NCBI GenBank assembly: GCA_902792085.1
Contig: CADAYE010000001.1
Coordinates: 62,001-126,000 of the forward strand
Source of the DNA: an uncultured bacterium
GTDB taxonomy: Bacteria; Cyanobacteriota; Vampirovibrionia; Gastranaerophilales; Gastranaerophilaceae
Direction of reading: 5' to 3'
DNA: 64,000 nucleotides
Shown: piece by piece, positions 1 to 64,000 of the stretch
Layout of the letters: each line of letters opens with the position of its first letter
How positions within the stretch are numbered: position 1 is the first letter of the stretch
The notes under the pieces: generated by a model
Database searches by the model: none
The model's input: only the letters and a program-made list of their open reading frames with translations
Told to the model about the DNA's origin: nothing
Made by a program: the position numbers and the translations under genes

Positions 1-3
1 ATT

Positions 4-906
4 TTAATTAATATAACATTCTAATAATTCACTTCCGGTTGCCTTGAGTTTTTTCAATGCTCTCATTTCAGTCTGACGAATACATTCTTTTGTTACGCCA
101 TATAAGTTTCCAATTTCTTCAAGGGTGTGTTTTTCGCAGTCATCAAGTCCAAATCGCATACGAACAACATCTCTTTCACGTTCTTTTAATGTTGAAATCA
201 CATTATTAATATCATTTTTTAATGACTGATATTCAACATTTTCGCTGATAAGTGCTTTTTCATCAGGCAAAATATCCGCAACATTAAAATCTTTACCGTC
301 GTTTTTTTCGATGCCGTTTTCTATTGAAACTGTTTTTGTATAAGCAGATAAAAACATTTCAATTTTTTCGGGAGCAACATTCATTTCTTTTGCTATATCT
401 TCAACTTTGACCTGATTATTTGTTGATTGTTCCATCTGGTATTTAATTTTCGAATATTTTGAAAGTGTTTCCTGAATATAAACAGGAATTTTCATACAAT
501 GTGATTGTTCAGAAATCGCCTTGAACATCGCTTGTTTAATCCACCAGCCTGCGTAAGTTGCAAATTTGTAACCTAATTTATAATTAAATTTTTCAACCGC
601 AACCATCAACCCTAAATTACCTTCCTGAATTAAATCAACAAACGGTAATCCTGACATGTGAATAGTTTTTCTTGCAATAGTTACAACAAGTTTCAAATTT
701 GCTCTTATTAGTTCTTGTTTTGCATGATTATCACCGTTTTCAATTCTTTTACAAAGTTCTTTTTCTTCTTCAACAGATAATTGCGGATAAGAAGAAATTT
801 CTCTTAAATATGTGTTTAATTCATCATTTTCATCTCTTGGGATACTTCTTCTTTCTACTCCTTGATAACAAGTTTTTAAGCGAATAACTTTTTCACCGTT
901 GCTCAT
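4..906 (-). CDS. RNA polymerase sigma factor, RpoD/SigA family (group 2-like)
   Basis: 300-residue sigma-70 factor. Region 1.2 ([14 protein letters not shown], about residues 31-44), region 2 with [11 protein letters not shown] (about 91-101) and [13 protein letters not shown] (about 114-126), a region 3 linker, and region 4.2 with a helix-turn-helix ([20 protein letters not shown] near the C-terminus) are in the expected order. It is short, lacks a long region 1.1, and departs from the RIPVH motif of primary sigma factors, so an alternative group 2 factor of cyanobacterial style is more likely than the housekeeping one. A GAGGAG ribosome site precedes the ATG. It is divergent from the thioredoxin gene. 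Confidence 0.93.
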
Positions 907-1138
907 AACATTAAACTCCTCTTATTTTTTACAACACAAATCCGGCGACACTATTGTCGCAATGGGGTAAACACGAGATATCACTTGGGGTATATATTTA
1001 GTATATACTATAATATATATTTTCTCAAGTCATGTATTAAGAAATATTAAGATAAATTCACAAAAAATTTTTCAGTTGCAATTATAATTTTGTTTGTAAT
1101 AATATGTTAAGGTATTTATTTAACGGAGGTATTAAAAC

Positions 1139-1669
1139 ATGGGTTCAGAAAATTTTTGTGCTAAAGAAGCATTAAAAATGGGTTTATTAACACTTGTTGC
1201 TGCCGCTACTACATTTAGTGCAGTTACAAATTATCAAGTAAAAGGTTTATTAGCTAATGGTGCTGCTCCTGTACAGGCTCAGGCAGAGGCTCCTGCTCAG
1301 CCGGATTCTAATGAACCGACTAAAAAACCGTCAGAATATAAATTTGGTATTCCGTATTCAAAAGCAATTAAGGCTAAAAAGCCTATGATAGTCTTGTTCT
1401 ATGCTGATTGGTGCGGATTCTGTGTAAGATTTATGCCGATTTATGAAGAACTTTACAAAAATCACAAAAACCAGTTTAATTTTGTAAAAGTCAATGTTGA
1501 TGACAAAGAAAACGAAGCATTGGTTAAAAAGTACGAAATTGCTGGGTTCCCGACAGTTTATATGGTTAATACAAAGACAGATAAACGCGAACAGTTGAAG
1601 AATGAAAATTTTGGAGATATGAATAAGTTAGATGAACTTATGAACGATTTTCACAGTAAAAATAAATAA
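1139..1669 (+). CDS. Membrane-anchored or exported thioredoxin-fold protein
   Basis: 176 residues. An N-terminal hydrophobic segment (about residues 12-30) is followed by an Ala/Pro/Gln-rich linker (about 41-62) and a thioredoxin domain with the redox motif WCGFC (Cys92 and Cys95) and the cis-proline loop GFPTVY. This suggests an extracytoplasmic disulfide reductase or oxidoreductase tethered to the inner membrane; the partner is unknown. A strong GGAGG site at 1125-1129 fixes the start. A Rho-independent terminator follows directly, so the gene is probably monocistronic. Confidence 0.9.
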   Translation: MGSENFCAKEALKMGLLTLVAAATTFSAVTNYQVKGLLANGAAPVQAQAEAPAQPDSNEPTKKPSEYKFGIPYSKAIKAKKPMIVLFYADWCGFCVRFMPIYEELYKNHKNQFNFVKVNVDDKENEALVKKYEIAGFPTVYMVNTKTDKREQLKNENFGDMNKLDELMNDFHSKNK

Positions 1670-1684
1670 AATCTAAAACATTTC

Positions 1685-1719
1685 AAAAAGCCTTTCGTTT
1701 TTACGAAAGGCTTTTTTTT
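1685..1719 (+). terminator. Rho-independent terminator after thioredoxin gene
   Basis: AAAAAGCCTTTCG and CGAAAGGCTTTTT form a 13-bp stem around a 6-nt loop, followed by a T run. Confidence 0.93.
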
Positions 1720-1943
1720 GTAAAAATTTAAAATAAACTTTCTTTTTTATTTTTTTGTTATATAATAAATTTTGTTTCTGCTTATTAAAAATTGGGGAAG
1801 GCAAGCCAGATAAGTAGTTTCGGGGTACTAATATAGAAATATATAAAATGTAAAATTTGCTTAATATTTGTTAATATTTAATAAATTTATAGCAATTTTT
1901 GATTTGATTTGGTTTCTATATATATGGAAGGTTTATAGGTAGT

Positions 1944-3509
1944 ATGAAAGTAGATATTGTAAATCAAAATTATCAGGCAGGGGCAGTTGCGCCTAATTTA
2001 AAAGCCGGAAGTGTAAAAAAATCACTTAATTTTACAGGCATGTCATCAAAACAAATTGAAAAAGAAATGATGAATATGCTTCATCACAAAAAGGCTATTG
2101 AGTTTATGAAGTCTTTTGAGTGGTTAAAGGGTGAAATTGGAGGTATTTTATTAACTGCGTTGGGAACAGGTGCTGTTGCTCCGATATTTATCGGTTTCAA
2201 CCCGTTTGTAAGTGCACCTAAAAATGCTACTGAAAAAGAAAAAGAAGATGTAAAAAATACAAAACAATATACTGCAATGCGTCAGCCTGTTTCTGCCGCT
2301 TTGGCTATTTTATTCCAGGCAGGTGTTCAAAAATATATTGACAAAGGTCTTGATGCTGTATTTAATAATCCTGAATTGTCTAAATATGCAAGATTAAATT
2401 TAGACCAGCAGGTTATAAATACTGATTCATATATTAAAGGTAATGTTAAAAAAGCAATGGCAGAAGAAGGTTTATCAAAACCATCTTTGATAAAATCTTG
2501 GTTCAGTTCTGATGCTAAATCAAAGCGTGAAGCATACAATAAAGATTTTGACAGCAGAGTAGATAAAATTAAAGATGAACAATTAAAAATTGTTGCAGAT
2601 GGTTTGGAAAAAGATAATGTAATTCATATTGGTGAAAGAAATCTTGAACACAAAACAACTGCAAGATTGATAAATAAACAAATTGACAGTTACATTGATG
2701 ATGCAAAGGCTCTAAAGAAAAATCGTGACCAAATAGTTTTCTACAAAGACAGAGCACAAACTTTAATTGAAAATGAAGATCATTTGAGAGAAATTTTCAA
2801 AGATATTCCTGTTGAAAAAGTCAGAAAAACTATGGACGAAAAAGAGTTAAGCAAACTTTATGAACAGGTTGGCAAACAAGTGCAGGAACTTCTTGAAAAA
2901 GAAACAAATCCAAAAATTAAAGTGATTTTGAGTGAAATAATGGATAAACCTGCAGATTTGCGTGCTCATAGAATTGAAAGAACGCTGCAGCGTATAGATT
3001 CTATCAAGAAAATTTGTTCATCTTATAAAGATGGTTTCACAGTTGAGAATTATGGCGATGCTTTACACGAAAGAAATAAAATTTTGGATAAACGCATTAC
3101 TCAATTGATGGAAGCACAAATTCGTGAGCCTCATTTGGCTGATGAAAATGTTATTAAGAAAGCATTTAAAAAATTGCAAGTAGCATGCACTTTTGAAAAA
3201 GGTGATAAAACTCTTGAACCGCTTTTAGAAAATACAGATACTTTTGCAAGTTCTGCAAACAGTAAAAAAATTAAAGAAAAAATATTTAAAGATATTGCAA
3301 AAGCATACAAAAAACTTGTAGATAATAATTATAAGAGTTGGAATCAGATAACCAAAATTGGTGTAGGTGTGTTTATCACATTACCAATCACCTGTACTGC
3401 ACTTAACTGGGTTTACCCGAGATTTATGGAAATCTTTTTCCCGAAACTTGCAGGAGTCAAAAAAGATAATGCTCCGCAGCAGGTTCAACAACAGGGAGGT
3501 GACAAATAA
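1944..3509 (+). CDS. Hypothetical membrane protein with long helical middle
   Basis: 521 residues, no family that I recognise. The N-terminus carries SLNFTG, a short motif that I associate with Gastranaerophilales hypothetical proteins. A Gly/Ala-rich hydrophobic stretch lies near residues 66-90 and a second membrane segment near 470-490. The middle (about 150-460) is highly charged and predicted helical or coiled-coil. Both ends could span the inner membrane around a large soluble body. The stop overlaps the next start as TAATG, so the two genes are translationally coupled and likely work together. No function is assigned. Confidence 0.8.
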   Translation: MKVDIVNQNYQAGAVAPNLKAGSVKKSLNFTGMSSKQIEKEMMNMLHHKKAIEFMKSFEWLKGEIGGILLTALGTGAVAPIFIGFNPFVSAPKNATEKEKEDVKNTKQYTAMRQPVSAALAILFQAGVQKYIDKGLDAVFNNPELSKYARLNLDQQVINTDSYIKGNVKKAMAEEGLSKPSLIKSWFSSDAKSKREAYNKDFDSRVDKIKDEQLKIVADGLEKDNVIHIGERNLEHKTTARLINKQIDSYIDDAKALKKNRDQIVFYKDRAQTLIENEDHLREIFKDIPVEKVRKTMDEKELSKLYEQVGKQVQELLEKETNPKIKVILSEIMDKPADLRAHRIERTLQRIDSIKKICSSYKDGFTVENYGDALHERNKILDKRITQLMEAQIREPHLADENVIKKAFKKLQVACTFEKGDKTLEPLLENTDTFASSANSKKIKEKIFKDIAKAYKKLVDNNYKSWNQITKIGVGVFITLPITCTALNWVYPRFMEIFFPKLAGVKKDNAPQQVQQQGGDK

Positions 3510-4267
3510 TGAATATCAGTGCGATAGGAGTTAACACCTTAAAAGGAATAGGCAAAGGAATTGCAAAAGCAACTAAAACAAGACCTGCAAAATGGTTAGG
3601 TGACAAATTTGACGGGAACCTTGAAAAAGCACTTGCAACTGCAGTAGTAGGTTCAATTATTGCAAAAGACGGTATTGGTTGTGCAATGTATGTTACCCAA
3701 AGTATGAATAACAAAAAGATCCCTGATGAAAAGCGTAAATTCGTTGCAGCATTAGATTTGACAAACGGCTTATTGATGATTGTTGCTCAAATCGGTATGT
3801 TCCTTGCAATGAGAAAATATTCAGGTGCTATATTTAATAAATTGTTTGACAAATCATTTAATCCGATTGCAAGATCTAATAATATTTCAAGAATGCGTAT
3901 GTGGATGGGTAAAAAAGGCGAAACCGTTTTGAAAAAACTCGGACTGGAAAAAATATTTGATGATAAAGTTCAAAAAGGTGCGTTAGATGTATTCAAGTTT
4001 GTATTAGATACAGCAGCAGCAACTATCGTTGGTAAGCGTGTAATTGTTCCGTTGATTGCTACACCGTTTGCAAGTAAAGTTGAAAAATGGCTTGATAAAC
4101 GCGAAAAAATGAAAAACGGCGAACTTCCGGCTGAAGAACCTGATAAATCATCTCCGTCAATGAAAGGTAATGAAAAAGTTGAAGAACCTGTTCAAAAGCC
4201 TGCTATTGATGAAGAGGAAATAACAAATCTTTTGGATATCTACAAAAAAAATCACACAGAATCATAA
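3509..4267 (+). CDS. Hypothetical membrane protein, coupled to upstream gene
   Basis: 252 residues, family not recognised. Hydrophobic segments lie near residues 43-60 and 88-108, with a third Ala/Val-rich one near 165-190; the C-terminal 45 residues are charged and Pro/Glu/Lys-rich. The ATG overlaps the upstream stop (TAATG) and a GGGAGGTG ribosome site lies inside the end of the upstream gene. A similar large-plus-small arrangement of lineage-specific membrane proteins recurs at 32435-34437. Confidence 0.78.
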   Translation: MNISAIGVNTLKGIGKGIAKATKTRPAKWLGDKFDGNLEKALATAVVGSIIAKDGIGCAMYVTQSMNNKKIPDEKRKFVAALDLTNGLLMIVAQIGMFLAMRKYSGAIFNKLFDKSFNPIARSNNISRMRMWMGKKGETVLKKLGLEKIFDDKVQKGALDVFKFVLDTAAATIVGKRVIVPLIATPFASKVEKWLDKREKMKNGELPAEEPDKSSPSMKGNEKVEEPVQKPAIDEEEITNLLDIYKKNHTES

Positions 4268-4296
4268 ATAACATAAATACCTATAATTAACCGAGT

Positions 4297-4335
4297 AATG
4301 ATGCCTTTTCTTAGCACAAAAGGCATCATTTTTTA
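4297..4335 (+). terminator. Rho-independent terminator
   Basis: AATGATGCCTTTT pairs with AAAAGGCATCATT (13 bp) over an 8-nt loop, followed by T residues. It ends the two-gene membrane operon. Confidence 0.92.
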
Positions 4336-4395
4336 TGCTAAAAAATTAACCAACAGGCTAATTTTACAAGAATTATGTTTTGCTTTTAATGTAAA

Positions 4396-4457
4396 TAATC
4401 TTTTTCATACTTCCAGCTATTCTTAATTCCAATGAGGGCATTTGCCCTCTTTTTTTT
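4396..4457 (+). ncRNA. Candidate small RNA 3' module: repeated 33-nt motif plus terminator
   Basis: A 33-nt sequence at 4396-4428 (core CATACTTCCAGCTATTC) is followed 5 nt later by the hairpin GAGGGCA-TT-TGCCCTC (4434-4449) and eight T residues. The same 33 nt occur at 38669-38701, again just before a GAGG hairpin with a T run. The hairpin sequences differ while the 33 nt are identical, which suggests a conserved RNA segment ending at a terminator. No open reading frame explains it. Confidence 0.4.
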
Positions 4458-4504
4458 ACAAATTTGTATATTCCATATTTGTATTGTAAAATAAACGCAT
4501 AATT

Positions 4505-4601
4505 ATAGTGAAACGTGAATTGTCGGTTACAATATCATTTTGAACATATACGATAAATATTAATAAATGAAACGGTCAATTTACTACTCACAACTCACTA
4601 T
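4505..4601. repeat. Palindromic intergenic repeat, copy 1 (degenerate)
   Basis: Runs from ATAGTG to CACTAT and contains GTGAATTGTCGGTTA, then GGTCAATT, then ACTCACAACTCAC. It aligns along its length with the copies at 28172-28280 and 54729-54821. It overlaps the first 35 nt of an apparent N-terminal extension of the downstream phosphorylase gene, which argues for the later start codon. Confidence 0.7.
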
Positions 4602-4626
4602 TTACAAAATAAGAAGGAGAGTAACT

Positions 4627-5424
4627 ATGGAAATATTAAATAAAGCAGACATTGGGGTATTTGGCGGTTCAGGTTTTTACAGTTTTCTAAAAGATATTGA
4701 AGAAGTAAAAGTGGATACGCCTTATGGTCAGACAAGTGACAGTGTTTTTATCGGCAAAATCGGTGAACACAGAGTTGCATTTATGCCTCGTCATGGCAGA
4801 AATCATTCTATTCCGCCGCATTTGGTAAATTTTAGAGCAAATGTTTGGGCAATGAAGCATTTGGGGTGTAAAAGAGTTATTTCTCCTTGTGCTGCCGGCA
4901 GTTTGCAAAAAGAAGTTGAACCAGGGCATTTTGTTATTTGTGATCAGTTTGTAGATTGGACAGATGGCAGAAAATCAACATTTTTTGAAGGCCCTGTTGT
5001 TCAGCATCCTTCACCTGCCGATACTTATTGCCCGGAACTTCGTAAACTTGCGGTTGAAACTGCAAGAGAACTTGGTATAAAAGTTCATGACGGCGGAACG
5101 GTTGTTGTAATAAACGGTCCAAGATTCTCTACAAAAGCAGAATCTGCGTTTTTTACTAAACAGGGCTGGCAGGTTATTAATATGACTGCTTTTCCTGAAG
5201 CATATTTGGTAAAAGAACTCAATATGTGTCCGTTGAATATTTCTTTGATAACCGATTATGATGCAGGTTTGGTCGGAGATGTTCCTCCTGTTTCACATGA
5301 AGCAGTTTTGAAAGTATTTAATAACAATGTTGAAAATCTTAAATCATTGTTGTTTAAGATGATTGAAAAAATTCCGTCAGAAACAAATAATTGTGAATGT
5401 AAAAATTCAACAAAATTGGATTAA
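4627..5424 (+). CDS. mtnP: S-methyl-5'-thioadenosine phosphorylase
   Basis: 265 residues from the ATG at 4627, chosen because AAGGAG lies just upstream and because the longer frame from 4567 reads through a palindromic repeat. The protein phosphorolyses methylthioadenosine to adenine and methylthioribose-1-phosphate in methionine salvage. Seen: FGGSGFY phosphate loop, RHGRNH, GTVVVINGPRFSTKAES, and INMTAFPE, the MTAP-type substrate signature. A purine nucleoside phosphorylase of the same family is the alternative. It heads a run of closely spaced genes to trkH. Confidence 0.92.
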   Translation: MEILNKADIGVFGGSGFYSFLKDIEEVKVDTPYGQTSDSVFIGKIGEHRVAFMPRHGRNHSIPPHLVNFRANVWAMKHLGCKRVISPCAAGSLQKEVEPGHFVICDQFVDWTDGRKSTFFEGPVVQHPSPADTYCPELRKLAVETARELGIKVHDGGTVVVINGPRFSTKAESAFFTKQGWQVINMTAFPEAYLVKELNMCPLNISLITDYDAGLVGDVPPVSHEAVLKVFNNNVENLKSLLFKMIEKIPSETNNCECKNSTKLD

Positions 5425-5427
5425 TTT

Positions 5428-5838
5428 ATGGCAAAGTTTATACGATTTTTATACAGACTTATAAATTACTATTTATATTTTGTGGTAATGGCATGCTTTT
5501 TGGCATTAGTTCCGAATATAAATCCTAATTTCCCGTTGTTTAATTATATATTTAAAATTGCCGGATTTTATATTATTCCGCCGATTTTTGGGTTTATAAT
5601 TTCGCCGATGCTTGTGTTGATAATTTTAGCACTTATAATGATGGGACTTGATAAAATTTATACAAAATATTATGCGCCAAAGGATCCAAAAATTCTTGTT
5701 ATGACGCCTGAACAATTTATAGAGCAGATAAAAAAAAATGAGCAGGCTTATGTTAATAAAGTTGTTTCGGAAGTAAAAGAAGAATTTGGACAGGAAGAAC
5801 AGGAAGAAAAAAATTCCGAAAGTGAGGATAAAGAGTAA
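5428..5838 (+). CDS. Small membrane protein with acidic cytoplasmic tail
   Basis: 136 residues. Two hydrophobic segments (about 13-35 and 45-75) are followed by a soluble tail whose last 25 residues are mostly Glu, Asp, Lys and Gln. It starts 3 nt after the mtnP stop and ends overlapping the yggT-like start (TAATG), so it sits in a translationally coupled operon. Its placement between mtnP and YggT/Trk suggests an envelope role, but I do not recognise the family. Confidence 0.8.
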   Translation: MAKFIRFLYRLINYYLYFVVMACFLALVPNINPNFPLFNYIFKIAGFYIIPPIFGFIISPMLVLIILALIMMGLDKIYTKYYAPKDPKILVMTPEQFIEQIKKNEQAYVNKVVSEVKEEFGQEEQEEKNSESEDKE

Positions 5839-6131
5839 TGATTGCAGCAAAAATTATATGGGCGATTGATATGTGTTTCCAGATATATTTCTGGATGATT
5901 TGTGTCAGATGTCTTTTGACATGGTTGCCCAATTTGAATTGGGATAATTCGCTATTAAGTGCATTAAAATCATCTGTAGATTTGTATTTGAACTTGTTTA
6001 AAAAAATAATTCCGCTTGTCGGACCGTTTGATTTCTCACCGGTAGTTGCGGTTATTGTGTTATTCTTTATTCAGTTTATAGTACGCTATGGTGCGATAAT
6101 GATTTTTTCTTCTTTAGGATTAATCGGGTAG
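5838..6131 (+). CDS. YggT family membrane protein
   Basis: 97 residues, the usual length for the YggT family, with two membrane segments and the typical RCLLTWLPNLNWDN stretch between them and PLVGPFDFSPVVAVIVLFF in the second half. In other bacteria and plastids the family is linked to membrane organisation and osmotic tolerance. It overlaps the upstream stop and lies 7 nt before trkA, so a shared transcript with potassium uptake genes is likely. Confidence 0.88.
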   Translation: MIAAKIIWAIDMCFQIYFWMICVRCLLTWLPNLNWDNSLLSALKSSVDLYLNLFKKIIPLVGPFDFSPVVAVIVLFFIQFIVRYGAIMIFSSLGLIG

Positions 6132-6138
6132 GTAATTT

Positions 6139-7479
6139 ATGAAAATAGTCATTTATGGCGCAACAGAAATAGGATGTTTGCTTGCAACGGAATTTTTTGA
6201 AGATTGCGATATAACGCTTATTGACAAAGAAGAAAATCGCTCGGAAGAATTTGATAAACTTGATATAAGTTTTGTCAGTGGCAGTGCAACAGATATAGGA
6301 GTCTTAAAAAGAGCCGACATAATGGGTGCGGATGTGTTTATTGCATGTTCGCCTTTAGATGAAGCAAATATTGTCGCCTGTCTTACGGCAAAGAAAATCA
6401 GCGGTGTTAAAACTATTTGTTTTGTCACCAAAAAAGAATACCAAAATGCAATGGCGCAAGATAAGTCCAATGAATATTTGGGCGATTTCTTTATTGATAA
6501 TATTATCTGGCCTGAAGAACTTTTGACTCAGGAACTGTTTAGGATTGTGACAGTTGCGCATGCGCTTGATGTGGAAAATTTTGCGGATGGTAAAGCAAGA
6601 TTATTGGAATACAAAGTCAAACCGACATCTTCTATTGTCGGTAAAATGGTCAAAGATTGCGGATTTACCAAAGATACAATTATTGTCGGGATAAAAAGAG
6701 ATGAACTTTTATTTATTCCGAATGGTTTAACAGAAATAAATGCAGATGATAAACTGATATTCATGGGTACTTCAAGGTCATTAGACATTCTTGCAGGTAC
6801 ATTTTTCCACGAAAAAGAGAGAGTAAAATCTGTTGCAATAATTGGCGGTGGAAATGTCGGGTTTATGCTTGCAAAAAATCTTGAAGTAATGAAGATTAAA
6901 TCAAAAATTATTGAAAAGAATTACGAAAGGTGTGAATTTTTATCGCAGGAACTCAATTCAACGCTTGTAATAAACGGTGACGGTACGGATTTAAAACTTT
7001 TGGACGAAGAAGAAATCGGCAGTTGTGATGTTGTAATCTCGGTTACAAATAATGATGAACGAAACCTTTTATGTTCGCTTTTGGTCAAGCAACTTGGAGT
7101 AAAGCGTGTTATAGCAAGAGTTTCAAAAGTTCTAAACATCCCGTTGTTTGAAAAAGTCGGAATTGATATTGCGGTATCTTCAAAAACTTCCGCAATAAAT
7201 GAAGTGCGTAATGACCTTGATGAAGCAGATGTTGATATTCTTGCAACAGTTGAACAGGGAGAGGCAGAAGTTTTGGAAATTCCAGTCAAATCCGATTTTG
7301 ACGGACAGTTTATTAAAGATATAAGATTTCCTGCACCTGCAATTATCGGAGTAATTCAGCGCAGAAGCAGGGTTATTATTCCAAAAGGGGATACTCAGAT
7401 AAGAGTGAAAGATATTCTTATAGTCTTTACTAAAGCGGAAGATGCTCAAAAGATTAAAGAACATTTTAAGGTAATGTAA
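6139..7479 (+). CDS. trkA: Trk potassium uptake regulatory subunit TrkA
   Basis: 446 residues with two RCK_N/RCK_C repeats. The first NAD-binding half starts at residue 1 (IYGATEIGCLLA, an imperfect GxGxxG), the second near residue 232 (AIIGGGNVGFMLA). Acidic residues end the second beta strand as expected for NAD(H). TrkA is the cytoplasmic gating ring of the Trk system. Its stop abuts the start of trkH with no gap, which supports equal expression of both subunits. Confidence 0.95.
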   Translation: MKIVIYGATEIGCLLATEFFEDCDITLIDKEENRSEEFDKLDISFVSGSATDIGVLKRADIMGADVFIACSPLDEANIVACLTAKKISGVKTICFVTKKEYQNAMAQDKSNEYLGDFFIDNIIWPEELLTQELFRIVTVAHALDVENFADGKARLLEYKVKPTSSIVGKMVKDCGFTKDTIIVGIKRDELLFIPNGLTEINADDKLIFMGTSRSLDILAGTFFHEKERVKSVAIIGGGNVGFMLAKNLEVMKIKSKIIEKNYERCEFLSQELNSTLVINGDGTDLKLLDEEEIGSCDVVISVTNNDERNLLCSLLVKQLGVKRVIARVSKVLNIPLFEKVGIDIAVSSKTSAINEVRNDLDEADVDILATVEQGEAEVLEIPVKSDFDGQFIKDIRFPAPAIIGVIQRRSRVIIPKGDTQIRVKDILIVFTKAEDAQKIKEHFKVM

Positions 7480-8943
7480 ATGAGATTTAATTATATAGCA
7501 AATGCAATAGGTTTGTTGTTGGTGGATATCGGGTTTATGATATTTATACCGCTTGTTGTTGCGCTAATTTTTCAGGAATGGCAATGCGCTGTTGCATTTT
7601 TTGCGGCGGCACTTTTATCTTTGGCCATCGGGGATATTTTACGCAAAGCGGAAAAGCGTTCAAAAAGTGAAGATTCTCTAAACGATATAAAACGAACCGA
7701 AGCACTTGTTGTTGCATCTTTGGCTTGGATTTTATTCGGGTTGGTTGCGTGTATTCCGTTTTTATTCAACGGGTTTAGTTTTATAGATTCGTTTTTTGAA
7801 TCTGTTTCAGGTATTACTACAACAGGCGCAACGATTTTAACTTCATTTGATATTCCAAAATCGCTTTTGTTTTGGCGCTCATTTATGCAATGGCTTGGCG
7901 GTATGGGAATTATAGTCCTGTTTATTGCCATAATGCCGCAGTTTGCAGTTGCAGGCAGGCAGATGTTTTTTGCTGAAGCCCCCGGACCTACGGAGGAAAA
8001 ATTTACTCCAAGAATTAAAAATACGGCTTCTGCTTTGTGGATTGTTTATGCAACTTTGACTGCATTATGTGCGCTTTGTCTTTATTTTGCAGGCATGAAC
8101 CCTTTTGATTGCATTTGCAATGCAATGTCAACTCTTTCTGCAGGCGGATTTTCACCAAACTCTGAAAGTATTGGCGGATATCATTCAAATTTGATTATCG
8201 GGATAATATTTTTGTTTATGTTTATTGCAGGCGCAAGTTTTGTTGTCCAGTCAAAAGTTCTGACAAAAATGGATCCTCGTCTGTTTTGGAAAAGTGAAGA
8301 ATTTAGGTTTTATACAAAAATTATCATTGTAATTTCTACTATTTTGGCTTTAATTTTATATTTTGAAAATCATTTTTCAATATTACATTCTTTCGGGGCA
8401 TCATTTTTTCAGGTGCTTTCACTTGCAACTTCGACGGGTTGTTCAAGTGAAGATTATCAGTTGTGGAGTCTGAATGCGAAGTTAATTTTATTTATATCAA
8501 TGTTTTTATCTTCTTGTTCGGGTAGTGCCGGCGGTGGTGTAAAAATGACTCGTTGGCTTTTGATATGCAAGTATATGAAAAATGAAGTGTATAGAATTTT
8601 ACATCCGAACGCAGTTTTGAGTATCAAAATAGACAAGGTTGTTGTACCGACAAATGTTATTAAACAGACAATTTTCTTTATGCTCGGGTTCTTCTTAATT
8701 TTTATTGTAAGTGCTTTGCTTGTAATCGGAATTGAGGGCGATATTGTTATCGGTGTAACTTCTGCGATTGCGTCATTAGGTGATGTTGGACCTGCACTTG
8801 GGCATGTAATCGGACCGATGGGGAATTATTCATCATTGTCATTCTGGACAAAAATTATTTTTATATTTAATATGCTTGTCGGGCGTCTTGAAATCATTCC
8901 GTTCCTTGTACTTTTTAGAAAAGAATCTTGGAAAGTCAAATAA
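7480..8943 (+). CDS. trkH: Trk potassium uptake transmembrane subunit TrkH
   Basis: 487 residues, near the family norm. Four pore-loop repeats are visible, including SGITTTGAT (about residue 107-115), STLSAGGFSP, SLATSTGCSS and SAIASLGDVGP, each giving one quarter of the K+ filter. The C-terminus ends with GRLEIIPFLVLF, typical of TrkH. It forms the K+ channel gated by TrkA encoded immediately upstream. Confidence 0.95.
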   Translation: MRFNYIANAIGLLLVDIGFMIFIPLVVALIFQEWQCAVAFFAAALLSLAIGDILRKAEKRSKSEDSLNDIKRTEALVVASLAWILFGLVACIPFLFNGFSFIDSFFESVSGITTTGATILTSFDIPKSLLFWRSFMQWLGGMGIIVLFIAIMPQFAVAGRQMFFAEAPGPTEEKFTPRIKNTASALWIVYATLTALCALCLYFAGMNPFDCICNAMSTLSAGGFSPNSESIGGYHSNLIIGIIFLFMFIAGASFVVQSKVLTKMDPRLFWKSEEFRFYTKIIIVISTILALILYFENHFSILHSFGASFFQVLSLATSTGCSSEDYQLWSLNAKLILFISMFLSSCSGSAGGGVKMTRWLLICKYMKNEVYRILHPNAVLSIKIDKVVVPTNVIKQTIFFMLGFFLIFIVSALLVIGIEGDIVIGVTSAIASLGDVGPALGHVIGPMGNYSSLSFWTKIIFIFNMLVGRLEIIPFLVLFRKESWKVK

Positions 8944-9058
8944 ACGTTTAAATATACTGACTGTTTTGTTTTTCACTTTATATTTATTTACAACCCCTTT
9001 ACAACTGTCAGCAGATATAATAAAATGTAAGCATAGAAAGCAGTATTGCTTTAGTCGA

Positions 9059-9087
9059 AAAAGAACGGTATCCCCGTTCTTTTTTTC
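9059..9087 (+). terminator. Rho-independent terminator between trkH and rimP
   Basis: AAGAACGG and CCGTTCTT form an 8-bp stem over a 5-nt loop, followed by T residues to 9087. The stretch 8944-9058 holds no gene I can support. Confidence 0.88.
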
Positions 9088-9112
9088 ACTAATAAAGAAA
9101 GGTCGGTAAAAG

Positions 9113-9595
9113 ATGAGAACGGAAGTAAACAGATTGGAAATTTTGGCTAAAATTACTCCATTAATTGAAAATACTGCTATGCGTTACAATCTTGTACCGA
9201 TAGAAATTGATTTTTCAAAAGAAAATCACCGTTGGTTTTTGAGAATATTTTTGTATTCAAAAGAGCGTGATATTACTCTTGATGATTGCGAAAATGTAAC
9301 AAGAAGTCTTGAGGATTTTCTTGATGAACTTATACCTGTCAAATACTATTTGGAGGTATCTTCACCCGGTTTAGAGCGTAAATTCAAATCAGAAAAAGAA
9401 TTTATAATCTTTAAGGGTAAAAGAATAAGTCTTAAACTCAAAGAGGCTTTAGAAGGTGAAACTGAAAAAATCTTTAAAGGTGAAATACTTGATTATGACG
9501 TAAATGAAGGTTTGACTTTTTTCAGATTTGATGACGGTGTAGAATTGCATATTCCAAAAGGTAATATTGCCTCAGCGAAATTGTATATCGATTAA
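9113..9595 (+). CDS. rimP: Ribosome maturation factor RimP
   Basis: 160 residues. The family signature YYLEVSSPGLER is at about residues 79-90, preceded by RWFLRIFLYS and followed by a C-terminal SH3-like domain. RimP helps late maturation of the 30S subunit. It precedes nusA by 22 nt, the classic rimP-nusA pairing, although the usual ylxR-infB genes do not follow here. Confidence 0.95.
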   Translation: MRTEVNRLEILAKITPLIENTAMRYNLVPIEIDFSKENHRWFLRIFLYSKERDITLDDCENVTRSLEDFLDELIPVKYYLEVSSPGLERKFKSEKEFIIFKGKRISLKLKEALEGETEKIFKGEILDYDVNEGLTFFRFDDGVELHIPKGNIASAKLYID

Positions 9596-9617
9596 TAATA
9601 AACGAAAGGACATAGAA

Positions 9618-10871
9618 ATGATTAAAATCGGAGCAGGAAACTTAAACGAAGTTTTTGAAGAATTAGAAAGAGAAAAGGGTATTTCAAGAGAAGTTATTAT
9701 ATCTTCACTTTGCGATGCAATGGTTGCGGCATACAAAAAACATTTAAGAGTAAAAGAAATTGAAAATGTTGAAGCAATTCTTGATGAACAGGGTGGCGAA
9801 ATCGGTATTTTCAAAGGAAAAACTGTTGTAAAGAAAGTTGAAGACGAAGATAACGAAATTTCATTAAAAGATGCAAAAGAAATTGACGAAGATGTTGAAT
9901 TAGGTGACGAAGTAAAATTGGAAGTTACTCCGGAACAGTTTGGCAGAATTGCCGCTCAGGCTGCAAATCAGGTTCTTACTCAAAGAATCAGAGAAGCAGA
10001 AAGAAATCTTGTTTTGAATGAATTTTTGGATAAAAAAGGTACATTGATTACGGGTATTATTCAAAAAGTTGATGAAAGAAGAAATGTTATCGTAAATATC
10101 GGAAAAATTGATGCAATTATGCCGAGAAAAGAACAAATCCCCGGAGAATTTTATAAGCCCGGCAACAGAATCAGAGTTTTTGTTCTTAATGTAAAAGAAA
10201 CAACAAGATTACCACAGGTAATTGTGTCTCACGCTCATCCTGAAATTGTCAGAGAATTATTTGAACTTGAAGTTCCTGAAATTGAAGACGGTATTGTTGA
10301 AATTAAATCAATTTCTCGTGAAGCAGGTTACAGAACAAAAATTGCTGTCTGGTCAAATGACCCTGAAGTTGATTCAGTCGGAGCATGCATAGGTCCGAGA
10401 GGGGCAAGAATTCAGACTATTGTCAGTGAATTGAAAAATGAAAAAATTGATATTGTAAGATATTCTTTAGACCCTGTTGAATACATAGTCAATGCACTTT
10501 CACCGGCAAGAGTAGTTTCTGTTGATATTATGGCTGATGATGAAGAAGCACACGAAGCATTGGTTGTTGTTCCTGATGATCAATTATCACTTGCTATCGG
10601 TCGTGAAGGTCAAAATGTCAGACTCGCACATAAATTGACGAATTGGAAAATAGATATCAAATCAACTTCTCAAATGGAAAGAGCAGAATCCGAAGCCCAA
10701 AATTATTCTGAAGAACCTCAATACGAAGAAGAAAATGAAGTTGAAGATATTATGAATTCTGAAGAACTTCAGCAGGAAATTGAAGAAGAAATGAATCAAC
10801 AGGCATTAGATGAAGAAGATATGCAAGTTGAAGAAGAAGTTGCAGAAGAATCAGAAGAAAGCGAAGAATAA
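9618..10871 (+). CDS. nusA: Transcription termination/antitermination factor NusA
   Basis: 417 residues from the ATG at 9618, supported by AAAGGA just upstream; an earlier in-frame ATG would overlap rimP. Domains in order: N-terminal RNA-polymerase-binding domain, S1 domain (about 130-200), KH1 with GACIGPRGARIQ and KH2 with SLAIGREGQNVRLA. The last 65 or so residues are an acidic Glu-rich tail in place of the AR repeats found in gamma-proteobacteria. A terminator follows, so infB is not in this operon. Confidence 0.96.
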   Translation: MIKIGAGNLNEVFEELEREKGISREVIISSLCDAMVAAYKKHLRVKEIENVEAILDEQGGEIGIFKGKTVVKKVEDEDNEISLKDAKEIDEDVELGDEVKLEVTPEQFGRIAAQAANQVLTQRIREAERNLVLNEFLDKKGTLITGIIQKVDERRNVIVNIGKIDAIMPRKEQIPGEFYKPGNRIRVFVLNVKETTRLPQVIVSHAHPEIVRELFELEVPEIEDGIVEIKSISREAGYRTKIAVWSNDPEVDSVGACIGPRGARIQTIVSELKNEKIDIVRYSLDPVEYIVNALSPARVVSVDIMADDEEAHEALVVVPDDQLSLAIGREGQNVRLAHKLTNWKIDIKSTSQMERAESEAQNYSEEPQYEEENEVEDIMNSEELQQEIEEEMNQQALDEEDMQVEEEVAEESEESEE

Positions 10872-10887
10872 ATAATAATACATAAGA

Positions 10888-10919
10888 AACGACCTGTCTT
10901 TTGGCAGGTCGTTTTTTTA
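10888..10919. terminator. Terminator shared by nusA and the convergent regulator gene
   Basis: AACGACCTG and CAGGTCGTT form a 9-bp stem with T residues on the plus strand. The regulator gene on the other strand ends 2 nt away, and A residues left of the stem may let it act in both directions. Confidence 0.88.
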
Positions 10920-10920
10920 T

Positions 10921-11592
10921 TTAAACTAAACCTTCCTTTAGCGCTTTAACTGCGGCTTGTGTTCTGTCGTCAACAAGGAGTTTTTGGATAATATTGCAAA
11001 CATGTGCTTTTGCAGTATGTGATGATATTGTTAAAATTTCGGCTATTTCATTATTTGATTTGCCGTCAACGATAAGTTTTAAAACTTCATATTCTCTTTG
11101 GGTAAGGTCTGCGTGCTGATTGCGAAACATCGCACGCGACATTTTTCTTTGCGGAATAAGTCCGCTGTTTTTATCTCTCAAAATCGGTACAGCAAGAGGG
11201 TCTATCCACATTGCACCTTGTTTAATGGTTTTTATAATCATTTTTAAAACATCTGTATTAATATCTTTCATTACATACGCTCGCGCACCTGATTCAAGTG
11301 AATCTATCACTTCTTTTTCGCTCAAATGTGATGTGAGGATTATTATTTTCGCATCCGTATTTAGTTCAAGTATTTTTTTTGTGGCTTCTATTCCGTCAAT
11401 ATCAGGCAAACCGATATCCATAAGTGTCACATCGGGATGTGTTGTACGAAATTTTTCTATGGCATCTTTACCTGATTGGGCTTCAGATGTCACTTCCATT
11501 CCGTCTTTGGGTTCAAATAGCGATTTTAATCCGACACGCATAAGTTTGTGGTCTTCTACTAACATTAATTTTATGGGCGGTGTATTTATCAT
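10921..11592 (-). CDS. NarL/FixJ-type response regulator (orphan)
   Basis: 223 residues: receiver domain (about 5-125) with acidic pocket VEDH, phospho-acceptor Asp in TLMDIGLPD, the conserved Thr/Ser (ILTSH) and Lys in VMKDINTD; then a LuxR-type helix-turn-helix (about 160-215) with LTQREYEVLKLIVDGKSNNE. It should bind DNA on phosphorylation. No histidine kinase is encoded nearby, so its partner is elsewhere. AAGAAGG precedes the ATG. Confidence 0.93.
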   Translation of the reverse strand: MINTPPIKLMLVEDHKLMRVGLKSLFEPKDGMEVTSEAQSGKDAIEKFRTTHPDVTLMDIGLPDIDGIEATKKILELNTDAKIIILTSHLSEKEVIDSLESGARAYVMKDINTDVLKMIIKTIKQGAMWIDPLAVPILRDKNSGLIPQRKMSRAMFRNQHADLTQREYEVLKLIVDGKSNNEIAEILTISSHTAKAHVCNIIQKLLVDDRTQAAVKALKEGLV

Positions 11593-11619
11593 AAAACCTT
11601 CTTTATTTTAATGATGTGA

Positions 11620-11690
11620 TTCTTCGCCTTTGTCATTCTGAGACTTTAGCCGAAGAATCCTATTATTAAACGGCTCAGAATGACTACATT
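11620..11690. repeat. Palindromic intergenic element (GTCATTCTGAG type)
   Basis: GTCATTCTGAG at 11633-11643 faces CTCAGAATGAC near 11679-11689, with GCCGAAGAATCC between them. The same ends recur at 15557. These are REP-like dispersed palindromes. The rest of the 270-nt gap before nadB contains no gene that I can support. Confidence 0.6.
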
Positions 11691-11862
11691 TAATTATTTT
11701 GTAGTCAAGTATGAACCCCAACCTACATTTGTCATTAAAGTAAACTATTATTCAGTGTGGTAATTTTTGGATTTTTATTTTAATGAAAATTTAATAGATA
11801 AAATGAAGTGTTTGGGGTATAGTTATAAAAAGGCAGTGAGGCACTAAGACTATTAATAAAAT

Positions 11863-13473
11863 ATGGAAAAGTTAATATATTCAGCAGTTATAGTAGGGAG
11901 CGGAATTTCAGGTTTATATACCGCATTAAAATTAGCAGAAGAATGTAGGTTGGATGTACCTGCTCAACAAAATAAAATTCTGCTGATAACTAAATCAACT
12001 TTGGGTGAAAGTAATTCATATTATGCGCAGGGCGGAATGGTTGCCGTTTTAAAAGATAATAGAGCGGATAATGTTGAATTGCATATCAAAGATACTCTTG
12101 TTGCCGGTGCAGGGTTAAATGATGAAACCACCGTCAAATTTATCAGCGAAAATTCAGACACGGTTGTAAAAGATTTGCTTGGTTTTGGGGTTGAGTTTGA
12201 CAGAGATGAAAACGGAAATTTCAAACTGACAAAAGAAGCAGCACACAGTGTTCGCAGAATATTGCATTCCGGCGGAGATGCAACCGGCAGAGAAATGGAA
12301 ATTGCACTTGTAAAAGCCGTAAAAGAAAATAAAAATATTGAAGTTCGTGAAAATACTGCAGTTGTTGATTTACTTGTTGAAAATAATATTTGTAAAGGTT
12401 TGATAGTATTTGACAATAATGTAGGTCGGCATTACTATGCCGACAACTATAAACAAATTATTTCAAATGTCGTAATTCTTGCAACAGGGGGATTGGGACA
12501 GATTTATAAATATACGACAAATCCTGCCTGTGCAACAGGTGACGGGTTTGCGCTTGCTTACAGAGCGGGTGCGGTATTAAGAGATATGGAATTTGTCCAG
12601 TTTCATCCGACTGCTTTAGCACTTGACGATAGTGAACATCAAAACAGATTTTTAATTAGCGAAGCAGTTAGAGGCGAAGGGGCAAAACTTTGCGATAAAA
12701 ACGGTTATTATTATATGAAAGATTATGACAAGCGCGAAGAACTTGCGCCTCGTGACATTGTGGCAAGGGCAAATTTTACGCAGATGGAGAAAACAAATTC
12801 GTCCTGTGTTTATCTTGATGCAACAAAACTTGAAAATCCAAAGAAAAGATTTCCTACTATCACAAAAAAATGTCTGCAATCAGGAATTGATATAGAAAAA
12901 GATTTAATCCCCGTATCACCTGTGGCGCACTATTTTATGGGCGGAATAAAGACAGATTTAAACGGCGAAACATCGGTCAAAAATCTTTTTGCAATAGGTG
13001 AGGTTGCTTCAACAGGTTTGCATGGTGCTAATCGTCTTGCAAGCAATTCTTTGCTTGAATGTGTCGTCTGCGCATACAAAACCGCAGAGTATTTGAAAAA
13101 TAATGTTGGTGTTGCTGCGCCGGCCTGCAAATTATGTACTCCACTTGATGTGGAACCGAAATCTTCGATTTCGAAGGGGGGCAATTTTCAAAACCTCAAG
13201 ACCGCTCTACAAACAACCATGTGGCAAAATGTCGGAATTTTCAGAAACGCAGATTCTTTAAATCAGGCACTAAAAGATATTGAACAAATAGAAAATGAGT
13301 TTAATAAGTCTGAATGGTGCGCTAATATTGAAGAATACGAATTGCGCAATATGATTATTACTTCAAAACTTGTAGCAAAATCGGCTCTGCAAAGAAAAGA
13401 GTCAAGAGGAGCGCATTACAGAACAGACTTTTTGCAGACCAATGAAATTGCAAGACATAGTGAAATAAATTGA
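11863..13473 (+). CDS. nadB: L-aspartate oxidase
   Basis: 536 residues. Oxidises aspartate to iminoaspartate, the first step of de novo NAD synthesis. FAD-binding IVGSGISGLYTALKLAEE is at residues 10-27; SYYAQGGM, the active-site HSGGDATGREME and HPTALA match the family. The C-terminal helical domain ends with SRGAHYRTDF. Residues about 423-440 are encoded by a dispersed palindromic element (13131-13184) that the family does not normally have. nadC lies 0.6 kb downstream beyond an XRE regulator; nadA is not in the window. Confidence 0.95.
   Translation: MEKLIYSAVIVGSGISGLYTALKLAEECRLDVPAQQNKILLITKSTLGESNSYYAQGGMVAVLKDNRADNVELHIKDTLVAGAGLNDETTVKFISENSDTVVKDLLGFGVEFDRDENGNFKLTKEAAHSVRRILHSGGDATGREMEIALVKAVKENKNIEVRENTAVVDLLVENNICKGLIVFDNNVGRHYYADNYKQIISNVVILATGGLGQIYKYTTNPACATGDGFALAYRAGAVLRDMEFVQFHPTALALDDSEHQNRFLISEAVRGEGAKLCDKNGYYYMKDYDKREELAPRDIVARANFTQMEKTNSSCVYLDATKLENPKKRFPTITKKCLQSGIDIEKDLIPVSPVAHYFMGGIKTDLNGETSVKNLFAIGEVASTGLHGANRLASNSLLECVVCAYKTAEYLKNNVGVAAPACKLCTPLDVEPKSSISKGGNFQNLKTALQTTMWQNVGIFRNADSLNQALKDIEQIENEFNKSEWCANIEEYELRNMIITSKLVAKSALQRKESRGAHYRTDFLQTNEIARHSEIN
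13131..13184 (+). repeat. In-frame palindromic element in nadB (family with cca copy)
   Basis: About 54 nt with core ACCGAAATCTTCGATTTCG. It matches, with few changes and in the same reading frame, the segment of cca at 20919-20971. Both encode LC-P-PKS-IS-GN patterns. The element is GC-richer than the surrounding gene. Confidence 0.75.
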
Positions 13474-13476
13474 AAT

Positions 13477-13794
13477 TTATTTTTTGATAATATCAATTAT
13501 TTCATCAATTTTAGTTAATTGTTCAATTGAACAAGTTTTTAGTTTTTTATTTATGGTTAATATTGCAGAATTTTTATCACCGGAATGTGGTTCAATTAAT
13601 AAATCAAAAGGTGAAATATGAAATGTATCACATATCTTGTCTATGGTGTCAGCAGTAGGTTGATATTTGCCCTGCTCAATATTCCTTAAACCTTGAATAC
13701 TCATATCAATTTTTGATGAAAATTCATCTTGTGTAAGTCCTAATGAGTTTCTTAATCTTTTAATTCCGTTAGAAATAAGATATAAATAGTTCAT
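13477..13794 (-). CDS. XRE-family transcriptional regulator
   Basis: 105 residues. A Cro/CI helix-turn-helix covers about residues 8-62 (SLGLTQDEFSSKIDMSIQGL then NIEQGKYQP). The C-terminal third is a short helical segment, perhaps for dimerisation. It is convergent with nadB and divergent from nadC. Two palindromes just upstream are good operator candidates, so it may control itself and possibly nadC. Confidence 0.88.
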   Translation of the reverse strand: MNYLYLISNGIKRLRNSLGLTQDEFSSKIDMSIQGLRNIEQGKYQPTADTIDKICDTFHISPFDLLIEPHSGDKNSAILTINKKLKTCSIEQLTKIDEIIDIIKK

Positions 13795-13802
13795 TACTAT
13801 AA

Positions 13803-13858
13803 ATTAAACGATTTAATGAAATATTAAAACTAATTATGTAGGGTATAGAGTACTATAC
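13803..13858. promoter_or_regulatory. Candidate operators for the XRE regulator
   Basis: ATTAAA-CGA-TTTAAT (13803-13817) and GTATAG-AGTA-CTATAC (13843-13858) are perfect inverted repeats 9 and 49 nt upstream of the regulator start. Binding by the regulator is inferred. The rest of the 271-nt gap to nadC holds a short CA-rich simple repeat at about 13870-13898. Confidence 0.45.
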
Positions 13859-14065
13859 ATAATACCCCCTACCCACACACACACACAACAACAACACGTC
13901 CCTACGTTGTATTATAACAGATGTTTTTTAAAAAACCTTAATAATATTTCCATATTAAAATAATTTTACGAATCTTTACAATGTTTTATAATATATTTTA
14001 TATGTTAGTGTAGATACGTTGACATATAAAAATATATTCAGCAGATAAATAAAGAGGGAAATATT

Positions 14066-14896
14066 ATGTTAAGCAGTTTTTATGTGGAAGAACATGTTAA
14101 AAAAGCATTACAGGAAGATATCGGTTTTGGTGATGTTACGACAGAAAGTATTGTCGGTGAAGATAAAATTTTTGAGGCAAAACTGACATCAAGAGTTGAG
14201 GGTATAGTTTGCGGTCTTGAAGTATTTAAAACAGTTTTTAAAATTTTGTCGGATAAAGTTGAAGTAAAACTGTTATTTAAAGACGGCGATAAAATTCACA
14301 AAGGTGATGTTCTTGCACAAATTAAAGGACCGGCAAAATATATTCTTTTGGGCGAAAGAGTTTCGCTAAACTATATTCAAAGAATGAGCGGTATTGCAAC
14401 AGAAACAAGAAAATACCAAGATGCAATAGGTGAACTGCCATGCAAAATTGTTGATACAAGAAAAACCACACCGAATTTCAGAGCGTTTGAAAAATATTCG
14501 GTCAAATGCGGTGGCGGTGCGTTGCACAGATTTAATCTCTCCGATTGCGCAATGATTAAAGATAATCATATTCAGGTTGCAGGCGGGGTTACAAACGCTG
14601 TTAAAACTGTCAGGGCAAACTTATCTCATGCCCACAAAATAGAACTTGAATGTGACACAATAGAACAGGTGAAAGAGGCTTTACCGTTGGGTGTAGATAT
14701 TATTATGCTTGATAATATGGATTTGGAAACCATGCAAGAGGCGGTAAAACTCATTGACCACCGTGCGATTGTTGAAGCAAGCGGGAATGTGAATTTGAAT
14801 ACTGTTCGTTCTATTGCGCAGTGCGGAGTTGATATTATATCTTCAAGTGCGATTGTCGCAAAAGCACCTGCACTCGATTTAGGGTTGGATATGTAA
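14066..14896 (+). CDS. nadC: Nicotinate-nucleotide pyrophosphorylase (quinolinate phosphoribosyltransferase)
   Basis: 276 residues, standard length. Converts quinolinate and PRPP to nicotinate mononucleotide. Seen: GDVTTESI at the N-terminus, the substrate-binding stretch DTRKTTPNFRAFEKYSVKCG, HRFNLSD, IKDNHI, the acidic pair ELECDTIEQ and MLDNMD, and GVDIISSSA at the end. AGAGGGA precedes the ATG. It acts downstream of NadB in the same pathway. Confidence 0.96.
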   Translation: MLSSFYVEEHVKKALQEDIGFGDVTTESIVGEDKIFEAKLTSRVEGIVCGLEVFKTVFKILSDKVEVKLLFKDGDKIHKGDVLAQIKGPAKYILLGERVSLNYIQRMSGIATETRKYQDAIGELPCKIVDTRKTTPNFRAFEKYSVKCGGGALHRFNLSDCAMIKDNHIQVAGGVTNAVKTVRANLSHAHKIELECDTIEQVKEALPLGVDIIMLDNMDLETMQEAVKLIDHRAIVEASGNVNLNTVRSIAQCGVDIISSSAIVAKAPALDLGLDM

Positions 14897-14985
14897 CAAC
14901 TTAACCTAAATTTTTGAAAAAATACTAACTTTATGATAATATTTATTCACAAAGAAAGATTTTACTTTTAAAAAAGGGGAAAAAT

Positions 14986-15543
14986 ATGATTTCAGTAAAC
15001 GATTTTAAGACAGGTTTGACAATAGAACTCGATAACGGCTTATGGTCAGTTGTTGAATTTTTGCATGTTAAACCGGGTAAAGGTTCTGCATTTGTTCGGT
15101 CAAAATTGAAAAATGTAATGACAGGTCAGGTTGTTGAAAAAACTTTCAGAGCGGGTGAAAAAGTTGCAAAAGCAACATTAGACAGACGCGAAATGCAGTA
15201 CTTATATAAAGAAGGTTCTGATTATGTAATGATGGATAACGAAACTTATGATCAGTTGCATGTATCAGAAGTTCAGGTAGGTGAAGGTAAAAAATACCTT
15301 AAAGAAAACATGAATGTAATGATTTTATTACACGAAGGTAAAGTTATCGGTGTTGATATTCCACCTCATGTTGAACTTGAAGTTGTTGATACACCTCCGT
15401 CAGAAAAAGGTAACACTTCTCAAGGCGGTACAAAACCTGCAACTTTGGAAACAGGCGCAGTAGTTAATGTTCCGTTCTTCGTTGCAAACGGTGATATCAT
15501 CAGAGTTGATACAAGAACTAACGAATACTTAGATAGAGTGTAA
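14986..15543 (+). CDS. efp: Translation elongation factor P
   Basis: 185 residues, three beta-barrel domains. [17 protein letters not shown] near residue 26-42 carries the lysine at the tip loop that contacts the peptidyl-transferase centre, and the C-terminus has [20 protein letters not shown] relieves stalling at polyproline. No modification enzyme (epmA or similar) is nearby. It is followed by accB and accC, a common bacterial order. Confidence 0.96.
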
Positions 15544-15556
15544 ATTTTTAAAATTT

Positions 15557-15664
15557 TGTCATTCTGAATTTATTTCAGAATCTTAAAATTTTAAAAATAA
15601 TATAACAGATCCTGAAACAAGTTCAGGATGACTTGATAATAGGGCGGGGTACCTGCCCCGCCAT
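15557..15664. repeat. Dispersed palindromic elements between efp and accB
   Basis: GTCATTCTGAA at 15557 and CAGGATGAC ending near 15631 bracket one element. A second hairpin, GGCGGGG-TACCTG-CCCCGCC, lies at about 15643-15662 and is much GC-richer than its surroundings. Both resemble REP-type elements; no T run follows, so a terminator role is unlikely. Confidence 0.6.
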
Positions 15665-15688
15665 TATAAATAATAAAGAGGGATAAAA

Positions 15689-16150
15689 ATGAAATTTGAA
15701 ACAGATTATATAGAAAAACTTGCGAAAATAATTAAAGAACAGGATTTGTCCGAAATTTCTTTAGAAGATGGCGAACAGGCTATTACAATCAGAAAAGATG
15801 TAATAGTTTCTTCAGCACCTGCAGTTGCAATAAGCACACCTGCCGTTCAACCGGTTAGCGCACCTGCATCTGCTCCGATTGAAGCACCATCAGAAGCAAA
15901 AGAAGAAAAGAAATCGGGCACACCGATTACATCACCAATGGTCGGAACATTTTATATGGCTCCGTCACCTGACAGCGCACCGTTTGTTTCTGTCGGCGGA
16001 AGCGTAAAACAGGGTGATGTTGTTTGTATTATTGAAGCAATGAAGATGATGAACGAAATTAAATCAGAAGTTGCCGGAAAGGTTGTTGAAGTTTGCGTTG
16101 AAGACGGACAACCTGTTGAATTCGGTCAGGTTCTGATGTATGTGGAGTAG
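15689..16150 (+). CDS. accB: Biotin carboxyl carrier protein of acetyl-CoA carboxylase
   Basis: 153 residues. The biotin-accepting lysine lies in [10 protein letters not shown]; a Pro/Ala-rich linker (about 47-80) separates the N-terminal helix from the biotinyl domain (about 80-153), as in other AccB proteins. It presents biotin to AccC for carboxylation in fatty acid synthesis. AGAGGGA precedes the start. Confidence 0.96.
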
Positions 16151-16189
16151 AAGATAAGTTAAGATAAAGTTTGTGGGTTTGCAGGCATT

Positions 16190-16247
16190 ACAGTTTGGAA
16201 GTTCATTACGAATACATTAATAACCGTAATGAACCTCAAACTCTCAA
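16190..16247. repeat. Palindromic repeat between accB and accC
   Basis: CAGTTTG and GTTCATTACG on the left pair with CGTAATGAAC and CAAACTG on the right, around a 14-nt AT-rich centre. A partial match to its left arm (GTTTGGAAGTT) is seen near 31018. Confidence 0.6.
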
Positions 16248-16289
16248 ACTGAGATTTTAAAATAAATTCAACGACTTGAAAGGGATACA

Positions 16290-17639
16290 ATGTTTAGAAA
16301 AGTTTTAATCGCAAACAGAGGCGAAATAGCAGTCAGAATAATAAGAGCGTGCAGAGAAATCGGGATTCCGACTGTTGCGATATATTCACAGGCAGATGCA
16401 AATTCTTTGCATGTAAGATTGGCCACAGAGGCATTTTGCGTAGGACCTGCAAAAAGTGCCAACAGTTATTTGAATATACCGTCAATTATGTCTGCTGCAA
16501 TGGTGTCGGGGGCAGATGCTATTCACCCCGGCTACGGATTTATGTCCGAGCGTGCCGATTTTGCCGAAATTTGTGAAAAACAGGGTATAAAATTTATCGG
16601 TCCGAGTAGTGAAGCAATGCGCAAAATGGGCGATAAGGCTACTGCCCGTAAAACTATGATAGAAAATGATGTTCCTGTTACTCCCGGGACAGGTATTGTT
16701 AAAACTGTTGAGGAAGTTCAGGAGTTTGCTAATCGTGTCGGTTATCCGATTATTCTTAAAGCAACCGCAGGCGGCGGCGGTAAAGGTATGAGAATTTGCA
16801 GAAGTGATGAAGAAGTTGAAATTAATATGGAACTTTGTCAGTCTGAAGCGAAAAATTTCTTTGGCAACCCTGATGTTTATGCCGAAAAATACCTTGAAAA
16901 TCCAAGACATATTGAGGTTCAGATTTTAGGTGACAGTTTTGGTAATGTTGTTCATTTGGGCGAAAGAGATTGTTCTATCCAAAGACGCCATCAAAAATTG
17001 TTGGAAGAAGCCCCTTCACCTGCTATTGATGAAGAAACAAGAGCGCAGATGGGTGCTGCGGCTGTTCGTGCGGCTAAGGCTATCAATTACGAAGGTGCGG
17101 GAACATGCGAATTTTTGCTTGATCATGACGGCAAATGGTACTTTATGGAAATGAATACAAGAGTTCAGGTTGAACATTGTGTTACAGAAATGATTTCTAA
17201 TGTTGATATTGTAAAAGAACAAATCTATGTTGCTTCAGGCGAAAAACTTCATTATACTCAGGATGATATTCAACTTAAAGGTCATGCTATCGAATGTCGT
17301 ATCAATGCAGAAGACCCAAGAAAAGATTTTATGCCAAATCCCGGTGTAATTTCAGGTTATTTGGCTCCGGGCGGATTTGGAGTAAGAGTTGATTCGCATG
17401 TTTATCAGGATTATGCAATTCCGCCTTATTACGATTCAATGATAGGAAAATTAATTTGCTGGGGCAGGGACAGAAACGAAGCACGCAGAAGAATGTATCG
17501 TGCATTGAAAGAGTATGTTGTGACAGGTGTTGAAACAACAATTCCGTTCCATCAGGCAATTATTGAAGATGAAGTGTTTATAAGCGGAAACTTTAACACA
17601 GGATTTATTGAAGATTTTTATAAGAGAAAAGGCTTATAA
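16290..17639 (+). CDS. accC: Biotin carboxylase subunit of acetyl-CoA carboxylase
   Basis: 449 residues, full length. Biotin-carboxylase N-terminal domain begins NRGEIAVRIIRACREIG; the ATP-grasp domain has KATAGGGGKGMR and MEMNTRVQVEH; the C-terminal domain has RINAEDP. It carboxylates biotin on AccB using ATP and bicarbonate. Its ATG follows GAAAGGGA. It is 139 nt downstream of accB, the gap filled by a palindromic repeat. Confidence 0.97.
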   Translation: MFRKVLIANRGEIAVRIIRACREIGIPTVAIYSQADANSLHVRLATEAFCVGPAKSANSYLNIPSIMSAAMVSGADAIHPGYGFMSERADFAEICEKQGIKFIGPSSEAMRKMGDKATARKTMIENDVPVTPGTGIVKTVEEVQEFANRVGYPIILKATAGGGGKGMRICRSDEEVEINMELCQSEAKNFFGNPDVYAEKYLENPRHIEVQILGDSFGNVVHLGERDCSIQRRHQKLLEEAPSPAIDEETRAQMGAAAVRAAKAINYEGAGTCEFLLDHDGKWYFMEMNTRVQVEHCVTEMISNVDIVKEQIYVASGEKLHYTQDDIQLKGHAIECRINAEDPRKDFMPNPGVISGYLAPGGFGVRVDSHVYQDYAIPPYYDSMIGKLICWGRDRNEARRRMYRALKEYVVTGVETTIPFHQAIIEDEVFISGNFNTGFIEDFYKRKGL

Positions 17640-17669
17640 TCTTTGTGTTGGGCAAGTATGCTTTAATAT

Positions 17670-17675
17670 TATAAT
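17670..17675 (+). promoter_or_regulatory. TATAAT box for a predicted leaderless folC transcript
   Basis: TATAAT ends 6 nt before the folC ATG at 17682, which is where transcription should start. No Shine-Dalgarno sequence is present in between. Confidence 0.6.
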
Positions 17676-17681
17676 TTTGCT

Positions 17682-18908
17682 ATGAAAACTTATTTTGATG
17701 CGGTTAGACTTTTGACTTCTCCAAAGACCTTTAAAATTTCTTTGGGGTTAGAGCGTATGGAAAAAATAATGGAACTTTTGGGAAATCCGCAGGATAAGTT
17801 AAATTGTATTCATGTTGCGGGAACAAACGGTAAAGGCTCTGTTTGTGCTATTGTCAGTTCAATTCTGAATGAAACGGGGATAAAAGTCGGGGTTTATTCA
17901 AGTCCGCATATTTTTAAATATACGGAAAGAATAAAAATTAATGATAAAAATATATCAGATTCTAATTTTGCTCAATATGTTTTTGAAATATCAGAACTTG
18001 CAAATAAAAATAATATCAACTTGACAGAATTTGAAATTTTAACATCTGTTATGTTTAAGTATTTTGCTGATAACGAAGTTGAAATAGTTGTGCTTGAAAC
18101 AGGTCTTGGCGGTCGGTTTGATGCAACAAATATAATCAAAAAGAATTTGTGTTCAGTAATTACTCACATTGATTATGACCATACAGAGCGTCTTGGCAAG
18201 ACTTTAGATGAAATTGCATTTGAAAAAGCAGGAATTATCAAACAAAATTGTCCATGTATAGTTTTGGAAGGCAGAGAAGCGTTTTATGATAAGGCGATGG
18301 AAGTTGGTGCAGAATTGGAGATTGTTTCGCCCCTCCCCCTGACCCCCTCCCCAAAGGGGCGAGGGGATATATTGGCACTCAAAGGAGTTTATCAGCAGGA
18401 AAATTTGTCGCTTGCTCTTGCGGTTATTGAAAGGTGTTTTCCGCAAATTGAACAGGATACAATTCAAAAAGGCTTGCAAAATGTCAAGCATCCTTGCAGG
18501 TTTGAGTATATAAAGGATAAAAATTTAATCATTGATGGAGCGCATAACCCCAATGGAATTTCGGGTTTGATGGAAAGTCTTGATATGTATTATCCGAATA
18601 CAAAGCGCAGATTTATTTTCGGATGCTTGAGAAATAAAGAGTATGAGAAGATGGTGAAGATTTTAACCCTCACTCCTGCCTCATCTTTCGAAGGTAGAGT
18701 AGAACAAGAGGTTTATTTTTATCATTTCAGTCATCAAAATTCTGCCACTTTTGAAGAATTAAAAGCGGTCTGTCCTGTCGGGTGCAAAGAATTGACCAAA
18801 GATACGCAGTTAGATTTTAATGACGGGTATCTGAATATTATTTGCGGTTCGTTTTATATGATAGCAGAACTTTGTGAACTGTTTAAAATTAGTCCAGATA
18901 GTCTTTAA
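17682..18908 (+). CDS. folC: Bifunctional folylpolyglutamate synthase / dihydrofolate synthase family
   Basis: 408 residues, a Mur-ligase-family enzyme that adds glutamate to folates. P-loop VAGTNGKGSVCAI is at about residues 45-57; YSSPHIFKYTERI, GLGGRFDATN, and DGAHNP follow in order. Two stretches look like inserted repeat-derived peptides: about residues 216-228 (PLPLTPSPKGRG, strongly) and 328-343 (LTLTPASSFEGRVEQE, weaker). No ribosome site is seen and a TATAAT box lies 6 nt upstream, so the mRNA is probably leaderless. Confidence 0.94.
   Translation: MKTYFDAVRLLTSPKTFKISLGLERMEKIMELLGNPQDKLNCIHVAGTNGKGSVCAIVSSILNETGIKVGVYSSPHIFKYTERIKINDKNISDSNFAQYVFEISELANKNNINLTEFEILTSVMFKYFADNEVEIVVLETGLGGRFDATNIIKKNLCSVITHIDYDHTERLGKTLDEIAFEKAGIIKQNCPCIVLEGREAFYDKAMEVGAELEIVSPLPLTPSPKGRGDILALKGVYQQENLSLALAVIERCFPQIEQDTIQKGLQNVKHPCRFEYIKDKNLIIDGAHNPNGISGLMESLDMYYPNTKRRFIFGCLRNKEYEKMVKILTLTPASSFEGRVEQEVYFYHFSHQNSATFEELKAVCPVGCKELTKDTQLDFNDGYLNIICGSFYMIAELCELFKISPDSL
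18328..18366 (+). repeat. In-frame GC-rich palindromic element in folC
   Basis: C-rich left part and CCCCAAAGGGGCGAGGGG form a near-palindrome and encode PLPLTPSPKGRG. GC content far exceeds that of the gene. A related inserted peptide (PLSQKEQGHE) occurs in cca at 21070-21110. A further possible, more decayed copy lies at 18666-18711. Confidence 0.7.
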
Positions 18909-19278
18909 ATTCTTTAAAATTGACCTTATATCCGCAACCTTCGTGAAGTTGTGCTCTGTATGTGACAAATCTCGCAGGGTATTTTTTACACATTCGCAGA
19001 CGGTGTTTGTAGTCTGAACAAAGTCCTTCCGGGGTTACAAGTTTGCAGGCAAAAATTAAATTGCCGTCTTCATCTTTGCCTTTTATGTAAAATCTTTTGT
19101 ATTTTGGAAAAATCGTTTGCATAATTTTAAATTCTTTTTCTGTGTATGTATCAATGCTATACATATAGTTGCAACATTTTCCACATTTTTTACATTCTCC
19201 TGTAACTTCGTAAATTTGTTTTTCAGATACAAAATATGATGATATTTCATAAAATATAGATTTTAAAAGGTCAAACAT
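18889..19278 (-). CDS. YkgJ-family cysteine cluster protein
   Basis: 129 residues from the ATG at 19278; a longer frame is open but the conserved part starts here. Cysteines cluster as CKKCGKCCNYM near residue 29-39, with further Cys in FACKL, GLCSDY, RMCKKYP and EGCGY: the eight-cysteine pattern of the YkgJ family, thought to bind zinc or an iron-sulfur centre. Its end overlaps that of folC by 20 nt. It is divergent from the mlaD-like gene and shares a promoter region with it. Confidence 0.82.
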   Translation of the reverse strand: MFDLLKSIFYEISSYFVSEKQIYEVTGECKKCGKCCNYMYSIDTYTEKEFKIMQTIFPKYKRFYIKGKDEDGNLIFACKLVTPEGLCSDYKHRLRMCKKYPARFVTYRAQLHEGCGYKVNFKEFKDYLD

Positions 19279-19310
19279 TTTTACATAATAACCTAAAAAA
19301 TTATTTTGTG

Positions 19311-19316
19311 TATAAT
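19311..19316 (+). promoter_or_regulatory. TATAAT box for predicted leaderless mlaD-like gene
   Basis: TATAAT ends 7 nt before the ATG at 19324, with no ribosome site in the gap. The sequence TATAATATA is nearly symmetric and may also serve the divergent YkgJ-like gene. Confidence 0.55.
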
Positions 19317-19323
19317 ATAAAGT

Positions 19324-20031
19324 ATGAGAAAACCTGATACTTTTAGAATTTATGCATGGGTTGAGTTTGCCATTTGGCTTATAATTATTGCATTGTGTGT
19401 TTTTGGCATCAGATATCATCATTATAAATCGCAACTACAGTATAAAAGTTATCAGATATTTATGACTGATGTAGATGGTTTGATAGTTGGTTCGCCTGTC
19501 AAGTTTTTGGGTACTCAAATCGGGCATGTGACAAAAATTCAACTTGTATCATCTGATGTTTATTCGGATATTTATGTAAAATTTATTATTACCCAAAAAG
19601 ATTTGACCTTGCCGACAGGTGCAATTGCGACGGTTGAGGGTTCAGGTTTGGGTGGTTCAAAGGCACTTGAAATTTATCCTCCCGAAGATGAAAATTCTGA
19701 ATATATCATTGCTTCAAAGGATTCTACCCGTTTAGGCAAAGTTATAAGTTTGTTCAAAAAAATGTTTAAAAATATTGATGAAATATTTGTTAATCTGGGT
19801 CATGCAGGAAAAGAGGTTTCAAGCGTTCCTAAAATTAAAATTCCGCGTCATAACGAAATTTCTCCTGCAGAAATGAACGAAAGTGTGGATAAATTGAATA
19901 AGCAACTTGACCAAATGATTCGTGAAGAACAAAAATTCAGAAAAAAATTAGAAGATTTTCAAAAGAGGGAAGTAAAAGATGAAACTGCAGAATCACAAAA
20001 TCAATCTGAACAAAGTGAGGATAATCAATAA
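19324..20031 (+). CDS. MlaD/Mce-domain lipid transport protein
   Basis: 235 residues. One N-terminal membrane anchor (about 11-30) is followed by an Mce domain (about 40-118) with GLIVGSPVKFLGTQIGHVT and GSGLGGSKALEIYPP. The C-terminal half is charged and coiled-coil-like. Such proteins form periplasmic hexamers that shuttle phospholipids between inner and outer membranes. The ABC permease and ATPase partners are not in the window. It overlaps upp by 53 nt. Confidence 0.88.
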   Translation: MRKPDTFRIYAWVEFAIWLIIIALCVFGIRYHHYKSQLQYKSYQIFMTDVDGLIVGSPVKFLGTQIGHVTKIQLVSSDVYSDIYVKFIITQKDLTLPTGAIATVEGSGLGGSKALEIYPPEDENSEYIIASKDSTRLGKVISLFKKMFKNIDEIFVNLGHAGKEVSSVPKIKIPRHNEISPAEMNESVDKLNKQLDQMIREEQKFRKKLEDFQKREVKDETAESQNQSEQSEDNQ

Positions 20032-20653
20032 TCCTGTTGTATCGCTTAATTTATGCACAATGCGGGATAAAAATACCGATGCACAAGGAATGAGAATTGC
20101 AACAAGAAAGATTACAAGATGTCTTTTGTATGAAGCGGCTAAAAATCTTCCGCTTGTGGATACGGAAATTACCACACCGTTAGCAACTTTTACCACAAAA
20201 ACAATTGATAATGATATTGAAATAATTATTTCCCCGATTTTGAGAGCAGGGTTAATTTTTACAGATGAAGCGATAGATATTCTTCCTCAGGCGACAATCA
20301 GGCATTTGGGAATGTATCGTGATGAAAAAACATTAAAACCTGTATGGTATTATAATAAAGTTCCTATGGAAGCACCTAATCCCGAAAAATTTTATGTTTA
20401 TATTACAGATCCGATGCTTGCAACTGGAAATTCTTTACTTGGGGCTATTGAATTGTATGCAAATAAAGGGATTCCGATAGATCATATAAAATGTATTTGT
20501 ATAATTGCGGCTCCTGTCGGAATTGAAAATATCCAAAGCCACTATCCGAATATTGAAATTATTACCGCAGCAGTTGATGACCATTTGAACGAAAAAGGCT
20601 ATATCGTTCCGGGAATGGGTGATGCGGGCGACAGAATTTTTAATACTTTATAA
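19979..20653 (+). CDS. upp: Uracil phosphoribosyltransferase
   Basis: 224 residues. Converts uracil and PRPP to UMP. Seen: PILRAGLIFTDE, the PRPP-binding loop YITDPMLATGNS (about 136-147) and GMGDAGDRIF at the end. The start at 19979 lies inside the mlaD-like gene and is preceded by GAGGGAAG, so the 53-nt overlap appears real and couples translation of two functionally unrelated proteins. Confidence 0.94.
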   Translation: MKLQNHKINLNKVRIINNPVVSLNLCTMRDKNTDAQGMRIATRKITRCLLYEAAKNLPLVDTEITTPLATFTTKTIDNDIEIIISPILRAGLIFTDEAIDILPQATIRHLGMYRDEKTLKPVWYYNKVPMEAPNPEKFYVYITDPMLATGNSLLGAIELYANKGIPIDHIKCICIIAAPVGIENIQSHYPNIEIITAAVDDHLNEKGYIVPGMGDAGDRIFNTL

Positions 20654-21802
20654 GTTAAAAAATTCTTTGGCAAGTCTAATTTCATCATTTTTCGACAGAT
20701 TGGGATTGGAAATTTTTTCTTTCAAAATATAGTCAAAACATTGCTGATATTTTGGTGATGGTTCAATCCCGAGGTTTTTCAGGTCATTACCGTTGATTAA
20801 AATTTCAATATCTTTTAGTTCATTAAAATATTTTTCAACAACTTCGGGGTTAATTGTTGAGTACATTATGACCGATTCAGGCGGAATATTTTTGAATGTT
20901 TTGTATATTTCAAAGTCGTTACCCCACCTCGAAATCAAAGATTTCGGTCCTCCCTCAGGTGGAGGACATAACTTTTCCAGTTTTCTGAACTCATCAACAA
21001 TTTGTTTTTCCTCTTTTGTCAGGGGCAGATTTGAAATATCAGGCAAAAGTCCGACATAAATTATCCAAACATTCCGTTCATGACCTTGCTCCTTTTGGGA
21101 GAGGGGGGTTATATATCGTTCAATAAGTCCTGAAAAATCATATTTTGGCAGTTCAAATTTTAATGGTGATATAAGTTTATATATTCCCTGATTTACAAAC
21201 CTTTCGAACGCTTCGTATTTGTTCAGGTTAAATGTTTCCGCAAGTTCTTTTTTTAAGCGTTGGTAACTCATATCATAATTTATATTTGCCAAATATTCGT
21301 CTTGCAGTTTTTGTGTATGTTCATCAGGTGCAAACCCAAAACGAACTGCAAATTTTAACATACGCAAAATTCTTGTCGGATCATCAATAAAACTATTGTC
21401 ATGCAAAACTCTCAAAGTTTTTGTTTCAATGTCATTTAGTCCACCTGTATAATCAATTATTTCTCCCGTAAGAGTGGATTTAGCCATAGCATTAATTGTA
21501 AAATCTCTGCGCAGGACATCTTCTTTCAGACTGCATCCGATTTTATCAACAATCGGCAGGTGTCCCTTTTGAGGATATGATTCACTCCTTGTTGATGCAA
21601 TATCAATTTCTTTTCCGTTAAGTTTAATTCTTACAGTACCAAACGGCTCATTAATCTGCAAAATTTCTGCATTAGGCAAATTTTTTGCAAATTCAATCGC
21701 ATTACCGTTAAAGGTCAGGTCAACATCAAAACTTGGCAGTCCAAGAATTTCATCTCGCACTACACCGCCTATGTAATAAAGATTTTGGTCTTTGAGATTC
21801 AT
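20648..21802 (-). CDS. cca: CCA tRNA nucleotidyltransferase / poly(A) polymerase family
   Basis: 384 residues. Class II nucleotidyltransferase: YYIGGVVRDEILGL then DVDLTF (metal-binding Asp pair) at the N-terminus, DFTINAMA, and the RMLKFAVRFGF motif. It adds or repairs the 3' CCA of tRNAs; the tRNA-Tyr at 53851 indeed lacks an encoded CCA. Two repeat-derived insertions are present: about residues 231-243 (TPLSQKEQGHE) and 277-294 (PPPEGGPKSLISRWG). TATAAA lies 8 nt before the ATG. The 3' end overlaps upp by 6 nt. Confidence 0.92.
   Translation of the reverse strand: MNLKDQNLYYIGGVVRDEILGLPSFDVDLTFNGNAIEFAKNLPNAEILQINEPFGTVRIKLNGKEIDIASTRSESYPQKGHLPIVDKIGCSLKEDVLRRDFTINAMAKSTLTGEIIDYTGGLNDIETKTLRVLHDNSFIDDPTRILRMLKFAVRFGFAPDEHTQKLQDEYLANINYDMSYQRLKKELAETFNLNKYEAFERFVNQGIYKLISPLKFELPKYDFSGLIERYITPLSQKEQGHERNVWIIYVGLLPDISNLPLTKEEKQIVDEFRKLEKLCPPPEGGPKSLISRWGNDFEIYKTFKNIPPESVIMYSTINPEVVEKYFNELKDIEILINGNDLKNLGIEPSPKYQQCFDYILKEKISNPNLSKNDEIRLAKEFFNL
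20919..20971 (-). repeat. In-frame palindromic element in cca (family with nadB copy)
   Basis: On the coding strand the core reads ACCGAAATCTTTGATTTCG and aligns over about 51 nt with nadB 13131-13184 in the same frame. Flanks CCTCCACCTGAGG and AGGTGGGG add to a palindromic fold. Confidence 0.75.
21070..21110 (-). repeat. In-frame repeat-derived insertion in cca
   Basis: Coding strand starts CCCCCCTCTCCCAAAAGGAG and encodes TPLSQKEQGHERN, resembling the PLTPSPKGRG peptide in folC. C-runs here contrast with the AT-rich gene. Confidence 0.55.
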
Positions 21803-21839
21803 AGTGGTATTTTATAGCAAAACTCATATTTAAACAAGA

Positions 21840-22685
21840 TTACAAAATGGCATCGGTATGGTTTGATAATTCAAAACCGATTTCTTTTATAAATGCGCGT
21901 AAATCTTCGTTTTGAGTAAGTTCAAATTCGGTTGTATGATGGTCTGTTTTTCCGTCATCATAATAACACGGGTGAATGAGCGCTTCTGCAAGACAGTCTT
22001 TTTTCATCAAAGATTTCAAACCGTATGCAATAGTTCTGTCACTCATCATGCCTGTATAACCAACTCCGATTAAATAATCATTTGTTTTAAGGTTATTTTC
22101 TTTTAATAATGGCTTATTTATCATTGTAAATGTATTTAAAAGCATTATTTTTATTAAATTAATCGGGTATGCAAAAGTCAAATGTTTTTTTATTGACGGT
22201 ATCATATAAAAATGTTCAAATTGTGTTCTGACATAAGGAATATTGTATTCTTTGGCAAGTTTTACTACAATTTTAAAAATATTCGGAATTGCATGTGTGT
22301 GAACATGAGAATCTATATGGTCAATTTTTGTTCTTGAAATTGCCATTTTAATCTGCGCTCTGAATTCCTGTTCAACCTGTTTTAAAAATTCCTGATTAAA
22401 TGATTTTAAAATGAGTGCGCCGTAACCATTGTTAAAATTCCCGTATTCATCAGTCAGCATTCGTACATCAGTCAAAGATTTTCCTTCAATTATATTAAGG
22501 TGAACTCCGACCGATAAATTTGGACATTGGGGAATAATCTCACCAACAGCACTTTCAAATGCTTCTCCGTTTGAACAAATACTTGCAGAAGTTAAAATAC
22601 CCTGCTGATAACCTTTTAATACGGCTTGATTAAAAGCCTGTGACATTCCAAAATCGTCCGCGTTTAATATAAATTTTTTAGTCAT
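21840..22685 (-). CDS. YdjC/ChbG-family carbohydrate deacetylase
   Basis: 281 residues. The family hydrolyses N-acetyl groups from sugars using a metal held by Asp and His residues: NADDFGMS at residues 7-14, VGVHLNI, HIDSHVHTHAIP and the late LIHPCYYDD are visible. Its neighbours, divergent across 69 nt, are a polyprenyl-phosphate glycosyltransferase, an ArnT-like transferase and a GtrA-like protein, so a role in deacetylating a lipid-linked sugar during envelope glycan modification is a reasonable inference, parallel to ArnD. Confidence 0.87.
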   Translation of the reverse strand: MTKKFILNADDFGMSQAFNQAVLKGYQQGILTSASICSNGEAFESAVGEIIPQCPNLSVGVHLNIIEGKSLTDVRMLTDEYGNFNNGYGALILKSFNQEFLKQVEQEFRAQIKMAISRTKIDHIDSHVHTHAIPNIFKIVVKLAKEYNIPYVRTQFEHFYMIPSIKKHLTFAYPINLIKIMLLNTFTMINKPLLKENNLKTNDYLIGVGYTGMMSDRTIAYGLKSLMKKDCLAEALIHPCYYDDGKTDHHTTEFELTQNEDLRAFIKEIGFELSNHTDAIL

Positions 22686-22699
22686 TTTTATTGCCTTTA

Positions 22700-22720
22700 T
22701 CCTGTTAGTATTATAATATA
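22700..22720. promoter_or_regulatory. Shared symmetric promoter region, deacetylase and GT2 genes
   Basis: TAGTATTATAATATA contains TATAAT on the plus strand and TATAAT on the minus strand, between two divergent starts. The GT2 gene also has an AGAGGGA ribosome site, so at least that transcript is leadered. Confidence 0.45.
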
Positions 22721-22754
22721 AATATATTCAGTCGGATATTTTTAAGAGGGAATT

Positions 22755-23708
22755 ATGGAAAAACCGCAATTAGCAATTATTATTCCGTGTTATAACGAGG
22801 AACTTTGTATAGAAAATACTGTCAATAAATTATTTTTGGTTATAAATGATTTAATATCAAAGGGCAAAGTTCGTGAGGACAGTTATTTGTATTTGATAGA
22901 TGACGGTTCAAAAGATTCAACTTGGAGTATAATTGAAAAATTGCACGGGGAAAATAAACTTGTAAAAGGTTTAAAATTTTTAAGAAATTACGGCAACCAA
23001 AAAGCAATTCTTGCAGGGTTGGAAGGCGCAAGAAATATCGGCTGTGATTGTGTTGTGTCTATTGATGCAGATTTGCAGCAGGATGAGTGGGCGATAGAAA
23101 AATTTATTGACGAATATCAAAAAGGTTTTGATGTCGTTTTGGGGATACGAAACAACAGAAAAACAGATTCGTTTTTGAAAAAATATACTGCACTTGCGTT
23201 TTATAAAACAATGAATTTACTCGGTGCGCACATACCCCCAAATCACTCTGATTACAGGCTGATAAGCAAACGCGCGCTTGATATTCTTGAAATGTATCCC
23301 GAAAAATTGTTGTTTTTGAGAGGATTTTTCCATGAAGTCGGCTTAAAATCCACTTCGGTTAATTTTGATGTAAAGCCAAGGATGGCAGGTGAATCAAAAT
23401 TTAATTATGCTTCGCTTATGGCTTTAGCACTCAACGGGATTACATCTTACAGTATTGTTCCGTTAAGAATGGTGGCTGTTTTAGGATTTTTTATGGCATT
23501 AATCGGATTTTGTGTCGGGGTTGAAACGGTTATAGAAAAGATTTTTTGGCACAATTCACCAAGCGGTTGGGCAACAATTGTTGTGTTGTTAAGTGTCTTT
23601 GGTGGTATTCAGTTGTTTTGTTTGGGTATAATAGGTGAATATGTCGGACAACTTTATAAAGAAGTCAAAGCAAGACCTCGTTATATCAAAGATATTGAAC
23701 TTATTTAA
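22755..23708 (+). CDS. Polyprenyl-phosphate glycosyltransferase, GT2 (ArnC/GtrB/DPM1-like)
   Basis: 317 residues. A GT-A domain fills the first 230 residues: IIPCYNEE, DDGSKDST and the DxD-type SIDADLQQDE; two membrane helices follow (about 235-260 and 273-298). The family moves a sugar from a nucleotide donor to undecaprenyl phosphate. The next gene, an ArnT-like transferase, would use the product. AGAGGGA precedes the ATG. Confidence 0.92.
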   Translation: MEKPQLAIIIPCYNEELCIENTVNKLFLVINDLISKGKVREDSYLYLIDDGSKDSTWSIIEKLHGENKLVKGLKFLRNYGNQKAILAGLEGARNIGCDCVVSIDADLQQDEWAIEKFIDEYQKGFDVVLGIRNNRKTDSFLKKYTALAFYKTMNLLGAHIPPNHSDYRLISKRALDILEMYPEKLLFLRGFFHEVGLKSTSVNFDVKPRMAGESKFNYASLMALALNGITSYSIVPLRMVAVLGFFMALIGFCVGVETVIEKIFWHNSPSGWATIVVLLSVFGGIQLFCLGIIGEYVGQLYKEVKARPRYIKDIELI

Positions 23709-23710
23709 GA

Positions 23711-25393
23711 ATGGGATATTTTATGGAAAAAGTGTTGGATTTTGTAAAAAAACACTCTGAAATTTTTACGATTTTGGGGCTTATAATATTTTGTTATTTT
23801 ATATTTTTCTTTAATATCGGCAATTATGCGCTGATGGATGTTGATGAAACCAGATATGTTTCAATGGCAAGAGATATGTTTAATACAAAAGATTTTATGA
23901 CTTTGTATTTGAACGGCGAATATTTCTTTGAAAAACCGCCTCTCTATTTTTGGGGCGAATGTTTATCATTTGCACTTTTCGGGCATGTAAGTGAATTTAG
24001 TGCAAGATTTCCTGTTGCATTATACGGAAGTTTGTGTACTTTTTTGATGTATTTTATCGGTAAAAAAGTCATTTCACGCAGATATGGTTTGATTAGTGCA
24101 GTTATTCTTGCAACGACAATGGAATTTGTTATGCTTGCAAAATTTGCTATTCTCGATATTGTTGTGACAACATGCATCGGTTTTTCTGTAATGTTTGGGT
24201 TTTTAACTCAGTTTGTAAAAGAAAAAAATGTTAAATATTTTTGGTGGCTTTTTTATATTTTTTCAGGTTTAGCAGTTATGGCAAAAGGAATTCCGGGGTT
24301 TGTCGTTCCGTTTGGGACAATGTTTTTTGTCACTATTTTTAATAAGTCATTCAAAAGAATCTTTAAACCTCAATATTTTATTGTTGGAAGTCTGCTGTTT
24401 TTGTTAATTATTCTTCCATGGCATATTATAATGTTTAAAATCCATGACCCTCTATTTTTCAATGAATATATAATGAAACATCACATAAACAGGTTCTTTT
24501 CGTCAAGTGTAATTCACAGAAAACAACCGTTCTATTTTTATTTTCTTACAATTTTATGGGGAATGTTCCCCTATGTCCTTTCTGCTCTTGCAGTCGGGAT
24601 TGCAAAAATAAAAGGCTGGATTGTTTCGGGCTTTTGCCCTCGCAATGACATTAAGTATAAGTTTCTTTGGTTTAATGTTATAGGTTTTTTATTTACAATG
24701 TTATTTTTCTCCTCATCAAGTACTAAACTCATAACATATATTTTGCCTGTGTATTTCTTCACATCATATATTATTGCTTATGTTTGGGAAGATTACATTT
24801 TCAATGAAAAATACAAAAAAGAGATTAATTTAACCGTTTATATTTTGGGCGGAATATTTCTTCTTGCATCATTTGTCGGGTGTTTTATGGGATTATTCTT
24901 ACCTGAAAAAATCTATGCGGATGTGAAAACTATACAATGGTTCTGTGTTGTAGTGTTAGGAATATTTGGTATTTCAAGCATATTACTTGCGAAGAAAGAA
25001 AAATTTATGGGGGTATTTATTTCTTATGCTCTGTTAATTCTTGTACTGTCAGCATTTGGAACAAAGTTGTTTTATAATATGGATTATTCTTTCGGGCAAA
25101 ATGATTTGATGGAGTTTGCAAAATATTGTAGGGATAACAATTCAAAAGTAGCAGTAATAAACGGCGGTCGCAAATATTCCGTGCTTTATTATTACGGTGA
25201 TAAGGTTAATTATGTAACATCAGATTGGGAACAGGATGTTTTGTCTGATGAAGAAAAAACTCTAACCGATAAAAATATTTTGACAATAATCAAAAATAAA
25301 GACATAGAAGATGCAAGTCAGAGATTTAATTTTGAGGTAATTAAAGAAGGCAAAAAGTATAAACTTGTTGAGATTAAGTCATTAAAAATTTAA
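23711..25393 (+). CDS. ArnT-like glycosyltransferase (GT83/PMT family)
   Basis: 560 residues, about 11 membrane helices, then a soluble C-terminal domain of roughly 120 residues. MDVDETRYVSMARDM (about residues 38-52) and FFEKPPLYFWGE match the conserved first periplasmic loop of ArnT, which transfers a sugar from undecaprenyl phosphate to a lipid A-like or other envelope acceptor. The ATG at 23723 is an alternative start. Residues about 301-313 (GWIVSGFCPRNDI) look like a short inserted palindromic element. The 3' end overlaps the GtrA gene by 4 nt. Confidence 0.9.
   Translation: MGYFMEKVLDFVKKHSEIFTILGLIIFCYFIFFFNIGNYALMDVDETRYVSMARDMFNTKDFMTLYLNGEYFFEKPPLYFWGECLSFALFGHVSEFSARFPVALYGSLCTFLMYFIGKKVISRRYGLISAVILATTMEFVMLAKFAILDIVVTTCIGFSVMFGFLTQFVKEKNVKYFWWLFYIFSGLAVMAKGIPGFVVPFGTMFFVTIFNKSFKRIFKPQYFIVGSLLFLLIILPWHIIMFKIHDPLFFNEYIMKHHINRFFSSSVIHRKQPFYFYFLTILWGMFPYVLSALAVGIAKIKGWIVSGFCPRNDIKYKFLWFNVIGFLFTMLFFSSSSTKLITYILPVYFFTSYIIAYVWEDYIFNEKYKKEINLTVYILGGIFLLASFVGCFMGLFLPEKIYADVKTIQWFCVVVLGIFGISSILLAKKEKFMGVFISYALLILVLSAFGTKLFYNMDYSFGQNDLMEFAKYCRDNNSKVAVINGGRKYSVLYYYGDKVNYVTSDWEQDVLSDEEKTLTDKNILTIIKNKDIEDASQRFNFEVIKEGKKYKLVEIKSLKI
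24613..24651 (+). repeat. Possible in-frame half-element in ArnT-like gene
   Basis: GGCTGGATTG at the left and CCTCGCAATGAC at the right match parts of the larger element in leuS (29771-29847) and at 35885. It encodes GWIVSGFCPRND. Confidence 0.5.
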
Positions 25394-25785
25394 TCTGCTT
25401 TTTTGAAAGCGAAGAATTTGAACAGTACATAGGTTGCGATTGAAACCAAAAACAAACTGATAAATTGTGCAATAAATACATTTTTAATTATAAATCTGAC
25501 CATAATTTCCAAAATTATTACATTCAAAACATAACTCACTGCCCAAGTGGAACAGCATTTGAGATATTCTTTGACATAATTCCCTTTTGTGCAGAATACA
25601 AAGAATTTTTGGTTCAAATATGAAATGAATGACGACAGAATCCATTGCAAAGCGACACACAACTGATATTGTCCGGTACCAAAAATGAGTACGCATATTG
25701 CATAAATTAAATACGAAATTCCTGCGTTAATACAGCCGATTATTAAAAACCTGATGAAATCAGGTAATTTTAGCCATTTGTCCAT
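25390..25785 (-). CDS. GtrA-family membrane protein
   Basis: 131 residues with four membrane segments and the family start FIRFLIIGCINAGISYLIYAI plus SYLNQKFFVF. GtrA proteins are thought to flip polyprenyl-phosphate-linked sugars across the inner membrane. Together with the GT2 and ArnT-like genes it completes a make, flip and transfer set, although it is on the opposite strand. Confidence 0.88.
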   Translation of the reverse strand: MDKWLKLPDFIRFLIIGCINAGISYLIYAICVLIFGTGQYQLCVALQWILSSFISYLNQKFFVFCTKGNYVKEYLKCCSTWAVSYVLNVIILEIMVRFIIKNVFIAQFISLFLVSIATYVLFKFFAFKKAD

Positions 25786-25800
25786 AATTACAGAGTAAAA

Positions 25801-27144
25801 TTATCTTTCTTTAATATAAATTGTATGAAATTTGAACGCTTCAAAAGTTTCAGAGAAATGGTTTTCATCCATTCCTGCTTTCTTTTTCAAAGATTTCATA
25901 AATTCAGTTTTGTCAGGTAATTCTGCCCATACTGACGGGAGATATACTGCCTGAAAATCACCGTCACGAATGATTATACCATCTTCATTCGGAACAATTT
26001 TTTCCATTAATTGTTCTTCATTATCAAATACAATTTTTCTCGGTTCTGTCAAAATTGATACTGCAAATTTGAGTTCAGGAAGTTCTTCTTCCCTGACTGC
26101 ACTGAATCTTGTATCTTTAAATGCCGCATCTTTAGCATGTTCAACCAAATCGGTAATGAGTGGTCTGTGTGCAACGATTGAACCGATACAACCTCTCAAT
26201 TTTCCGTTTTTTTCAATAGTTACAAAACATGCTCCGGGTTGGTCAAATACCTGTGGATAAATTATTGACATTGGTTTTTGGTCAAACTCTGACTGAATAA
26301 TTACTTTGCAGATGTCGATTACAAATCCGGGATGATATTTTGCAATAAATTCGTTTTTGTCACCCTCATACAAAAACCAAGTTCCGTAACCTACTACTCT
26401 TGACTTATCTTCTGAAACTTCCGAAGAATTTGCCAAATCAATTCTTATCATTGAATATTTATGAGTATTTGCAAATGTTACAAGTCCTGCAATCCCAATA
26501 GCACCGCAAGCCTGTTCATATTTGAAATTGCTGATATTACCTGTTTCAATCATTTGTGCGGTAATTTTATCGGTTGCTTTTGCTTTCTCATCATTCAAAT
26601 AGTGACTTAAATCAGATGAAATTACAAATCCGTTTTCTTTGTTCGGATAATATGTTTCGATAATATTTCTGATAATTTCAGGATTTTCTTTGCCTATTAA
26701 AACTGGAACGATTTTAACATTGTCAAATACTGACTGAATAATCGGAAGTTCAACCTCAATTGAGTGTTCCGCTACCATTGCATCATCATTAAGGTTTGCC
26801 CCAAATTTATCGTGCAATTCTTTGCAAATCTCCTGATTAACATCAGAAGTGCCAATTGGTGTTTCCCAAGCATCATAACTTGAAATTGCTATTCCGTTAA
26901 AACCTACTCTGTGAGATGGTGCAAAGATAAAAAGATTTTTTATCCCTTTATCAAGTTGGCTGATGCCCTCATAGGCAAGTCTTCCCGAATAAACAAGCCC
27001 TGCATGCGGCACAATTACCGCTCTTGTAGCATACTTATACAAGTTTTTGCTTGTTTCTTTAAAATTCTGTATTTGTAAAATTAAATCCTCTGCGCTGCCT
27101 GTATAAAAAGTGTTGGCAACGGTTGCTTCTTTTATTTTTCTCAT
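25801..27144 (-). CDS. Fused MEMO1-like and AMMECR1-like protein (AmmeMemoRadiSam B and A)
   Basis: 447 residues from the ATG at 27144; the longer frame opens with TTG and would run into the divergent gene. Residues 1 to about 265 are a MEMO1 domain (VVPHAGLVYSGRLAYEG, HSIEVELPI). From about 285 an AMMECR1 domain follows, with LRGCIGS. In many prokaryotes these two proteins and a radical SAM enzyme are encoded together as the AmmeMemoRadiSam system, whose overall function is unsettled. Here A and B are fused and the radical SAM gene is divergent from a shared promoter. Confidence 0.93.
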   Translation of the reverse strand: MRKIKEATVANTFYTGSAEDLILQIQNFKETSKNLYKYATRAVIVPHAGLVYSGRLAYEGISQLDKGIKNLFIFAPSHRVGFNGIAISSYDAWETPIGTSDVNQEICKELHDKFGANLNDDAMVAEHSIEVELPIIQSVFDNVKIVPVLIGKENPEIIRNIIETYYPNKENGFVISSDLSHYLNDEKAKATDKITAQMIETGNISNFKYEQACGAIGIAGLVTFANTHKYSMIRIDLANSSEVSEDKSRVVGYGTWFLYEGDKNEFIAKYHPGFVIDICKVIIQSEFDQKPMSIIYPQVFDQPGACFVTIEKNGKLRGCIGSIVAHRPLITDLVEHAKDAAFKDTRFSAVREEELPELKFAVSILTEPRKIVFDNEEQLMEKIVPNEDGIIIRDGDFQAVYLPSVWAELPDKTEFMKSLKKKAGMDENHFSETFEAFKFHTIYIKER

Positions 27145-27148
27145 AACA

Positions 27149-27160
27149 GTATTATAATAC
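27149..27160. promoter_or_regulatory. Symmetric bidirectional TATAAT promoter
   Basis: GTATTATAATAC is a perfect 12-bp palindrome carrying TATAAT on both strands. The plus-strand box ends 7 nt before the ATG at 27166 and the minus-strand box ends 6 nt before the ATG at 27144. Only 21 nt separate the two genes, leaving no room for ribosome sites, so both mRNAs should be leaderless. Confidence 0.7.
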
Positions 27161-27165
27161 AAATT

Positions 27166-28167
27166 ATGAAATATCAAAATATCTTAACAAATGGTAAAAT
27201 TCAATGCACAATTTGTCCTCGTAATTGTGCCTTAAACATTGGTCAGAGGGGCTTTTGTCATGTTCGTAAAAATGTTAACAATCAAATTGTTCTTGATACT
27301 TATGGTTATAATACGGGCTTGGCGATTGACCCGATTGAGAAAAAACCTCTTTATCAGTTTTATCCTACAACGGGTGTATTATCTTTTGGCACTTTAGGAT
27401 GCAATATGGGTTGTCAGTTTTGTCAAAATTGGCAAACTACAAAAAATAAATCTGATCCGCAAAGTTTGAATTACAATTCTCCGCAGGATATTGTTGCTCT
27501 CGCACTGAAACATAACTGTAAAAGTGTTGCTTTTACTTATAATGATCCGATTATATTTTTTGAATATGCGCTTGACTGTGCGAGATTATGTCATCAATTT
27601 GGTATAAAAACGGTTGCGGTAACTTCAGGTTATATTAACAATGAACCTGCAAAAGAATTTTTTGCCTTAATGGATGGTACAAATATTGATTTAAAAGGTT
27701 TTAGCAAAAAATTTTATGCAAAAAATTGTCTTGCAAGGTTAGAGCCTGTACTTGATACGATTAAATATGTCTGTAATCAAACGAATTGCCACGTAGAACT
27801 TACAACAATGCTTATTGAGGGTGAAAATGACAGTGAAGAAGAATTAAGAGCCGAATGTGAGTGGATTTTAAATAATGTAGGGGCAGATATTCCTTTGCAT
27901 TTCAGCGCATTCTTCCCAAAATATAAATTTGATAACCGTAAAACAACAGAATTTTCAACACTTATAAAGGCATACAAAATTGCAAAAGAAGTTGGTCTTA
28001 ATTATGTTTATACCGGTAATATTACTAATATTCAGACTTCAACAACATATTGCAAAAATTGTGGTAAGGGTATAATTGTCCGCAACGGTTACCAACTTTT
28101 GGAGTATAACCTTGACAATTCAGGCAGATGCAAATTCTGTGCAACCCAATGCGATGGGCGATTTTAA
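27166..28167 (+). CDS. amrS: AmmeMemoRadiSam system radical SAM enzyme
   Basis: 333 residues. The cluster motif CNMGCQFC (about residues 79-86) binds the [4Fe-4S] centre and S-adenosylmethionine; an N-terminal CTICPRNCALN cysteine motif and GYINNEPA match the AmrS/PflA-like family. A C-terminal CxxC pair (TYCKNCGKG) and a second (GRCKFCATQC) form an added zinc-ribbon-like tail. It partners by context with the divergent MEMO/AMMECR1 fusion. Confidence 0.93.
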   Translation: MKYQNILTNGKIQCTICPRNCALNIGQRGFCHVRKNVNNQIVLDTYGYNTGLAIDPIEKKPLYQFYPTTGVLSFGTLGCNMGCQFCQNWQTTKNKSDPQSLNYNSPQDIVALALKHNCKSVAFTYNDPIIFFEYALDCARLCHQFGIKTVAVTSGYINNEPAKEFFALMDGTNIDLKGFSKKFYAKNCLARLEPVLDTIKYVCNQTNCHVELTTMLIEGENDSEEELRAECEWILNNVGADIPLHFSAFFPKYKFDNRKTTEFSTLIKAYKIAKEVGLNYVYTGNITNIQTSTTYCKNCGKGIIVRNGYQLLEYNLDNSGRCKFCATQCDGRF

Positions 28168-28171
28168 TTTA

Positions 28172-28280
28172 AGTGAATTGCGAATAGTGAAAATTGAATT
28201 GACCTTTACAAATTCAACGCTTGTTAAATGTGCATCAGCACAGATAACGACAATTCACAACTCACAATTCGCTCTTCACA
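28172..28280. repeat. Palindromic intergenic repeat, copy 2 (reverse orientation)
   Basis: AGTGAATTGCGAATAGTG to ACTCACAATTCGCTCTTCAC, with a central GTGC-ATCA-GCAC hairpin (28230-28241). Its reverse complement aligns with 54729-54821 over the whole length. It lies between the convergent ends of amrS and leuS. Confidence 0.85.
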
Positions 28281-28282
28281 CA

Positions 28283-30952
28283 TTATTTAACAACGATATT
28301 AACTAATTTCCCGGGAACGACAATGGTTTTGACTATTGTTTTTCCTGATGTAAGTTCTTTTATTTTATCGCTATTTAGTGCCTGTTTTTCCATTTCTTCT
28401 TTGGAAATTTCCGCATCAACTTCGATTTTGTCTTTTACTTTGCCGTTAATCTGAACAACCATGGTTATAGAACTTGATTTGGCAAGATTTTCGTTCCATT
28501 TACACCAAGGTTGGTCATGGATTGAACCTTCTCCGCCCAATTCATGCCATGCCTCTTCAGTTAAATAAACTGCAACGGGTGACATAAGTTTGAGCATTGA
28601 AACAATAGCAAAACTCAAAACATTTTTATCTTCATCAGTCAAATAATCTTTTCCCGCCTGTGCAAACAAAGATTGCTCCGTTCCCTGCGCTCCCGCTTCG
28701 GTCACAACGGCGGACATGTTATGCTCGTTGCCTGCCGTCTTGCTCTCGCAAGCCGCACCGCAACTCCGCATCTTTAAGTTCTGCCAGTCATAAATCGCAT
28801 TTACAAGTTCACGATATTTTGAAATAACGGTATTAAACTGGAATTCGTTTGTAATATCGTTTGTAATGCCTTTAATTGAAATGTGTACTGTTCTTACCAA
28901 ATCATCATTATCTTTTGCAAGATTTGAGCCTAATGAATAATTCAGATTTATATTTTCAGCATTTGAGGCTACAAGGCGCCAAACTCTGTTTAAGAACTTA
29001 TAACAGCCTTCAACGCCTGCATCTGACCAGTCAAAATCTCTTGCAGGCGGTGAATCTGACAGGATAAATAATCTTGCTGTATCAGCACCGTAGTTTTCAA
29101 ATATCTCATCAGGGTCAACCGTATTGCCTTTTGATTTTGACATTTTCGACCCGTCTTTTAATACCATACCTTGAGTTAAGAGGTTTTTAAACGGTTCATC
29201 AAAATCTAAAAGTCCGCAATCTCTTAATGCTTTTGTGAAAAATCTTGAATACAAAAGATGTAAAATTGCATGTTCAATACCGCCGACATATTGGTCAACA
29301 GGTAACCAATGATTAACTATATCTTTGTTAAAACATTCTTTGTCATTTTTTGCATCAGCATAGCGTAAATAGTACCAACTTGAACAAATAAATGTGTCCA
29401 TCGTGTCCATTTCTCTTGTCGCATGACCTCCACAGCAAGGACAAACAGTATCTTTAAATGTTGGTGAAGTTGTGATAGGTGATTTTCCTACAACAGAAAA
29501 ATCAACATCTTTTGGTAATAATACAGGAAGTTGATCTTCCGGTACAGGCTGGATACCGCATTTATCACAATAAACTACAGGAATTGGTGCGCCCCAGTAT
29601 CTTTGACGGGAAATCAGCCAATCACGAAGTCTGAATTGAGTTTTAAATTCCCCAAAGCCTTCATCAACTGCTTTTTGGGTAATTGCTTTTTTTGCTTCGG
29701 TGTTTTTCATTCCGTTAAATTCATTTGAATTAATCAAAACACCTTCTTCAGTATATGCTTCTGTCAGTTCGTCATTGCGAGCGAAGCGAAGCAATCCAGT
29801 ATTATTTTGGATTGCCGCGTCGTCACTGCGTTCCTCCTCGCAATGACATGGTTCTATAACTACCTTCATCGGCAAATTATATTTTTTTGCAAAATCAAAA
29901 TCTCTTGTATCGTGTGTCGGAACAGCCATAACTGCCCCTGTTCCGTATTCTACCAAAGCATAATCTGCAGTCCAAAGTGGGAAAATTTCTCCTGTAAACG
30001 GGTTTTTACAATGAGTTCCGAGTGGAACACCTGTTTTTGTTCTGTCTGTTGAAAGTCTTTCGATTTCAGACATTTTACGGGCATTTGCTCTGTATTGTTC
30101 AACTGCATCTTTATTTTCCGGCGTGGTTAATTTTTCAATATCTTTATATTCCGGTGCAACAACAAGGTAAGTTATACCATGAACAGTGTCAGGTCTTGTG
30201 GTATAAACGGGAACTTCCATTTTTTCGCCTGACGGTGCATCAACAACAGGGAAACGGAAAATTGCACCATGAGATTTACCTATCCAATTTGCCTGCATTG
30301 TTTTTACATTATCACCCCAGCCTTTTAAAAGGTCTAAGTCTTTTAATAATTCGTCTGCATATTGTGTGATTTTTACAAACCATTGAGATAAGTATTTTTT
30401 CTCAACTTCACTGTCACATCTCCAGCATTTACCGTCAATTACCTGTTCGTTTGCAAGTACTGTTCCGCAATCAGGACACCAATTTACTGCGGCTTCTTTT
30501 TTATAGACAAGTCCTTTTTTATACAACTGTAAGAAAATCCACTGTGTCCATTTGTAATAATCAGGCTTGCAGGTGGTTACTTCTCTGTCCCAATCATAAG
30601 ATAAACCAAGCATTTTCAACTGTTCGGTCATATATGCAATATTTTCATCAGTCCATTTTTCAGGGTCTGCATTATGTTTCATTGCAGCGTTTTCGGCAGG
30701 TAAACCGAAACTGTCCCATCCTATCGGGTGCAAAACATTAAATCCGTTTGCTTTTTTAAATCTTGCTATAACATCTGTAATTGTATAATTGCGAACATGT
30801 CCCATGTGTAATTTCCCTGACGGATAAGGAAACATTGACAATGCGTAATATTTTGGTTTTCCGTTATCATTTTCGGTTTTAAAAACTTTATTATCTTCCC
30901 AATATTTCTTCCATTTTTTTTCAATTTCCTGCGGATAATAACTTTGTTTCAT
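28283..30952 (-). CDS. leuS: Leucyl-tRNA synthetase
   Basis: 889 residues. Class I synthetase: HMGH in GKLHMGHVRNY (about residue 46-56), the CP1 editing domain with TRPDT and GTGAVMAVPTHDTRDFDF, and KMSKSKGN. Two inserted stretches make it longer than usual: residues about 368-393 (CHCEEERSDDAAIQ then LLRFARND) in the editing domain, and about 727-766 (SAVVTEAGAQGTEQS) in the anticodon-binding domain. Both coincide with GC-rich dispersed elements and preserve the frame. Neither catalytic motif is affected. Confidence 0.97.
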   Translation of the reverse strand: MKQSYYPQEIEKKWKKYWEDNKVFKTENDNGKPKYYALSMFPYPSGKLHMGHVRNYTITDVIARFKKANGFNVLHPIGWDSFGLPAENAAMKHNADPEKWTDENIAYMTEQLKMLGLSYDWDREVTTCKPDYYKWTQWIFLQLYKKGLVYKKEAAVNWCPDCGTVLANEQVIDGKCWRCDSEVEKKYLSQWFVKITQYADELLKDLDLLKGWGDNVKTMQANWIGKSHGAIFRFPVVDAPSGEKMEVPVYTTRPDTVHGITYLVVAPEYKDIEKLTTPENKDAVEQYRANARKMSEIERLSTDRTKTGVPLGTHCKNPFTGEIFPLWTADYALVEYGTGAVMAVPTHDTRDFDFAKKYNLPMKVVIEPCHCEEERSDDAAIQNNTGLLRFARNDELTEAYTEEGVLINSNEFNGMKNTEAKKAITQKAVDEGFGEFKTQFRLRDWLISRQRYWGAPIPVVYCDKCGIQPVPEDQLPVLLPKDVDFSVVGKSPITTSPTFKDTVCPCCGGHATREMDTMDTFICSSWYYLRYADAKNDKECFNKDIVNHWLPVDQYVGGIEHAILHLLYSRFFTKALRDCGLLDFDEPFKNLLTQGMVLKDGSKMSKSKGNTVDPDEIFENYGADTARLFILSDSPPARDFDWSDAGVEGCYKFLNRVWRLVASNAENINLNYSLGSNLAKDNDDLVRTVHISIKGITNDITNEFQFNTVISKYRELVNAIYDWQNLKMRSCGAACESKTAGNEHNMSAVVTEAGAQGTEQSLFAQAGKDYLTDEDKNVLSFAIVSMLKLMSPVAVYLTEEAWHELGGEGSIHDQPWCKWNENLAKSSSITMVVQINGKVKDKIEVDAEISKEEMEKQALNSDKIKELTSGKTIVKTIVVPGKLVNIVVK
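28650..28771 (-). repeat. GC-rich in-frame insertion in leuS anticodon-binding domain
   Basis: About 120 nt with GC content well above the gene, encoding residues from RSCGAACESK through AGNEHNMS to TEQSLFAQAG. LeuS proteins normally have only a short loop here. It has the look of a dispersed element translated in frame. Confidence 0.6.
29771..29847 (-). repeat. In-frame palindromic element in leuS editing domain
   Basis: Ends are GTCATTGCGAG and CTCGCAATGAC in inverted orientation; GCAATCCAGT and GGATTGCCG form the inner stem. It adds about 26 residues. The same building blocks occur in the intergenic element at 35885-35983. Confidence 0.85.
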
Positions 30953-31079
30953 GTTTTATACTCCATTTATTCCTTGTATATTTTGAGTATAGCACAAAAA
31001 AAGTTGGTATGCTGGAGAGTTTGGAAGTTTGCAACTTTAAATAGCAAAAAAATTTTTTTTTGCGTTTCATATAAAATGT

Positions 31080-31544
31080 ATGTTTATTTCAAAAATCAAA
31101 ACAGGTTTTAATAATTTAACTCCGGGAATGACATTTAAAAAGTATGCAAAACAGGTTTTGTATCACGGTCAGAACTGCGGTTATATTGAAATGGCAGGAA
31201 AAAGAAAATATGTATTGACTCCTGCACTTGAAAAATTGGAGCATAAACTTGAACTCAATAATTTCGACCCTAATATGCCCCGTGACATATCTTTAAACGA
31301 GTTTGAGTCTTTCAAAAATTTGCTAAAACCTTTTATCAGAAATGAAAAAGGTATAAGAAAACTCAATTTGTCCGGAGATGTGTATTACAGTCCAAGTCCT
31401 GCTTCAACATTAATTTGGAATAAAAAAACAAATGAACCGATTGTTACGATAATCAAAAAATTAAAATCACCCACAACAGATATTTTTTATAACGCATTTC
31501 CGTTTTTCAGAAAGTGGCATAGAGTTTCCCCTCTTGATTACTAA
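31080..31544 (+). CDS. Hypothetical protein
   Basis: 154 residues, family not recognised. No signal peptide or membrane segment. The N-terminus (ISKIKTGFNNLTPGMTFKKY) resembles the short leader-like starts of other lineage-specific proteins here. TATAAA at 31070-31075 lies 4 nt before the ATG and there is no ribosome site, so the start may be leaderless or slightly misplaced. It stands alone between leuS (divergent) and the structured leader at 31.6 kb. Confidence 0.65.
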   Translation: MFISKIKTGFNNLTPGMTFKKYAKQVLYHGQNCGYIEMAGKRKYVLTPALEKLEHKLELNNFDPNMPRDISLNEFESFKNLLKPFIRNEKGIRKLNLSGDVYYSPSPASTLIWNKKTNEPIVTIIKKLKSPTTDIFYNAFPFFRKWHRVSPLDY

Positions 31545-31604
31545 TAATTTTTTGTAACAATATGTTCTTTTATGTTTGACATGATTTTGTCCTTATTTTA
31601 CTAT

Positions 31605-31761
31605 CATGGAACAAAGAGGAAATGGAGTGAATATCTTCAACTGCTGGCGCAGCCGTAAAAGTCGGAACACTCAAAGGATAATTATTTTTTCACGCACAGT
31701 TTGAGGAAATAATATAAAAATCTTATGATGTGTCCTCTTTGAAGTCAGAGAGGATTTTTTA
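31605..31761 (+). promoter_or_regulatory. Structured leader with two exclusive folds, candidate riboswitch
   Basis: CAAAGAGGA (31612-31620) is exactly complementary to TCCTCTTTG (31733-31741). The latter can instead pair with AGAGAGGA (31747-31754), forming a hairpin followed by six T residues and directly adjoining the ATG at 31762. That 3' arm is also the only possible ribosome site. Between the arms, GAGTG (31625-31629) and CACTC enclose hairpins CTGC-TGGC-GCAG and CCG-TAAAAGT-CGG. The order of elements resembles the cobalamin riboswitch core, but its P3 helix is not evident. Confidence 0.5.
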
Positions 31762-32445
31762 ATGTCAGTAGGAGCACCGCATATACATAATTCAAAACTC
31801 GGCAGTTGTCCGCATGGACTTCCTGCCGGCGCATGTCCGATATGCAGCGGAATGGCAGGCGGTAATTCTACGACCAAAAGAGATACCCCAAGAAATGTTG
31901 GGGAAATGACTTATAACCAATGCGCTGCAATAGGAGCAATGTTAAGAGCGCAAAAAGCCGCAAGACAAAGAGCCGAAGCAAATCAGCAAAGTTTTATTCA
32001 ATCTATGGTGCAATTTAATAAAAATCTTGAAAATGTTCATCAAAAGATTTTAGAATTTGCATCAAATATTTCAAAAACAATGCCTGTTATAATTTCTGCT
32101 CCTGTGAATTTCGTTCTTACACAGGTTGTAGCAAGAATAGTTAATATAATGGCGCAAATTCCAAATGTTATGGCTAATTTTGTTCAAAAATTTGTTGATA
32201 TTGCGGATAAATTAGCGGCAGTTTACGGGGAAATGAAAGCAGCCGTTTCACAATCTTTATCAAATCTTATGGGCAGTATCAAGAAAAAACTAAAATCTAT
32301 TTTCTTTGTTTTTGGTGCGGATGAAACAGATGATGAAGAAAAGAAAATTGACGAAACTCAAAAAGCGTTTAATCTTAAGACATTTTTGCATAGTCTTTCA
32401 CGCAAATTTAAGCGTGAAGAAGAAAGGATAGCACATGAACATTAA
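31762..32445 (+). CDS. Hypothetical protein with Cys/His-rich N-terminus
   Basis: 227 residues. The first 35 residues contain HIH, then CPHGLPAGACPICSGM, a probable metal-binding knuckle, followed by a charged segment, a hydrophobic amphipathic stretch (about 105-150) and a Lys/Glu-rich tail. Family not recognised. Expression appears to be gated by the leader described at 31605-31761. It overlaps the next gene by 11 nt, so three or more lineage-specific proteins are made together. Confidence 0.72.
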   Translation: MSVGAPHIHNSKLGSCPHGLPAGACPICSGMAGGNSTTKRDTPRNVGEMTYNQCAAIGAMLRAQKAARQRAEANQQSFIQSMVQFNKNLENVHQKILEFASNISKTMPVIISAPVNFVLTQVVARIVNIMAQIPNVMANFVQKFVDIADKLAAVYGEMKAAVSQSLSNLMGSIKKKLKSIFFVFGADETDDEEKKIDETQKAFNLKTFLHSLSRKFKREEERIAHEH

Positions 32446-33952
32446 TCCTTTTGCAAACGAACAATTGATTCAGCACAGAAATATGACTCAATCCCAAAAG
32501 CGCAATATCAACACGACAAAAGAAGGAGTTGTCGTAAATAGTTTTGTCAAAGATAATGAAGTTTCATTGTCAAATTTGAAAGATACTTTTATAATTTCTG
32601 AAGATATATCAATGCCTTCACAATTATATAAAGATAATCGGATTGTCGATAAAAAACTTTTGCCTTTAAGTACGGTTGCATTGGGAGTAATGGGTGCAAT
32701 AGCAGGTCTGACAGGTTTTGTCAGATACAGTGCAAAAGCGTCAAAAAATCTTGCTAAAGAAAAATGGCTTCCTGCGGTTACAAGAAATGTTAATTTAAGC
32801 AAAGAAACTTCACAGGTTATTTATCAGATGGTACAAAGCCCTAACAGCAAAACATTTATAGCGGGCGCAGGGGTTTTAACCTTATCTGCTATGGCATTTA
32901 TGGGTAAAACATTTTTTGACGGCTACAAAGATATTTGGGTAAAACGCAAAGAAGCAAATATTCAGAAGAATTTGCAGGAAAATTTGATTGCAGTTGAAAC
33001 GCAGTCATTTTCAGGCAAAATGCAAATAATTCGTTCAATGCTTTCAAAATATACAAAAGAATTTGAGGGATTTTTAAACCCGCCTGAAGAAAAACCTGAT
33101 ACTCCGTTTGGGCGTAAGACTTTTGCACAGTTTGCGTTTAGTGCTAATGAAAATTCTGCCACCTCACGGGGAGAAATGCCTAAAGCAAAGGGGGTAAATA
33201 ATTTTGGCAACATTTTATTAGGTATTGCCACTCTTGCCGGTATTGTAGGGTTAGGATTTTTGTCATTAAAAAATTTGACAAAAAGTAAGATGCACTTGCA
33301 GGAAAGTCTTGAAAATACGAAAAAAGCAATTTCTCAAATAGTACAAACTTCAACTAATGAAACCAAATCTTCTGATGCAGAAAATCTTGAACACATGTTT
33401 GTGGAAATTGAAAATTCAAAAGGAATAAAAGAGTTTGTAAAAGAGCAAATTTCAGCATTAAATTGGACTGATAAAGAAAAATCGGATTTTGAGAAAAAAG
33501 TCATTGAAAAAATAGAAACTTCAACTACAAAGGTTAATCCGAATATTGGCGGTGACGGAACTCCAAAACCTGCATTTAATTCATTTGTTGATGATTACAA
33601 AGCATTTTTTTACAATTGGCTTTTAGACACATCAAATCCGCAGTTTGGTTTGTTGTTTGGCGGAATAACAGGTATAACGGCAATCGGCTACGGAGGTAAA
33701 CTTGCAGGCGAAGCCCTGAAAGAAGTTCAGGTCAAAAAAATTAATGCGCAGACTGAACTTGATTTGCAAAAACGTCTTGTATCAACAGAATTGAGAAACT
33801 TTAAAGCAAAAAAAGATTCTGCAATAAATCCGCTTGTTAAAGAATTTTATAAACAGGTCGATAGCGGAAAGCGTACAAAAGATGAACTTAAAACAATGGC
33901 GGAAAATATATTGTTTGAAGTTAAAAACGGACCGCCGTTTGTTTATTCATAG
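32435..33952 (+). CDS. Hypothetical membrane protein
   Basis: 505 residues, four likely membrane segments (about 78-96, 142-165, 258-280 and 400-420) separated by charged helical regions. Family not recognised; architecture is close to the protein at 1944-3509, so the two sets may be paralogous. Residues about 243-254 (ATSRGEMPKAKGV) look like another translated dispersed element. It begins inside the end of the upstream gene. Confidence 0.72.
   Translation: MNINPFANEQLIQHRNMTQSQKRNINTTKEGVVVNSFVKDNEVSLSNLKDTFIISEDISMPSQLYKDNRIVDKKLLPLSTVALGVMGAIAGLTGFVRYSAKASKNLAKEKWLPAVTRNVNLSKETSQVIYQMVQSPNSKTFIAGAGVLTLSAMAFMGKTFFDGYKDIWVKRKEANIQKNLQENLIAVETQSFSGKMQIIRSMLSKYTKEFEGFLNPPEEKPDTPFGRKTFAQFAFSANENSATSRGEMPKAKGVNNFGNILLGIATLAGIVGLGFLSLKNLTKSKMHLQESLENTKKAISQIVQTSTNETKSSDAENLEHMFVEIENSKGIKEFVKEQISALNWTDKEKSDFEKKVIEKIETSTTKVNPNIGGDGTPKPAFNSFVDDYKAFFYNWLLDTSNPQFGLLFGGITGITAIGYGGKLAGEALKEVQVKKINAQTELDLQKRLVSTELRNFKAKKDSAINPLVKEFYKQVDSGKRTKDELKTMAENILFEVKNGPPFVYS
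33162..33198 (+). repeat. Possible in-frame element in hypothetical membrane protein gene
   Basis: CCACCTCACGGGGAGAAATG followed by GCAAAGGGGG is G/C-rich relative to the gene and encodes ATSRGEMPKAKG. It resembles the general form of the nadB/cca element but does not align closely with it. Confidence 0.35.
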
Positions 33953-33957
33953 AAATT

Positions 33958-34437
33958 ATGATTCAATCTGTTACTCAATATAATATAAATCCATATTCGC
34001 GATATATTTGTGCTTCTGCTCAGTTACCGACAAAAGGCAGAAATTATTGCGTATTTGATAAAAACGAAGTAGATTATTTTGTAAAACAAAAAGAAAATGC
34101 CCTGCCTTATCTGACAGATATTTTGGAACATTCAAATAATGAAGCACAGGTAACAGAAACTCTTTATATTATGGACAGAATGCTTGATAACGGTACAAAA
34201 GGAATAGATAAACTCTATCCTGTTTTTTCAAGATTTAATCAAACTCAGTCGCCAAATATTCAGACTTTTTTAGCGGGAATTTATCGCAAAATTCAGGTGC
34301 CTGATGCCTTTGGACCGTTATGTAAAATGCTTATTCAAAACTCAATGAAGCCCAATAATCCTAATCAGGCTTTTGACCCGAATGAAGAAATCGGCGGTGC
34401 AATTTTGAGTTATTTGTCCGACAGATGGAGAGGGTAA
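33958..34437 (+). CDS. Hypothetical protein, HEAT-like
   Basis: 159 residues, soluble and mostly helical. Repeated helical pairs (LPYLTDILEHSNNEAQVTET, LYIMDRMLDNGTKGIDKLYP) suggest HEAT/ARM-type repeats, but this is an impression only. It follows the membrane protein by 5 nt with no clear ribosome site, so it is probably translated by coupling. Confidence 0.65.
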   Translation: MIQSVTQYNINPYSRYICASAQLPTKGRNYCVFDKNEVDYFVKQKENALPYLTDILEHSNNEAQVTETLYIMDRMLDNGTKGIDKLYPVFSRFNQTQSPNIQTFLAGIYRKIQVPDAFGPLCKMLIQNSMKPNNPNQAFDPNEEIGGAILSYLSDRWRG

Positions 34438-34506
34438 CTTAAAAATATTTCCTGTTGAAATTTATTTTTAAATGTATTATTATAAATTTCATATAAGGAG
34501 TTAAGA

Positions 34507-35868
34507 ATGAAAAAGATATTTGTTTTACTGCTTGCAGGTATTTTTACCGCCAATTGTGCAATCGCTCGTGATTATGCAAAATTGCAAATCAAAGAAATGC
34601 AGCATGCACAAAAATATAATACAACCCAAAAGTTTTTCTCAAACCAAAACGCTATACAGAAAAATTTTAACTATCTCACTTCAAAACCTGAACAAAATAT
34701 TTATATAAAAGACCCGAAAATATTTAAACTTTCGGACTATCAGGAGGTTGATGAAGCAAAATATCAGGAAAAATTAAAAGCAGATGATAAAATATATTCT
34801 CAATATAAAAAATCAATGTTTAAAGGTGAAATTTTCAGTTATAGTGCTAAATCAAACGGTGAAGATTATTACAAAGTATACCGTATTGCAGAGCGAATCA
34901 TAAGAGCAAATAAACTTGATTATATAAATTGGCGCATCGGTATATATAAAGATGCAGAAAATATTAATGCTTATTCCACAGGTCCAAATTATATAGCAAT
35001 AAGTACATCTTTATATGATTCATTTAATAATAATGATGATGCATTGGCTTTAGTAATTGGTCATGAAATTGCCCATACAGTTTTAGGGCATAGTCAAAGA
35101 AAAATGGATATTGCAAGATTAATGATGAATTTGCAGAATTTATACAAAGCAGGTGATATTCACGCAAAAGCATTGTTTGCAATAAAATCTCAACAACTAC
35201 TGACAGATGGTAAAAACATGGAATATGCAGCAGATGTTGAGGGCGCAAAACTTGCAGTTAAAGCAGGTTATAGTTTAGATGAATCTTCTGACTTGCTTTC
35301 TTTTTTAAATACTGATATTGTTATCCCCGGATACCTCAGTGACCATCCTGTCGGAAATAAACGAATAGAAAATTTCTATGAAAACAGAAAATATTTTATT
35401 GAAGATCAATGGGCGCAAATCGGGAAATATAATATTATGAATTCCGAAGTTATGCCCGTAAAATTGTCTTCTGACAGAAAGTCTTTGACTATCGGAAAAA
35501 CTCATGAAACACAGTCAAAAGAAAATTACTACAGCGTTGAATCAATGGAGGATGTTTATTTAAGATTCGCTTATAAGTCTTATGTAAATGGTGAGTTTAA
35601 AAAATCTGCTAAATACTTTAAGCAGTATTTTGAACTAAACAAAACTAATGCAATAGCATATTTGTATGCTTCGTATAATTCTGAAGCAATTTATAAGGTA
35701 TTACAAAGAGCAGGCGCATTGGAAAATGCAAAAGAATATATCGCAAATGCCTATAATCTAAATAAGAATAATCAATATATAAAAGAGCAATATGACAATA
35801 TAAACAATATTTCACCTTTAAGTGACGACAATAATAAAAAGGAAACAAAATCTAAAAAGAAAAAATAG
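34507..35868 (+). CDS. Secreted M48-family metallopeptidase with TPR-like tail (BepA-like)
   Basis: 453 residues. Signal peptide at residues 1-21. Zinc motif in VIGHEIAHTVLGH (about residue 184-196) and the third ligand in MEYAADVEGAKLA, as in M48 peptidases. After residue 340 there are helical repeats of TPR type, then a Lys-rich end. Periplasmic M48-TPR proteins such as BepA control outer-membrane protein assembly, which would suit a species with large autotransporters. A strong AAGGAG site precedes the ATG. Confidence 0.9.
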   Translation: MKKIFVLLLAGIFTANCAIARDYAKLQIKEMQHAQKYNTTQKFFSNQNAIQKNFNYLTSKPEQNIYIKDPKIFKLSDYQEVDEAKYQEKLKADDKIYSQYKKSMFKGEIFSYSAKSNGEDYYKVYRIAERIIRANKLDYINWRIGIYKDAENINAYSTGPNYIAISTSLYDSFNNNDDALALVIGHEIAHTVLGHSQRKMDIARLMMNLQNLYKAGDIHAKALFAIKSQQLLTDGKNMEYAADVEGAKLAVKAGYSLDESSDLLSFLNTDIVIPGYLSDHPVGNKRIENFYENRKYFIEDQWAQIGKYNIMNSEVMPVKLSSDRKSLTIGKTHETQSKENYYSVESMEDVYLRFAYKSYVNGEFKKSAKYFKQYFELNKTNAIAYLYASYNSEAIYKVLQRAGALENAKEYIANAYNLNKNNQYIKEQYDNINNISPLSDDNNKKETKSKKKK

Positions 35869-35884
35869 TTTATAAAGTTAAAAT

Positions 35885-35983
35885 TGCGAGGAGGCAACGG
35901 ATTGCCGACAAAGCAATCCAGTTATTTCATCGTTATTGGCAAATTAAACGGCTGGATTGCCACGTCCTAACGGGCTAATAATG
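35885..35983. repeat. Intergenic palindromic element (GCAATCC type)
   Basis: GCGAGGAGGCAACGGATTG, GCAATCCAG and GGCTGGATTGCC followed by AATGAC match pieces of the leuS element at 29771-29847. Here it is outside any gene. Confidence 0.7.
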
Positions 35984-36094
35984 ACATGCTACTGTAAAAT
36001 AGTATATAATTACCTTCTTAATAAAATAGCAATTTTTTTTCTGTGTGTTTTTTATATATACATAAGGTTAGAATTAAAATTTAAAAGGTAGAAC

Positions 36095-37141
36095 ATGATT
36101 AATAATACTAATACGGATTACGCAGATTACACATTAGGCGCAGGTGCGGGATATTTATCCTACAAAGGAGCAAAAAAATTAAGTGCAAATGTCATAAAAC
36201 CTTATGCACAGGCTGTTATGAATAATATGAGAACTTTTTCTGAAATCCCTATAAATAGAGATGCCTTAAAAAAAGCAACTTATGACGGATATGTTCAGTC
36301 AGGACTGAAAGCAAAAAAAGTGTATCTGCATAATGTTACACCTGAAAATATAGAGCAGATGGAAAAACTTATAACAAAAAAATCATTTATCATCGGCAAA
36401 AATTCAAAATTTTTCCAAATATTAAACAAATTAAAACGAAATCCGAATACAAGACCTCTAAATCCTAAAGAACAAGAAGAACTTGCTCAAAAATTGACGC
36501 AATATCTTAAAAATAAAGAATACAAAAAAGCGTGGCAGGAATTTAAAAATGCCTGCAAAGGTAAACCGATAAGCACTTCGGGTACCCCTGATAAAATCAT
36601 TAAATCTGATAAAGCACATAAACTTTCTACAAAATTAAAAATTGTAGGAAAAGGTGAAAACGCATTCTATTCCCCGATAACAAAAGACATAATGATTAAC
36701 ACGGACAAACTTGGCGGTGCATCATTCCATGAAATGGGGCATGCGTTGAATGCAACAGGCTCCAAAGCCATAAAAGCACTTGCTATTGGTCGTCACATAA
36801 CAAGATTATTTGTACCTTTGATTCTTGCAGTTGGCTTATTGAAACCTAAAAAGAAAGACGGACAAGAACCAAACGGAATTATTGATAAAGCAACAACATT
36901 TATAAAAAATAATGCAGGTAAACTCACTTTTGCCGCGCTAATACCGACACTTGCAGAAGAAGGACTTGCAAGTATCAGAGGCGGACAAATTGCTAAAAAA
37001 GTTTTAGACCCGAAACATTTAAAGCAAGTAAACAAACACAATTTCTTTGCATGGACAACATATCTTGCCGGTGCACTTGTAACATCCGGTTCTGTTGCTT
37101 TGGCAGTTAAAATTCGTGATGCTATTGCAGAGAAAAAATAA
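36095..37141 (+). CDS. Membrane protein with HExxH metalloprotease-like motif
   Basis: 348 residues. GASFHEMGHALNATG near residue 207-221 is a zinc-protease motif, and a Glu in LAEEGLAS (about 288-295) is placed as a third ligand. Hydrophobic segments flank it (about 230-250, 270-285, 320-340). I do not recognise the family; the layout recalls minimal gluzincins. The first 30 residues hold a Gly/Ala/Tyr-rich stretch like those of other lineage-specific proteins here. GGTAGAAC precedes the ATG. Confidence 0.75.
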   Translation: MINNTNTDYADYTLGAGAGYLSYKGAKKLSANVIKPYAQAVMNNMRTFSEIPINRDALKKATYDGYVQSGLKAKKVYLHNVTPENIEQMEKLITKKSFIIGKNSKFFQILNKLKRNPNTRPLNPKEQEELAQKLTQYLKNKEYKKAWQEFKNACKGKPISTSGTPDKIIKSDKAHKLSTKLKIVGKGENAFYSPITKDIMINTDKLGGASFHEMGHALNATGSKAIKALAIGRHITRLFVPLILAVGLLKPKKKDGQEPNGIIDKATTFIKNNAGKLTFAALIPTLAEEGLASIRGGQIAKKVLDPKHLKQVNKHNFFAWTTYLAGALVTSGSVALAVKIRDAIAEKK

Positions 37142-37274
37142 ATTTTAACTAAATAATTTTTCAATACTTATATTAAATGCAAAACTATTCAGAGAAACTC
37201 TTATGGTAAAAGAATTTGAAACTATTGCCGGATTTGCGAATACAAAATTGAATGCATTAAATATAAATAAAAAA

Positions 37275-38606
37275 TCATCTAAAAATTAGAACAGAAATTA
37301 ATGCCGTAATAATTAGCGGAATGTTATAATGTAAAAATGTCGGGATACAGGTATCCCAAATATGATTGTGCTGACCATCAGCATTCAGACCGGCAGTAGG
37401 TCCAAGCGTTGTATCTGATGCAGGGGACCCGGCATCACCTAATGCAGCCGCTGCAGAAAGAACAATAATCATTGACGGAATACTAAAACCTAATTTTATA
37501 AATATAGGCACAAACAAAACTGCCAAAATAGGTATTGTACCAAATGATGTTCCTATTCCCATTGTTATAAATAAACCAACAAACAACATCAATGCTGTTG
37601 CAATAAGTTTACTTGACATCATAAACGGTATAATCACATTAACAAGCGAATCTATCCCTCCTGTTGCTTTCATCACGCTTGCATAACCTGCAGCCACAAG
37701 CATTACAAACGCAACATATCCCATCAAACCGACCCCCTCATTTATAAGTTTGTCCATTTTGTTGTGGTCAATCGCTTTCAAGCCAAAAATTACGGATAAT
37801 CCTACCAATGCCCCCAAAGGTAAAGACCCTGTCCAGAGTTGAACAACAAGAGTCAAAATCGCTGCAATTAAGGTTATATAATGGCTTCTGTGGAGAGTTG
37901 TAGAGAGTTCTTTTTGCTCTTTAATTTCTAAATTTTCATAAATTCTCGGTTTTCTGTAACTTATAAAAATTGCAATTAAAAATCCGATAAACATTCCTAA
38001 ACCCAATACCCAACTTGATTTCCATACATCATTTTTCAAAACTTCTGCACCATTTTGCACCATATTATCAGCAATTAATCCCTGAAAAATCAATCCAAAG
38101 CCCGCAGGAATCATTATATATGGGGCTTTTAAACCAAATGCCAAACCGCATGCCACAGCGCGTCTGTCAATTTGAAGTTCGTTCATTATGACAAGCAAAG
38201 GAGGAACAAGTATCGGTATAAATGCTATATGAACAGGAATTAAATTCTGCGAAAGTATTGCTATACCTGTCAGAATAAAAATCAGTATATATTTTTTTGA
38301 TTTTATGGCATTTGAAATTTTTAAAGACAAAATCGGCGCAAGTCCCGTATGAGTCATTGATGCAGCAAATGCACCAAGCAAAATGTAACTTAATGCAGTT
38401 TCGGTATTGTCACCCATTCCTGTGACAAAAATTTTCATAACTTCAGATATTCCCATTCCGCCAATTAATCCGCCTGTTAATGCCGAAATCAAAAGTGCCA
38501 GCAAAACATTCACCCTGAATAAACAAAGTACACAAAGCAATATAACTGAAATTATTATCGGATTTGTTAAAATCGTAACCATACCCCAACAGAATACCAT
38601 AAACAT
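37275..38606 (-). CDS. Na+/H+ antiporter, NhaC-like family
   Basis: 443 residues, about 11 membrane segments. LGDAGSPASDTTLGPTAGLN (about residues 390-409) followed by HNHIWDTCIPTFLHYN matches the C-terminal signature of this antiporter family, and FGLKAPYIMIPAG is conserved in the middle. It would expel sodium or take up protons. No ribosome site is clear; several Met codons in the first ten residues leave the start uncertain. Confidence 0.88.
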   Translation of the reverse strand: MFMVFCWGMVTILTNPIIISVILLCVLCLFRVNVLLALLISALTGGLIGGMGISEVMKIFVTGMGDNTETALSYILLGAFAASMTHTGLAPILSLKISNAIKSKKYILIFILTGIAILSQNLIPVHIAFIPILVPPLLVIMNELQIDRRAVACGLAFGLKAPYIMIPAGFGLIFQGLIADNMVQNGAEVLKNDVWKSSWVLGLGMFIGFLIAIFISYRKPRIYENLEIKEQKELSTTLHRSHYITLIAAILTLVVQLWTGSLPLGALVGLSVIFGLKAIDHNKMDKLINEGVGLMGYVAFVMLVAAGYASVMKATGGIDSLVNVIIPFMMSSKLIATALMLFVGLFITMGIGTSFGTIPILAVLFVPIFIKLGFSIPSMIIVLSAAAALGDAGSPASDTTLGPTAGLNADGQHNHIWDTCIPTFLHYNIPLIITALISVLIFR

Positions 38607-38668
38607 GGGTAATAAAAGATAGAAAATACGGTAATAGCCAAATTTTAATTATACGATTAAATTATAAT

Positions 38669-38729
38669 TAATCTTTTTCATACTTCCAGCTATTCTTAAT
38701 TTACGAGGACTTTTTGTCCTCTTTTTTTT
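38669..38729 (+). ncRNA. Candidate small RNA 3' module, copy 2
   Basis: Positions 38669-38701 are identical to 4396-4428 (33 nt). The hairpin GAGGAC-TTTTT-GTCCTC (38705-38721) and eight T residues follow. A TTGACA box starts just after, presumably the promoter of the next gene. Confidence 0.4.
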
Positions 38730-38797
38730 ATTGACAAAATCAAAAAAAATGTATAGCATATTTTTAAAAGCCATAATTATTGTGAAAGGTTTAAATT

Positions 38798-39181
38798 ATG
38801 AAAAAATTATTAGCAACAGTTTTAACAGGAATGTTAATTTTACCGGCAGAAATATGTTTTGCCGACACTATTTATTATGTAAACAGTCAAACATATCAAC
38901 CGACATTGTTGGATAAAATTGAGGATTCCACACAAGATTTTGCCGATACAGTAGGGGAAAAGACCGTTGAAGTTGCTGATAAAACAGGAAAAGCCTTCAA
39001 AAAAGGAGCAAAAAAGACAGGCGAAGCAGTAAAATCAGGAGCCCAAAAAGCCGGTCATGCGACCAAAAAAGGCGCTAAAAAAGCAACAAATTGGTCTGCA
39101 ACAAAAATTCGCAACGGGGCAGAAAAAATTATAATAAAAACAGAAGATACTGAAACTCAAACCACAGAAACAAAAGAATAA
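38798..39181 (+). CDS. Secreted Lys/Ala/Gly-rich repeat protein
   Basis: 127 residues. Signal peptide at residues 1-22 (AEICFA). Residues about 55-105 repeat KKGAKKTGEAVKSGAQKAG-like units of about 11 residues, similar in style to LEA proteins or histone H1 tails, so an extended amphipathic helix is expected. The last 20 residues are Thr/Glu-rich. It lies 2 nt before the prenol-kinase-like gene. Function unknown. Confidence 0.78.
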   Translation: MKKLLATVLTGMLILPAEICFADTIYYVNSQTYQPTLLDKIEDSTQDFADTVGEKTVEVADKTGKAFKKGAKKTGEAVKSGAQKAGHATKKGAKKATNWSATKIRNGAEKIIIKTEDTETQTTETKE

Positions 39182-39183
39182 TT

Positions 39184-40122
39184 ATGCAGAATAATGTTCT
39201 TATGCCTGGTGATAATGCCGGTAATTATGACGAAAAATGGACAAAAACATTCGATTTAGGCTTTCTTATTTTATGGATTGTCCTGTTTATTATAATGATT
39301 GCAATAACCCTCATTTTTGACTCATCATTGTTTTCGGAAAAAATATTTTTTACAAAAACACTCATAAAACTTTCAATAATGATGTTATGTTCTTTTGTGG
39401 GCGGACTTGTTTGCCGTCACTACTGCAATATTGACGAAAAAGGCTACATCACTACCCCAAAAAATAAATGGTTTAAAGTGAATTATACAAGAAAAATTCA
39501 GCATTTTGCTGCATATCTTGTTCCGCTTTTAAGTCCTCCCACAAAACCTTTTGGGATATTACCGCACTTGTGGGAATCTCTGTCCGTTTTATTTATGTTT
39601 TTAATCTTAATTAAACCTTTAAGAGAAAAATCAAAATTTTTAATGCTTCAATTTAATTCGCTTGACAGGGTTGAAGACAGACCAAACACGCTAAAATGGA
39701 TTGTTTTGGGCAATATGCTTCCGGGACTTTTAATCATAACCGTATTTAAACAAATTTTTGAAACATATTTAGGTTTACCACTGCTTGCAACAATAGTTGT
39801 CCTGACTGTCGGAATAGGTGACGGCTTTGCTGAACCTGTCGGGATATACTTGGGCAAGAAAAAATATATTGTTCCGTCATGGAATCTTAAACAAAGGTAT
39901 GTACGCTCTTATGCAGGAAGCCTTTGCGTTTATCTTTTTGCATTACTGTTTATCATTTTATATAAAGACCAATTTGCAAATTTGCAGGAATTTTGGTCTG
40001 CGATAATCTTATTTCCGCCTGTAATGGTATTTTCTGAAGCATTTGCTCCACATTCAATGGATACACCTATAATGATGCTTGTAGGATTTTCTTTGCTATT
40101 TGGTATATGCTATATTTTTTAA
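39184..40122 (+). CDS. Dolichol/phytol kinase-like membrane protein
   Basis: 312 residues, about eight membrane segments. GIGDGFAEPVGIYLGKKKY (about residues 217-235) and the following SYAGSLCVYLFALL match the CTP-binding and membrane core of the dolichol kinase, phytol kinase and CDP-archaeol synthase superfamily. The likely job is CTP-dependent phosphorylation of a polyprenol or other isoprenoid alcohol. Substrate cannot be told from sequence. Confidence 0.78.
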   Translation: MQNNVLMPGDNAGNYDEKWTKTFDLGFLILWIVLFIIMIAITLIFDSSLFSEKIFFTKTLIKLSIMMLCSFVGGLVCRHYCNIDEKGYITTPKNKWFKVNYTRKIQHFAAYLVPLLSPPTKPFGILPHLWESLSVLFMFLILIKPLREKSKFLMLQFNSLDRVEDRPNTLKWIVLGNMLPGLLIITVFKQIFETYLGLPLLATIVVLTVGIGDGFAEPVGIYLGKKKYIVPSWNLKQRYVRSYAGSLCVYLFALLFIILYKDQFANLQEFWSAIILFPPVMVFSEAFAPHSMDTPIMMLVGFSLLFGICYIF

Positions 40123-40258
40123 GTGTAATTGCTAATCTTAAATTTTAATTAAACACTATAAGTAATCCTTCTTTTATTCATATCTGCCTTACTTACTAAT
40201 TTAATTACTTTTATATGAACTTAAAATAATATAGGTTACAAAAAGAAGGATAATTATT

Positions 40259-40501
40259 ATGAAAAATTTCGTTGTTAAATTTGGTGGTGTTATTGTCGAT
40301 ATTATGGCAATTTTGACACTAATCGGCTTATGTATATCGACATTTAAAGTCACAGTTGATCAAGGCTGGTGGGCAGGATTAGGATTCTTATGGGCAGGAC
40401 TTGTCAGTTTTATATTTGTATTTTTCCTTATATATTTAGTTATTTCAATAAATGACAAATTATCATACCCAATTTCTGATAATTACAATAAATATCAATA
40501 A
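40259..40501 (+). CDS. Small two-helix membrane protein
   Basis: 80 residues with membrane segments at about 9-28 and 37-62. A good AGAAGGA ribosome site precedes the ATG. Family not recognised. Preceded by a 136-nt AT-rich gap with no other feature. Confidence 0.7.
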   Translation: MKNFVVKFGGVIVDIMAILTLIGLCISTFKVTVDQGWWAGLGFLWAGLVSFIFVFFLIYLVISINDKLSYPISDNYNKYQ

Positions 40502-40541
40502 CCAAAATTTGTGAAAAATTTCAACAAAAAGGATATTAAAT

Positions 40542-40808
40542 ATGTATAAAATAATAATTTTAATGTTGGGTTTATCTGTATTTTTAATGCAAATACCATC
40601 AATTGCCTATGATACAGGAAATAATATTGCACAATCACGCTCTAACAGTATCTTGAACAAGATTTTTAACGGAAACAGAAATAATAATTACAATAACGGT
40701 AATTATGGAAGATACAATGATGATAACAGAAATAACCGAAATCGCAAAAGACAAAATAACAGAAACAGGAACAGATATAGAAACAATAACTCAAATTACT
40801 ACAATTAA
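40542..40808 (+). CDS. Secreted Asn/Arg-rich low-complexity protein
   Basis: 88 residues. Signal peptide about 1-22 (IPSIAYD), then a mature chain whose last 50 residues are almost entirely Asn, Arg and Tyr. Such a strongly basic, disordered chain could bind nucleic acid or anionic surface polymers; this is inference. AAAAGGA precedes the ATG. Confidence 0.7.
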   Translation: MYKIIILMLGLSVFLMQIPSIAYDTGNNIAQSRSNSILNKIFNGNRNNNYNNGNYGRYNDDNRNNRNRKRQNNRNRNRYRNNNSNYYN

Positions 40809-40878
40809 TCTGTAAACTATATTTTAATGCTATTTTGTAATTTTCGAATGACCCAAAACACAAAAAACAATAATTCTG

Positions 40879-40936
40879 AAAAAACGACTTCATTAAGAAG
40901 TCGCTTTTTTTGAAAAAGTTTGGGCAGGGGTGGGTT
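40879..40936. other. attL: 58-bp copy of tRNA-Tyr 3' end and terminator
   Basis: Identical over 58 bp to 53809-53866, from AAAAAACGACTT to GCAGGGGTGGGTT. The right copy is the end of an intact tRNA-Tyr; this one stops inside the T arm. This is the expected trace of insertion of the 12.93-kb island at the tRNA gene. Confidence 0.88.
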
Positions 40937-41110
40937 GTCTTGAGTTATAACAATTTTGTTTCGCACAAATTTATATCACTTCGCTCGCCATCGACAGCAC
41001 TCCACGTTTTGCCTTTTGTGGCAAGTGTGCCACAGGCAAAACCGTTCCGGCTTTGGCTCGCTCGTTCCGAACCACAAACAGTGGTTGTAATTTAACACTC
41101 AGAACAAGAT

Positions 41111-41136
41111 TAAATTATCTGTGAGATTGAGATTTA
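41111..41136 (+). repeat. Left inverted repeat of the island
   Basis: TAAATTATCT, one G, then TGAGATTGAGATTTA. Both parts recur inverted at 53488-53540. It is 17 nt beyond the stop of the outermost cargo gene. Confidence 0.65.
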
Positions 41137-41152
41137 TTATTCTTAATTATTT

Positions 41153-43225
41153 TTACTTTAATCCAAGTTTTTCGAAAAGGATAGCATTTCTTTTCTTGCT
41201 ATCAGACAACAATTTATCTAAAGAAATAATTTCAATATATGCATTATAAGTTCCATGAATTTTATAATATCCTCCAGGATCAACGGTTTTATTAAAATCG
41301 TGTGTTTTTAATAATTTTTCTAAACTTGGTGTAATATCACAAATAATGTATATATAAAATCTAGTATTATCTTCTACATTAACAGGGCGACCTTTCTCTG
41401 TAAGAAGTTTCTTATCTTTTATTTTATTTATATAGGAATATGTCTGCTCTATAGGATTTTCTTCGCTTGTATAATCATCTCTAAGGGGTCTTTTAAATTC
41501 AATTAAAGTAATTGAATCAAAAGTTACTTTTTTAGAATCATTTGAAAATATGTATTTATTATCAAAAAATATGTCAGGTCTTTTGTTGTCAGGTATTGAG
41601 AGGTCTTTATTTGAACTTAATGGAATATCAGATGCTATAAAATCTTGAAAAGATAGTCTATCATCTATTATCCATAAATTGTGATTTTCATAAGAGACTT
41701 CGTCAGATGAAAACCCTTTGGGGTAGATTAAATCATGTATAGCATCCTCTTTGTAATATGATTTATCCTCTTTCCAACTTAAATATGTTTCAAATAAATC
41801 TATGATTATTTTCCTGTGTAATATATATTCAGATAAATCGGCGTTATTAATTGCTAATAATTCTTCTTGAAATTTTTTTAATCTTTCCTTGTATTCTGGG
41901 GTTTCTTTTATTCCATGCTTCTTTTTTTCTATTAATATAGCATGATATTTATTATCTAATATTTCTTTCTTTTGAAAGTGTTTTAATCTTATTTTGTCAA
42001 CTAAATTATTTTCTTTAATAGAAGGGGATATATCATCAAAAAAATCATCACTTTCTTGTAGTATATAATTATATTGTGGGAGTTTATTTTTAACCACTTT
42101 TTCAATATATTTCCTTTTTTCTGTTTTTACTATTTCAAGATATGGTTCTATATATTTTTTTATGCTTTTAACTATTTTGTTTTTTATCTCATCAAAGGTT
42201 AATATATTTCTAGGAGGATTATCTAAGTGTTTAATAATATCAAAACTATCTCTTACATAATCAACTTTCTCATCAAAGTAGTTCCCAGATAAATAGACAT
42301 TATAATAGAACCTTTCACCAGTTGACTTATCAATAATTTTATTTTCCAGGTTAGCTAATTGAGTAATACTTTTTAATGTCTCACTAAATACTGCTCTAGA
42401 ATTAGCACAATAAAAAATCCTATGATTTGAAGCTTCACTTGAATCAAACATTTTTACATGTTTTAAAGAAAATGTTTTATTTTTTATTTTTATATTTTCT
42501 TCTTCAACATTTCCATGGAATATCTTCAGGAACATATCGTTTAAATTAAGTTGTATGATTTTTTCTGTCCTAGGATCATCATATCCACTGATTGTTATTT
42601 CGGGAATAGTGGATTTCCCTACAAAATATTCAAAACAATGCTCTATAATTCTTTGTGCAATAGTTTCAATTTTTTGGTTACTTTCGTTAAGATATTCATT
42701 TTTTAGTCCTATAAGTTTTATAGTTGTACTATTAGATTTTGATTTAGATTTTTTATTGATGTAACTTTCAGCTTCTATTCCACTAGGTAATTTATAAGTA
42801 AATTTTCGATTATAAAACTGACGATTTTTCTTATATGAACTATCAACTTTGACTTCTCGAAATGCTTTTAACCATAAAACACGACCGATACCTTTGCAAC
42901 CATATTTTTTCTTGTGCGTTGTAAAAACACGTTTAAAATGTTTAAAGTTTTCATCATTAAAGCCAATACCATTATCAGTAATATAGATGTTTTTTATAGG
43001 TTCTATTTTGCCCTTAAATTCATCACTTAATTTTTGTTGAACTTCGTTATTTCGTTCTATATAAATATCGATTTTACCATTTTTGATTCTATTTATTTGT
43101 ATGGATTGTATAGAATTGATGACCGCTTCATATAACGGCATTAAATAATTATTACATTTTATTTGCTGTACTAATCCTTGAAACTCTATTGAATTATCTA
43201 AGCTTAAATCTTCATCACTAATCAT
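41153..43225 (-). CDS. GHKL ATPase with nuclease-like C-terminus, candidate defence protein
   Basis: 690 residues. GHKL motifs are ordered as in Hsp90/MutL: N box LYEAVINSIQS (about 31-41), G1 DNGIGF (about 88-93), G2 GCKGIGR (about 111-117). A long charged helical middle follows. Near residues 560-600, RPDIFFDN and then TLIEFKRPLRD have the spacing of a PD-(D/E)xK nuclease core. Large single-gene proteins of this kind are common in phage-defence islands, but no exact known system is recognised. TATAAT ends 6 nt before the ATG, so it is probably leaderless. Confidence 0.72.
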   Translation of the reverse strand: MISDEDLSLDNSIEFQGLVQQIKCNNYLMPLYEAVINSIQSIQINRIKNGKIDIYIERNNEVQQKLSDEFKGKIEPIKNIYITDNGIGFNDENFKHFKRVFTTHKKKYGCKGIGRVLWLKAFREVKVDSSYKKNRQFYNRKFTYKLPSGIEAESYINKKSKSKSNSTTIKLIGLKNEYLNESNQKIETIAQRIIEHCFEYFVGKSTIPEITISGYDDPRTEKIIQLNLNDMFLKIFHGNVEEENIKIKNKTFSLKHVKMFDSSEASNHRIFYCANSRAVFSETLKSITQLANLENKIIDKSTGERFYYNVYLSGNYFDEKVDYVRDSFDIIKHLDNPPRNILTFDEIKNKIVKSIKKYIEPYLEIVKTEKRKYIEKVVKNKLPQYNYILQESDDFFDDISPSIKENNLVDKIRLKHFQKKEILDNKYHAILIEKKKHGIKETPEYKERLKKFQEELLAINNADLSEYILHRKIIIDLFETYLSWKEDKSYYKEDAIHDLIYPKGFSSDEVSYENHNLWIIDDRLSFQDFIASDIPLSSNKDLSIPDNKRPDIFFDNKYIFSNDSKKVTFDSITLIEFKRPLRDDYTSEENPIEQTYSYINKIKDKKLLTEKGRPVNVEDNTRFYIYIICDITPSLEKLLKTHDFNKTVDPGGYYKIHGTYNAYIEIISLDKLLSDSKKRNAILFEKLGLK

Positions 43226-43301
43226 ACTGATATTATAGCAAATATTTATCTTGCGAATTTTTTATATTAAGAATTGTGTATTGTACAAGTTCTCACTTGA
43301 A

Positions 43302-43327
43302 ATATTGCACCATTTTTGGTACAATAT
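43302..43327. promoter_or_regulatory. Operator-like palindrome upstream of antitoxin gene
   Basis: ATATTGCACC-ATTTTT-GGTACAATAT, one mismatch in ten, 38 nt before the HTH gene start and overlapping a likely -10 (TACAAT). Autoregulation by the encoded HTH protein is inferred. Confidence 0.45.
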
Positions 43328-43364
43328 AAATAGAGATTATTTTAAATTAAAAAGGATAATAAAA

Positions 43365-43649
43365 ATGATAGATAAAAAGCACATAGGTTCCAATTTTGAC
43401 AGTTTTCTTGAAGAAGAAAATATTCTTCAGGAGTCAGAGGCTGTTGCAATAAAAAGAGTTATTGCTTACGCATTGGAGCAAAAAATGCTTGCAGATAATA
43501 TTTCTGTTAATCGTCTTGCAAAAGAACTTGCAACATCTAGAACTGCTATTTGTCGCATTTTAGATCCTGAAAATACTTCTATTACTTTGAATACAATTGA
43601 AAAAGTTGCAAAATATTTGGGCAAACGCATTGTTTTATCGTTTGCATAA
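43365..43649 (+). CDS. HTH antitoxin-like protein (HigA/XRE type)
   Basis: 94 residues from the ATG at 43365, supported by AAAGGA upstream; a longer open frame has no ribosome site. The C-terminal half is a helix-turn-helix (SVNRLAKELATSRTAICRIL), ending KYLGKRIVLSFA as in antitoxins of RelE/HigB toxins. The opposite-strand gene overlapping its last 15 nt encodes such a toxin. The two face each other, unlike the usual head-to-tail operon. Confidence 0.85.
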   Translation: MIDKKHIGSNFDSFLEEENILQESEAVAIKRVIAYALEQKMLADNISVNRLAKELATSRTAICRILDPENTSITLNTIEKVAKYLGKRIVLSFA

Positions 43650-43988
43650 TTCTTTATAGCGTTTAATTGCAACATCCAGTTCTTTTTGCGGGGTTTTCTG
43701 AGTTTTCTTTATAAATGCGTGAAGCAAAACTATTGTATTATCTTCAACGCAGAAAATTATTCTTGCGATGCCATTGGAAATTTTGCAGCGAACTTCTTCT
43801 AAGTTTGTGCCTTTTAAAACTCTTGTTAGAGGCATTCCGACAGGATAACCGTATTGAACGGTTTTAATATCATATCCAATAGTTTTCTTATCTTCTTTAG
43901 GAAGTTCTTTTAACCATTCACGCACAGGTTCGTTTCCGGAATCTGTTGCGTAAAAAAATACTTCCAATGCTTCACAACGACTATTCAT
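43635..43988 (-). CDS. RelE/HigB-family toxin (Gp49-like)
   Basis: 117 residues. FFYATDSGNEPVREWLKELP at the start, then GMPLTRVLKGTNLEEVRCKI and LLHAFIKKTQKTPQKEL: the phage-derived Gp49/HigB pattern of mRNA interferases. TATAAT ends 6 nt before the ATG, so it is likely leaderless. It converges on, and overlaps by 15 nt, the antitoxin-like gene, so each mRNA would carry antisense to the other's end. Confidence 0.88.
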   Translation of the reverse strand: MNSRCEALEVFFYATDSGNEPVREWLKELPKEDKKTIGYDIKTVQYGYPVGMPLTRVLKGTNLEEVRCKISNGIARIIFCVEDNTIVLLHAFIKKTQKTPQKELDVAIKRYKELCKR

Positions 43989-44122
43989 GCCCTAATTATA
44001 GCACAAACACACGATTAAAGGAAATATTATTAAGAAAATACATGTAACTTATTGTGTCTTTTTTATTGATATGACTGTGCTTTTAGGTAATGTATGTCTT
44101 GCATTTAATAAATGGAGGTCGT

Positions 44123-44344
44123 ATGGAAAAAGTCGGATTGAATATTACTCCTAAAGAGTTTAAGCAATTGAGTAAATGGGCGGAGAATATTTATAACACA
44201 GCTGTTGTTATCGATTATTTCGTTGCAAATCAACCAGAGATTGAAGAATGTTACAACCTTGCGCCGGTAATCAAGCACCTGCGAAATGATGCGGATGTTT
44301 TGAATGCATTCTTTATAGATCACGAAAAAGATGTCGAAATTTAA
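44123..44344 (+). CDS. Hypothetical small protein
   Basis: 73 residues from the ATG at 44123, with GGAGG at 44114-44118. Acidic, soluble and helical. Family not recognised. Its stop codon overlaps the first unit of an 11-bp-spaced TTTAAA array. Confidence 0.68.
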   Translation: MEKVGLNITPKEFKQLSKWAENIYNTAVVIDYFVANQPEIEECYNLAPVIKHLRNDADVLNAFFIDHEKDVEI

Positions 44345-44389
44345 ATGCCGTTTAAAAGGTGTTTAAAAGCCGTTTAAATAGCGTTCAAA
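44340..44389 (+). repeat. Array 1: five TTYAAA hexamers at exact 11-bp spacing
   Basis: TTTAAA at 44340, 44351, 44362 and 44373, and TTCAAA at 44384, each 11 nt from the last. Intervening bases vary (GCCG, AGGTG, AGCCG, TAGCG). It lies between two small cargo genes. A second such array is at 51839-51888. Confidence 0.85.
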
Positions 44390-44483
44390 AATTATTATGT
44401 CTAAATGATACGATTTTAGACGCATACACTTGATGTTTCTCGCCCAAAGAGTGATGAATTGTGTAGCTTGAAAGGAGCATACT

Positions 44484-44696
44484 ATGATTGAAATCGGTAA
44501 AAAGTACAGATTAAAAAAGCTTAAAGGTTGGTTTGAAAAAGATAGCGAAGAATTTACTGTTGTTTGTTTTGGCGAATACAATATTGTCGGCTGTGTCGCA
44601 CCGGATGGTGAAAGATATGTATTTGATAAAGATTTTTTAATTGATCCTGATAAGCCGAATGAAATATACGCTGATATTACAATAACGAAAGGATAA
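44484..44696 (+). CDS. Hypothetical small protein
   Basis: 70 residues, likely beta-rich (KYRLKKLKGWFEKDSEEFTV). GAAAGGAG precedes the ATG. Three nt separate it from the next gene, suggesting a small-protein operon to 45117. Family not recognised. Confidence 0.65.
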   Translation: MIEIGKKYRLKKLKGWFEKDSEEFTVVCFGEYNIVGCVAPDGERYVFDKDFLIDPDKPNEIYADITITKG

Positions 44697-44699
44697 ATT

Positions 44700-44900
44700 A
44701 TGGTCGAAAAAGATTATAAGCTATATGGGACAAAGATTTTAAACTTAAAAACACAAGAAATCGGCTTGCTAATTTGTCTATGGGAAAACAAATATGCCGA
44801 TAAAAAAGTAGATTTTGCAACTTGTGTAGATAAAACAGGCAAACGATACAACATAGAATTAGATTATATCAGAGGGTTTGAGGATGATTTTGAAAAATAA
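44700..44900 (+). CDS. Hypothetical small protein
   Basis: 66 residues, similar in size and style to its neighbour upstream (KIL then CVDKTGKRYNIELDYI against CVAPDGERYVFDKDFLID), so the two may be diverged duplicates. It overlaps the next frame by 17 nt. Confidence 0.6.
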   Translation: MVEKDYKLYGTKILNLKTQEIGLLICLWENKYADKKVDFATCVDKTGKRYNIELDYIRGFEDDFEK

Positions 44901-45117
44901 ATTAACTAAAGAAATATTGGATATTCCATATTCTGAATTTAGAAAAAAGTTTGCCAAAGAAATTCAAGAGGCATTTGAAAGTTACCGCAAAACACAGTTA
45001 AATAAATATTCTTGGAACTTCAAAGACGACAACTCTTTGGAGTTTAATTTTTATTTTGAACTTCAATGGAATTTCAATCATTTTGTAAATTCTAATTGGT
45101 ATATTGAAAGAATGTAG
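44884..45117 (+). CDS. Hypothetical small protein
   Basis: 77 residues from the ATG at 44884; an in-frame TTG six nt earlier is the alternative. Rich in aromatic residues in its second half (FNFYFELQWNFNHFVNSNWY). It is convergent with the HTH gene whose stop is adjacent. Family not recognised. Confidence 0.6.
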   Translation: MILKNKLTKEILDIPYSEFRKKFAKEIQEAFESYRKTQLNKYSWNFKDDNSLEFNFYFELQWNFNHFVNSNWYIERM

Positions 45118-45396
45118 TTATTTAATTCCGGATAATGAAAACTCTTCACCAAGTTTTTTATTTACTTCACTAATCAATTTTTCAAGAGGGATATCGAGAC
45201 CTTCAGCAATTTTCCACATTGTAGTAAATTTTAAATCATTTGCACCAAGTTCTACTTCTCTCCATGTAGTTTTTGAAAGTGCAATTTCAGCAGAGATTTT
45301 ATACGCAGTTTTCCCCTGTGCCTTTCTGTGTTTTTCAACTATCTGCCCAAAGGTTTTAATTAGTTGTTCTGATTTACTTTTTGTAATCTCTTGCAT
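45118..45396 (-). CDS. XRE-family HTH regulator
   Basis: 92 residues from the ATG at 45396. The helix-turn-helix (GKTAYKISAEIALSKTTWRE through GLDIPLEKLISEV) fills the middle. The frame stays open to 45438 with two more Met codons; neither has a ribosome site, so the start is uncertain. A likely repressor for the island's small-gene region. Confidence 0.75.
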   Translation of the reverse strand: MQEITKSKSEQLIKTFGQIVEKHRKAQGKTAYKISAEIALSKTTWREVELGANDLKFTTMWKIAEGLDIPLEKLISEVNKKLGEEFSLSGIK

Positions 45397-45543
45397 AAAT
45401 ATAATTTTAATGATAAATTTATGCATATAGACAGCCACAGCGGTCTATTATAAGAATATATTTCTTCAGGTTAAAATTATAAATAAAACTTAAAACATTG
45501 ATGTGTTTTTAAATGAAACATGATATTATAAAACGACAAAAGT

Positions 45544-45849
45544 ATGAAAGGTGTTTCTGTGTCCAAAAGAGTAAATGAAATATTAAAATTGATGAGAAAA
45601 GCTAACGAAGATATTATTGATGATATAACAGCACAAGAAGAGGGATTTAAAGATAAGTCAGAGTTTGATAGTATACACTTATTGAATGAATTTATAAATT
45701 CATTTATTGATAAATACGTCAAAAGCGAAGAAGAATATCGTGCTGAATATAAAAAATCTATATTTAAGTTCGGTTATTATAGCAGAGACAAGCGTATTCA
45801 AGATATAAGAAAGGATTTAGTTAAAAGCTACATAAGACGTACAAGTTAA
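45544..45849 (+). CDS. Hypothetical protein
   Basis: 101 residues, charged and helical, no membrane segment. A GTG at 45559 preceded by AAAGG is a credible alternative start. It ends 16 nt before the zinc-ribbon gene and may lead the operon 45544-48140. Family not recognised. Confidence 0.6.
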   Translation: MKGVSVSKRVNEILKLMRKANEDIIDDITAQEEGFKDKSEFDSIHLLNEFINSFIDKYVKSEEEYRAEYKKSIFKFGYYSRDKRIQDIRKDLVKSYIRRTS

Positions 45850-45865
45850 ATAAAAAGGAGTTAAT

Positions 45866-46219
45866 ATGGAAGAAATGGAACAAGATACAAAACAATGCCC
45901 TTTTTGTGGCGGAGAAATAAAAAAAGTCGCAATTAAATGTAGACATTGCGGGAAATTTTTAAATGAAGATAGCGTACAGAAAACAAATGAAACGATTTCT
46001 GTTAATATTTCTGATACAGCAAAATATCTAAAAGTATTACTATTATGTGTTTTAGGAATAGGTATTGCCGTTTTATTAATTTGGATTTTGTTCCATGATT
46101 ATCCAAGTGTTATAAGAAATAAAGAAAATTTATGGTATGGACAATATTTAGCAGCAGGTCAACTTCACGCTTTACTGTTGATATGGTTAACTCAAGTTTT
46201 TATAGCAATAAAAAAATAA
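45866..46219 (+). CDS. Zinc-ribbon membrane protein
   Basis: 117 residues. Two CxxC knuckles (CPFCGGEIKKVAIKCRHCGK, residues 12-31) make a cytosolic zinc ribbon, followed by membrane segments at about 50-75 and 90-113. AAAGGAG precedes the ATG. Proteins of this layout often sit beside envelope or DUF2207 genes; here a DUF2207-like gene lies two genes downstream. Confidence 0.78.
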   Translation: MEEMEQDTKQCPFCGGEIKKVAIKCRHCGKFLNEDSVQKTNETISVNISDTAKYLKVLLLCVLGIGIAVLLIWILFHDYPSVIRNKENLWYGQYLAAGQLHALLLIWLTQVFIAIKK

Positions 46220-46237
46220 ATATAAAAGGAGAATATC

Positions 46238-47050
46238 ATGAAAAATTTTGCTAAGATTTTTATATTAGTTTTAGTTGCTTTATTTATGTTCAATACACCT
46301 TCATATTCTTTGGATTTAAAAAATAGTCCTGAAGATTGTACCTTCATTATCAATAATGTAAGTAATGAACAAACAAAAGAACTTGCATATTATTATCGTG
46401 GTCAGTATTACTATGAAAATGGTGAATACTCAAAAGCGGTTTCAGATTTCACTGAATCTATAAAAAGAGCAAAGACAAATGAATCATTAGAGGAAAGTTA
46501 TTTTTATAGAGGAAGTGCCTATTTTGATATGGAAAATTTTGAAAAAGCTATTCCTGACTTCACAGAAGCCATTAATAGAGCAGCAAATAATCCTGCCAGC
46601 CAAGCAGAAAGTTATATGTATAGAGGACGTTCATATCTTATGTTAGGTAATCATAACTTAGCAATAAAAGATTCCACTACTGTAATACAAAAAGGATATG
46701 CAGACAAAGAAGTTTGGGCTTATCCGGCATATTACACAAGAGGTATGGCTTATGATGAATTAAAAAATTATAAAAATGCAATTGCAGATTTAACAAAATT
46801 TATAAATTACGAAAAAAATAATCTTCAAGACCCTTTAGTTGTGCTTCAAGTTGGAGATGCGTATAGAACAATAGCTTTGGCAAAAATAGAAGCCGGAATG
46901 GTAAAATCTCACAATGATGCTTTAGCGGTATTCAAGGATTTAGAAAAAGCAATAAGTACATATTCTGCCTTAAATAGCCCTATTGCCAATGCAAAGAAAG
47001 AAATGGCAACAACGATTCTTAAAGAATTAAAAGCAAAATACTATAGATAA
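46238..47050 (+). CDS. Secreted TPR protein
   Basis: 270 residues. Signal peptide about 1-24 (NTPSYSLD). At least four tetratricopeptide units are visible, e.g. AYYYRGQYYYENGEYSKAVS, SYFYRGSAYFDMENFEKAIP and SYMYRGRSYLMLGNHNLAIK, each about 36 residues. Likely a periplasmic protein-binding scaffold. AAAGGAG ribosome sites precede it and its two neighbours, which appear to be one operon. Confidence 0.85.
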   Translation: MKNFAKIFILVLVALFMFNTPSYSLDLKNSPEDCTFIINNVSNEQTKELAYYYRGQYYYENGEYSKAVSDFTESIKRAKTNESLEESYFYRGSAYFDMENFEKAIPDFTEAINRAANNPASQAESYMYRGRSYLMLGNHNLAIKDSTTVIQKGYADKEVWAYPAYYTRGMAYDELKNYKNAIADLTKFINYEKNNLQDPLVVLQVGDAYRTIALAKIEAGMVKSHNDALAVFKDLEKAISTYSALNSPIANAKKEMATTILKELKAKYYR

Positions 47051-47060
47051 GGAGTTTAAA

Positions 47061-48140
47061 ATGAAAAAATTCTTGAATTTAATTCTTGCATTTTTTATTT
47101 GCTTGTTTATAACGTTACCTACGTTTGCAGAAAATTTTTATATCAAAAATTATGAGGTAAATATAGATGTAAATAATACAAATAATGCTCATATTACAGA
47201 AACAATTGATACATATTTTACAATCAATTCCCATGGCATAATTCGCAGCATTCCTACCAAAAATGATGAAATAACGAATATCTTTGTAAATGAAAATTAT
47301 AAAGTAGTCCATGAAGATAATAATTATTTAATTAAAATTGGATCGCCTGACCTTTATATTAAAGGAAATCATACATATAAAATATCCTATGACTATAATT
47401 TTATAGATCATAATAATGAGTTTTATTTTAATATTATTGGTACAGACTGGAATACCAAAATAAATCACGTAAGTTTTAATATTAAGTTGCCTATGACAAT
47501 TGATAGAAGCAAAGTCGGATTATCTGTCGGTAAATATGGATCAAAAGGTTTTTCTGAGGGCGCTAAATATACTATTATGGGAAATATGGTTAAAGGTGAA
47601 ATATTTAGGCAGTTAGAGCCTAATGAGGGAGTAACAATAAGGATTAAGTACCCAGAAGAGCATGTTTCTAAAAATAATATAGATTACGAAGCCGAGGAAT
47701 ACAGTATTGCAAATTATACTGCAGCAATAAATAAAGCTCCCAAAGGTTCATATGAGCAAGCAGAAAATTATGCATATCGAGCATTAGAGTATATGCTTGT
47801 TGGTAATTATCAAAGTGCAGTAAGCGATGCAACAAAATCGATTCAGATTGGCTTTGATAAAAACAAATATGATTTTGTGGATTGGGCATTGAATGTTTAT
47901 TATACAAGAGCCCTTTCATATCAGAATTTAAAAATTTATCCTGAGGCAATACAAGATTATACAACGTATATACAAAAAGCCAATAAAATCCGTAAATATT
48001 CTTTTAATTCGCATATAGAGTTATTGTTAGGAAATTGTTACTATTTAAGAGCTACAGCAAAATTAGAACAAATGCCTTTATATAGATCTAAAATCGACGG
48101 TAAAATGGCTCGCTATAATTATATTTTTAACCATATATAA
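47061..48140 (+). CDS. Secreted DUF2207-like domain fused to TPR repeats
   Basis: 359 residues. Signal peptide 1-23. Residues about 27-205 match the DUF2207 extracellular fold (IDTYFTINSHGIIRSIPTKN, IKIGSPDLYIKGNHTYKISY, FNIIGTDWNTKINHVSF, RIKYPE). In known family members a membrane anchor and cytoplasmic tail follow; here residues about 220-345 are TPR-like (GNYQSAVSDATKSIQIG, IYPEAIQDYTTYIQKA), akin to the protein just upstream. This fusion is unusual. The interpretation as an exported adaptor is inference. Confidence 0.8.
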   Translation: MKKFLNLILAFFICLFITLPTFAENFYIKNYEVNIDVNNTNNAHITETIDTYFTINSHGIIRSIPTKNDEITNIFVNENYKVVHEDNNYLIKIGSPDLYIKGNHTYKISYDYNFIDHNNEFYFNIIGTDWNTKINHVSFNIKLPMTIDRSKVGLSVGKYGSKGFSEGAKYTIMGNMVKGEIFRQLEPNEGVTIRIKYPEEHVSKNNIDYEAEEYSIANYTAAINKAPKGSYEQAENYAYRALEYMLVGNYQSAVSDATKSIQIGFDKNKYDFVDWALNVYYTRALSYQNLKIYPEAIQDYTTYIQKANKIRKYSFNSHIELLLGNCYYLRATAKLEQMPLYRSKIDGKMARYNYIFNHI

Positions 48141-48203
48141 TCCTTTCCATTACATTGCTTCGTGATTTATAACACTTATTTTACTTCAAAAATAATGAAT
48201 ATA

Positions 48204-48620
48204 TTATTCCATTCCCAAAATTTCTCGTTCTATTTGTCTAACAATATCAGGAGATAAGCAACTAGTTGGCTTTTGTTTAAAAAATTGTTTCTGCTGCGGA
48301 AAATCAGTACATTGTTTCACTAGCGGAATTCTTTTTAGAATATTCATCAATGAATACATTTCTGCTTGCGGGGTTTGTTGGTTATTATCAATGTCATTTG
48401 AAATTTTATCCATTATTTTTTTTGCAAAATTCATTAGTTCCCGATTGAATAATTCCTGCTCTCTGCCTTTTTCAAACCTCTTTTTATCCCATTCGTATTC
48501 CTTTTTCCAATAGAATAAAGTCCTGCGCGAAAGGTCAAGTTTTGTACCAATTGTATCAAGCGATTGTTTTTCGTAAACATATAAATGCTCTGCCTGTTTT
48601 AATTTATCTAATTTTGTCAT
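48204..48620 (-). CDS. HTH protein resembling Mu-type phage terminase small subunit region
   Basis: 138 residues. The N-terminal 50 residues form a helix-turn-helix (SLDTIGTKLDLSRRTLFYWK then EYEWDKKR) of the type found in Mu-like phage DUF1804 or terminase small-subunit proteins; the rest is helical. No other packaging gene is present, so it is likely a relic or a domesticated regulator. AGAAGGAG precedes the ATG. Confidence 0.65.
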   Translation of the reverse strand: MTKLDKLKQAEHLYVYEKQSLDTIGTKLDLSRRTLFYWKKEYEWDKKRFEKGREQELFNRELMNFAKKIMDKISNDIDNNQQTPQAEMYSLMNILKRIPLVKQCTDFPQQKQFFKQKPTSCLSPDIVRQIEREILGME

Positions 48621-48682
48621 ATTAACTCCTTCTTTATAAATTAAATAGTCCGACCTATGTAAAAGTCGGACTATTCATATAA

Positions 48683-49603
48683 CTAAATACTAGGTCTGCT
48701 GCGGTAATAACCTTTTACTTCTGTACCATCAGAACGGGTATATGAATTTACATAGATCAAATTCCCTGCATGTACTTGTTGTTTTGCTTGAGCCTCAGGC
48801 ATAACTTTGCCTGCTGCGACTTGTTGATTTATAAAGCTTTCTAATCTTGAATATTCGTCCTGAGACATTTGTCCAATCTCTTCGTTTGTAAAGATTCTGT
48901 TTGTATCAATATCTTTAAAATCAATATTCATATTGACTTGTCCCTCCAAGCGATTTGGTTTGTATTCAACCGCATCTTCTAAATCTCCCATCCACTCTGC
49001 TTTATGGTGAAAATATGGGTCTAAACCTCCAATATATCCTTCAGTTCCTTTTGTTACAGAATCTTCGTCATAATTCTTTTTAATTACATAAGTACCGCCA
49101 AGTTGATTATCAATATTATTGTTAAATACCGTATCGTTTATATTTCCGTAATTTCTTATGTTCTCTAAATTATCTCTCACATTTCCTTGCAAAATATCTC
49201 TCACACCATAAGCATTAAATGTAACTGTTTCGTGTCCGGTCTTATTTGACATTAATTGTGCAAGACTGCCGCCTAATGAGTGTCCTGTAAAAACAATTTC
49301 TTGATTAGTGAAATCTTTTTTAACTTTTTCATAAAATTTTTGAGCATCAGCATATTGATTTGGCAATTTTTTCTTTGCCATATCTACATCGTTTGCTAAA
49401 TCATCTTTGTCGTTTGTTCCACGCATTGCAATTACGACTTTTCCATCTTTGTAAAAAGCTTCACCATGAAATCCGCTCTTTTTGTCATATTCTGAAACTT
49501 TAATCCAACCTTTTGGGATTGATTTTTCATTCCCTTTGTAAACACCTATTGATAAGGATTTCATTTCGTTGTCAAATTGTTTTTGAGTTGTTGTGCTATT
49601 CAT
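48683..49603 (-). CDS. Class 3 lipase-like alpha/beta hydrolase
   Basis: 306 residues. Nucleophile elbow FTGHSLGGSLAQ (Ser109) with AMRGTNDKDDL upstream as the oxyanion-lid region, as in fungal-type class 3 lipases. The last 25 residues, with YVNSYTRSDGTEVKGYYRS, match a fragment at 63011-63091 beyond the lysozyme-like gene, pointing to a shared tail module. No signal peptide is seen. It could be a secreted effector; context does not decide. AAGGAG precedes the ATG. Confidence 0.82.
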   Translation of the reverse strand: MNSTTTQKQFDNEMKSLSIGVYKGNEKSIPKGWIKVSEYDKKSGFHGEAFYKDGKVVIAMRGTNDKDDLANDVDMAKKKLPNQYADAQKFYEKVKKDFTNQEIVFTGHSLGGSLAQLMSNKTGHETVTFNAYGVRDILQGNVRDNLENIRNYGNINDTVFNNNIDNQLGGTYVIKKNYDEDSVTKGTEGYIGGLDPYFHHKAEWMGDLEDAVEYKPNRLEGQVNMNIDFKDIDTNRIFTNEEIGQMSQDEYSRLESFINQQVAAGKVMPEAQAKQQVHAGNLIYVNSYTRSDGTEVKGYYRSRPSI

Positions 49604-49636
49604 TGTTTTTTCTCCTTTTTTTTGTATACTATAACT

Positions 49637-50005
49637 ATGTTTTTAAATCATTTACGACAATCTTATGCTTTTAATATTTTGTGTGTTTTCGGGATATTAG
49701 AATTAATATTGTTTATAGTTTTGTTAATAATAGGCTTACTAACAAAATCTTCACTATTTGGATTGATTTTACTGTTTCACATAATAGGATTGCTGAGTAT
49801 CCTATTATTTTTGCTTAGTACTTTGATATACTTTGTTGAATTAATTTTTTCTATTAAAATAAGCAACCAAAAATATCTCTGCAATAAAAAAATTACAGCA
49901 CTGCAAAATATTGGCATAACAGCATTTATGCTAATTGTCATATTAGATTTGCTAATTTTCGGTTCAAAATATATTGAACCTATTTTGTATAATTTGAAAA
50001 ATTAA
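49637..50005 (+). CDS. Small membrane protein
   Basis: 122 residues from the ATG at 49637, which avoids overlap with the divergent lipase gene. Three hydrophobic segments (about 13-35, 40-68, 90-108). No ribosome site; ATACTATAAC just upstream may be a -10 box giving a leaderless mRNA. It could be an immunity or anchor protein for the lipase, but this is only proximity. Family not recognised. Confidence 0.6.
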   Translation: MFLNHLRQSYAFNILCVFGILELILFIVLLIIGLLTKSSLFGLILLFHIIGLLSILLFLLSTLIYFVELIFSIKISNQKYLCNKKITALQNIGITAFMLIVILDLLIFGSKYIEPILYNLKN

Positions 50006-50056
50006 TTGTTTTTTGCTATTTATATTTACCTCCTTTGTAGCTTAAATTGTAGTCGA

Positions 50057-50443
50057 CTAGTGTAATTTGCTATTTATAATATCTAAATATTCGACCTCAA
50101 CATCAATGAATTTTTGTTGAAGCTTTTCAGTTTCTTCAATTGCGTAGGATGCTATATCAACTATTTCTTTTAATCTTTTTATCTTTTCTCCAAAATGAAT
50201 TTCTATTGAATCTTTACCTTGTTTTGTTATCCATTCACAGGTTACTTTTTTTAATTCTGAATCTAAAATTTCAGGCAAAATAGAATTCAACATAATTGCT
50301 CTAACATAATCAGGTAAAGGTAATCTTAATGATTTTGCTTTCTTTTCTAAAGGCTTTTTTAAGTCATTTGGAATTCGCATACTGAATTGTTCGGTATTTG
50401 AATTCATATTATTTTTTATAAAGTTAACTATCTTTTTATACAT
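50057..50443 (-). CDS. Ribbon-helix-helix-like regulator
   Basis: 128 residues. EQFSMRIPNDLKKPLEKKAK and then LPDYVRAIMLNSIL (about residues 18-52) fit an Arc/CopG-type ribbon-helix-helix DNA-binding domain; the rest is coiled-coil. AGGAG supports the start at 50443. It is the gene immediately downstream of the transposition operon, on the same strand, and may regulate it. Confidence 0.65.
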   Translation of the reverse strand: MYKKIVNFIKNNMNSNTEQFSMRIPNDLKKPLEKKAKSLRLPLPDYVRAIMLNSILPEILDSELKKVTCEWITKQGKDSIEIHFGEKIKRLKEIVDIASYAIEETEKLQQKFIDVEVEYLDIINSKLH

Positions 50444-50515
50444 ATAAATCTCCTATTTGCATATATAATAGCAAATTATTAAAAACCTGTCAACATAAAA
50501 TTAAAAAACATGTTT

Positions 50516-51067
50516 TTATACAAAAGTTATTCTGTTAATGCTAAATTTGTTTTTGTCCGTTAATCTTTTTACTTGGAAAGTGCACTTTCTTTCTATAATA
50601 CCGAGATTTTGAAAATATTTTATTAATTGATTTAACAATGCTAGTGTATTTTTAGTCCTACGATACTGTAAACCTCTGTTTTGGCAAATATTGTAAACTT
50701 CTTTTATATCATTGTTGTTGATATTATTGAGAAATTTCCCTTTTAAATACGGTAAAATATTATACTTAAAAATAGAATTATAACTTTTACAGGTTTCGTA
50801 TTTGCAATACACATTTGCATAATTTTTCATAAAATATGCAATGGCATCTTCAACTTTTATGGGTGTAATTTTATTTTTCGGTATAACAAATAAATCAAAA
50901 ATTTGTTCTTGCTCTGCCTCTTTATATTTATACAAGTCTTGTTCAAAGACCAATTTACCCTCGTTCAAAAGTCGTTCAAGTTCTGTTTTACAATTACATT
51001 CCGCAATCATTTCAATTTCATCTAGCGTAAATTCTTTCAGGTGCTTTGCTAATTTTTCTATGTTCAT
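50516..51067 (-). CDS. Recombinase core-binding-like protein lacking a catalytic domain
   Basis: 183 residues. The N-terminal 50 residues resemble a winged helix. Residues about 75-160 (VEDAIAYFMKNYANVYCKYE, YNILPYLKGKFL, NNNDIKEVYNICQNRGLQYR, LLNQLIKYFQNLGI) match the SAM-like core-binding domain of tyrosine recombinases. The Arg/His-x-x-Arg/Tyr catalytic half is absent and the gene ends cleanly. It overlaps the ATPase gene by 4 nt (ATGA), so it belongs to the transposition operon as a third component. Confidence 0.68.
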   Translation of the reverse strand: MNIEKLAKHLKEFTLDEIEMIAECNCKTELERLLNEGKLVFEQDLYKYKEAEQEQIFDLFVIPKNKITPIKVEDAIAYFMKNYANVYCKYETCKSYNSIFKYNILPYLKGKFLNNINNNDIKEVYNICQNRGLQYRRTKNTLALLNQLIKYFQNLGIIERKCTFQVKRLTDKNKFSINRITFV

Positions 51068-51744
51068 ATTATTTGCTCCATAATTTCTCTTGTAATTTCA
51101 TCTAAATTATTATCTTTTGCAAATATTTCCATTTTGTTTATCAATTGAACTATTTGTCTTAATCTGTTGTATTTTGAATAGATATATTCAATTGAATAAG
51201 GAGTAAATGGGATTTCTGATAGTTGGTTAATAATTTGTCCTATATCATTCACTCCAAAGGTTTCAAATTTTAAAATTTCTGAAAACCTGTCATAAAGGTG
51301 CTTGTATCTTTCAAGTTTCCTGTGTGCCAAGCCCATTCCAATAAAAATTATTGGACAGCCGGTTTCATCGTGGATATCCCGCAAAGTTTCAATGGTTTTG
51401 TAATTATTCATCAGGTAATCAATCTCATCAATAAAAATAACCTGTGGCTTTTGTTTTAGTTTTTTAACCACAATATTAAAATTATCCGAAGTCAAGAATC
51501 TCGGTATTTCATCAAGTTCCTTTACCATCTCCTCAAGCAGCCATCTGCCGGTCATTAGATTTGATGCTCTTAAATAAATTCCGTCATATTTGCACGCAAG
51601 CCATAATGCAGTTTGCGATTTTCCAAGTCCGGGCTCTCCATAAACCAATGCCATTTTAGGAATATTTTTGGGTTTATTAATTAAATTCTCAATAAGTCCA
51701 ATGAAGTTTTTAACGTTAGTAGTTTTTACGAATATTTTATTCAT
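51064..51744 (-). CDS. MuB/TniB-like AAA+ ATPase, transposition protein B
   Basis: 226 residues. Walker A GEPGLGKSQ (about 36-44), Walker B VIFIDEIDY (about 99-107) and a sensor-like FIGMG. In Mu and Tn7-type elements such ATPases choose target DNA and stimulate the transposase. It overlaps the transposase gene by 8 nt upstream and the third gene by 4 nt downstream: a tightly coupled A-B-C operon. Confidence 0.9.
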   Translation of the reverse strand: MNKIFVKTTNVKNFIGLIENLINKPKNIPKMALVYGEPGLGKSQTALWLACKYDGIYLRASNLMTGRWLLEEMVKELDEIPRFLTSDNFNIVVKKLKQKPQVIFIDEIDYLMNNYKTIETLRDIHDETGCPIIFIGMGLAHRKLERYKHLYDRFSEILKFETFGVNDIGQIINQLSEIPFTPYSIEYIYSKYNRLRQIVQLINKMEIFAKDNNLDEITREIMEQII

Positions 51745-53431
51745 ATAATAACCTATACTCCTTTGTATTTTTAAATTCCGTTATCCAAGAATTATATGGA
51801 TCATTCGCAACTAAATACTCATATTTTTCTGAATTATTTTTGAACAGCGTTTGAACCCTTTTTGAATCCGATTTGAATACGGTTTGAATTTCTGTAGGTT
51901 CTACCTGTGTTTCAAGTAACTTTATATCTTCAGTTTCCAGATACTTTTTCACGGATTCAACAGTTTTCTTTTTTAATTGTTTTTGTCTGACAATTTTCTG
52001 CTTGTAATCCTCATAATCTTTGACATCCCCTAGTAATTTTGCCATAGGGTGTGTTTCTGTTACACGTTCTGCGGTGCATAAATATTCACCTTTGAGTGTG
52101 TAAACTTTGATACTTGTCAGGTCAAAAAGGTTGTACTTAATTAAAACTTTGCTCTTAAAGCCGTATAACCTTTCATCAAAATAATCACAATTTAAAAACC
52201 TGATGCCATTCCGCTGAATTGTTTTAATCTCGGTTGCAAGCATCAAATCGTCAAGAGTATTAATATCAATATTTTGTCTTTTTCGTTTTTCTAAAACTTC
52301 AGCCACTGTTTTATCCGGAGCATTCGGACAAGGCTGAGAATTCTTAAAACCAAGCCACATATCAATCATTTTTATTGTTTCTTCTATGGTCGGAATGTAA
52401 TCGGCGTGCCAAGATTTATGCAATTTTTCATTCCGCATCATATAAGCAGGTTTATTCTGAATATTGCTTCCGATATAACTTGGGAGTAACTTTTCAAAGC
52501 CTTCCTGAAATTCTTTGAAAAACCTTTCTATCACTTTGGCTCTGGCATTATACGGGCGAGCAAAAACTGTTTCAATTCCGAGTTTTGAATATAATCCCTG
52601 AAAACCGAGTTCTGTAAAACCTTTATCGTCAGTAAAATATTTTGCTCTGAATGCTCTGCCGTTATCCTGATATACAATTTTTGGAACCATATCAAGATTT
52701 ATAATTGCATTTCTAAGAGCCGAAGCTATACACTGTGTATTTTCTTCAAGCATAATTTCATAACCGACTAAAGCTGTTGATTTCCAATCCAAAAATCCCA
52801 CTAATGTTGCTCTGCAGGGTTTTCCTGTAAACGGATTGATTACCTGAAACGCAAGTTTATGTCCGTCTGCGACAAGAATATCCCCTACTTCTAGCAAACT
52901 TGCATCACGTTTTATGTAGGGTTCAACTTTGTCAGAAAGTGCTTTTTCTCCGTCACGAGAAAGAATCCATTTGTCATAATTATTATCTTTAAACCATTTT
53001 GCATATCTCCTAAAAGTGATATCAGCAGGAATAAAACTTTGTCCCTGCTCTTTTAATCTGTATTTCGTTAATGCAATGGCTTTGCCAATAGACAGTCTAT
53101 TCGGGTGTAAAAGCAAACCCATAAATATTTTTATTTCTTCATCATTCAGAACTGTTCGGTATTCCCGAACAGTTGAATATTTATATTGCGGTAAAAGTTT
53201 TGCGTAATCTTCCGTTCCGTTTAACATCGCATACCAACGGTGCAAACTACCACGGGAAATTTTGCTTAAAATCTCAAATAAATGTGAACTTGAAGTATTA
53301 TGCAATTTTACAAAATCATAATCAGCTTGAAGTTTATTTTTAGATTTCTCCCTGAATTCAAGCCATTTGTGAACAATATCTAATCTTGCGAGTGCGATTT
53401 GTTTACATTTTTCTGGAGTAAATTCTGCCAT
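51737..53431 (-). CDS. Mu-type DDE transposase (rve core)
   Basis: 564 residues from the ATG at 53431, chosen because AAAGGAG lies 7 nt upstream; two earlier Met codons overlap that site. N-terminal DNA-binding region (1 to about 170), then an rve core with Asp189 (LVADGHKLAF), Asp256 (YQDNGRAF) and Glu302 (NARAKVIERFF), then a Mu-type C-terminal barrel (RLYGFKSKVLIKYN). The tail (about 495-560) is encoded by an 11-bp-spaced repeat array. It should cut and join the element ends. Confidence 0.93.
   Translation of the reverse strand: MAEFTPEKCKQIALARLDIVHKWLEFREKSKNKLQADYDFVKLHNTSSSHLFEILSKISRGSLHRWYAMLNGTEDYAKLLPQYKYSTVREYRTVLNDEEIKIFMGLLLHPNRLSIGKAIALTKYRLKEQGQSFIPADITFRRYAKWFKDNNYDKWILSRDGEKALSDKVEPYIKRDASLLEVGDILVADGHKLAFQVINPFTGKPCRATLVGFLDWKSTALVGYEIMLEENTQCIASALRNAIINLDMVPKIVYQDNGRAFRAKYFTDDKGFTELGFQGLYSKLGIETVFARPYNARAKVIERFFKEFQEGFEKLLPSYIGSNIQNKPAYMMRNEKLHKSWHADYIPTIEETIKMIDMWLGFKNSQPCPNAPDKTVAEVLEKRKRQNIDINTLDDLMLATEIKTIQRNGIRFLNCDYFDERLYGFKSKVLIKYNLFDLTSIKVYTLKGEYLCTAERVTETHPMAKLLGDVKDYEDYKQKIVRQKQLKKKTVESVKKYLETEDIKLLETQVEPTEIQTVFKSDSKRVQTLFKNNSEKYEYLVANDPYNSWITEFKNTKEYRLLYE
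51839..51888 (+). repeat. Array 2: five TTTGAA hexamers at exact 11-bp spacing in transposase gene
   Basis: TTTGAA starts at 51839, 51850, 51861, 51872 and 51883. A sixth, TCTGAA at 51828, is one base off in the same register. The array codes for the transposase tail (IQTVFKSDSKRVQTLFKNN) yet its 11-nt period is not a codon multiple, so DNA-level constraint is likely. Confidence 0.85.
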
Positions 53432-53487
53432 GCGTATGCTCCTTTGCATACACATTAATCACTCTGTTTCGCAGAAACATCAAGTCC

Positions 53488-53540
53488 TAAATCTCAATCT
53501 CAGAGACATTTTGACACATATCAAAATGTAAGATAATTTA
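53488..53540 (-). repeat. Right inverted repeat of the island, split by a palindrome
   Basis: TAAATCTCAATCTCA (53488-53502) and AGATAATTTA (53531-53540) are the exact inverse of 41111-41136. The 28 nt between hold the palindrome ACATTTTGA-CACATA-TCAAAATGT (53506-53529), absent from the left end. It may be an operator for the transposition operon that starts 57 nt away. Confidence 0.65.
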
Positions 53541-53544
53541 TTTT

Positions 53545-53667
53545 TGCACTATGTTGCACTATTCTGCACTCGTTAAATATCAAACACAAAGCGGGATAGA
53601 TGCTGAAACAAGTTCAGCATGATTAAATATCAGTGCAAAAGAGTGCAAAAATAAGGACAAAAGTGCA
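53545..53667. repeat. Inverted array of TGCACT hexamers at 10-bp spacing
   Basis: TGCACT at 53545, 53555 and 53565; AGTGCA at 53632, 53642 and 53662, with a decayed unit at 53652. The two arms face each other across 61 nt that contain a GCTGAAACAAGTTCAGC element flanked by TTAAATATCA direct repeats. Candidate transposase- or repressor-binding sites. The remainder of 53668-53808 shows no gene. Confidence 0.75.
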
Positions 53668-53808
53668 AGAATACTCCGGCAAATCTCTACACTATAAACC
53701 TGCCTTAAACTCCCAATAACTCGGCATCATAGCCAATAAGAACGCATCTAAACTGTCCTGAAAACATATAGTGGTTCAAACCCAATCCCCCTTACAAAAT
53801 TTAAATCA

Positions 53809-53850
53809 AAAAAACGACTTCATTAAGAAGTCGCTTTTTTTGAAAAAGTT

Positions 53851-53866
<16 letters not shown>
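53809..53866. other. attR: 58-bp direct repeat at intact tRNA-Tyr
   Basis: Same 58 bp as 40879-40936. It covers the acceptor 3' strand and part of the T arm of tRNA-Tyr plus its terminator. Confidence 0.88.
53811..53838 (-). terminator. Rho-independent terminator of tRNA-Tyr
   Basis: On the minus strand CGACTTC-TTAAT-GAAGTCG is followed by T residues. It lies within the duplicated att core, so a copy also occurs at 40881-40908. Confidence 0.88.
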
Positions 53867-53934
<68 letters not shown>

Positions 53935-53970
53935 TATATTTAATTGTCACTCTCGTTAGGTCTTTAAAAA

Positions 53971-54042
<72 letters not shown>

Positions 54043-54064
54043 TTATTTAGTTTTCCTTGATGCC

Positions 54065-54150
54065 TTCCGGCAGAAGGGAGTGCTTCCTCTCGGGAAATGT
54101 GACATTTAGTCACCTTTTCCTCGGCAGAGTCCCTGAACCACAAGGGCCTG
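54065..54150 (-). pseudogene. tRNA-Thr 5'-half remnant joined to a hairpin element
   Basis: On the minus strand GCCCTTGTGGTTCAGGG copies the acceptor and D-arm start of the neighbouring tRNA-Thr (GGT), then diverges into a long hairpin centred on GGTGAC-TAAAT-GTCAC. No anticodon or T arm can be folded. A broken tRNA gene is the simplest reading. Confidence 0.5.
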
Positions 54151-54203
54151 TGTTCAGAGTATCTTTTGAAAGAAACCTTAATATTGTATCCTTTCAAAAG
54201 ATT

Positions 54204-54276
54204 AGCCGGCAATGGGACTCGAACCTACAACCTACGGTTTACAAAACCGTTGCTCTGCCAATTGAGCTATGCCGGC
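54204..54276 (-). tRNA. tRNA-Thr (TGT)
   Basis: 73 nt. Acceptor GCCGGCA/TGCCGGC, discriminator T, anticodon stem ACGGT/ACCGT with loop TTTGTAA giving TGT, T arm AGGTTCGAGTCCC. Flanked on its 3' side by an inverted repeat ATCTTTTGAAAG/CTTTCAAAAGAT (54155-54202). Confidence 0.94.
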
Positions 54277-54379
54277 AACTTCTTTCGTAATTACTATTAT
54301 AAGCCAAAAAAACTTCATGTCAAGCAATTTTGTTTGACTTATAATTATATTTATTGAAAAACTTTTAAGGAGAATAGCC

Positions 54380-54721
54380 ATGATTAGAGCCATTGCACCG
54401 ATTTTTTTATTACTTATATCAAATATTTTTATGACTTTTGCTTGGTACGGACATTTGAAATTCAAATCATCTGCCCTGTGGGCTGTAATTTTGGTGAGTT
54501 GGGGGATAGCGTTCTTTGAATACTGTTTTCAGGTTCCTGCCAACCGCATCGGTTACTCAACCTACAATGCCGCTCAACTAAAAACTATTCAGGAAGTAAT
54601 TACTCTTGTAGTTTTTAGTTTCTTTTCGGTTTTTTATCTCAAAGAACAATTCAAATGGAACTACCTCGTTGGTTTTGCACTAATTGTTCTTGCCGTATTT
54701 TTTATCTTCAAAAAATGGTAA
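54380..54721 (+). CDS. DMT-family (DUF486) membrane protein
   Basis: 113 residues, four membrane helices, with SWGIAFFEYCFQVPANRIGY and QLKTIQEVITLVVFSFFSVF as in DUF486 proteins, a small branch of the drug/metabolite transporter superfamily with no settled substrate. AAGGAG precedes the ATG. It stands alone. Confidence 0.9.
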   Translation: MIRAIAPIFLLLISNIFMTFAWYGHLKFKSSALWAVILVSWGIAFFEYCFQVPANRIGYSTYNAAQLKTIQEVITLVVFSFFSVFYLKEQFKWNYLVGFALIVLAVFFIFKKW

Positions 54722-54728
54722 ATAATTT

Positions 54729-54821
54729 GTGAATTGTGAATTGTCGTTATCGGTGCTTAAGCACATATATGAATCGTTTAATTTGTAAAGGTCTATTCAC
54801 AACTCACAATTCACATTTCAC
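54729..54821. repeat. Palindromic intergenic repeat, copy 3
   Basis: GTGAATTGTGAATTGTCG on the left and ACAACTCACAATTCAC on the right are inverted; the centre has GTGC-TTAA-GCAC (54753-54764) and TAATTTGTAAAGGTC. It is the best preserved of the three copies. Confidence 0.88.
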
Positions 54822-54924
54822 TCACTTTGCCCTCTTGATTTCATGAATTTAGCGTTATAAAATGTACTTAGTCGAAATATTACACAAAAATTCAGGTTTG
54901 GAATCCTGAAGGAAAGAGGTAAAA

Positions 54925-55128
54925 ATGAAAGCAGATATTCATCCGGAATACAAAAAAACAGTTATCAAATGTGTATGCGGAAACGAAATTGAAACAGGTT
55001 CAGTTCAGGATAACATCACTGTTGAAATTTGCAACAAATGCCATCCGTTCTACACAGGACAACAAAAAATTCTTGACTCTGAAGGTAGAGTTGAAAGATT
55101 CAACAAAAGATACGGTAAGAAAAACTAA
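54925..55128 (+). CDS. rpmE: 50S ribosomal protein L31
   Basis: 67 residues. The zinc-binding form of L31: KCVCGNEIE and [15 protein letters not shown] hold four cysteines (residues 16, 18, 36 and 39), so this is the C+ paralogue. GGAAAGAGG precedes the ATG and a terminator follows. Confidence 0.96.
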
Positions 55129-55152
55129 TCCGTTAAAATACAGTTTTACAAA

Positions 55153-55187
55153 AAAAGACTTTGAAAACTTTTCAAAGTCTTTTAATT
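55153..55187 (+). terminator. Terminator after rpmE
   Basis: AAAAGACTTTGAAA pairs with TTTCAAAGTCTTTT (14 bp) over a 3-nt loop; a T-rich tail follows. Confidence 0.85.
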
Positions 55188-55326
55188 TTATTTTGGCAAT
55201 TATATGCTATTTTTCAGTAGAATGTCATTGCCGTAACATTGTATATAGTTACCAATATTTAATATTTTCATAAAGTTTGTGTTAATATGATTATATTATT
55301 TGGAATTAATGATATAGGGGATAGAG

Positions 55327-58300
55327 ATGAAAAAGATATTTTTCGCTTTGGTTTTAAGTACATTATTATCTGTTCCTGCATTTTCATATACAAGATATGA
55401 AGTGCCGGAAGATTCTGCGCATTATGCTTTTGATATTTATGATGCAGGGGAATCTTTTGATTATGATAATAAAGCGGTTACTTCTACATATAATCTTACA
55501 AACAATCAAATGAGGGCTCTTTTTGATGCGGCAAAAAAATGGACAGAATATATCAATTTTACTCCGAATAATTTACCGATTTACAGAATTTATTCTTCAA
55601 ACGAACTTAATGCGTCTGCATCAAGCGGCTATTATGAAGTCACAAATTCAGATTATATGTACACATTAATAAATTCAATGATGACTAATAAGCAGGTAAT
55701 TCCTGATGAAGATGAACCTTTACCGGAATTTCACGGGCTGATTGAAGTCGGTCTTGGCTTAATTGAATCAGAACCTAAATGGAACAATTATGATGGTGCT
55801 TCGGCTATTTTTAAAGAGCACTTGCCTGATATATATTCAACTATGATTCATGAAATGTACCATTCAATTGGTCTTGCAAGCGGTGCATCTCAATACAAGG
55901 TAAAACAAGATGATTTTGGTTATTATTTTTCCAAAAATGTAAATTCTCCTATTTCAATTTGGGACAGTTATTTGAGGATATATAAGGGAAATATTTCTTC
56001 CGCATCATATTATAATCCTGCGCTTGAAATTGCCTCTGCTCGGGGTATGTCTCTAAAAATTGATAATATGGATGAGGGTGGAATTTTTGATATTTTGAAT
56101 TATGCTCCGTATTTTGCGGGAAAAGAAACTTTAAAAGTTCTTACGGGATTAAATAATGCTTCTGTTGAAGATATGGAAGCGTATATAATGTATAAAGGCG
56201 GATTGAAAAATTATTCTAATTATTATGATGCTTTGGCAAAGCGTCCTTTGGTTTTGGGGCTGCCTGTCAATGTAATAGAAGATTCCAGACCGGAATTATC
56301 CCATATTGAACTTAAAAACAGTTTTATGTCACACCAGAATTATCAGAACTGGGCAATACTTATGGAAGCCGAATTGGCGGTATTAAAAGACCTTGGCTAT
56401 GATGTTGATATGAGAAAATATTTTGGTCAATCTTATTATCTTGATAATATGTCAGAGGTTTTTACAAGAGGTTATGGTGATGTTTGGGATGAAACATCAG
56501 GCATGTATTCAGGCAGAAGTACGACAGAAAATGGTATAGGTCTGCATATTTACGGTGATAATAACAATATTACTCAGGTTTCGGATATATTATCTGATGG
56601 TAAATATACAATCGGAGCAAGAATTGATGGTGTAAATAACTCATATATTCTTAATACCGGAAATAAAATTGATACTGCAGGTGCAGGGAGTATCGGTATT
56701 GCAACTATGTGGGGTAAGAATCATACAATTACATTAAATTCGGGTTCAGAAGTAACCGCAAAGGGTGATGGCGGTGTGGCTGCCGAATTTGATTTCGGTA
56801 AAAATGTAATGGGTGAATTATATTCCGGTAGAGGTTCATATTCTGAATTTGACGGAAAGAAGAACCCCATTGCCGAAGATGTATTACAGGGACCTTTGGT
56901 TGAAAATTTCAATGTATCAGGTAAACTTGAAGGTCAAAAGGCATCAATTTATATTTCCGAAAATGCGCATGTAAAAAATATCAATATAGAAAACGGTTCA
57001 AGCGTAAAAGGTGATATTATTTCCGAATGGAATTCAGTTCAGTCTGGAGCAGGTATGTATGTTCAGGATAGCGAAGGTCAACCTGTGACAGGTGAGGATG
57101 TAAGTAAAATTTATTTTACAAATTTGAATTTTGGAAATGGAACTGATGCTTACGAGGGTAGTTTTTCTGATAACATCACAGGGGAAAATGACACATTTAA
57201 TACCTTAAAAATGAATGTGAACGGAACTCTGAATTTTGGAAATTCAACCGAATCAAAAACTATTGATGTGTATAATATCACGAATAACGGAGTATTGAAT
57301 ATTACCGGTAACACATCAATAAAAACTCAAAATGCTGAAGAAAGTATTACAGGAAGTGGTGCAATCAATGTTTCTGACGGTAAAATATTAGAAACTTTCA
57401 ATGTATCAAATATTAATAACGAATTGCGTCTTAATGCGGGTGAACTTGATACAAGTAATCAGACAAAAGAAAATATAAAAATCAATAAGTTAGTTACATC
57501 AGATGGTTCAAAATTTGATGTTGATTTGGGAGATACATTTAATATAACAGATACTTCAGGAAGTACCGGAACGACTGAAATTTCAAGAGTTTATGCCGAT
57601 AAGGGTGAAGTTTCCCAACTCAAAGCAAAAGGAACGGATTATGAAAAACCTCTGTTTACAAATGCTTCGGTTGATTTAGGAACTTCATCAACAAATGTTT
57701 ATTATGACGGGGAAAAATATACTCTGTCACAAGACAGTTCAAAACAAAATCTTGTAGTGAGTTCTGTTTCAGCATCAAACGGTGTTGGTGATGCCGCACA
57801 GGATGCAAAAACATCTAATTATATTGTTGCGGAAGGTGAAATTCAAAATGCAGATGGCGGAACAGTTACGGGAAAAACTTTTGAAGTCAGTGGTGACAGT
57901 CTGAATTTTAATGGTCATAAAGGTTTGATTATTGACGGAACTACAAATCCGCAAGGTACGACAATAAAAACTACAACTTTAAATGCTTCAGAAGGCGGTG
58001 AAAATAAAGGAACCTATACTGTTCAAAATGGTGGTATGTTAAATATTGTATCAGGTTCTGATAATCCTCATGTTTCAATTGTAAGCAGTAATAACGCTGT
58101 ATATTTAGACAATGGTTCAAATGTTATTTTGAAGTCTGATAAAGGTTCTGAAGTTGTTGTTGCTGGTAAAATTACTGGCGAAAGTATTGAAAATTCAAAA
58201 GTTGTTGCTTATGGAGATAATGTTATTCTCAATAATACTGAGAATGTAGCATTATATAGTGAAGCAAATAATCTTGAATTAAACGGACAACTTTCAAATA

Positions 58301-59829
58301 CAACTATCAATGCAGCAGGTGGTGAAATTAATGTTAATAAGGATTCTGCATTGGCGGGCGGAACAAATTCTCTTATCTTAAACGGAGCAAATATAAATCT
58401 GCAAAATAATGAAGTCACTCCGATTGATTTGTCAAAATTATATCTTAATGAGGACACCAATTTGGCAATTGATGTGGATATAAAAAACGGTAAGGCAGAT
58501 ACTTTTGTTTTTGAAAATGAAGATGATGCAATTACTAATTACGGAACAATTAATATTGACAATGTAAATCTTGTTAATACCAATGAGCGTACGATTTTAA
58601 CACAAGATAATTATGAAGTACCAATTATCAGTCCTGAATTTAAAAATATGGAATTAAAAAGGTCGGTAGTTTTTGGATTGAAACCTCAGTCTTTAACAAC
58701 TCCGATTTATAAATACAATACGAATTTCGGCGTTATGGAAGACGGAACTGTCGTATTTGGACTTGCAAGATCAGGAAGCGGTTATGACAGTTACAACCCC
58801 GCGGTTACGGTAAGTCCTGTTGCTGCACAGTTGGGCGGATATTTAAGTCAGTTAAATTCTTATGACGAAGCATTCAGAAATTTGGATATGAAAATGCTTA
58901 TGACTCGTGAAGAACGACAGGCTTACAAGATGGCAAATCGTTATGCTTCGGAAGTTCAGCCACAAGTATTCAGTCCGACTTATTTGCCTGAAAAAGACAG
59001 TGCAGGATGGTTCAGACCTTATGCAAGTTTTGAAAAAGTAAATCTTAAAGGCGGTCCTAATGCCGAAAATGTAATGTATGGTTCATACTTTGGCGGTGAT
59101 TCTAAAATGTATGAAACTAAAAACGGCTGGGATTATCAATATTCTGTTTATATCGGGTATAATGGTTCACACCAGAACTATCAGGGTAATTCAATATACC
59201 AAAACGGCGGTAATTTAGGTGCAACGGGAATATGGTATAAAGGCGATTTCTTTACTGCGTTAACTGCAAATGTCGGAGCAAGTGTAGCAGATGCATCTAC
59301 AATGTATGGCAGTGAAGATTTCCCTATGTTAATGACAGGTGTTGCAAGTAAGACAGGATATAATTGGGAACTTGCAAAGGGTAAATTCATAATTCAGCCA
59401 AGTTGGTTAATGAGTTATACCTTTGTAAATACTTTTGATTATACAAATTCTGCGGGAGTAAGAATTAAATCTGATCCGTTACATGCAATAAATATGGCAC
59501 CGGGCTTGAAATTTATCGGGAATTTAAAACATGGTTGGCAGCCTTATGTGGGAGTTCAGATGGTCTGGAACATAATGGATGATACACATTTCAAGGCACA
59601 AAATGTTTCATTACCGAATATGAGTGTAAAACCGTACATTCAATATGGTGTCGGATTACAAAAACGCTGGGGCGAAAGGTTTACTGGCTTTGCTCAGGCT
59701 ATGCTTCGCAACGGCGGAAGAAATGGTATTGCTTTATCTGCCGGCTTTAGATGGGCAATAGGTAAAGACCCGTCTGCTAAGAAGACGGAAAATAAAACTT
59801 TATCAAGTGCAAAACCAATAATAAAATAA
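55327..59829 (+). CDS. Autotransporter with N-terminal HExxH protease-like domain
   Basis: 1500 residues. Signal peptide 1-20. Residues about 20-380 form a globular domain with a zinc-protease motif HEMYHSIGLASG (about 174-185). A long Asn/Gly/Thr-rich region (about 400-1130) has the regular short strands of a beta-helix passenger. The last 280 residues from GWFRPYASFEKV to SAGFRWAIG form an autotransporter beta-barrel, followed by an unusual 25-residue Lys-rich end. It should display a possible protease on the cell surface and proves an outer membrane. AGGGGATAGAG precedes the ATG. Confidence 0.9.
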   Translation: MKKIFFALVLSTLLSVPAFSYTRYEVPEDSAHYAFDIYDAGESFDYDNKAVTSTYNLTNNQMRALFDAAKKWTEYINFTPNNLPIYRIYSSNELNASASSGYYEVTNSDYMYTLINSMMTNKQVIPDEDEPLPEFHGLIEVGLGLIESEPKWNNYDGASAIFKEHLPDIYSTMIHEMYHSIGLASGASQYKVKQDDFGYYFSKNVNSPISIWDSYLRIYKGNISSASYYNPALEIASARGMSLKIDNMDEGGIFDILNYAPYFAGKETLKVLTGLNNASVEDMEAYIMYKGGLKNYSNYYDALAKRPLVLGLPVNVIEDSRPELSHIELKNSFMSHQNYQNWAILMEAELAVLKDLGYDVDMRKYFGQSYYLDNMSEVFTRGYGDVWDETSGMYSGRSTTENGIGLHIYGDNNNITQVSDILSDGKYTIGARIDGVNNSYILNTGNKIDTAGAGSIGIATMWGKNHTITLNSGSEVTAKGDGGVAAEFDFGKNVMGELYSGRGSYSEFDGKKNPIAEDVLQGPLVENFNVSGKLEGQKASIYISENAHVKNINIENGSSVKGDIISEWNSVQSGAGMYVQDSEGQPVTGEDVSKIYFTNLNFGNGTDAYEGSFSDNITGENDTFNTLKMNVNGTLNFGNSTESKTIDVYNITNNGVLNITGNTSIKTQNAEESITGSGAINVSDGKILETFNVSNINNELRLNAGELDTSNQTKENIKINKLVTSDGSKFDVDLGDTFNITDTSGSTGTTEISRVYADKGEVSQLKAKGTDYEKPLFTNASVDLGTSSTNVYYDGEKYTLSQDSSKQNLVVSSVSASNGVGDAAQDAKTSNYIVAEGEIQNADGGTVTGKTFEVSGDSLNFNGHKGLIIDGTTNPQGTTIKTTTLNASEGGENKGTYTVQNGGMLNIVSGSDNPHVSIVSSNNAVYLDNGSNVILKSDKGSEVVVAGKITGESIENSKVVAYGDNVILNNTENVALYSEANNLELNGQLSNTTINAAGGEINVNKDSALAGGTNSLILNGANINLQNNEVTPIDLSKLYLNEDTNLAIDVDIKNGKADTFVFENEDDAITNYGTINIDNVNLVNTNERTILTQDNYEVPIISPEFKNMELKRSVVFGLKPQSLTTPIYKYNTNFGVMEDGTVVFGLARSGSGYDSYNPAVTVSPVAAQLGGYLSQLNSYDEAFRNLDMKMLMTREERQAYKMANRYASEVQPQVFSPTYLPEKDSAGWFRPYASFEKVNLKGGPNAENVMYGSYFGGDSKMYETKNGWDYQYSVYIGYNGSHQNYQGNSIYQNGGNLGATGIWYKGDFFTALTANVGASVADASTMYGSEDFPMLMTGVASKTGYNWELAKGKFIIQPSWLMSYTFVNTFDYTNSAGVRIKSDPLHAINMAPGLKFIGNLKHGWQPYVGVQMVWNIMDDTHFKAQNVSLPNMSVKPYIQYGVGLQKRWGERFTGFAQAMLRNGGRNGIALSAGFRWAIGKDPSAKKTENKTLSSAKPIIK

Positions 59830-59833
59830 TAAA

Positions 59834-59868
59834 AAACAGGCTGCCAAATTGACAGCCTGTTTTTTTTA
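59834..59868. terminator. Terminator after autotransporter gene
   Basis: AACAGGCTG pairs with CAGCCTGTT (9 bp), then T residues. It separates the autotransporter from the convergent prs gene. Confidence 0.9.
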
Positions 59869-59885
59869 TAAATATATTAACTTAC

Positions 59886-60905
59886 TTAATTAACCTGCAT
59901 TTCTTTTTCAAAACCAAATAAAGAACTTACTGATTCATCATCATGAATTCTTGCTATTGCCTGAGCAAGTAACGGTGCTACAGAAAGTTGTTTAATATTA
60001 GACGGCATTTTGCTCATATCAAGCGGAATGGTATTTGTTACAATACATTCCGTTATAGGTGCAGAACCTAATCTTTCAACCGCAGGACCTGAGAAAACAG
60101 GGTGAGTTGCGCCGACATAGATTTCTTTTGCCCCTCTTGATTTTAGTAATTTTGCCGCTTCACAGATTGTTCCTGCCGTATCAATAATATCATCAAACAT
60201 TAAACAAACCTTGCCTTCAATATCACCGATAACATTTGTAGCAATTGCTTCATTGTGCTTGTCACGGCGTTTGTCAATAATTGCTATAGGACAATCAAGT
60301 CTTTTTGCAAAATATCTTGTTCTGTTAGCTCCACCCATATCGGGGGAAACAGCAACCATTTCATCAGGGTTGATATTTAAACTTTTAATATAATTAGTCA
60401 AAATTGGAGCAGCAAAAATATGGTCAACAAGAATGTTGAAAAATCCCTGAATTTGACCTGTGTGTAAATCCATTGCAAGAACTCTGTCTGTTCCTGCTGT
60501 TGTGAGTAAATCTGCAACGAGTTTTGCCGTAATGGCTTCTCTGCCCGAAGTTTTTCTGTCTTGTCTTGCATAACCGTAGTATGGGATAACGGCAGTAATT
60601 GATTTTGCACTTGCACGCTTAAATGCATCAATAATAATTAATAATTCCATAAGGTTTTCATTAACGGGATTACAAATCGGCTGAATGATAAAAACATCAT
60701 CTCCTCTGACACTTTCTTTGACTTGAACATAAATTTCTCCGTCAGAGAAATTCTTAACAACCATAGGTCCGATATTTGTTCCGAGTTCATTTGCAATTTC
60801 CTGTGCTAATGCAGGGTTCGAACGACCTGCAAAAAGTTTGATGTCATGATTAGGACTAATAGCCCTTTCTAATTCAGGATAAGTTTTTTCTTCAATAGCA
60901 GCCAT
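59886..60905 (-). CDS. prs: Ribose-phosphate pyrophosphokinase
   Basis: 339 residues, full length. Makes PRPP, the substrate of Upp and NadC in this window. Seen: KLFAGRSNPALAQEIA, FSDGEIYVQ, YYGYARQDRK, MDLHTGQIQGFF, KRRDKHN and the PRPP loop FDDIIDTAGTI. AAAGGAA precedes the ATG. Confidence 0.97.
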   Translation of the reverse strand: MAAIEEKTYPELERAISPNHDIKLFAGRSNPALAQEIANELGTNIGPMVVKNFSDGEIYVQVKESVRGDDVFIIQPICNPVNENLMELLIIIDAFKRASAKSITAVIPYYGYARQDRKTSGREAITAKLVADLLTTAGTDRVLAMDLHTGQIQGFFNILVDHIFAAPILTNYIKSLNINPDEMVAVSPDMGGANRTRYFAKRLDCPIAIIDKRRDKHNEAIATNVIGDIEGKVCLMFDDIIDTAGTICEAAKLLKSRGAKEIYVGATHPVFSGPAVERLGSAPITECIVTNTIPLDMSKMPSNIKQLSVAPLLAQAIARIHDDESVSSLFGFEKEMQVN

Positions 60906-60945
60906 TTATATTTAATTCCTTTCCATACTCACACTGGCATGATGT

Positions 60946-60974
60946 ATTATAAATTTTACAGACATTAACTTCAA
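60946..60974 (-). promoter_or_regulatory. Sigma-70-type promoter of prs
   Basis: On the minus strand TTGAAG and TATAAT are 17 nt apart, the optimal spacing, with the -10 box about 40 nt before the ATG. The rest of 60906-61206 holds only a small palindrome CACTACT-AAAT-AGTAGTG-like at 61043-61060. Confidence 0.65.
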
Positions 60975-61172
60975 GTCAGTTTTAAGTTTTGTAATATCAA
61001 AAAATCTGTAAATTTTATTTTTTGCTATACAATTTTTTTTGCCACTACTAAATAGTAGTGACGGATTAGAGGAATTTTCAATGCATAACAAATACTTTAT
61101 AATCTTATAATAAATTCTAAAAAATATATTGCTCAAGCCGAAATATAGGAGGGAAATAGCAATGTAAAATAT

Positions 61173-61200
61173 TTGAAAAAAATAATTTTATTTGTAAAAT
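61173..61200 (+). promoter_or_regulatory. Promoter of the lipoprotein gene, likely leaderless
   Basis: TTGAAA (61173-61178) and TAAAAT (61195-61200) are 16 nt apart, and the -10 box ends 6 nt before the ATG at 61207. Confidence 0.55.
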
Positions 61201-61206
61201 ACTTGT

Positions 61207-61773
61207 ATGAAAAAAATATGGATTTTATTTTTAATATGTTTATTTATAACTTGTCCTGTTTTGGGTTGTCCTGTAACAAAAAACCAGCCGATTACTCATC
61301 CTGACGGAACTATTGAATACGATTTTTCTAAACAATCTCAAACCAAAGCAAGTAAAATATTATATAAATTTGTCTTGAAAGAATTAAATAAAACTCCAAA
61401 AGAAGCACAAGATTTTGCAAATATAACCCCAAAAACAGTAAGTGCTTTTGAAACCGATTTGAACGGTGACGGTAAAAAAGAAATTATTGGTGTTGTTTTT
61501 TCAACATATTATTCTTGCACAGAAGGTTTTAAATTATTTATATTAGAGCAACAAAATAATATTGAATATATAGATTTGTCGGACATACATATTCTGCCAA
61601 ATGAAAAAATATATATAAATAATATTGTTATAAATAATTATAAAGAAATCAAAGCAAAATGTTATAATAACCATTATCGTTTAAAAGGTGAATTTGTTGA
61701 AAGCACAATATATTTACTCTTTCAAAATAATAGTTATGAATATAATTATTTAAAAATGAAAGTAAATATATAA
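61207..61773 (+). CDS. Putative lipoprotein with Ca2+-binding-like loop
   Basis: 188 residues. Signal peptide with lipobox VLGC (Cys21), so the mature protein is probably lipid-anchored. DLNGDGKKEIIGVVF near residue 87-101 looks like a dockerin or FG-GAP-type calcium loop. No catalytic motif seen; family not recognised. No ribosome site precedes the ATG. Confidence 0.72.
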   Translation: MKKIWILFLICLFITCPVLGCPVTKNQPITHPDGTIEYDFSKQSQTKASKILYKFVLKELNKTPKEAQDFANITPKTVSAFETDLNGDGKKEIIGVVFSTYYSCTEGFKLFILEQQNNIEYIDLSDIHILPNEKIYINNIVINNYKEIKAKCYNNHYRLKGEFVESTIYLLFQNNSYEYNYLKMKVNI

Positions 61774-61847
61774 TATTTTTGTAATGAATTAAACCAGAAA
61801 AGTGTTATTTATATAACACTTTAGATGTAGTATGAAAGGACAATTTT

Positions 61848-62942
61848 ATGACAAAAACATTAGACGAATTTTATACAGATTTAGGTATACGAGAATCAAG
61901 TGGTAATTATAAAGCAAAGAATAGATATGGTTATTTAGGTAAATACCAAATGGGTGAGTCTGCAATGATTGATGCAGGATATTATAAAAAGCCTTCACAC
62001 AATTATAATAATGATTGGTCAGGTCAATTTACAGGTAAAGACGGTGTTTATAGTGTAGAAGATTTTTTAAATAATAAACAAGCGCAAGAAAATGCCCAAA
62101 AAGCATTTAAGCAAGCGCAATGGCGTTATTTGCAAAATTCAGGTGCTACAAAATACTTGGGACAAACAATTAATGGAATTAAAATAACTCCAGCAGCCTT
62201 ATTAGGAGGAGCACATATCGGAGGGCATGTTAAAGTTAGTGATTATGTGCATAGTGGAGGGAAAATTGACGGTAAAGATGCCAATGGAGTACCTGTAAGT
62301 GAGTATATGCACAGATTTCAAGATTATGATGTTTCAGGTATTACAGGATTGAAATTTGATAATATCTCAGAAAATATTAATCAACAATCTGTTGTTACTC
62401 AAGAGCCACATGAAACTAATAGTGTTCCTACTCCAAACAATATAAACTCAGATACTAATAATGCTCTATTCAAATTATTTGCAGAATACAACGCTTACCA
62501 ACAAAACAACCTTCCTGATCTAAATGATTTGATGGTCAACCCTATTGAACAACAAATTCAAAAAACAAATCCATGGGATATGATCCCAATGGCTATACCT
62601 GAAAGTTTAAGACAACCTTCAGGTGTTCCAACAGGTCAGGCTGCAAATTTTGATATCAATCAACTTGCAAATATGTTAGGAATTCAATTACCTGATGTAC
62701 AATCTACAAATCAACCTAAACAGGATTCAGGCTTATTCGGTTACACAAATCCATTAACTGGCAGCAATCATATATACACAAGAGAAGAAGTTGGTGCGAT
62801 GACTACGGATGAATTTGCCAAACATGAAAAAGAAATTGATGCACAAACAAGAGCATTCAATGGTACAATGCCGACCAATGGTGACATGCAGCGAGAAGCA
62901 ATAAAACTGCGCCTCGCATTAAACGGCAACGCCTCCAATTAG
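61848..62942 (+). CDS. Lysozyme-like / lytic transglycosylase-like protein
   Basis: 364 residues. GIRESSGNYKAKNRYGYLGK followed by YQMG (residues 13-36) has the catalytic Glu and the Gly-x-Tyr-Gln pattern of lysozyme-fold muramidases, and LGGAHIGGH later fits the fold. From residue 175 the chain is Gln/Asn/Pro-rich and low in complexity. No signal peptide. A frame-shifted tail fragment related to the lipase C-terminus lies just after the stop. AAAGGA precedes the ATG. Confidence 0.75.
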   Translation: MTKTLDEFYTDLGIRESSGNYKAKNRYGYLGKYQMGESAMIDAGYYKKPSHNYNNDWSGQFTGKDGVYSVEDFLNNKQAQENAQKAFKQAQWRYLQNSGATKYLGQTINGIKITPAALLGGAHIGGHVKVSDYVHSGGKIDGKDANGVPVSEYMHRFQDYDVSGITGLKFDNISENINQQSVVTQEPHETNSVPTPNNINSDTNNALFKLFAEYNAYQQNNLPDLNDLMVNPIEQQIQKTNPWDMIPMAIPESLRQPSGVPTGQAANFDINQLANMLGIQLPDVQSTNQPKQDSGLFGYTNPLTGSNHIYTREEVGAMTTDEFAKHEKEIDAQTRAFNGTMPTNGDMQREAIKLRLALNGNASN

Positions 62943-62965
62943 TAAAAATATTCATTTTTACATAA

Positions 62966-63091
62966 TTGTCGGTCTGGTACTACGTACCTGCCTCTGCTCG
63001 GCTTGGTGGCGGTGTTGTGTATGTAAATTCATATACCCGTTCCGATGGAACACAAGTTAAAGGTTACTACCGTTCAAAACCGAGATTTTAA
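62966..63091 (+). pseudogene. Remnant of a C-terminal tail module (YTRSDGT type)
   Basis: Frame 2 relative to the preceding gene reads GGGVVYVNSYTRSDGTQVKG then YYRSKPRF and stop. The end of the lipase protein at 48683 reads YVNSYTRSDGTEVKGYYRS. No start codon fits, so this is a tail detached by frameshift or a fragment of a lost gene. Confidence 0.65.
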
Positions 63092-63159
63092 ATTCATATC
63101 CATTAAATTAATGATGTGAAATTGTTGATTTTAGCCTAAAATAGTGTAAAATATAATAG

Positions 63160-63262
63160 ATTTCTCCCCTTATGAGGGGAGAATACAAAAGGGGTGCTAT
63201 TCCGTCAGGTAAAAATTACAAAATGGCACCCATCCCTATCCCTTCCCTCGAAGGGAAGGGAA
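63160..63262. repeat. GC-rich hairpin elements before the last gene
   Basis: TTCTCCCC-TTAT-GAGGGGAGAA (63162-63183), GGGTGC/GCACCC arms around 63195-63232, and CCCTTCCCTCGAAGGGAAGGG-type hairpin near 63240-63260. These are in the style of the dispersed elements found inside other genes. Confidence 0.6.
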
Positions 63263-63284
63263 TTAAGATAAAAAGGGGAATCTT

Positions 63285-64000
63285 ATGTTACAGGAAGCAA
63301 CAAAAGCACTAAATTCAGCATTTAATAACAGTTTTATTAAGAAAATCAGTCAATATCTTCACGATTGTGTGCGTGAGGAGGTTAAAAGTTCAACTTTCCG
63401 AAACCTCAAAGGTGATAAAGATAACAAGTGGATTTTCTTAAAAGAAAAAGAAACTTTACTTACAAACGGTCTTGAATATTTAAAACTTGACGGGGCAAAC
63501 CCGAATTTGACCGAACTTATGATTCAGAGTGAAAATAATTCAAGAGATAAATACCTCATTTACGGTTATATGTTTTTGGTTGGCAGAAACGGAAAATCTA
63601 AGCGTCGTAATGAGTTTTTGACCCCGCTTTTGTATGTTCCGTGCAAATTGGAGCGAAACGGCGTAAATATAAATTGTATTCGTCAGGAAGATATTTTGTC
63701 TTTAAATACCGGCGCTTTGGCATCTTTGATGAAAAAAAGTGATGATGACGATGAAGTGGATTCTTTTTTGGAAGGTATTTTGGATGTTGTTCCTGATTTA
63801 CCTATTACAAAAGAAAAAATGGATATTTTCCTGACCACATTAAAATCACTTATTCCTGATGTTGAGATTGCTCTTGATAATAGCGAAGATGCAGATGAAG
63901 ATAATGTTTCAAGAGATGAAACACCTGATTATTCAAATGTTGAAATAAACGGTGATAATTTAGACGAAATAATTGAAGATGATATTCAACAGCAAAAACA
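63285..64000 (+). CDS. Large protein, N-terminal part only, possible SF1-type helicase
   Basis: At least 238 residues, open to the window edge. AAAAGGGGAA precedes the ATG. The visible part (FLTPLLYVPCKLERNG, LIYGYMFLVGRNGKSKRRNE) resembles the N-terminal region of large bacterial helicase-nuclease proteins of the DUF4011/UvrD-like type, but no Walker motif is reached, so this is a guess. A very acidic stretch occupies residues about 200-235. Confidence 0.55.
   Translation, partial: MLQEATKALNSAFNNSFIKKISQYLHDCVREEVKSSTFRNLKGDKDNKWIFLKEKETLLTNGLEYLKLDGANPNLTELMIQSENNSRDKYLIYGYMFLVGRNGKSKRRNEFLTPLLYVPCKLERNGVNINCIRQEDILSLNTGALASLMKKSDDDDEVDSFLEGILDVVPDLPITKEKMDIFLTTLKSLIPDVEIALDNSEDADEDNVSRDETPDYSNVEINGDNLDEIIEDDIQQQK

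Follow-up and report, generated by a model that had tools for sequence, protein, structure and literature searches.

A putative class II cobalamin riboswitch with a compact switching platform upstream of a three-gene operon in Gastranaerophilales

Two described systems stand closest to the leader studied here. One is the AdoCbl-II family of Rfam (RF01689), which was named AdoCbl-variant in an earlier study (PMC2864571). The other is the switch of the M. tuberculosis ppe2 gene, a proposed variant of class IIb, the AdoCbl-selective class whose signature is GGAA at J3/4 together with UCU at J6/3 (PMC11260477). Our leader (31610-31761) lies within the window (the whole stretch of 64,000 nucleotides that was analyzed), which belongs to a 1.92-Mb genome whose nearest named relatives are Gastranaerophilales/Melainabacteria genomes from rumen and gut metagenomes.

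The leader shares with RF01689 a P3–P6 core carrying the L4 and L6 motifs in a short form without large periphery, an L5–L13 kissing loop and a position before a B12-related regulon, but its P3 is cut to 3 bp, the P3 strand doubles as an antiterminator, and the transcript probably starts at that strand, which would leave the outer helix of the model untranscribed. Its likeness to the ppe2 switch (PMC11260477) extends to GGAA at J3/4 without UCU in J6/3, to the lack of a P8–P12 extension, and to a downstream gene of uncertain function. Whereas ppe2 acts on translation and involves a uORF (PMC11260477), the window leader ends in a U-tailed terminator whose stem holds the SD, and no uORF was seen. 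A second AdoCbl-II copy in the same cell (C7:133483-133557), adjoined by nrdD, belongs to the same aptamer family but differs from the window leader in having a P3 of about 9 bp and no switching platform on the P3 strand.

Class and anatomy of the aptamer

A scan of the whole window against Rfam at curated thresholds returned an RF01689 match at 31604-31677 on the forward strand, with 36.7 bits against a gathering score of 36.5, a margin of 0.2 bits over the cut-off. The alignment spans the full model (1-81) with P3, P4, P5, and P6 aligned, and RF01689 is the best match of the leader within its clan. An L10-leader match overlapping the platform scored far below threshold and was taken as chance. 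The original prediction, which had proposed such a covariance search, wavered between a shortened cobalamin class and a new metal or cofactor sensor. The first view is borne out, with RF01689 above its gathering score and sister copies preceding known B12-riboswitch targets, while the second is not needed to explain anything observed. Across the family, RF01689 matches occur in 133/146 genomes, 114/146 above the cut-off, with a top score of 54.4 bits. The promoter and aptamer comprise the following elements.

31576-31581 and 31599-31604, + strand: promoter by consensus match, with -35 TTGACA, a 17-nt spacer and -10 TACTAT
about 31610-31672, + strand: transcribed aptamer, within the RF01689 match
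31616-31618, + strand: P3 5′ strand GAG, pairing with CUC at 31670-31672
31623-31639, + strand: P4 hairpin (31623-31627 with 31635-31639), loop UGAAUAU, with compensatory pairs AU/UA/GC/CG
31641-31652, + strand: P5 hairpin with L5 = UGGC (31645-31648), from the model alignment
31653-31665, + strand: P6 hairpin, CCG with CGG, from the model alignment
31670-31672, + strand: P3 3′ strand CUC, pairing with 31616-31618
31681-31713, + strand: P13 hairpin predicted by folding, with L13 = CGCACAGUU (31693-31701), which would kiss L5

The P3–P6 four-way junction is present with conserved GGAAA, GUGAA, GCA..CGUAA, and GUCGGA, and the core motifs are those described in the original prediction. P3, by contrast, had been thought lacking; it exists as 3 bp that are paired in 62/62 distinct leaders with compensatory changes (GC, AT, GT, CG, or TA at the third pair), and its total extension exceeds all 5000 permutations when kinship is ignored. 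P3 measures about 9 bp in NrdD leaders, and in most leaders of the three-gene operon it consists of 3 bp followed by mismatches; a short P3 would fit a strand that must stay free to switch. The long-range pair from J4/5 to the last L6 base is standard in 52/53 aptamers (GC in 23, AT in 22, GT in 7, AC in 1), and L5 matches L13 better within leaders than between them (164.3 vs. 139.0, sd 4.6; P = 2e-4, permutation ignoring kinship). In three leaders (L036, L037, and L147), L6 carries an additional stem of about 55 nt, and an aptamer with an L6 insertion in genome G102 is missed by the Rfam model.

With the class I periphery defined as in PMC11260477, the large P8–P12 periphery of that class (RF00174) is absent from the window leader, in which L6 has 7 nt and 4 nt lie between P6 and P3′. 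As for the class IIb signature, GGAA is present at J3/4 and J6/3 reads AACA, without UCU. The outer closing helix of RF01689 (model positions 1-6) is not formed, with mismatches in the model alignment, and bases 31604-31609 lie at the -10 box, 5′ of the predicted start. Promoter sequence and distance to the aptamer are conserved across homologous leaders (the spacing in most of them). Because the promoter ends at 31604, the transcript probably starts near 31610, right at the switching strand, and the outermost RF01689 helix would therefore not be in the RNA; this helix is not essential to the curated RF01689 score.

Switching platform and proposed mechanism

The leader combines two alternative helices, formed by the following parts.

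31612-31620, + strand: switching strand CAAAGAGGA, overlapping the P3 5′ strand
31730-31741, + strand: antiterminator partner, GUG (pairing with J6/3-P3′) plus UCCUCUUUG
31732-31760, + strand: terminator and SD-sequestering hairpin of conserved stem, with a six-U tail and the SD AGAGAGGA at 31747-31754

The switching strand is an exact 9-bp complement of TCCTCTTTG (31733-31741), which alternatively pairs with CAGAGAGGA (31746-31754), the arm that includes the SD. The terminator hairpin has a computed energy of -13.2 kcal/mol, and its SD arm is followed by six T (31755-31760), one A and the ATG at 31762. These are the switching helix and the SD-hiding, T-tailed hairpin 1 nt before the ATG that had been predicted, with coordinates and pairing unchanged. 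A perfect 9-nt complement within 157 nt arises in 3–4% of shuffles and is weak alone, and we therefore accepted the platform on its conservation across homologous leaders. Alignment of these leaders, also proposed in the original prediction, revealed covarying pairs and conservation of the core motif and of both alternative helices, each of which matches better within than between leaders. The core AGAGGA/UCCUCU/AGAGGA was found in 42 leaders (35 distinct), among which extension of the ON helix past the hexamer core beats permutations (P = 0.008; Watson–Crick pairs only, P = 0.003). The OFF stem likewise outperforms permutations (P = 1e-4), kinship being ignored throughout. A second ON helix joins J6/3-P3′ to the three bases before UCCUC and covaries, taking the forms CA/GUG, CG/GCG, and UG/GCA (P = 6e-4, again ignoring kinship). 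In the genome collection, the aptamer lies upstream in 36/36 loci encoding the gene 1 protein, with the same platform in most; some operon leaders (L049, L064, and L067) lack a clear terminator. In leader L022, upstream of 469, repeated ACGCGCTACGCGAGGTGGGGTAAATA units separate aptamer and platform.

A simple mechanism would follow from these alternatives. In the absence of cobalamin, the 5′-terminal mRNA segment 31612-31620 would pair with 31733-31741 and J6/3-P3′ with GUG at 31730-31732, and this antiterminator would leave the SD arm unpaired, allowing expression of the operon. With cobalamin, the P3–P6 junction and the L5–L13 kissing loop would be stabilized and P3 would retain its 5′ strand, so that 31733-31741 would pair with the SD arm; the resulting hairpin, a terminator with a U tail, would also conceal the ribosome site. 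When forced, the ON and OFF folds have nearly equal computed energies (-38.6 vs. -39.9 kcal/mol), and the optimal fold computed before the SD arm is made contains the ON helix. We infer cobalamin binding, the direction of switching (toward OFF when ligand is bound, as geometry and class suggest) and the level of control, termination or translation block; with its six-U tail and SD, the OFF hairpin can affect transcription or translation or the two together. Sequence and covariation establish the anatomy of the leader, which on these grounds belongs genuinely to a known riboswitch class and has a compact switching platform. We consider it very probable that it is a class II (AdoCbl-II type) cobalamin riboswitch and an OFF switch with the predicted ligand response.

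Riboswitch targets and the three-gene operon

We classified 131 AdoCbl-II sites, comprising the better-scoring ones from the 146-genome search and the second site of the window's genome and thus not a random sample. Of these, 98 precede the three-gene operon and 26 precede the class III ribonucleotide reductase NrdD, which is B12-independent; five lie before a TonB-dependent receptor, one before a putative B12-binding radical-SAM protein (likeness judged by eye), and one before another target. Domains were confirmed for five example target genes. B12 repression of NrdDG in organisms that also have NrdJ was proposed earlier (PMC545781). The TonB-dependent receptors, plausible outer-membrane B12 receptors, are those at L063, L159, L167, L222, and L235. 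Class II B12 riboswitches thus appear to govern a regulon that spans this major gut lineage, a relative of cyanobacteria, and their commonest target in its main family is the operon, which about nine in ten of the order's sampled genomes possess. Its genes in the window are as follows.

31762-32445, + strand: gene 1, a 227-aa CPHGLPAGACPIC helical protein of no family at cut-off
32435-33952, + strand: gene 2, a 505-aa protein with hydrophobic segments, from conserved order, alignment and hydropathy
33958-34437, + strand: gene 3, a 159-aa protein, 3′ of gene 2 in 35/36 loci

The order 1-2-3 is constant in 35/36 loci, and the contig of the remaining one ends too early. A 57-row alignment of the gene 1 protein has invariant C16, H18, C25, C28, and C54. 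The description of this protein as Cys/His-rich holds for one N-terminal Cys/His motif; the rest is long helices in a low-confidence AlphaFold2 model (mean pLDDT 57, and 52 for the 505-aa protein). At curated cut-offs, none of the three proteins could be assigned to a known family: matches in Pfam, NCBIfam, PHROGs, and the PDB were weak, coiled-coil-like and below cut-off. A plasmid or phage origin was rejected, no match to the 505-aa protein having been found. In the part of the open library searched, we found no literature on the operon genes or linking Gastranaerophilales to cobalamin riboswitches. The gene 1 protein is near-universal, being present in 261/286 genomes of the order, and it co-occurs with the riboswitch: among 122 genomes searched for the two, 108 have both, eight have neither and three and three are discordant (P = 2.6e-8, Fisher's exact test ignoring kinship), and one discordant genome, G102, does carry the riboswitch, with its L6 insertion. 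Just 3′ of the operon lies a gene for an M48-family peptidase (34507-35868), which is probably not part of it, since only a handful of close relatives have it there.

B12 economy of the lineage and the role of the operon

B12-dependent NrdJ is present in 19/21 sampled genomes and a BtuR-type adenosyltransferase in 10/13 sampled genomes of the window's genus, the window's genome having both, and FecCD permease (BtuC) and CobS are absent from all sampled genomes of that genus. This combination leads us to expect B12 import without a recognizable BtuCDF, for which the operon is a candidate. Our most likely, if tentative, reading is that the three genes form a lineage-specific operon with a plausible role in B12 acquisition or handling, a Gastranaerophilales system not described before; if the operon does move or handle B12, it would help explain how B12 is supplied in this lineage. 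Against such a role stand the absence of any B12-binding domain over cut-off in the window's genome and six genomes (G150, G021, G024, G029, G049, and G103) in which riboswitch and operon persist with NrdJ and BtuR missing. Some operon-bearing genomes have none of the B12 enzymes searched for, a search that covered few B12-dependent families. Conversely, genus g26 is without riboswitch, operon and BtuR, and without NrdJ except for split partial matches in G130, and comparing it with those six genomes we found no clean tie between operon presence and B12 use. No PduO-type adenosyltransferase occurs in 21 genomes, and QueG, considered as a hidden B12 user, had no match in any of 60. The window's genome has two CobA/CobO/BtuR-type adenosyltransferase genes (C1:58517-59044 and C1:236530-237051), as do many relatives.

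The same riboswitch could instead control a B12-independent substitute, or a function that, like NrdD, is shut down in the presence of B12. This would accord with the rank of NrdD as second commonest target, with the genomes that keep the operon without NrdJ or BtuR and with the uniform absence of QueG, but no enzyme-like domain is found in any of the three proteins and the hydrophobic segments of gene 2 suggest a membrane role, and we regard it as rather unlikely. The retention of riboswitch and operon by some genomes that lack NrdJ and BtuR also makes the form of cobalamin sensed uncertain. An aptamer of cobalamin fold that now senses another corrinoid or cofactor is improbable: several riboswitch genomes do lack both an AdoCbl-making adenosyltransferase and every B12 enzyme searched for, and the ppe2 switch shows that class IIb members differ in the ligand they prefer (PMC11260477), yet the core is conserved, copies elsewhere in the lineage lie upstream of canonical B12 targets, and the enzyme absences concern only a few families. 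That the hairpin is a mere terminator or attenuator and the remainder chance, as the shuffle frequency of the 9-nt complement taken alone might allow, is scarcely credible: most genomes of the family carry a match to the curated model, and five separate elements covary.

Elsewhere in the window, leuS (28283-30952, minus strand) contains an in-frame insert, PCHCEEERSDDAAIQ..GLLRFARNDELTEAY, at 29750-29851. Absent from all other fetched loci, it contains inverted-repeat DNA and resembles a palindromic mobile element lodged in a coding gene.

Follow-up and report, generated by a model that had tools for sequence, protein, structure and literature searches.

A five-turn TTYAAA array inside a Mu-type transposase gene as a candidate DNA gyrase wrapping arm

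The transposase gene of a Mu-type transposon carries near its 3′ end five copies of the hexamer TTCAAA, the starts of which lie exactly 11 bp apart (array A). Array A and its relatives in other elements fall into one sequence class with sites that Mu-like phages have at the position of the strong gyrase site (SGS) and at the A-B junction, and the constraint on array A acts on DNA and not on the peptide. Judged from the sequence, array A is best read as a site of the SGS class that is unusually regular and lies within the transposase gene, and the array probably is an SGS-class element providing one wrapping arm for DNA gyrase.

The array and its place in the transposase gene

In the window, i.e., the whole 64-kb stretch of DNA analyzed here, TTTGAA starts on the + strand at positions 51839, 51850, 51861, 51872, and 51883 (n = 5; spacing exactly 11 nt). 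The regular run described in the earlier note is thus confirmed by the coordinates and by a scan of all hexamers at periods of 7 to 30, in which array A was the only five-copy run in the window and a related array at 44340 (array B) was the runner-up. No run of at least 4 copies was present in any of 40 Markov-shuffled windows and a reversed-pattern control was nearly empty, ruling out a chance origin, and low-complexity tandem duplication was rejected based on the spacers, which differ from each other within one array. The total number of TTTGAA hexamers in the window (176) is ordinary, the phasing alone being unusual. The proposed sixth hexamer, at 51828, is in exact register but reads TCTGAA (one mismatch); it is not conserved, and the array family consists of five units, with this hexamer outside the conserved set. 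An RNA element was also ruled out: array A folds no better than its shuffles (z = −0.36), array B only weakly better (z = −1.47; 18 of 200 shuffles equally good), and an Rfam search returned matches to tRNAs alone. The features considered below are as follows:

51839..51888, − strand: array A, TTCAAA ×5 on the gene strand, 11 bp start to start, in the 3′ end of the transposase coding sequence
51828..51833, + strand: TCTGAA, the proposed sixth unit, in the 11-nt register, one mismatch, not kept among homologues
44340..44389, + strand: array B, TTTAAA ×4 plus TTCAAA, 11-bp spacing, matrix score 63.2
50942..50997, + strand: possible weak third array, in the third gene, matrix score 16.7 (highest of 60 shuffled windows, 12.8)
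51737..53455, − strand: Mu-type transposase (rve + Mu-transpos_C)
51064..51744, − strand: AAA+ ATPase (AAA_22/TniB-like), in the MuB/TnsC position
50516..51067, − strand: third protein, 183 aa, integrase N-terminal SAM-like domain without the catalytic domain
48204..48620, − strand: DUF1804/small-terminase-like HTH protein, the conserved next gene of the element
44123..45117, + strand: small-ORF module around array B (ORFs of 84, 70, 66, and 77 aa), colinear with transposase genes in many relatives
53751..53770, − strand: transposase-side terminus, 5′-TATANGTTTTCAGGACAGTT; the common sequence stops at TATA in about 50 copies

Array A falls within the last ~50 codons of the transposase coding sequence, 102 to 151 bp ahead of its final base, and is separated by a gap of 94 nt from the start codon of the ATPase gene. 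The DDE transposase with a Mu C-terminal domain and the AAA+ ATPase identify the element as a Mu-type transposon. Phage Mu and Tn7-type elements likewise have an rve + Mu-transpos_C transposase followed by an AAA+ ATPase, with an array at the A-B junction, but the present element differs from them in its integrase-derived, SAM-like third gene and its 5′-TATA terminus, and no phage structural genes were seen in it.

The constraint on the codons acts at the DNA level

Alignment of homologues on the conserved C-terminal motif yielded 56 distinct sequences with the array in phase. At every codon position, mean column entropy was 0.3 to 0.5 bit in the hexamers versus 1.2 to 1.4 in the spacers. At codon −8, the residue varies among nine amino acids (D, C, R, S, H, N, G, A, and V), while the third base is T in all 56 sequences (p = 2.5e-4 with one draw per amino acid, to which further codons add). 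Codon −7 is exclusively TCA (Ser) or TTA (Leu), such that the residue switches and TTYAAA is kept, and codon −4 is NTT in 55 of the 56 homologues. Because the hexamers hold while the residues vary, peptide repetition is rejected as the cause. This is what the earlier note had anticipated in arguing that protein repetition cannot explain an 11-bp phase, and the alignment that it proposed gave the opposite of the outcome it regarded as fatal, namely, a conserved peptide with unconserved hexamers. In some relatives, insertions detach the last unit or units, and the remaining units stay in the 11-bp register.

The signal appears to be embedded in the variable linker of the transposase just ahead of the A-B junction, where the codons would tolerate it, and array A represents a clear case of a structural DNA signal in a protein gene constraining its codons. 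In 5 loci (L063, L066, L072, L078, and L087), the same array-bearing linker contains an insertion that is translated as CHSEFISES...LKQVQ and is similar to a dispersed palindromic element.

Arrays beyond the transposase gene

The array unit can be written as (G)TTYAAANNNN. The host genome itself contains 9 places matching at least 3 units, versus 0 for the reversed pattern. At least 4 strict units were present in 58 of 146 genomes of the bacterial family, the control pattern being matched in one genome, and five strict units in 30 of 107 family genomes versus 2 of the 137 other genomes of the phylum; of these two, one has low-complexity repeats and its own control match. Array contexts include the small-ORF module, gene ends at which the stop codon is part of the first unit, and islands with a 179-aa tyrosine recombinase, HipBA, and type I restriction genes. 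Array B combines two of these, since the 84-aa ORF terminates at a stop codon in the first unit of this array; array B ends 95 nt ahead of the next small ORF, and the module of small ORFs at 44090-45117 (84, 70, 66, and 77 aa) has no Pfam or NCBIfam match. Relatives of the transposase with 62% identity have the array upstream of the gene instead of inside it, genomes G024 and G017 carry arrays with no detectable homologue of this transposase, and identical arrays occur in elements in which no homologue of that transposase was detected and in unrelated phages. Given the arrays in islands devoid of a Mu-type transposase, transposition alone cannot explain them. Several contigs are short metagenome assemblies, and some short contexts were not resolvable; IMG/VR arrays with identical spacers were set apart as simple duplications.

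Several of these contexts deserve separate mention. The small-ORF module also recurs without the transposon and in some cases ends with a second array in inverted orientation (L186, 8851-9560). In 6 islands (L180, L181, L182, L185, L187, and L188), a catalytic-only tyrosine recombinase of 179 aa is found with an array and a nearby HipBA, some of these islands adding type I restriction genes. In L208 (2500-10100) and L206 (8600-11300), repeated blocks of ~200 bp with a tRNA 3′-end fragment alternate with single genes and end at an apparently intact tRNA, a layout suggestive of very small cassettes having integrated in tandem at a tRNA gene. Finally, a phage family (L209, L210, L218-L221, L228, and others) displays the same phasing (TTTAAACGCGGTTTAAACGATGTTCAAA...) inside the gene for a ~136-aa protein, a second case of a coding-embedded array.

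Resemblance to known gyrase sites

Most of what is known about strong gyrase sites comes from Mu, pSC101, and pBR322; the gyrase motif has been described as too long and degenerate for standard motif searches, and the Mu SGS works best when central in the element. In the host genome studied here, the only protein found with the six-blade C-terminal repeat domain is of the GyrA type; it lacks the canonical GyrA box (QRRGGKG) and contains the variant QNRATRGKSG. The gyrase motif of E. coli consists of ~36 bp in the center, bordered on each side by 47 bp with a GC% period of 10.75 bp, the periodicity being read as the AT minor groove facing the protein (PMC6379681), and ~48 bp wrap the GyrA pinwheel (PMC12393610). 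In phage Mu, the right arm of the SGS is essential and holds bend-inducing repeat motifs, and loss of the SGS delays transpososome assembly (PMC10052514).

The arrays have the form of such an arm. Their AT hexamers are narrow and bendable, recur once per helical turn and alternate with GC-rich spacers over 50 bp (GC content of 0.06 in the hexamers and 0.55 in the spacers of the array set; 33% GC in the window), corresponding to the ~47 to 50 bp with GC alternating in helical phase of a wrapping arm (here, 50 bp with an 11-bp period). AT hexamers with GC-rich spacers are the pattern of a gyrase wrapping arm and of the Mu-type SGS, a host factor absent from the earlier note. Like the arrays, the 47-bp arm of the E. 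coli Topo-Seq motif is periodic in GC% with AT facing the protein, but it is degenerate and has a period of 10.75 bp (PMC6379681), whereas the arrays have near-fixed TTYAAA letters at 11.0 bp. The likeness to the Mu SGS extends to TTTAAA-type AT blocks in helical phase, GC-rich spacers, a length of ~50 bp, and residence in a Mu-type transposable element: in the Mu record, gyrase cuts at 17879-17880, and TTTAAA blocks with helical spacing and GC-rich spacers lie directly to the right. However, the Mu arm is less regular (TTTAAA at +0 and +21, TTTAAC at +33), intergenic, and central, whereas array A has five exact units at 11.0 bp, lies in coding DNA, and is near one end of its element. The spacing in phage SGS is also nearer to 10 to 10.5 bp than to the exact 11 of array A. 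No cleavage core was found next to the arrays, there being no flank motif common to all array contexts.

Recovery of phage sites by the array matrix

A matrix trained on 41 non-transposase arrays only was used to scan for five units with a spacing of 10 to 12. In the Mu genome, its four best matches fall at the left end, the A-B junction (3287-3342, score 14.3; A ends at 3319 and B starts at 3358), the region after T, and the right arm of the SGS (17910), with scores of 6.1 to 15.3 versus −6.5 for the best of 20 shuffled genomes. The SGS arm (score 6.1) is the fourth-best match in Mu, above all shuffles. The top match in Mannheimia phage 3927AP2 lies between G and I, i.e., at the SGS position, and that in a Helicobacter prophage between the two genes that occupy the positions of B and A. 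In pSC101, where the par locus was left out of the assessment, the best match is in the rep gene and exceeds the shuffles, and nothing was found in B3, a high-GC Mu-like phage (63% GC).

The F gene of Mu served as the anchor for 95 IMG/VR loci of ~13 kb, which collapse to 38 lineages. In 28 of these lineages, versus 3.85 expected (binomial p ~ 2e-20), the highest-scoring match of the locus was at most 1.3 kb past F, in the G-I region. Together with recovery of the Mu SGS, this places the arrays in the same sequence class as known SGS arms, and their nearly letter-perfect units constitute a searchable version of the gyrase-type site, the matrix recovering the SGS position in most sampled Mu-like lineages. 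Around MuA (86 loci, collapsed to 18 lineages), the segment of ±130 bp at the MuA stop codon was the single best in 30 of the 86 loci, and the A-B junction was within the top 5% of windows in 9 of 18 lineages (p ~ 6e-8). The location of array A is the same as that of these phage junction sites. Both enrichments peak at helical spacing, about 9 to 12 bp: matches at the SGS position numbered 23 to 27 of 34 for spacing sets centered on 9 to 11 versus 8 to 15 of 34 otherwise, and those at the A-B junction 2 to 4 of 18 for sets centered on 9 to 13 versus 0 to 1 of 18 otherwise. Since off-helical spacings still match in 8 to 15 of 34, simple abundance of TTTAAA accounts for part of the SGS signal, and the helical component is what exceeds it. 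The literature searched, mostly openly readable papers, contained no report of such arrays or of an A-B junction site. A recurrent second-best array-like match was also seen in 6 Mu-like phage loci (L406, L408, L410, L415, L428, and L442), ~1.6 kb before the end of F and 300 to 400 bp upstream of its start.

A gyrase-based model and its alternatives

In the model that we favor, the C-terminal pinwheel of the host GyrA would wrap the phased 50-bp arm, gyrase would load preferentially beside the transposition genes and supercoil the element as a topological domain, and the supercoiling, by analogy with Mu, could help the ends of the element to meet for transpososome assembly. Other elements of the bacterial family may exploit this host enzyme as well, each by means of its own arrays. 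More tentatively, TTYAAA arrays might be a general topological handle of mobile elements, with the MuA-MuB junction of Mu-like phages harboring a second gyrase-type site, so far undescribed, in addition to the central SGS, and with Gastranaerophilales-type transposons, toxin-antitoxin and restriction islands, and other elements recruiting host gyrase via near-identical five-turn arrays, in one family within the transposase coding sequence. If gyrase binds the arrays, the commandeering of host supercoiling by transposable elements becomes directly testable, as does the reason for the presence of one and the same site in unrelated elements of a single bacterial family.

Several features count against gyrase: the SGS arm ranks only fourth in Mu, part of the SGS-position signal is independent of helical spacing, the spacing of array A is exactly 11 bp, array A lies near one end of its element, islands without a Mu-type transposase also carry arrays, and high-GC Mu-like phages such as B3 give no match. 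In addition, indirect readout by this enzyme would not strictly call for TTYAAA letters as sharp as these. Such strictness would suit an operator, that is, tandem sites for a response regulator of the OmpR/PhoB type or for another tandem-binding transcription factor controlling mobile-element genes. Sites of the OmpR/PhoB family are direct repeats of a hexamer and N5, a format with its 5-bp spacer that the arrays share, and in several cases a start codon follows the end of the array after 70 to 145 bp (94 for the ATPase and 95 for the small ORF; the other examples are a tyrosine recombinase and hipB). We nevertheless consider an operator unlikely. The array has five units, a consistent location upstream of a promoter was not observed, and some arrays, with no start of a gene in the vicinity, directly follow stop codons or separate convergent genes (L137, L186, and L138); furthermore, no such regulator was found in the element, and a single regulator would hardly account for the same signal in unrelated phages at both the SGS and the A-B position. 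Binding by the element's own proteins, as the earlier note had suggested, would make the array an enhancer, loading, or immunity site for the transposase, the MuB/TnsC-like ATPase filament, or the SAM-like third protein. Conservation of the array in the transposase gene, the disposition of its units on one face of the helix, and the recurrence of the A-B junction location in Mu-like phages are in line with this proposal, which is distinctly improbable given the absence of arrays from the transposon right ends and their upstream placement in the 62%-identity relatives. As a general explanation it is not supported, since genomes and islands without a detectable transposase homologue (G024 and G017), and unrelated phages, carry arrays; with the array present in elements lacking the three proteins, these are unlikely to be the general binders.

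The same structural logic, AT/GC alternation in helical phase, could also serve another wrapping protein, HU/IHF-like or a lineage-specific nucleoid protein, acting on intrinsically bendable DNA. The enrichment at the SGS position points specifically to gyrase, however, and the arm length fits the wrap of the gyrase pinwheel, so that a different wrapping protein has a low probability. Least expected is a recombination or attachment site for module exchange, which we regard as very improbable. It would account for the occurrence of the same downstream module behind different upstream modules, the junction falling within the array, for the overlap of arrays with stop codons, and for the position of some arrays beside the 179-aa tyrosine recombinase or near tRNA-type att repeats; on the other hand, both flanks are colinear across dozens of copies in the transposase family, there is no core site common to all contexts, and the result at the phage SGS position is left unexplained.

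Termini, cargo, and surroundings of the transposon

The closest relatives are mostly named Candidatus Gastranaerophilales/Melainabacteria or uncultured bacteria, many of them from rumen or gut, and the 1.92-Mb host genome contains two further near-full-length copies with 91% to 93% identity. About 50 copies have in common one sharp terminus, 5′-TATAGGTTTTCAGGACAGTT, beyond which the DNA is unrelated; within the window, the last position of the common sequence is 53770. None of these ~50 right ends contains an array, excluding the array as a transposon-end binding site. Array A is ~1.9 kb from this right end. The left end was not found in a search for the inverted terminus, which yielded no inverted partner of the right terminus; one candidate, C7:20776, was discarded because it lies in a gene. 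Comparison with contig C29 as an empty site showed that the region itself is a hypervariable tRNA-linked island.

Near the right end in L028, L044, and L097, two transposon termini are located from a few bases to ~40 bp apart, reflecting insertion at or beside the end of another copy. Longer relatives of the third protein (L138, 4811-5350, and L179) look like degenerate tyrosine recombinases, which suggests repurposing. The lipase-like and ribbon-helix-helix-like genes at 48646-50513 of the window are cargo missing from most relatives, and a GHKL-type ATPase (690 aa) beside a Gp49/HTH toxin-antitoxin pair (41153-43988) is possible defense cargo. Just past a tRNA cluster (53851-54276), the window also encodes a 1500-aa autotransporter-like protein (55327-59829).
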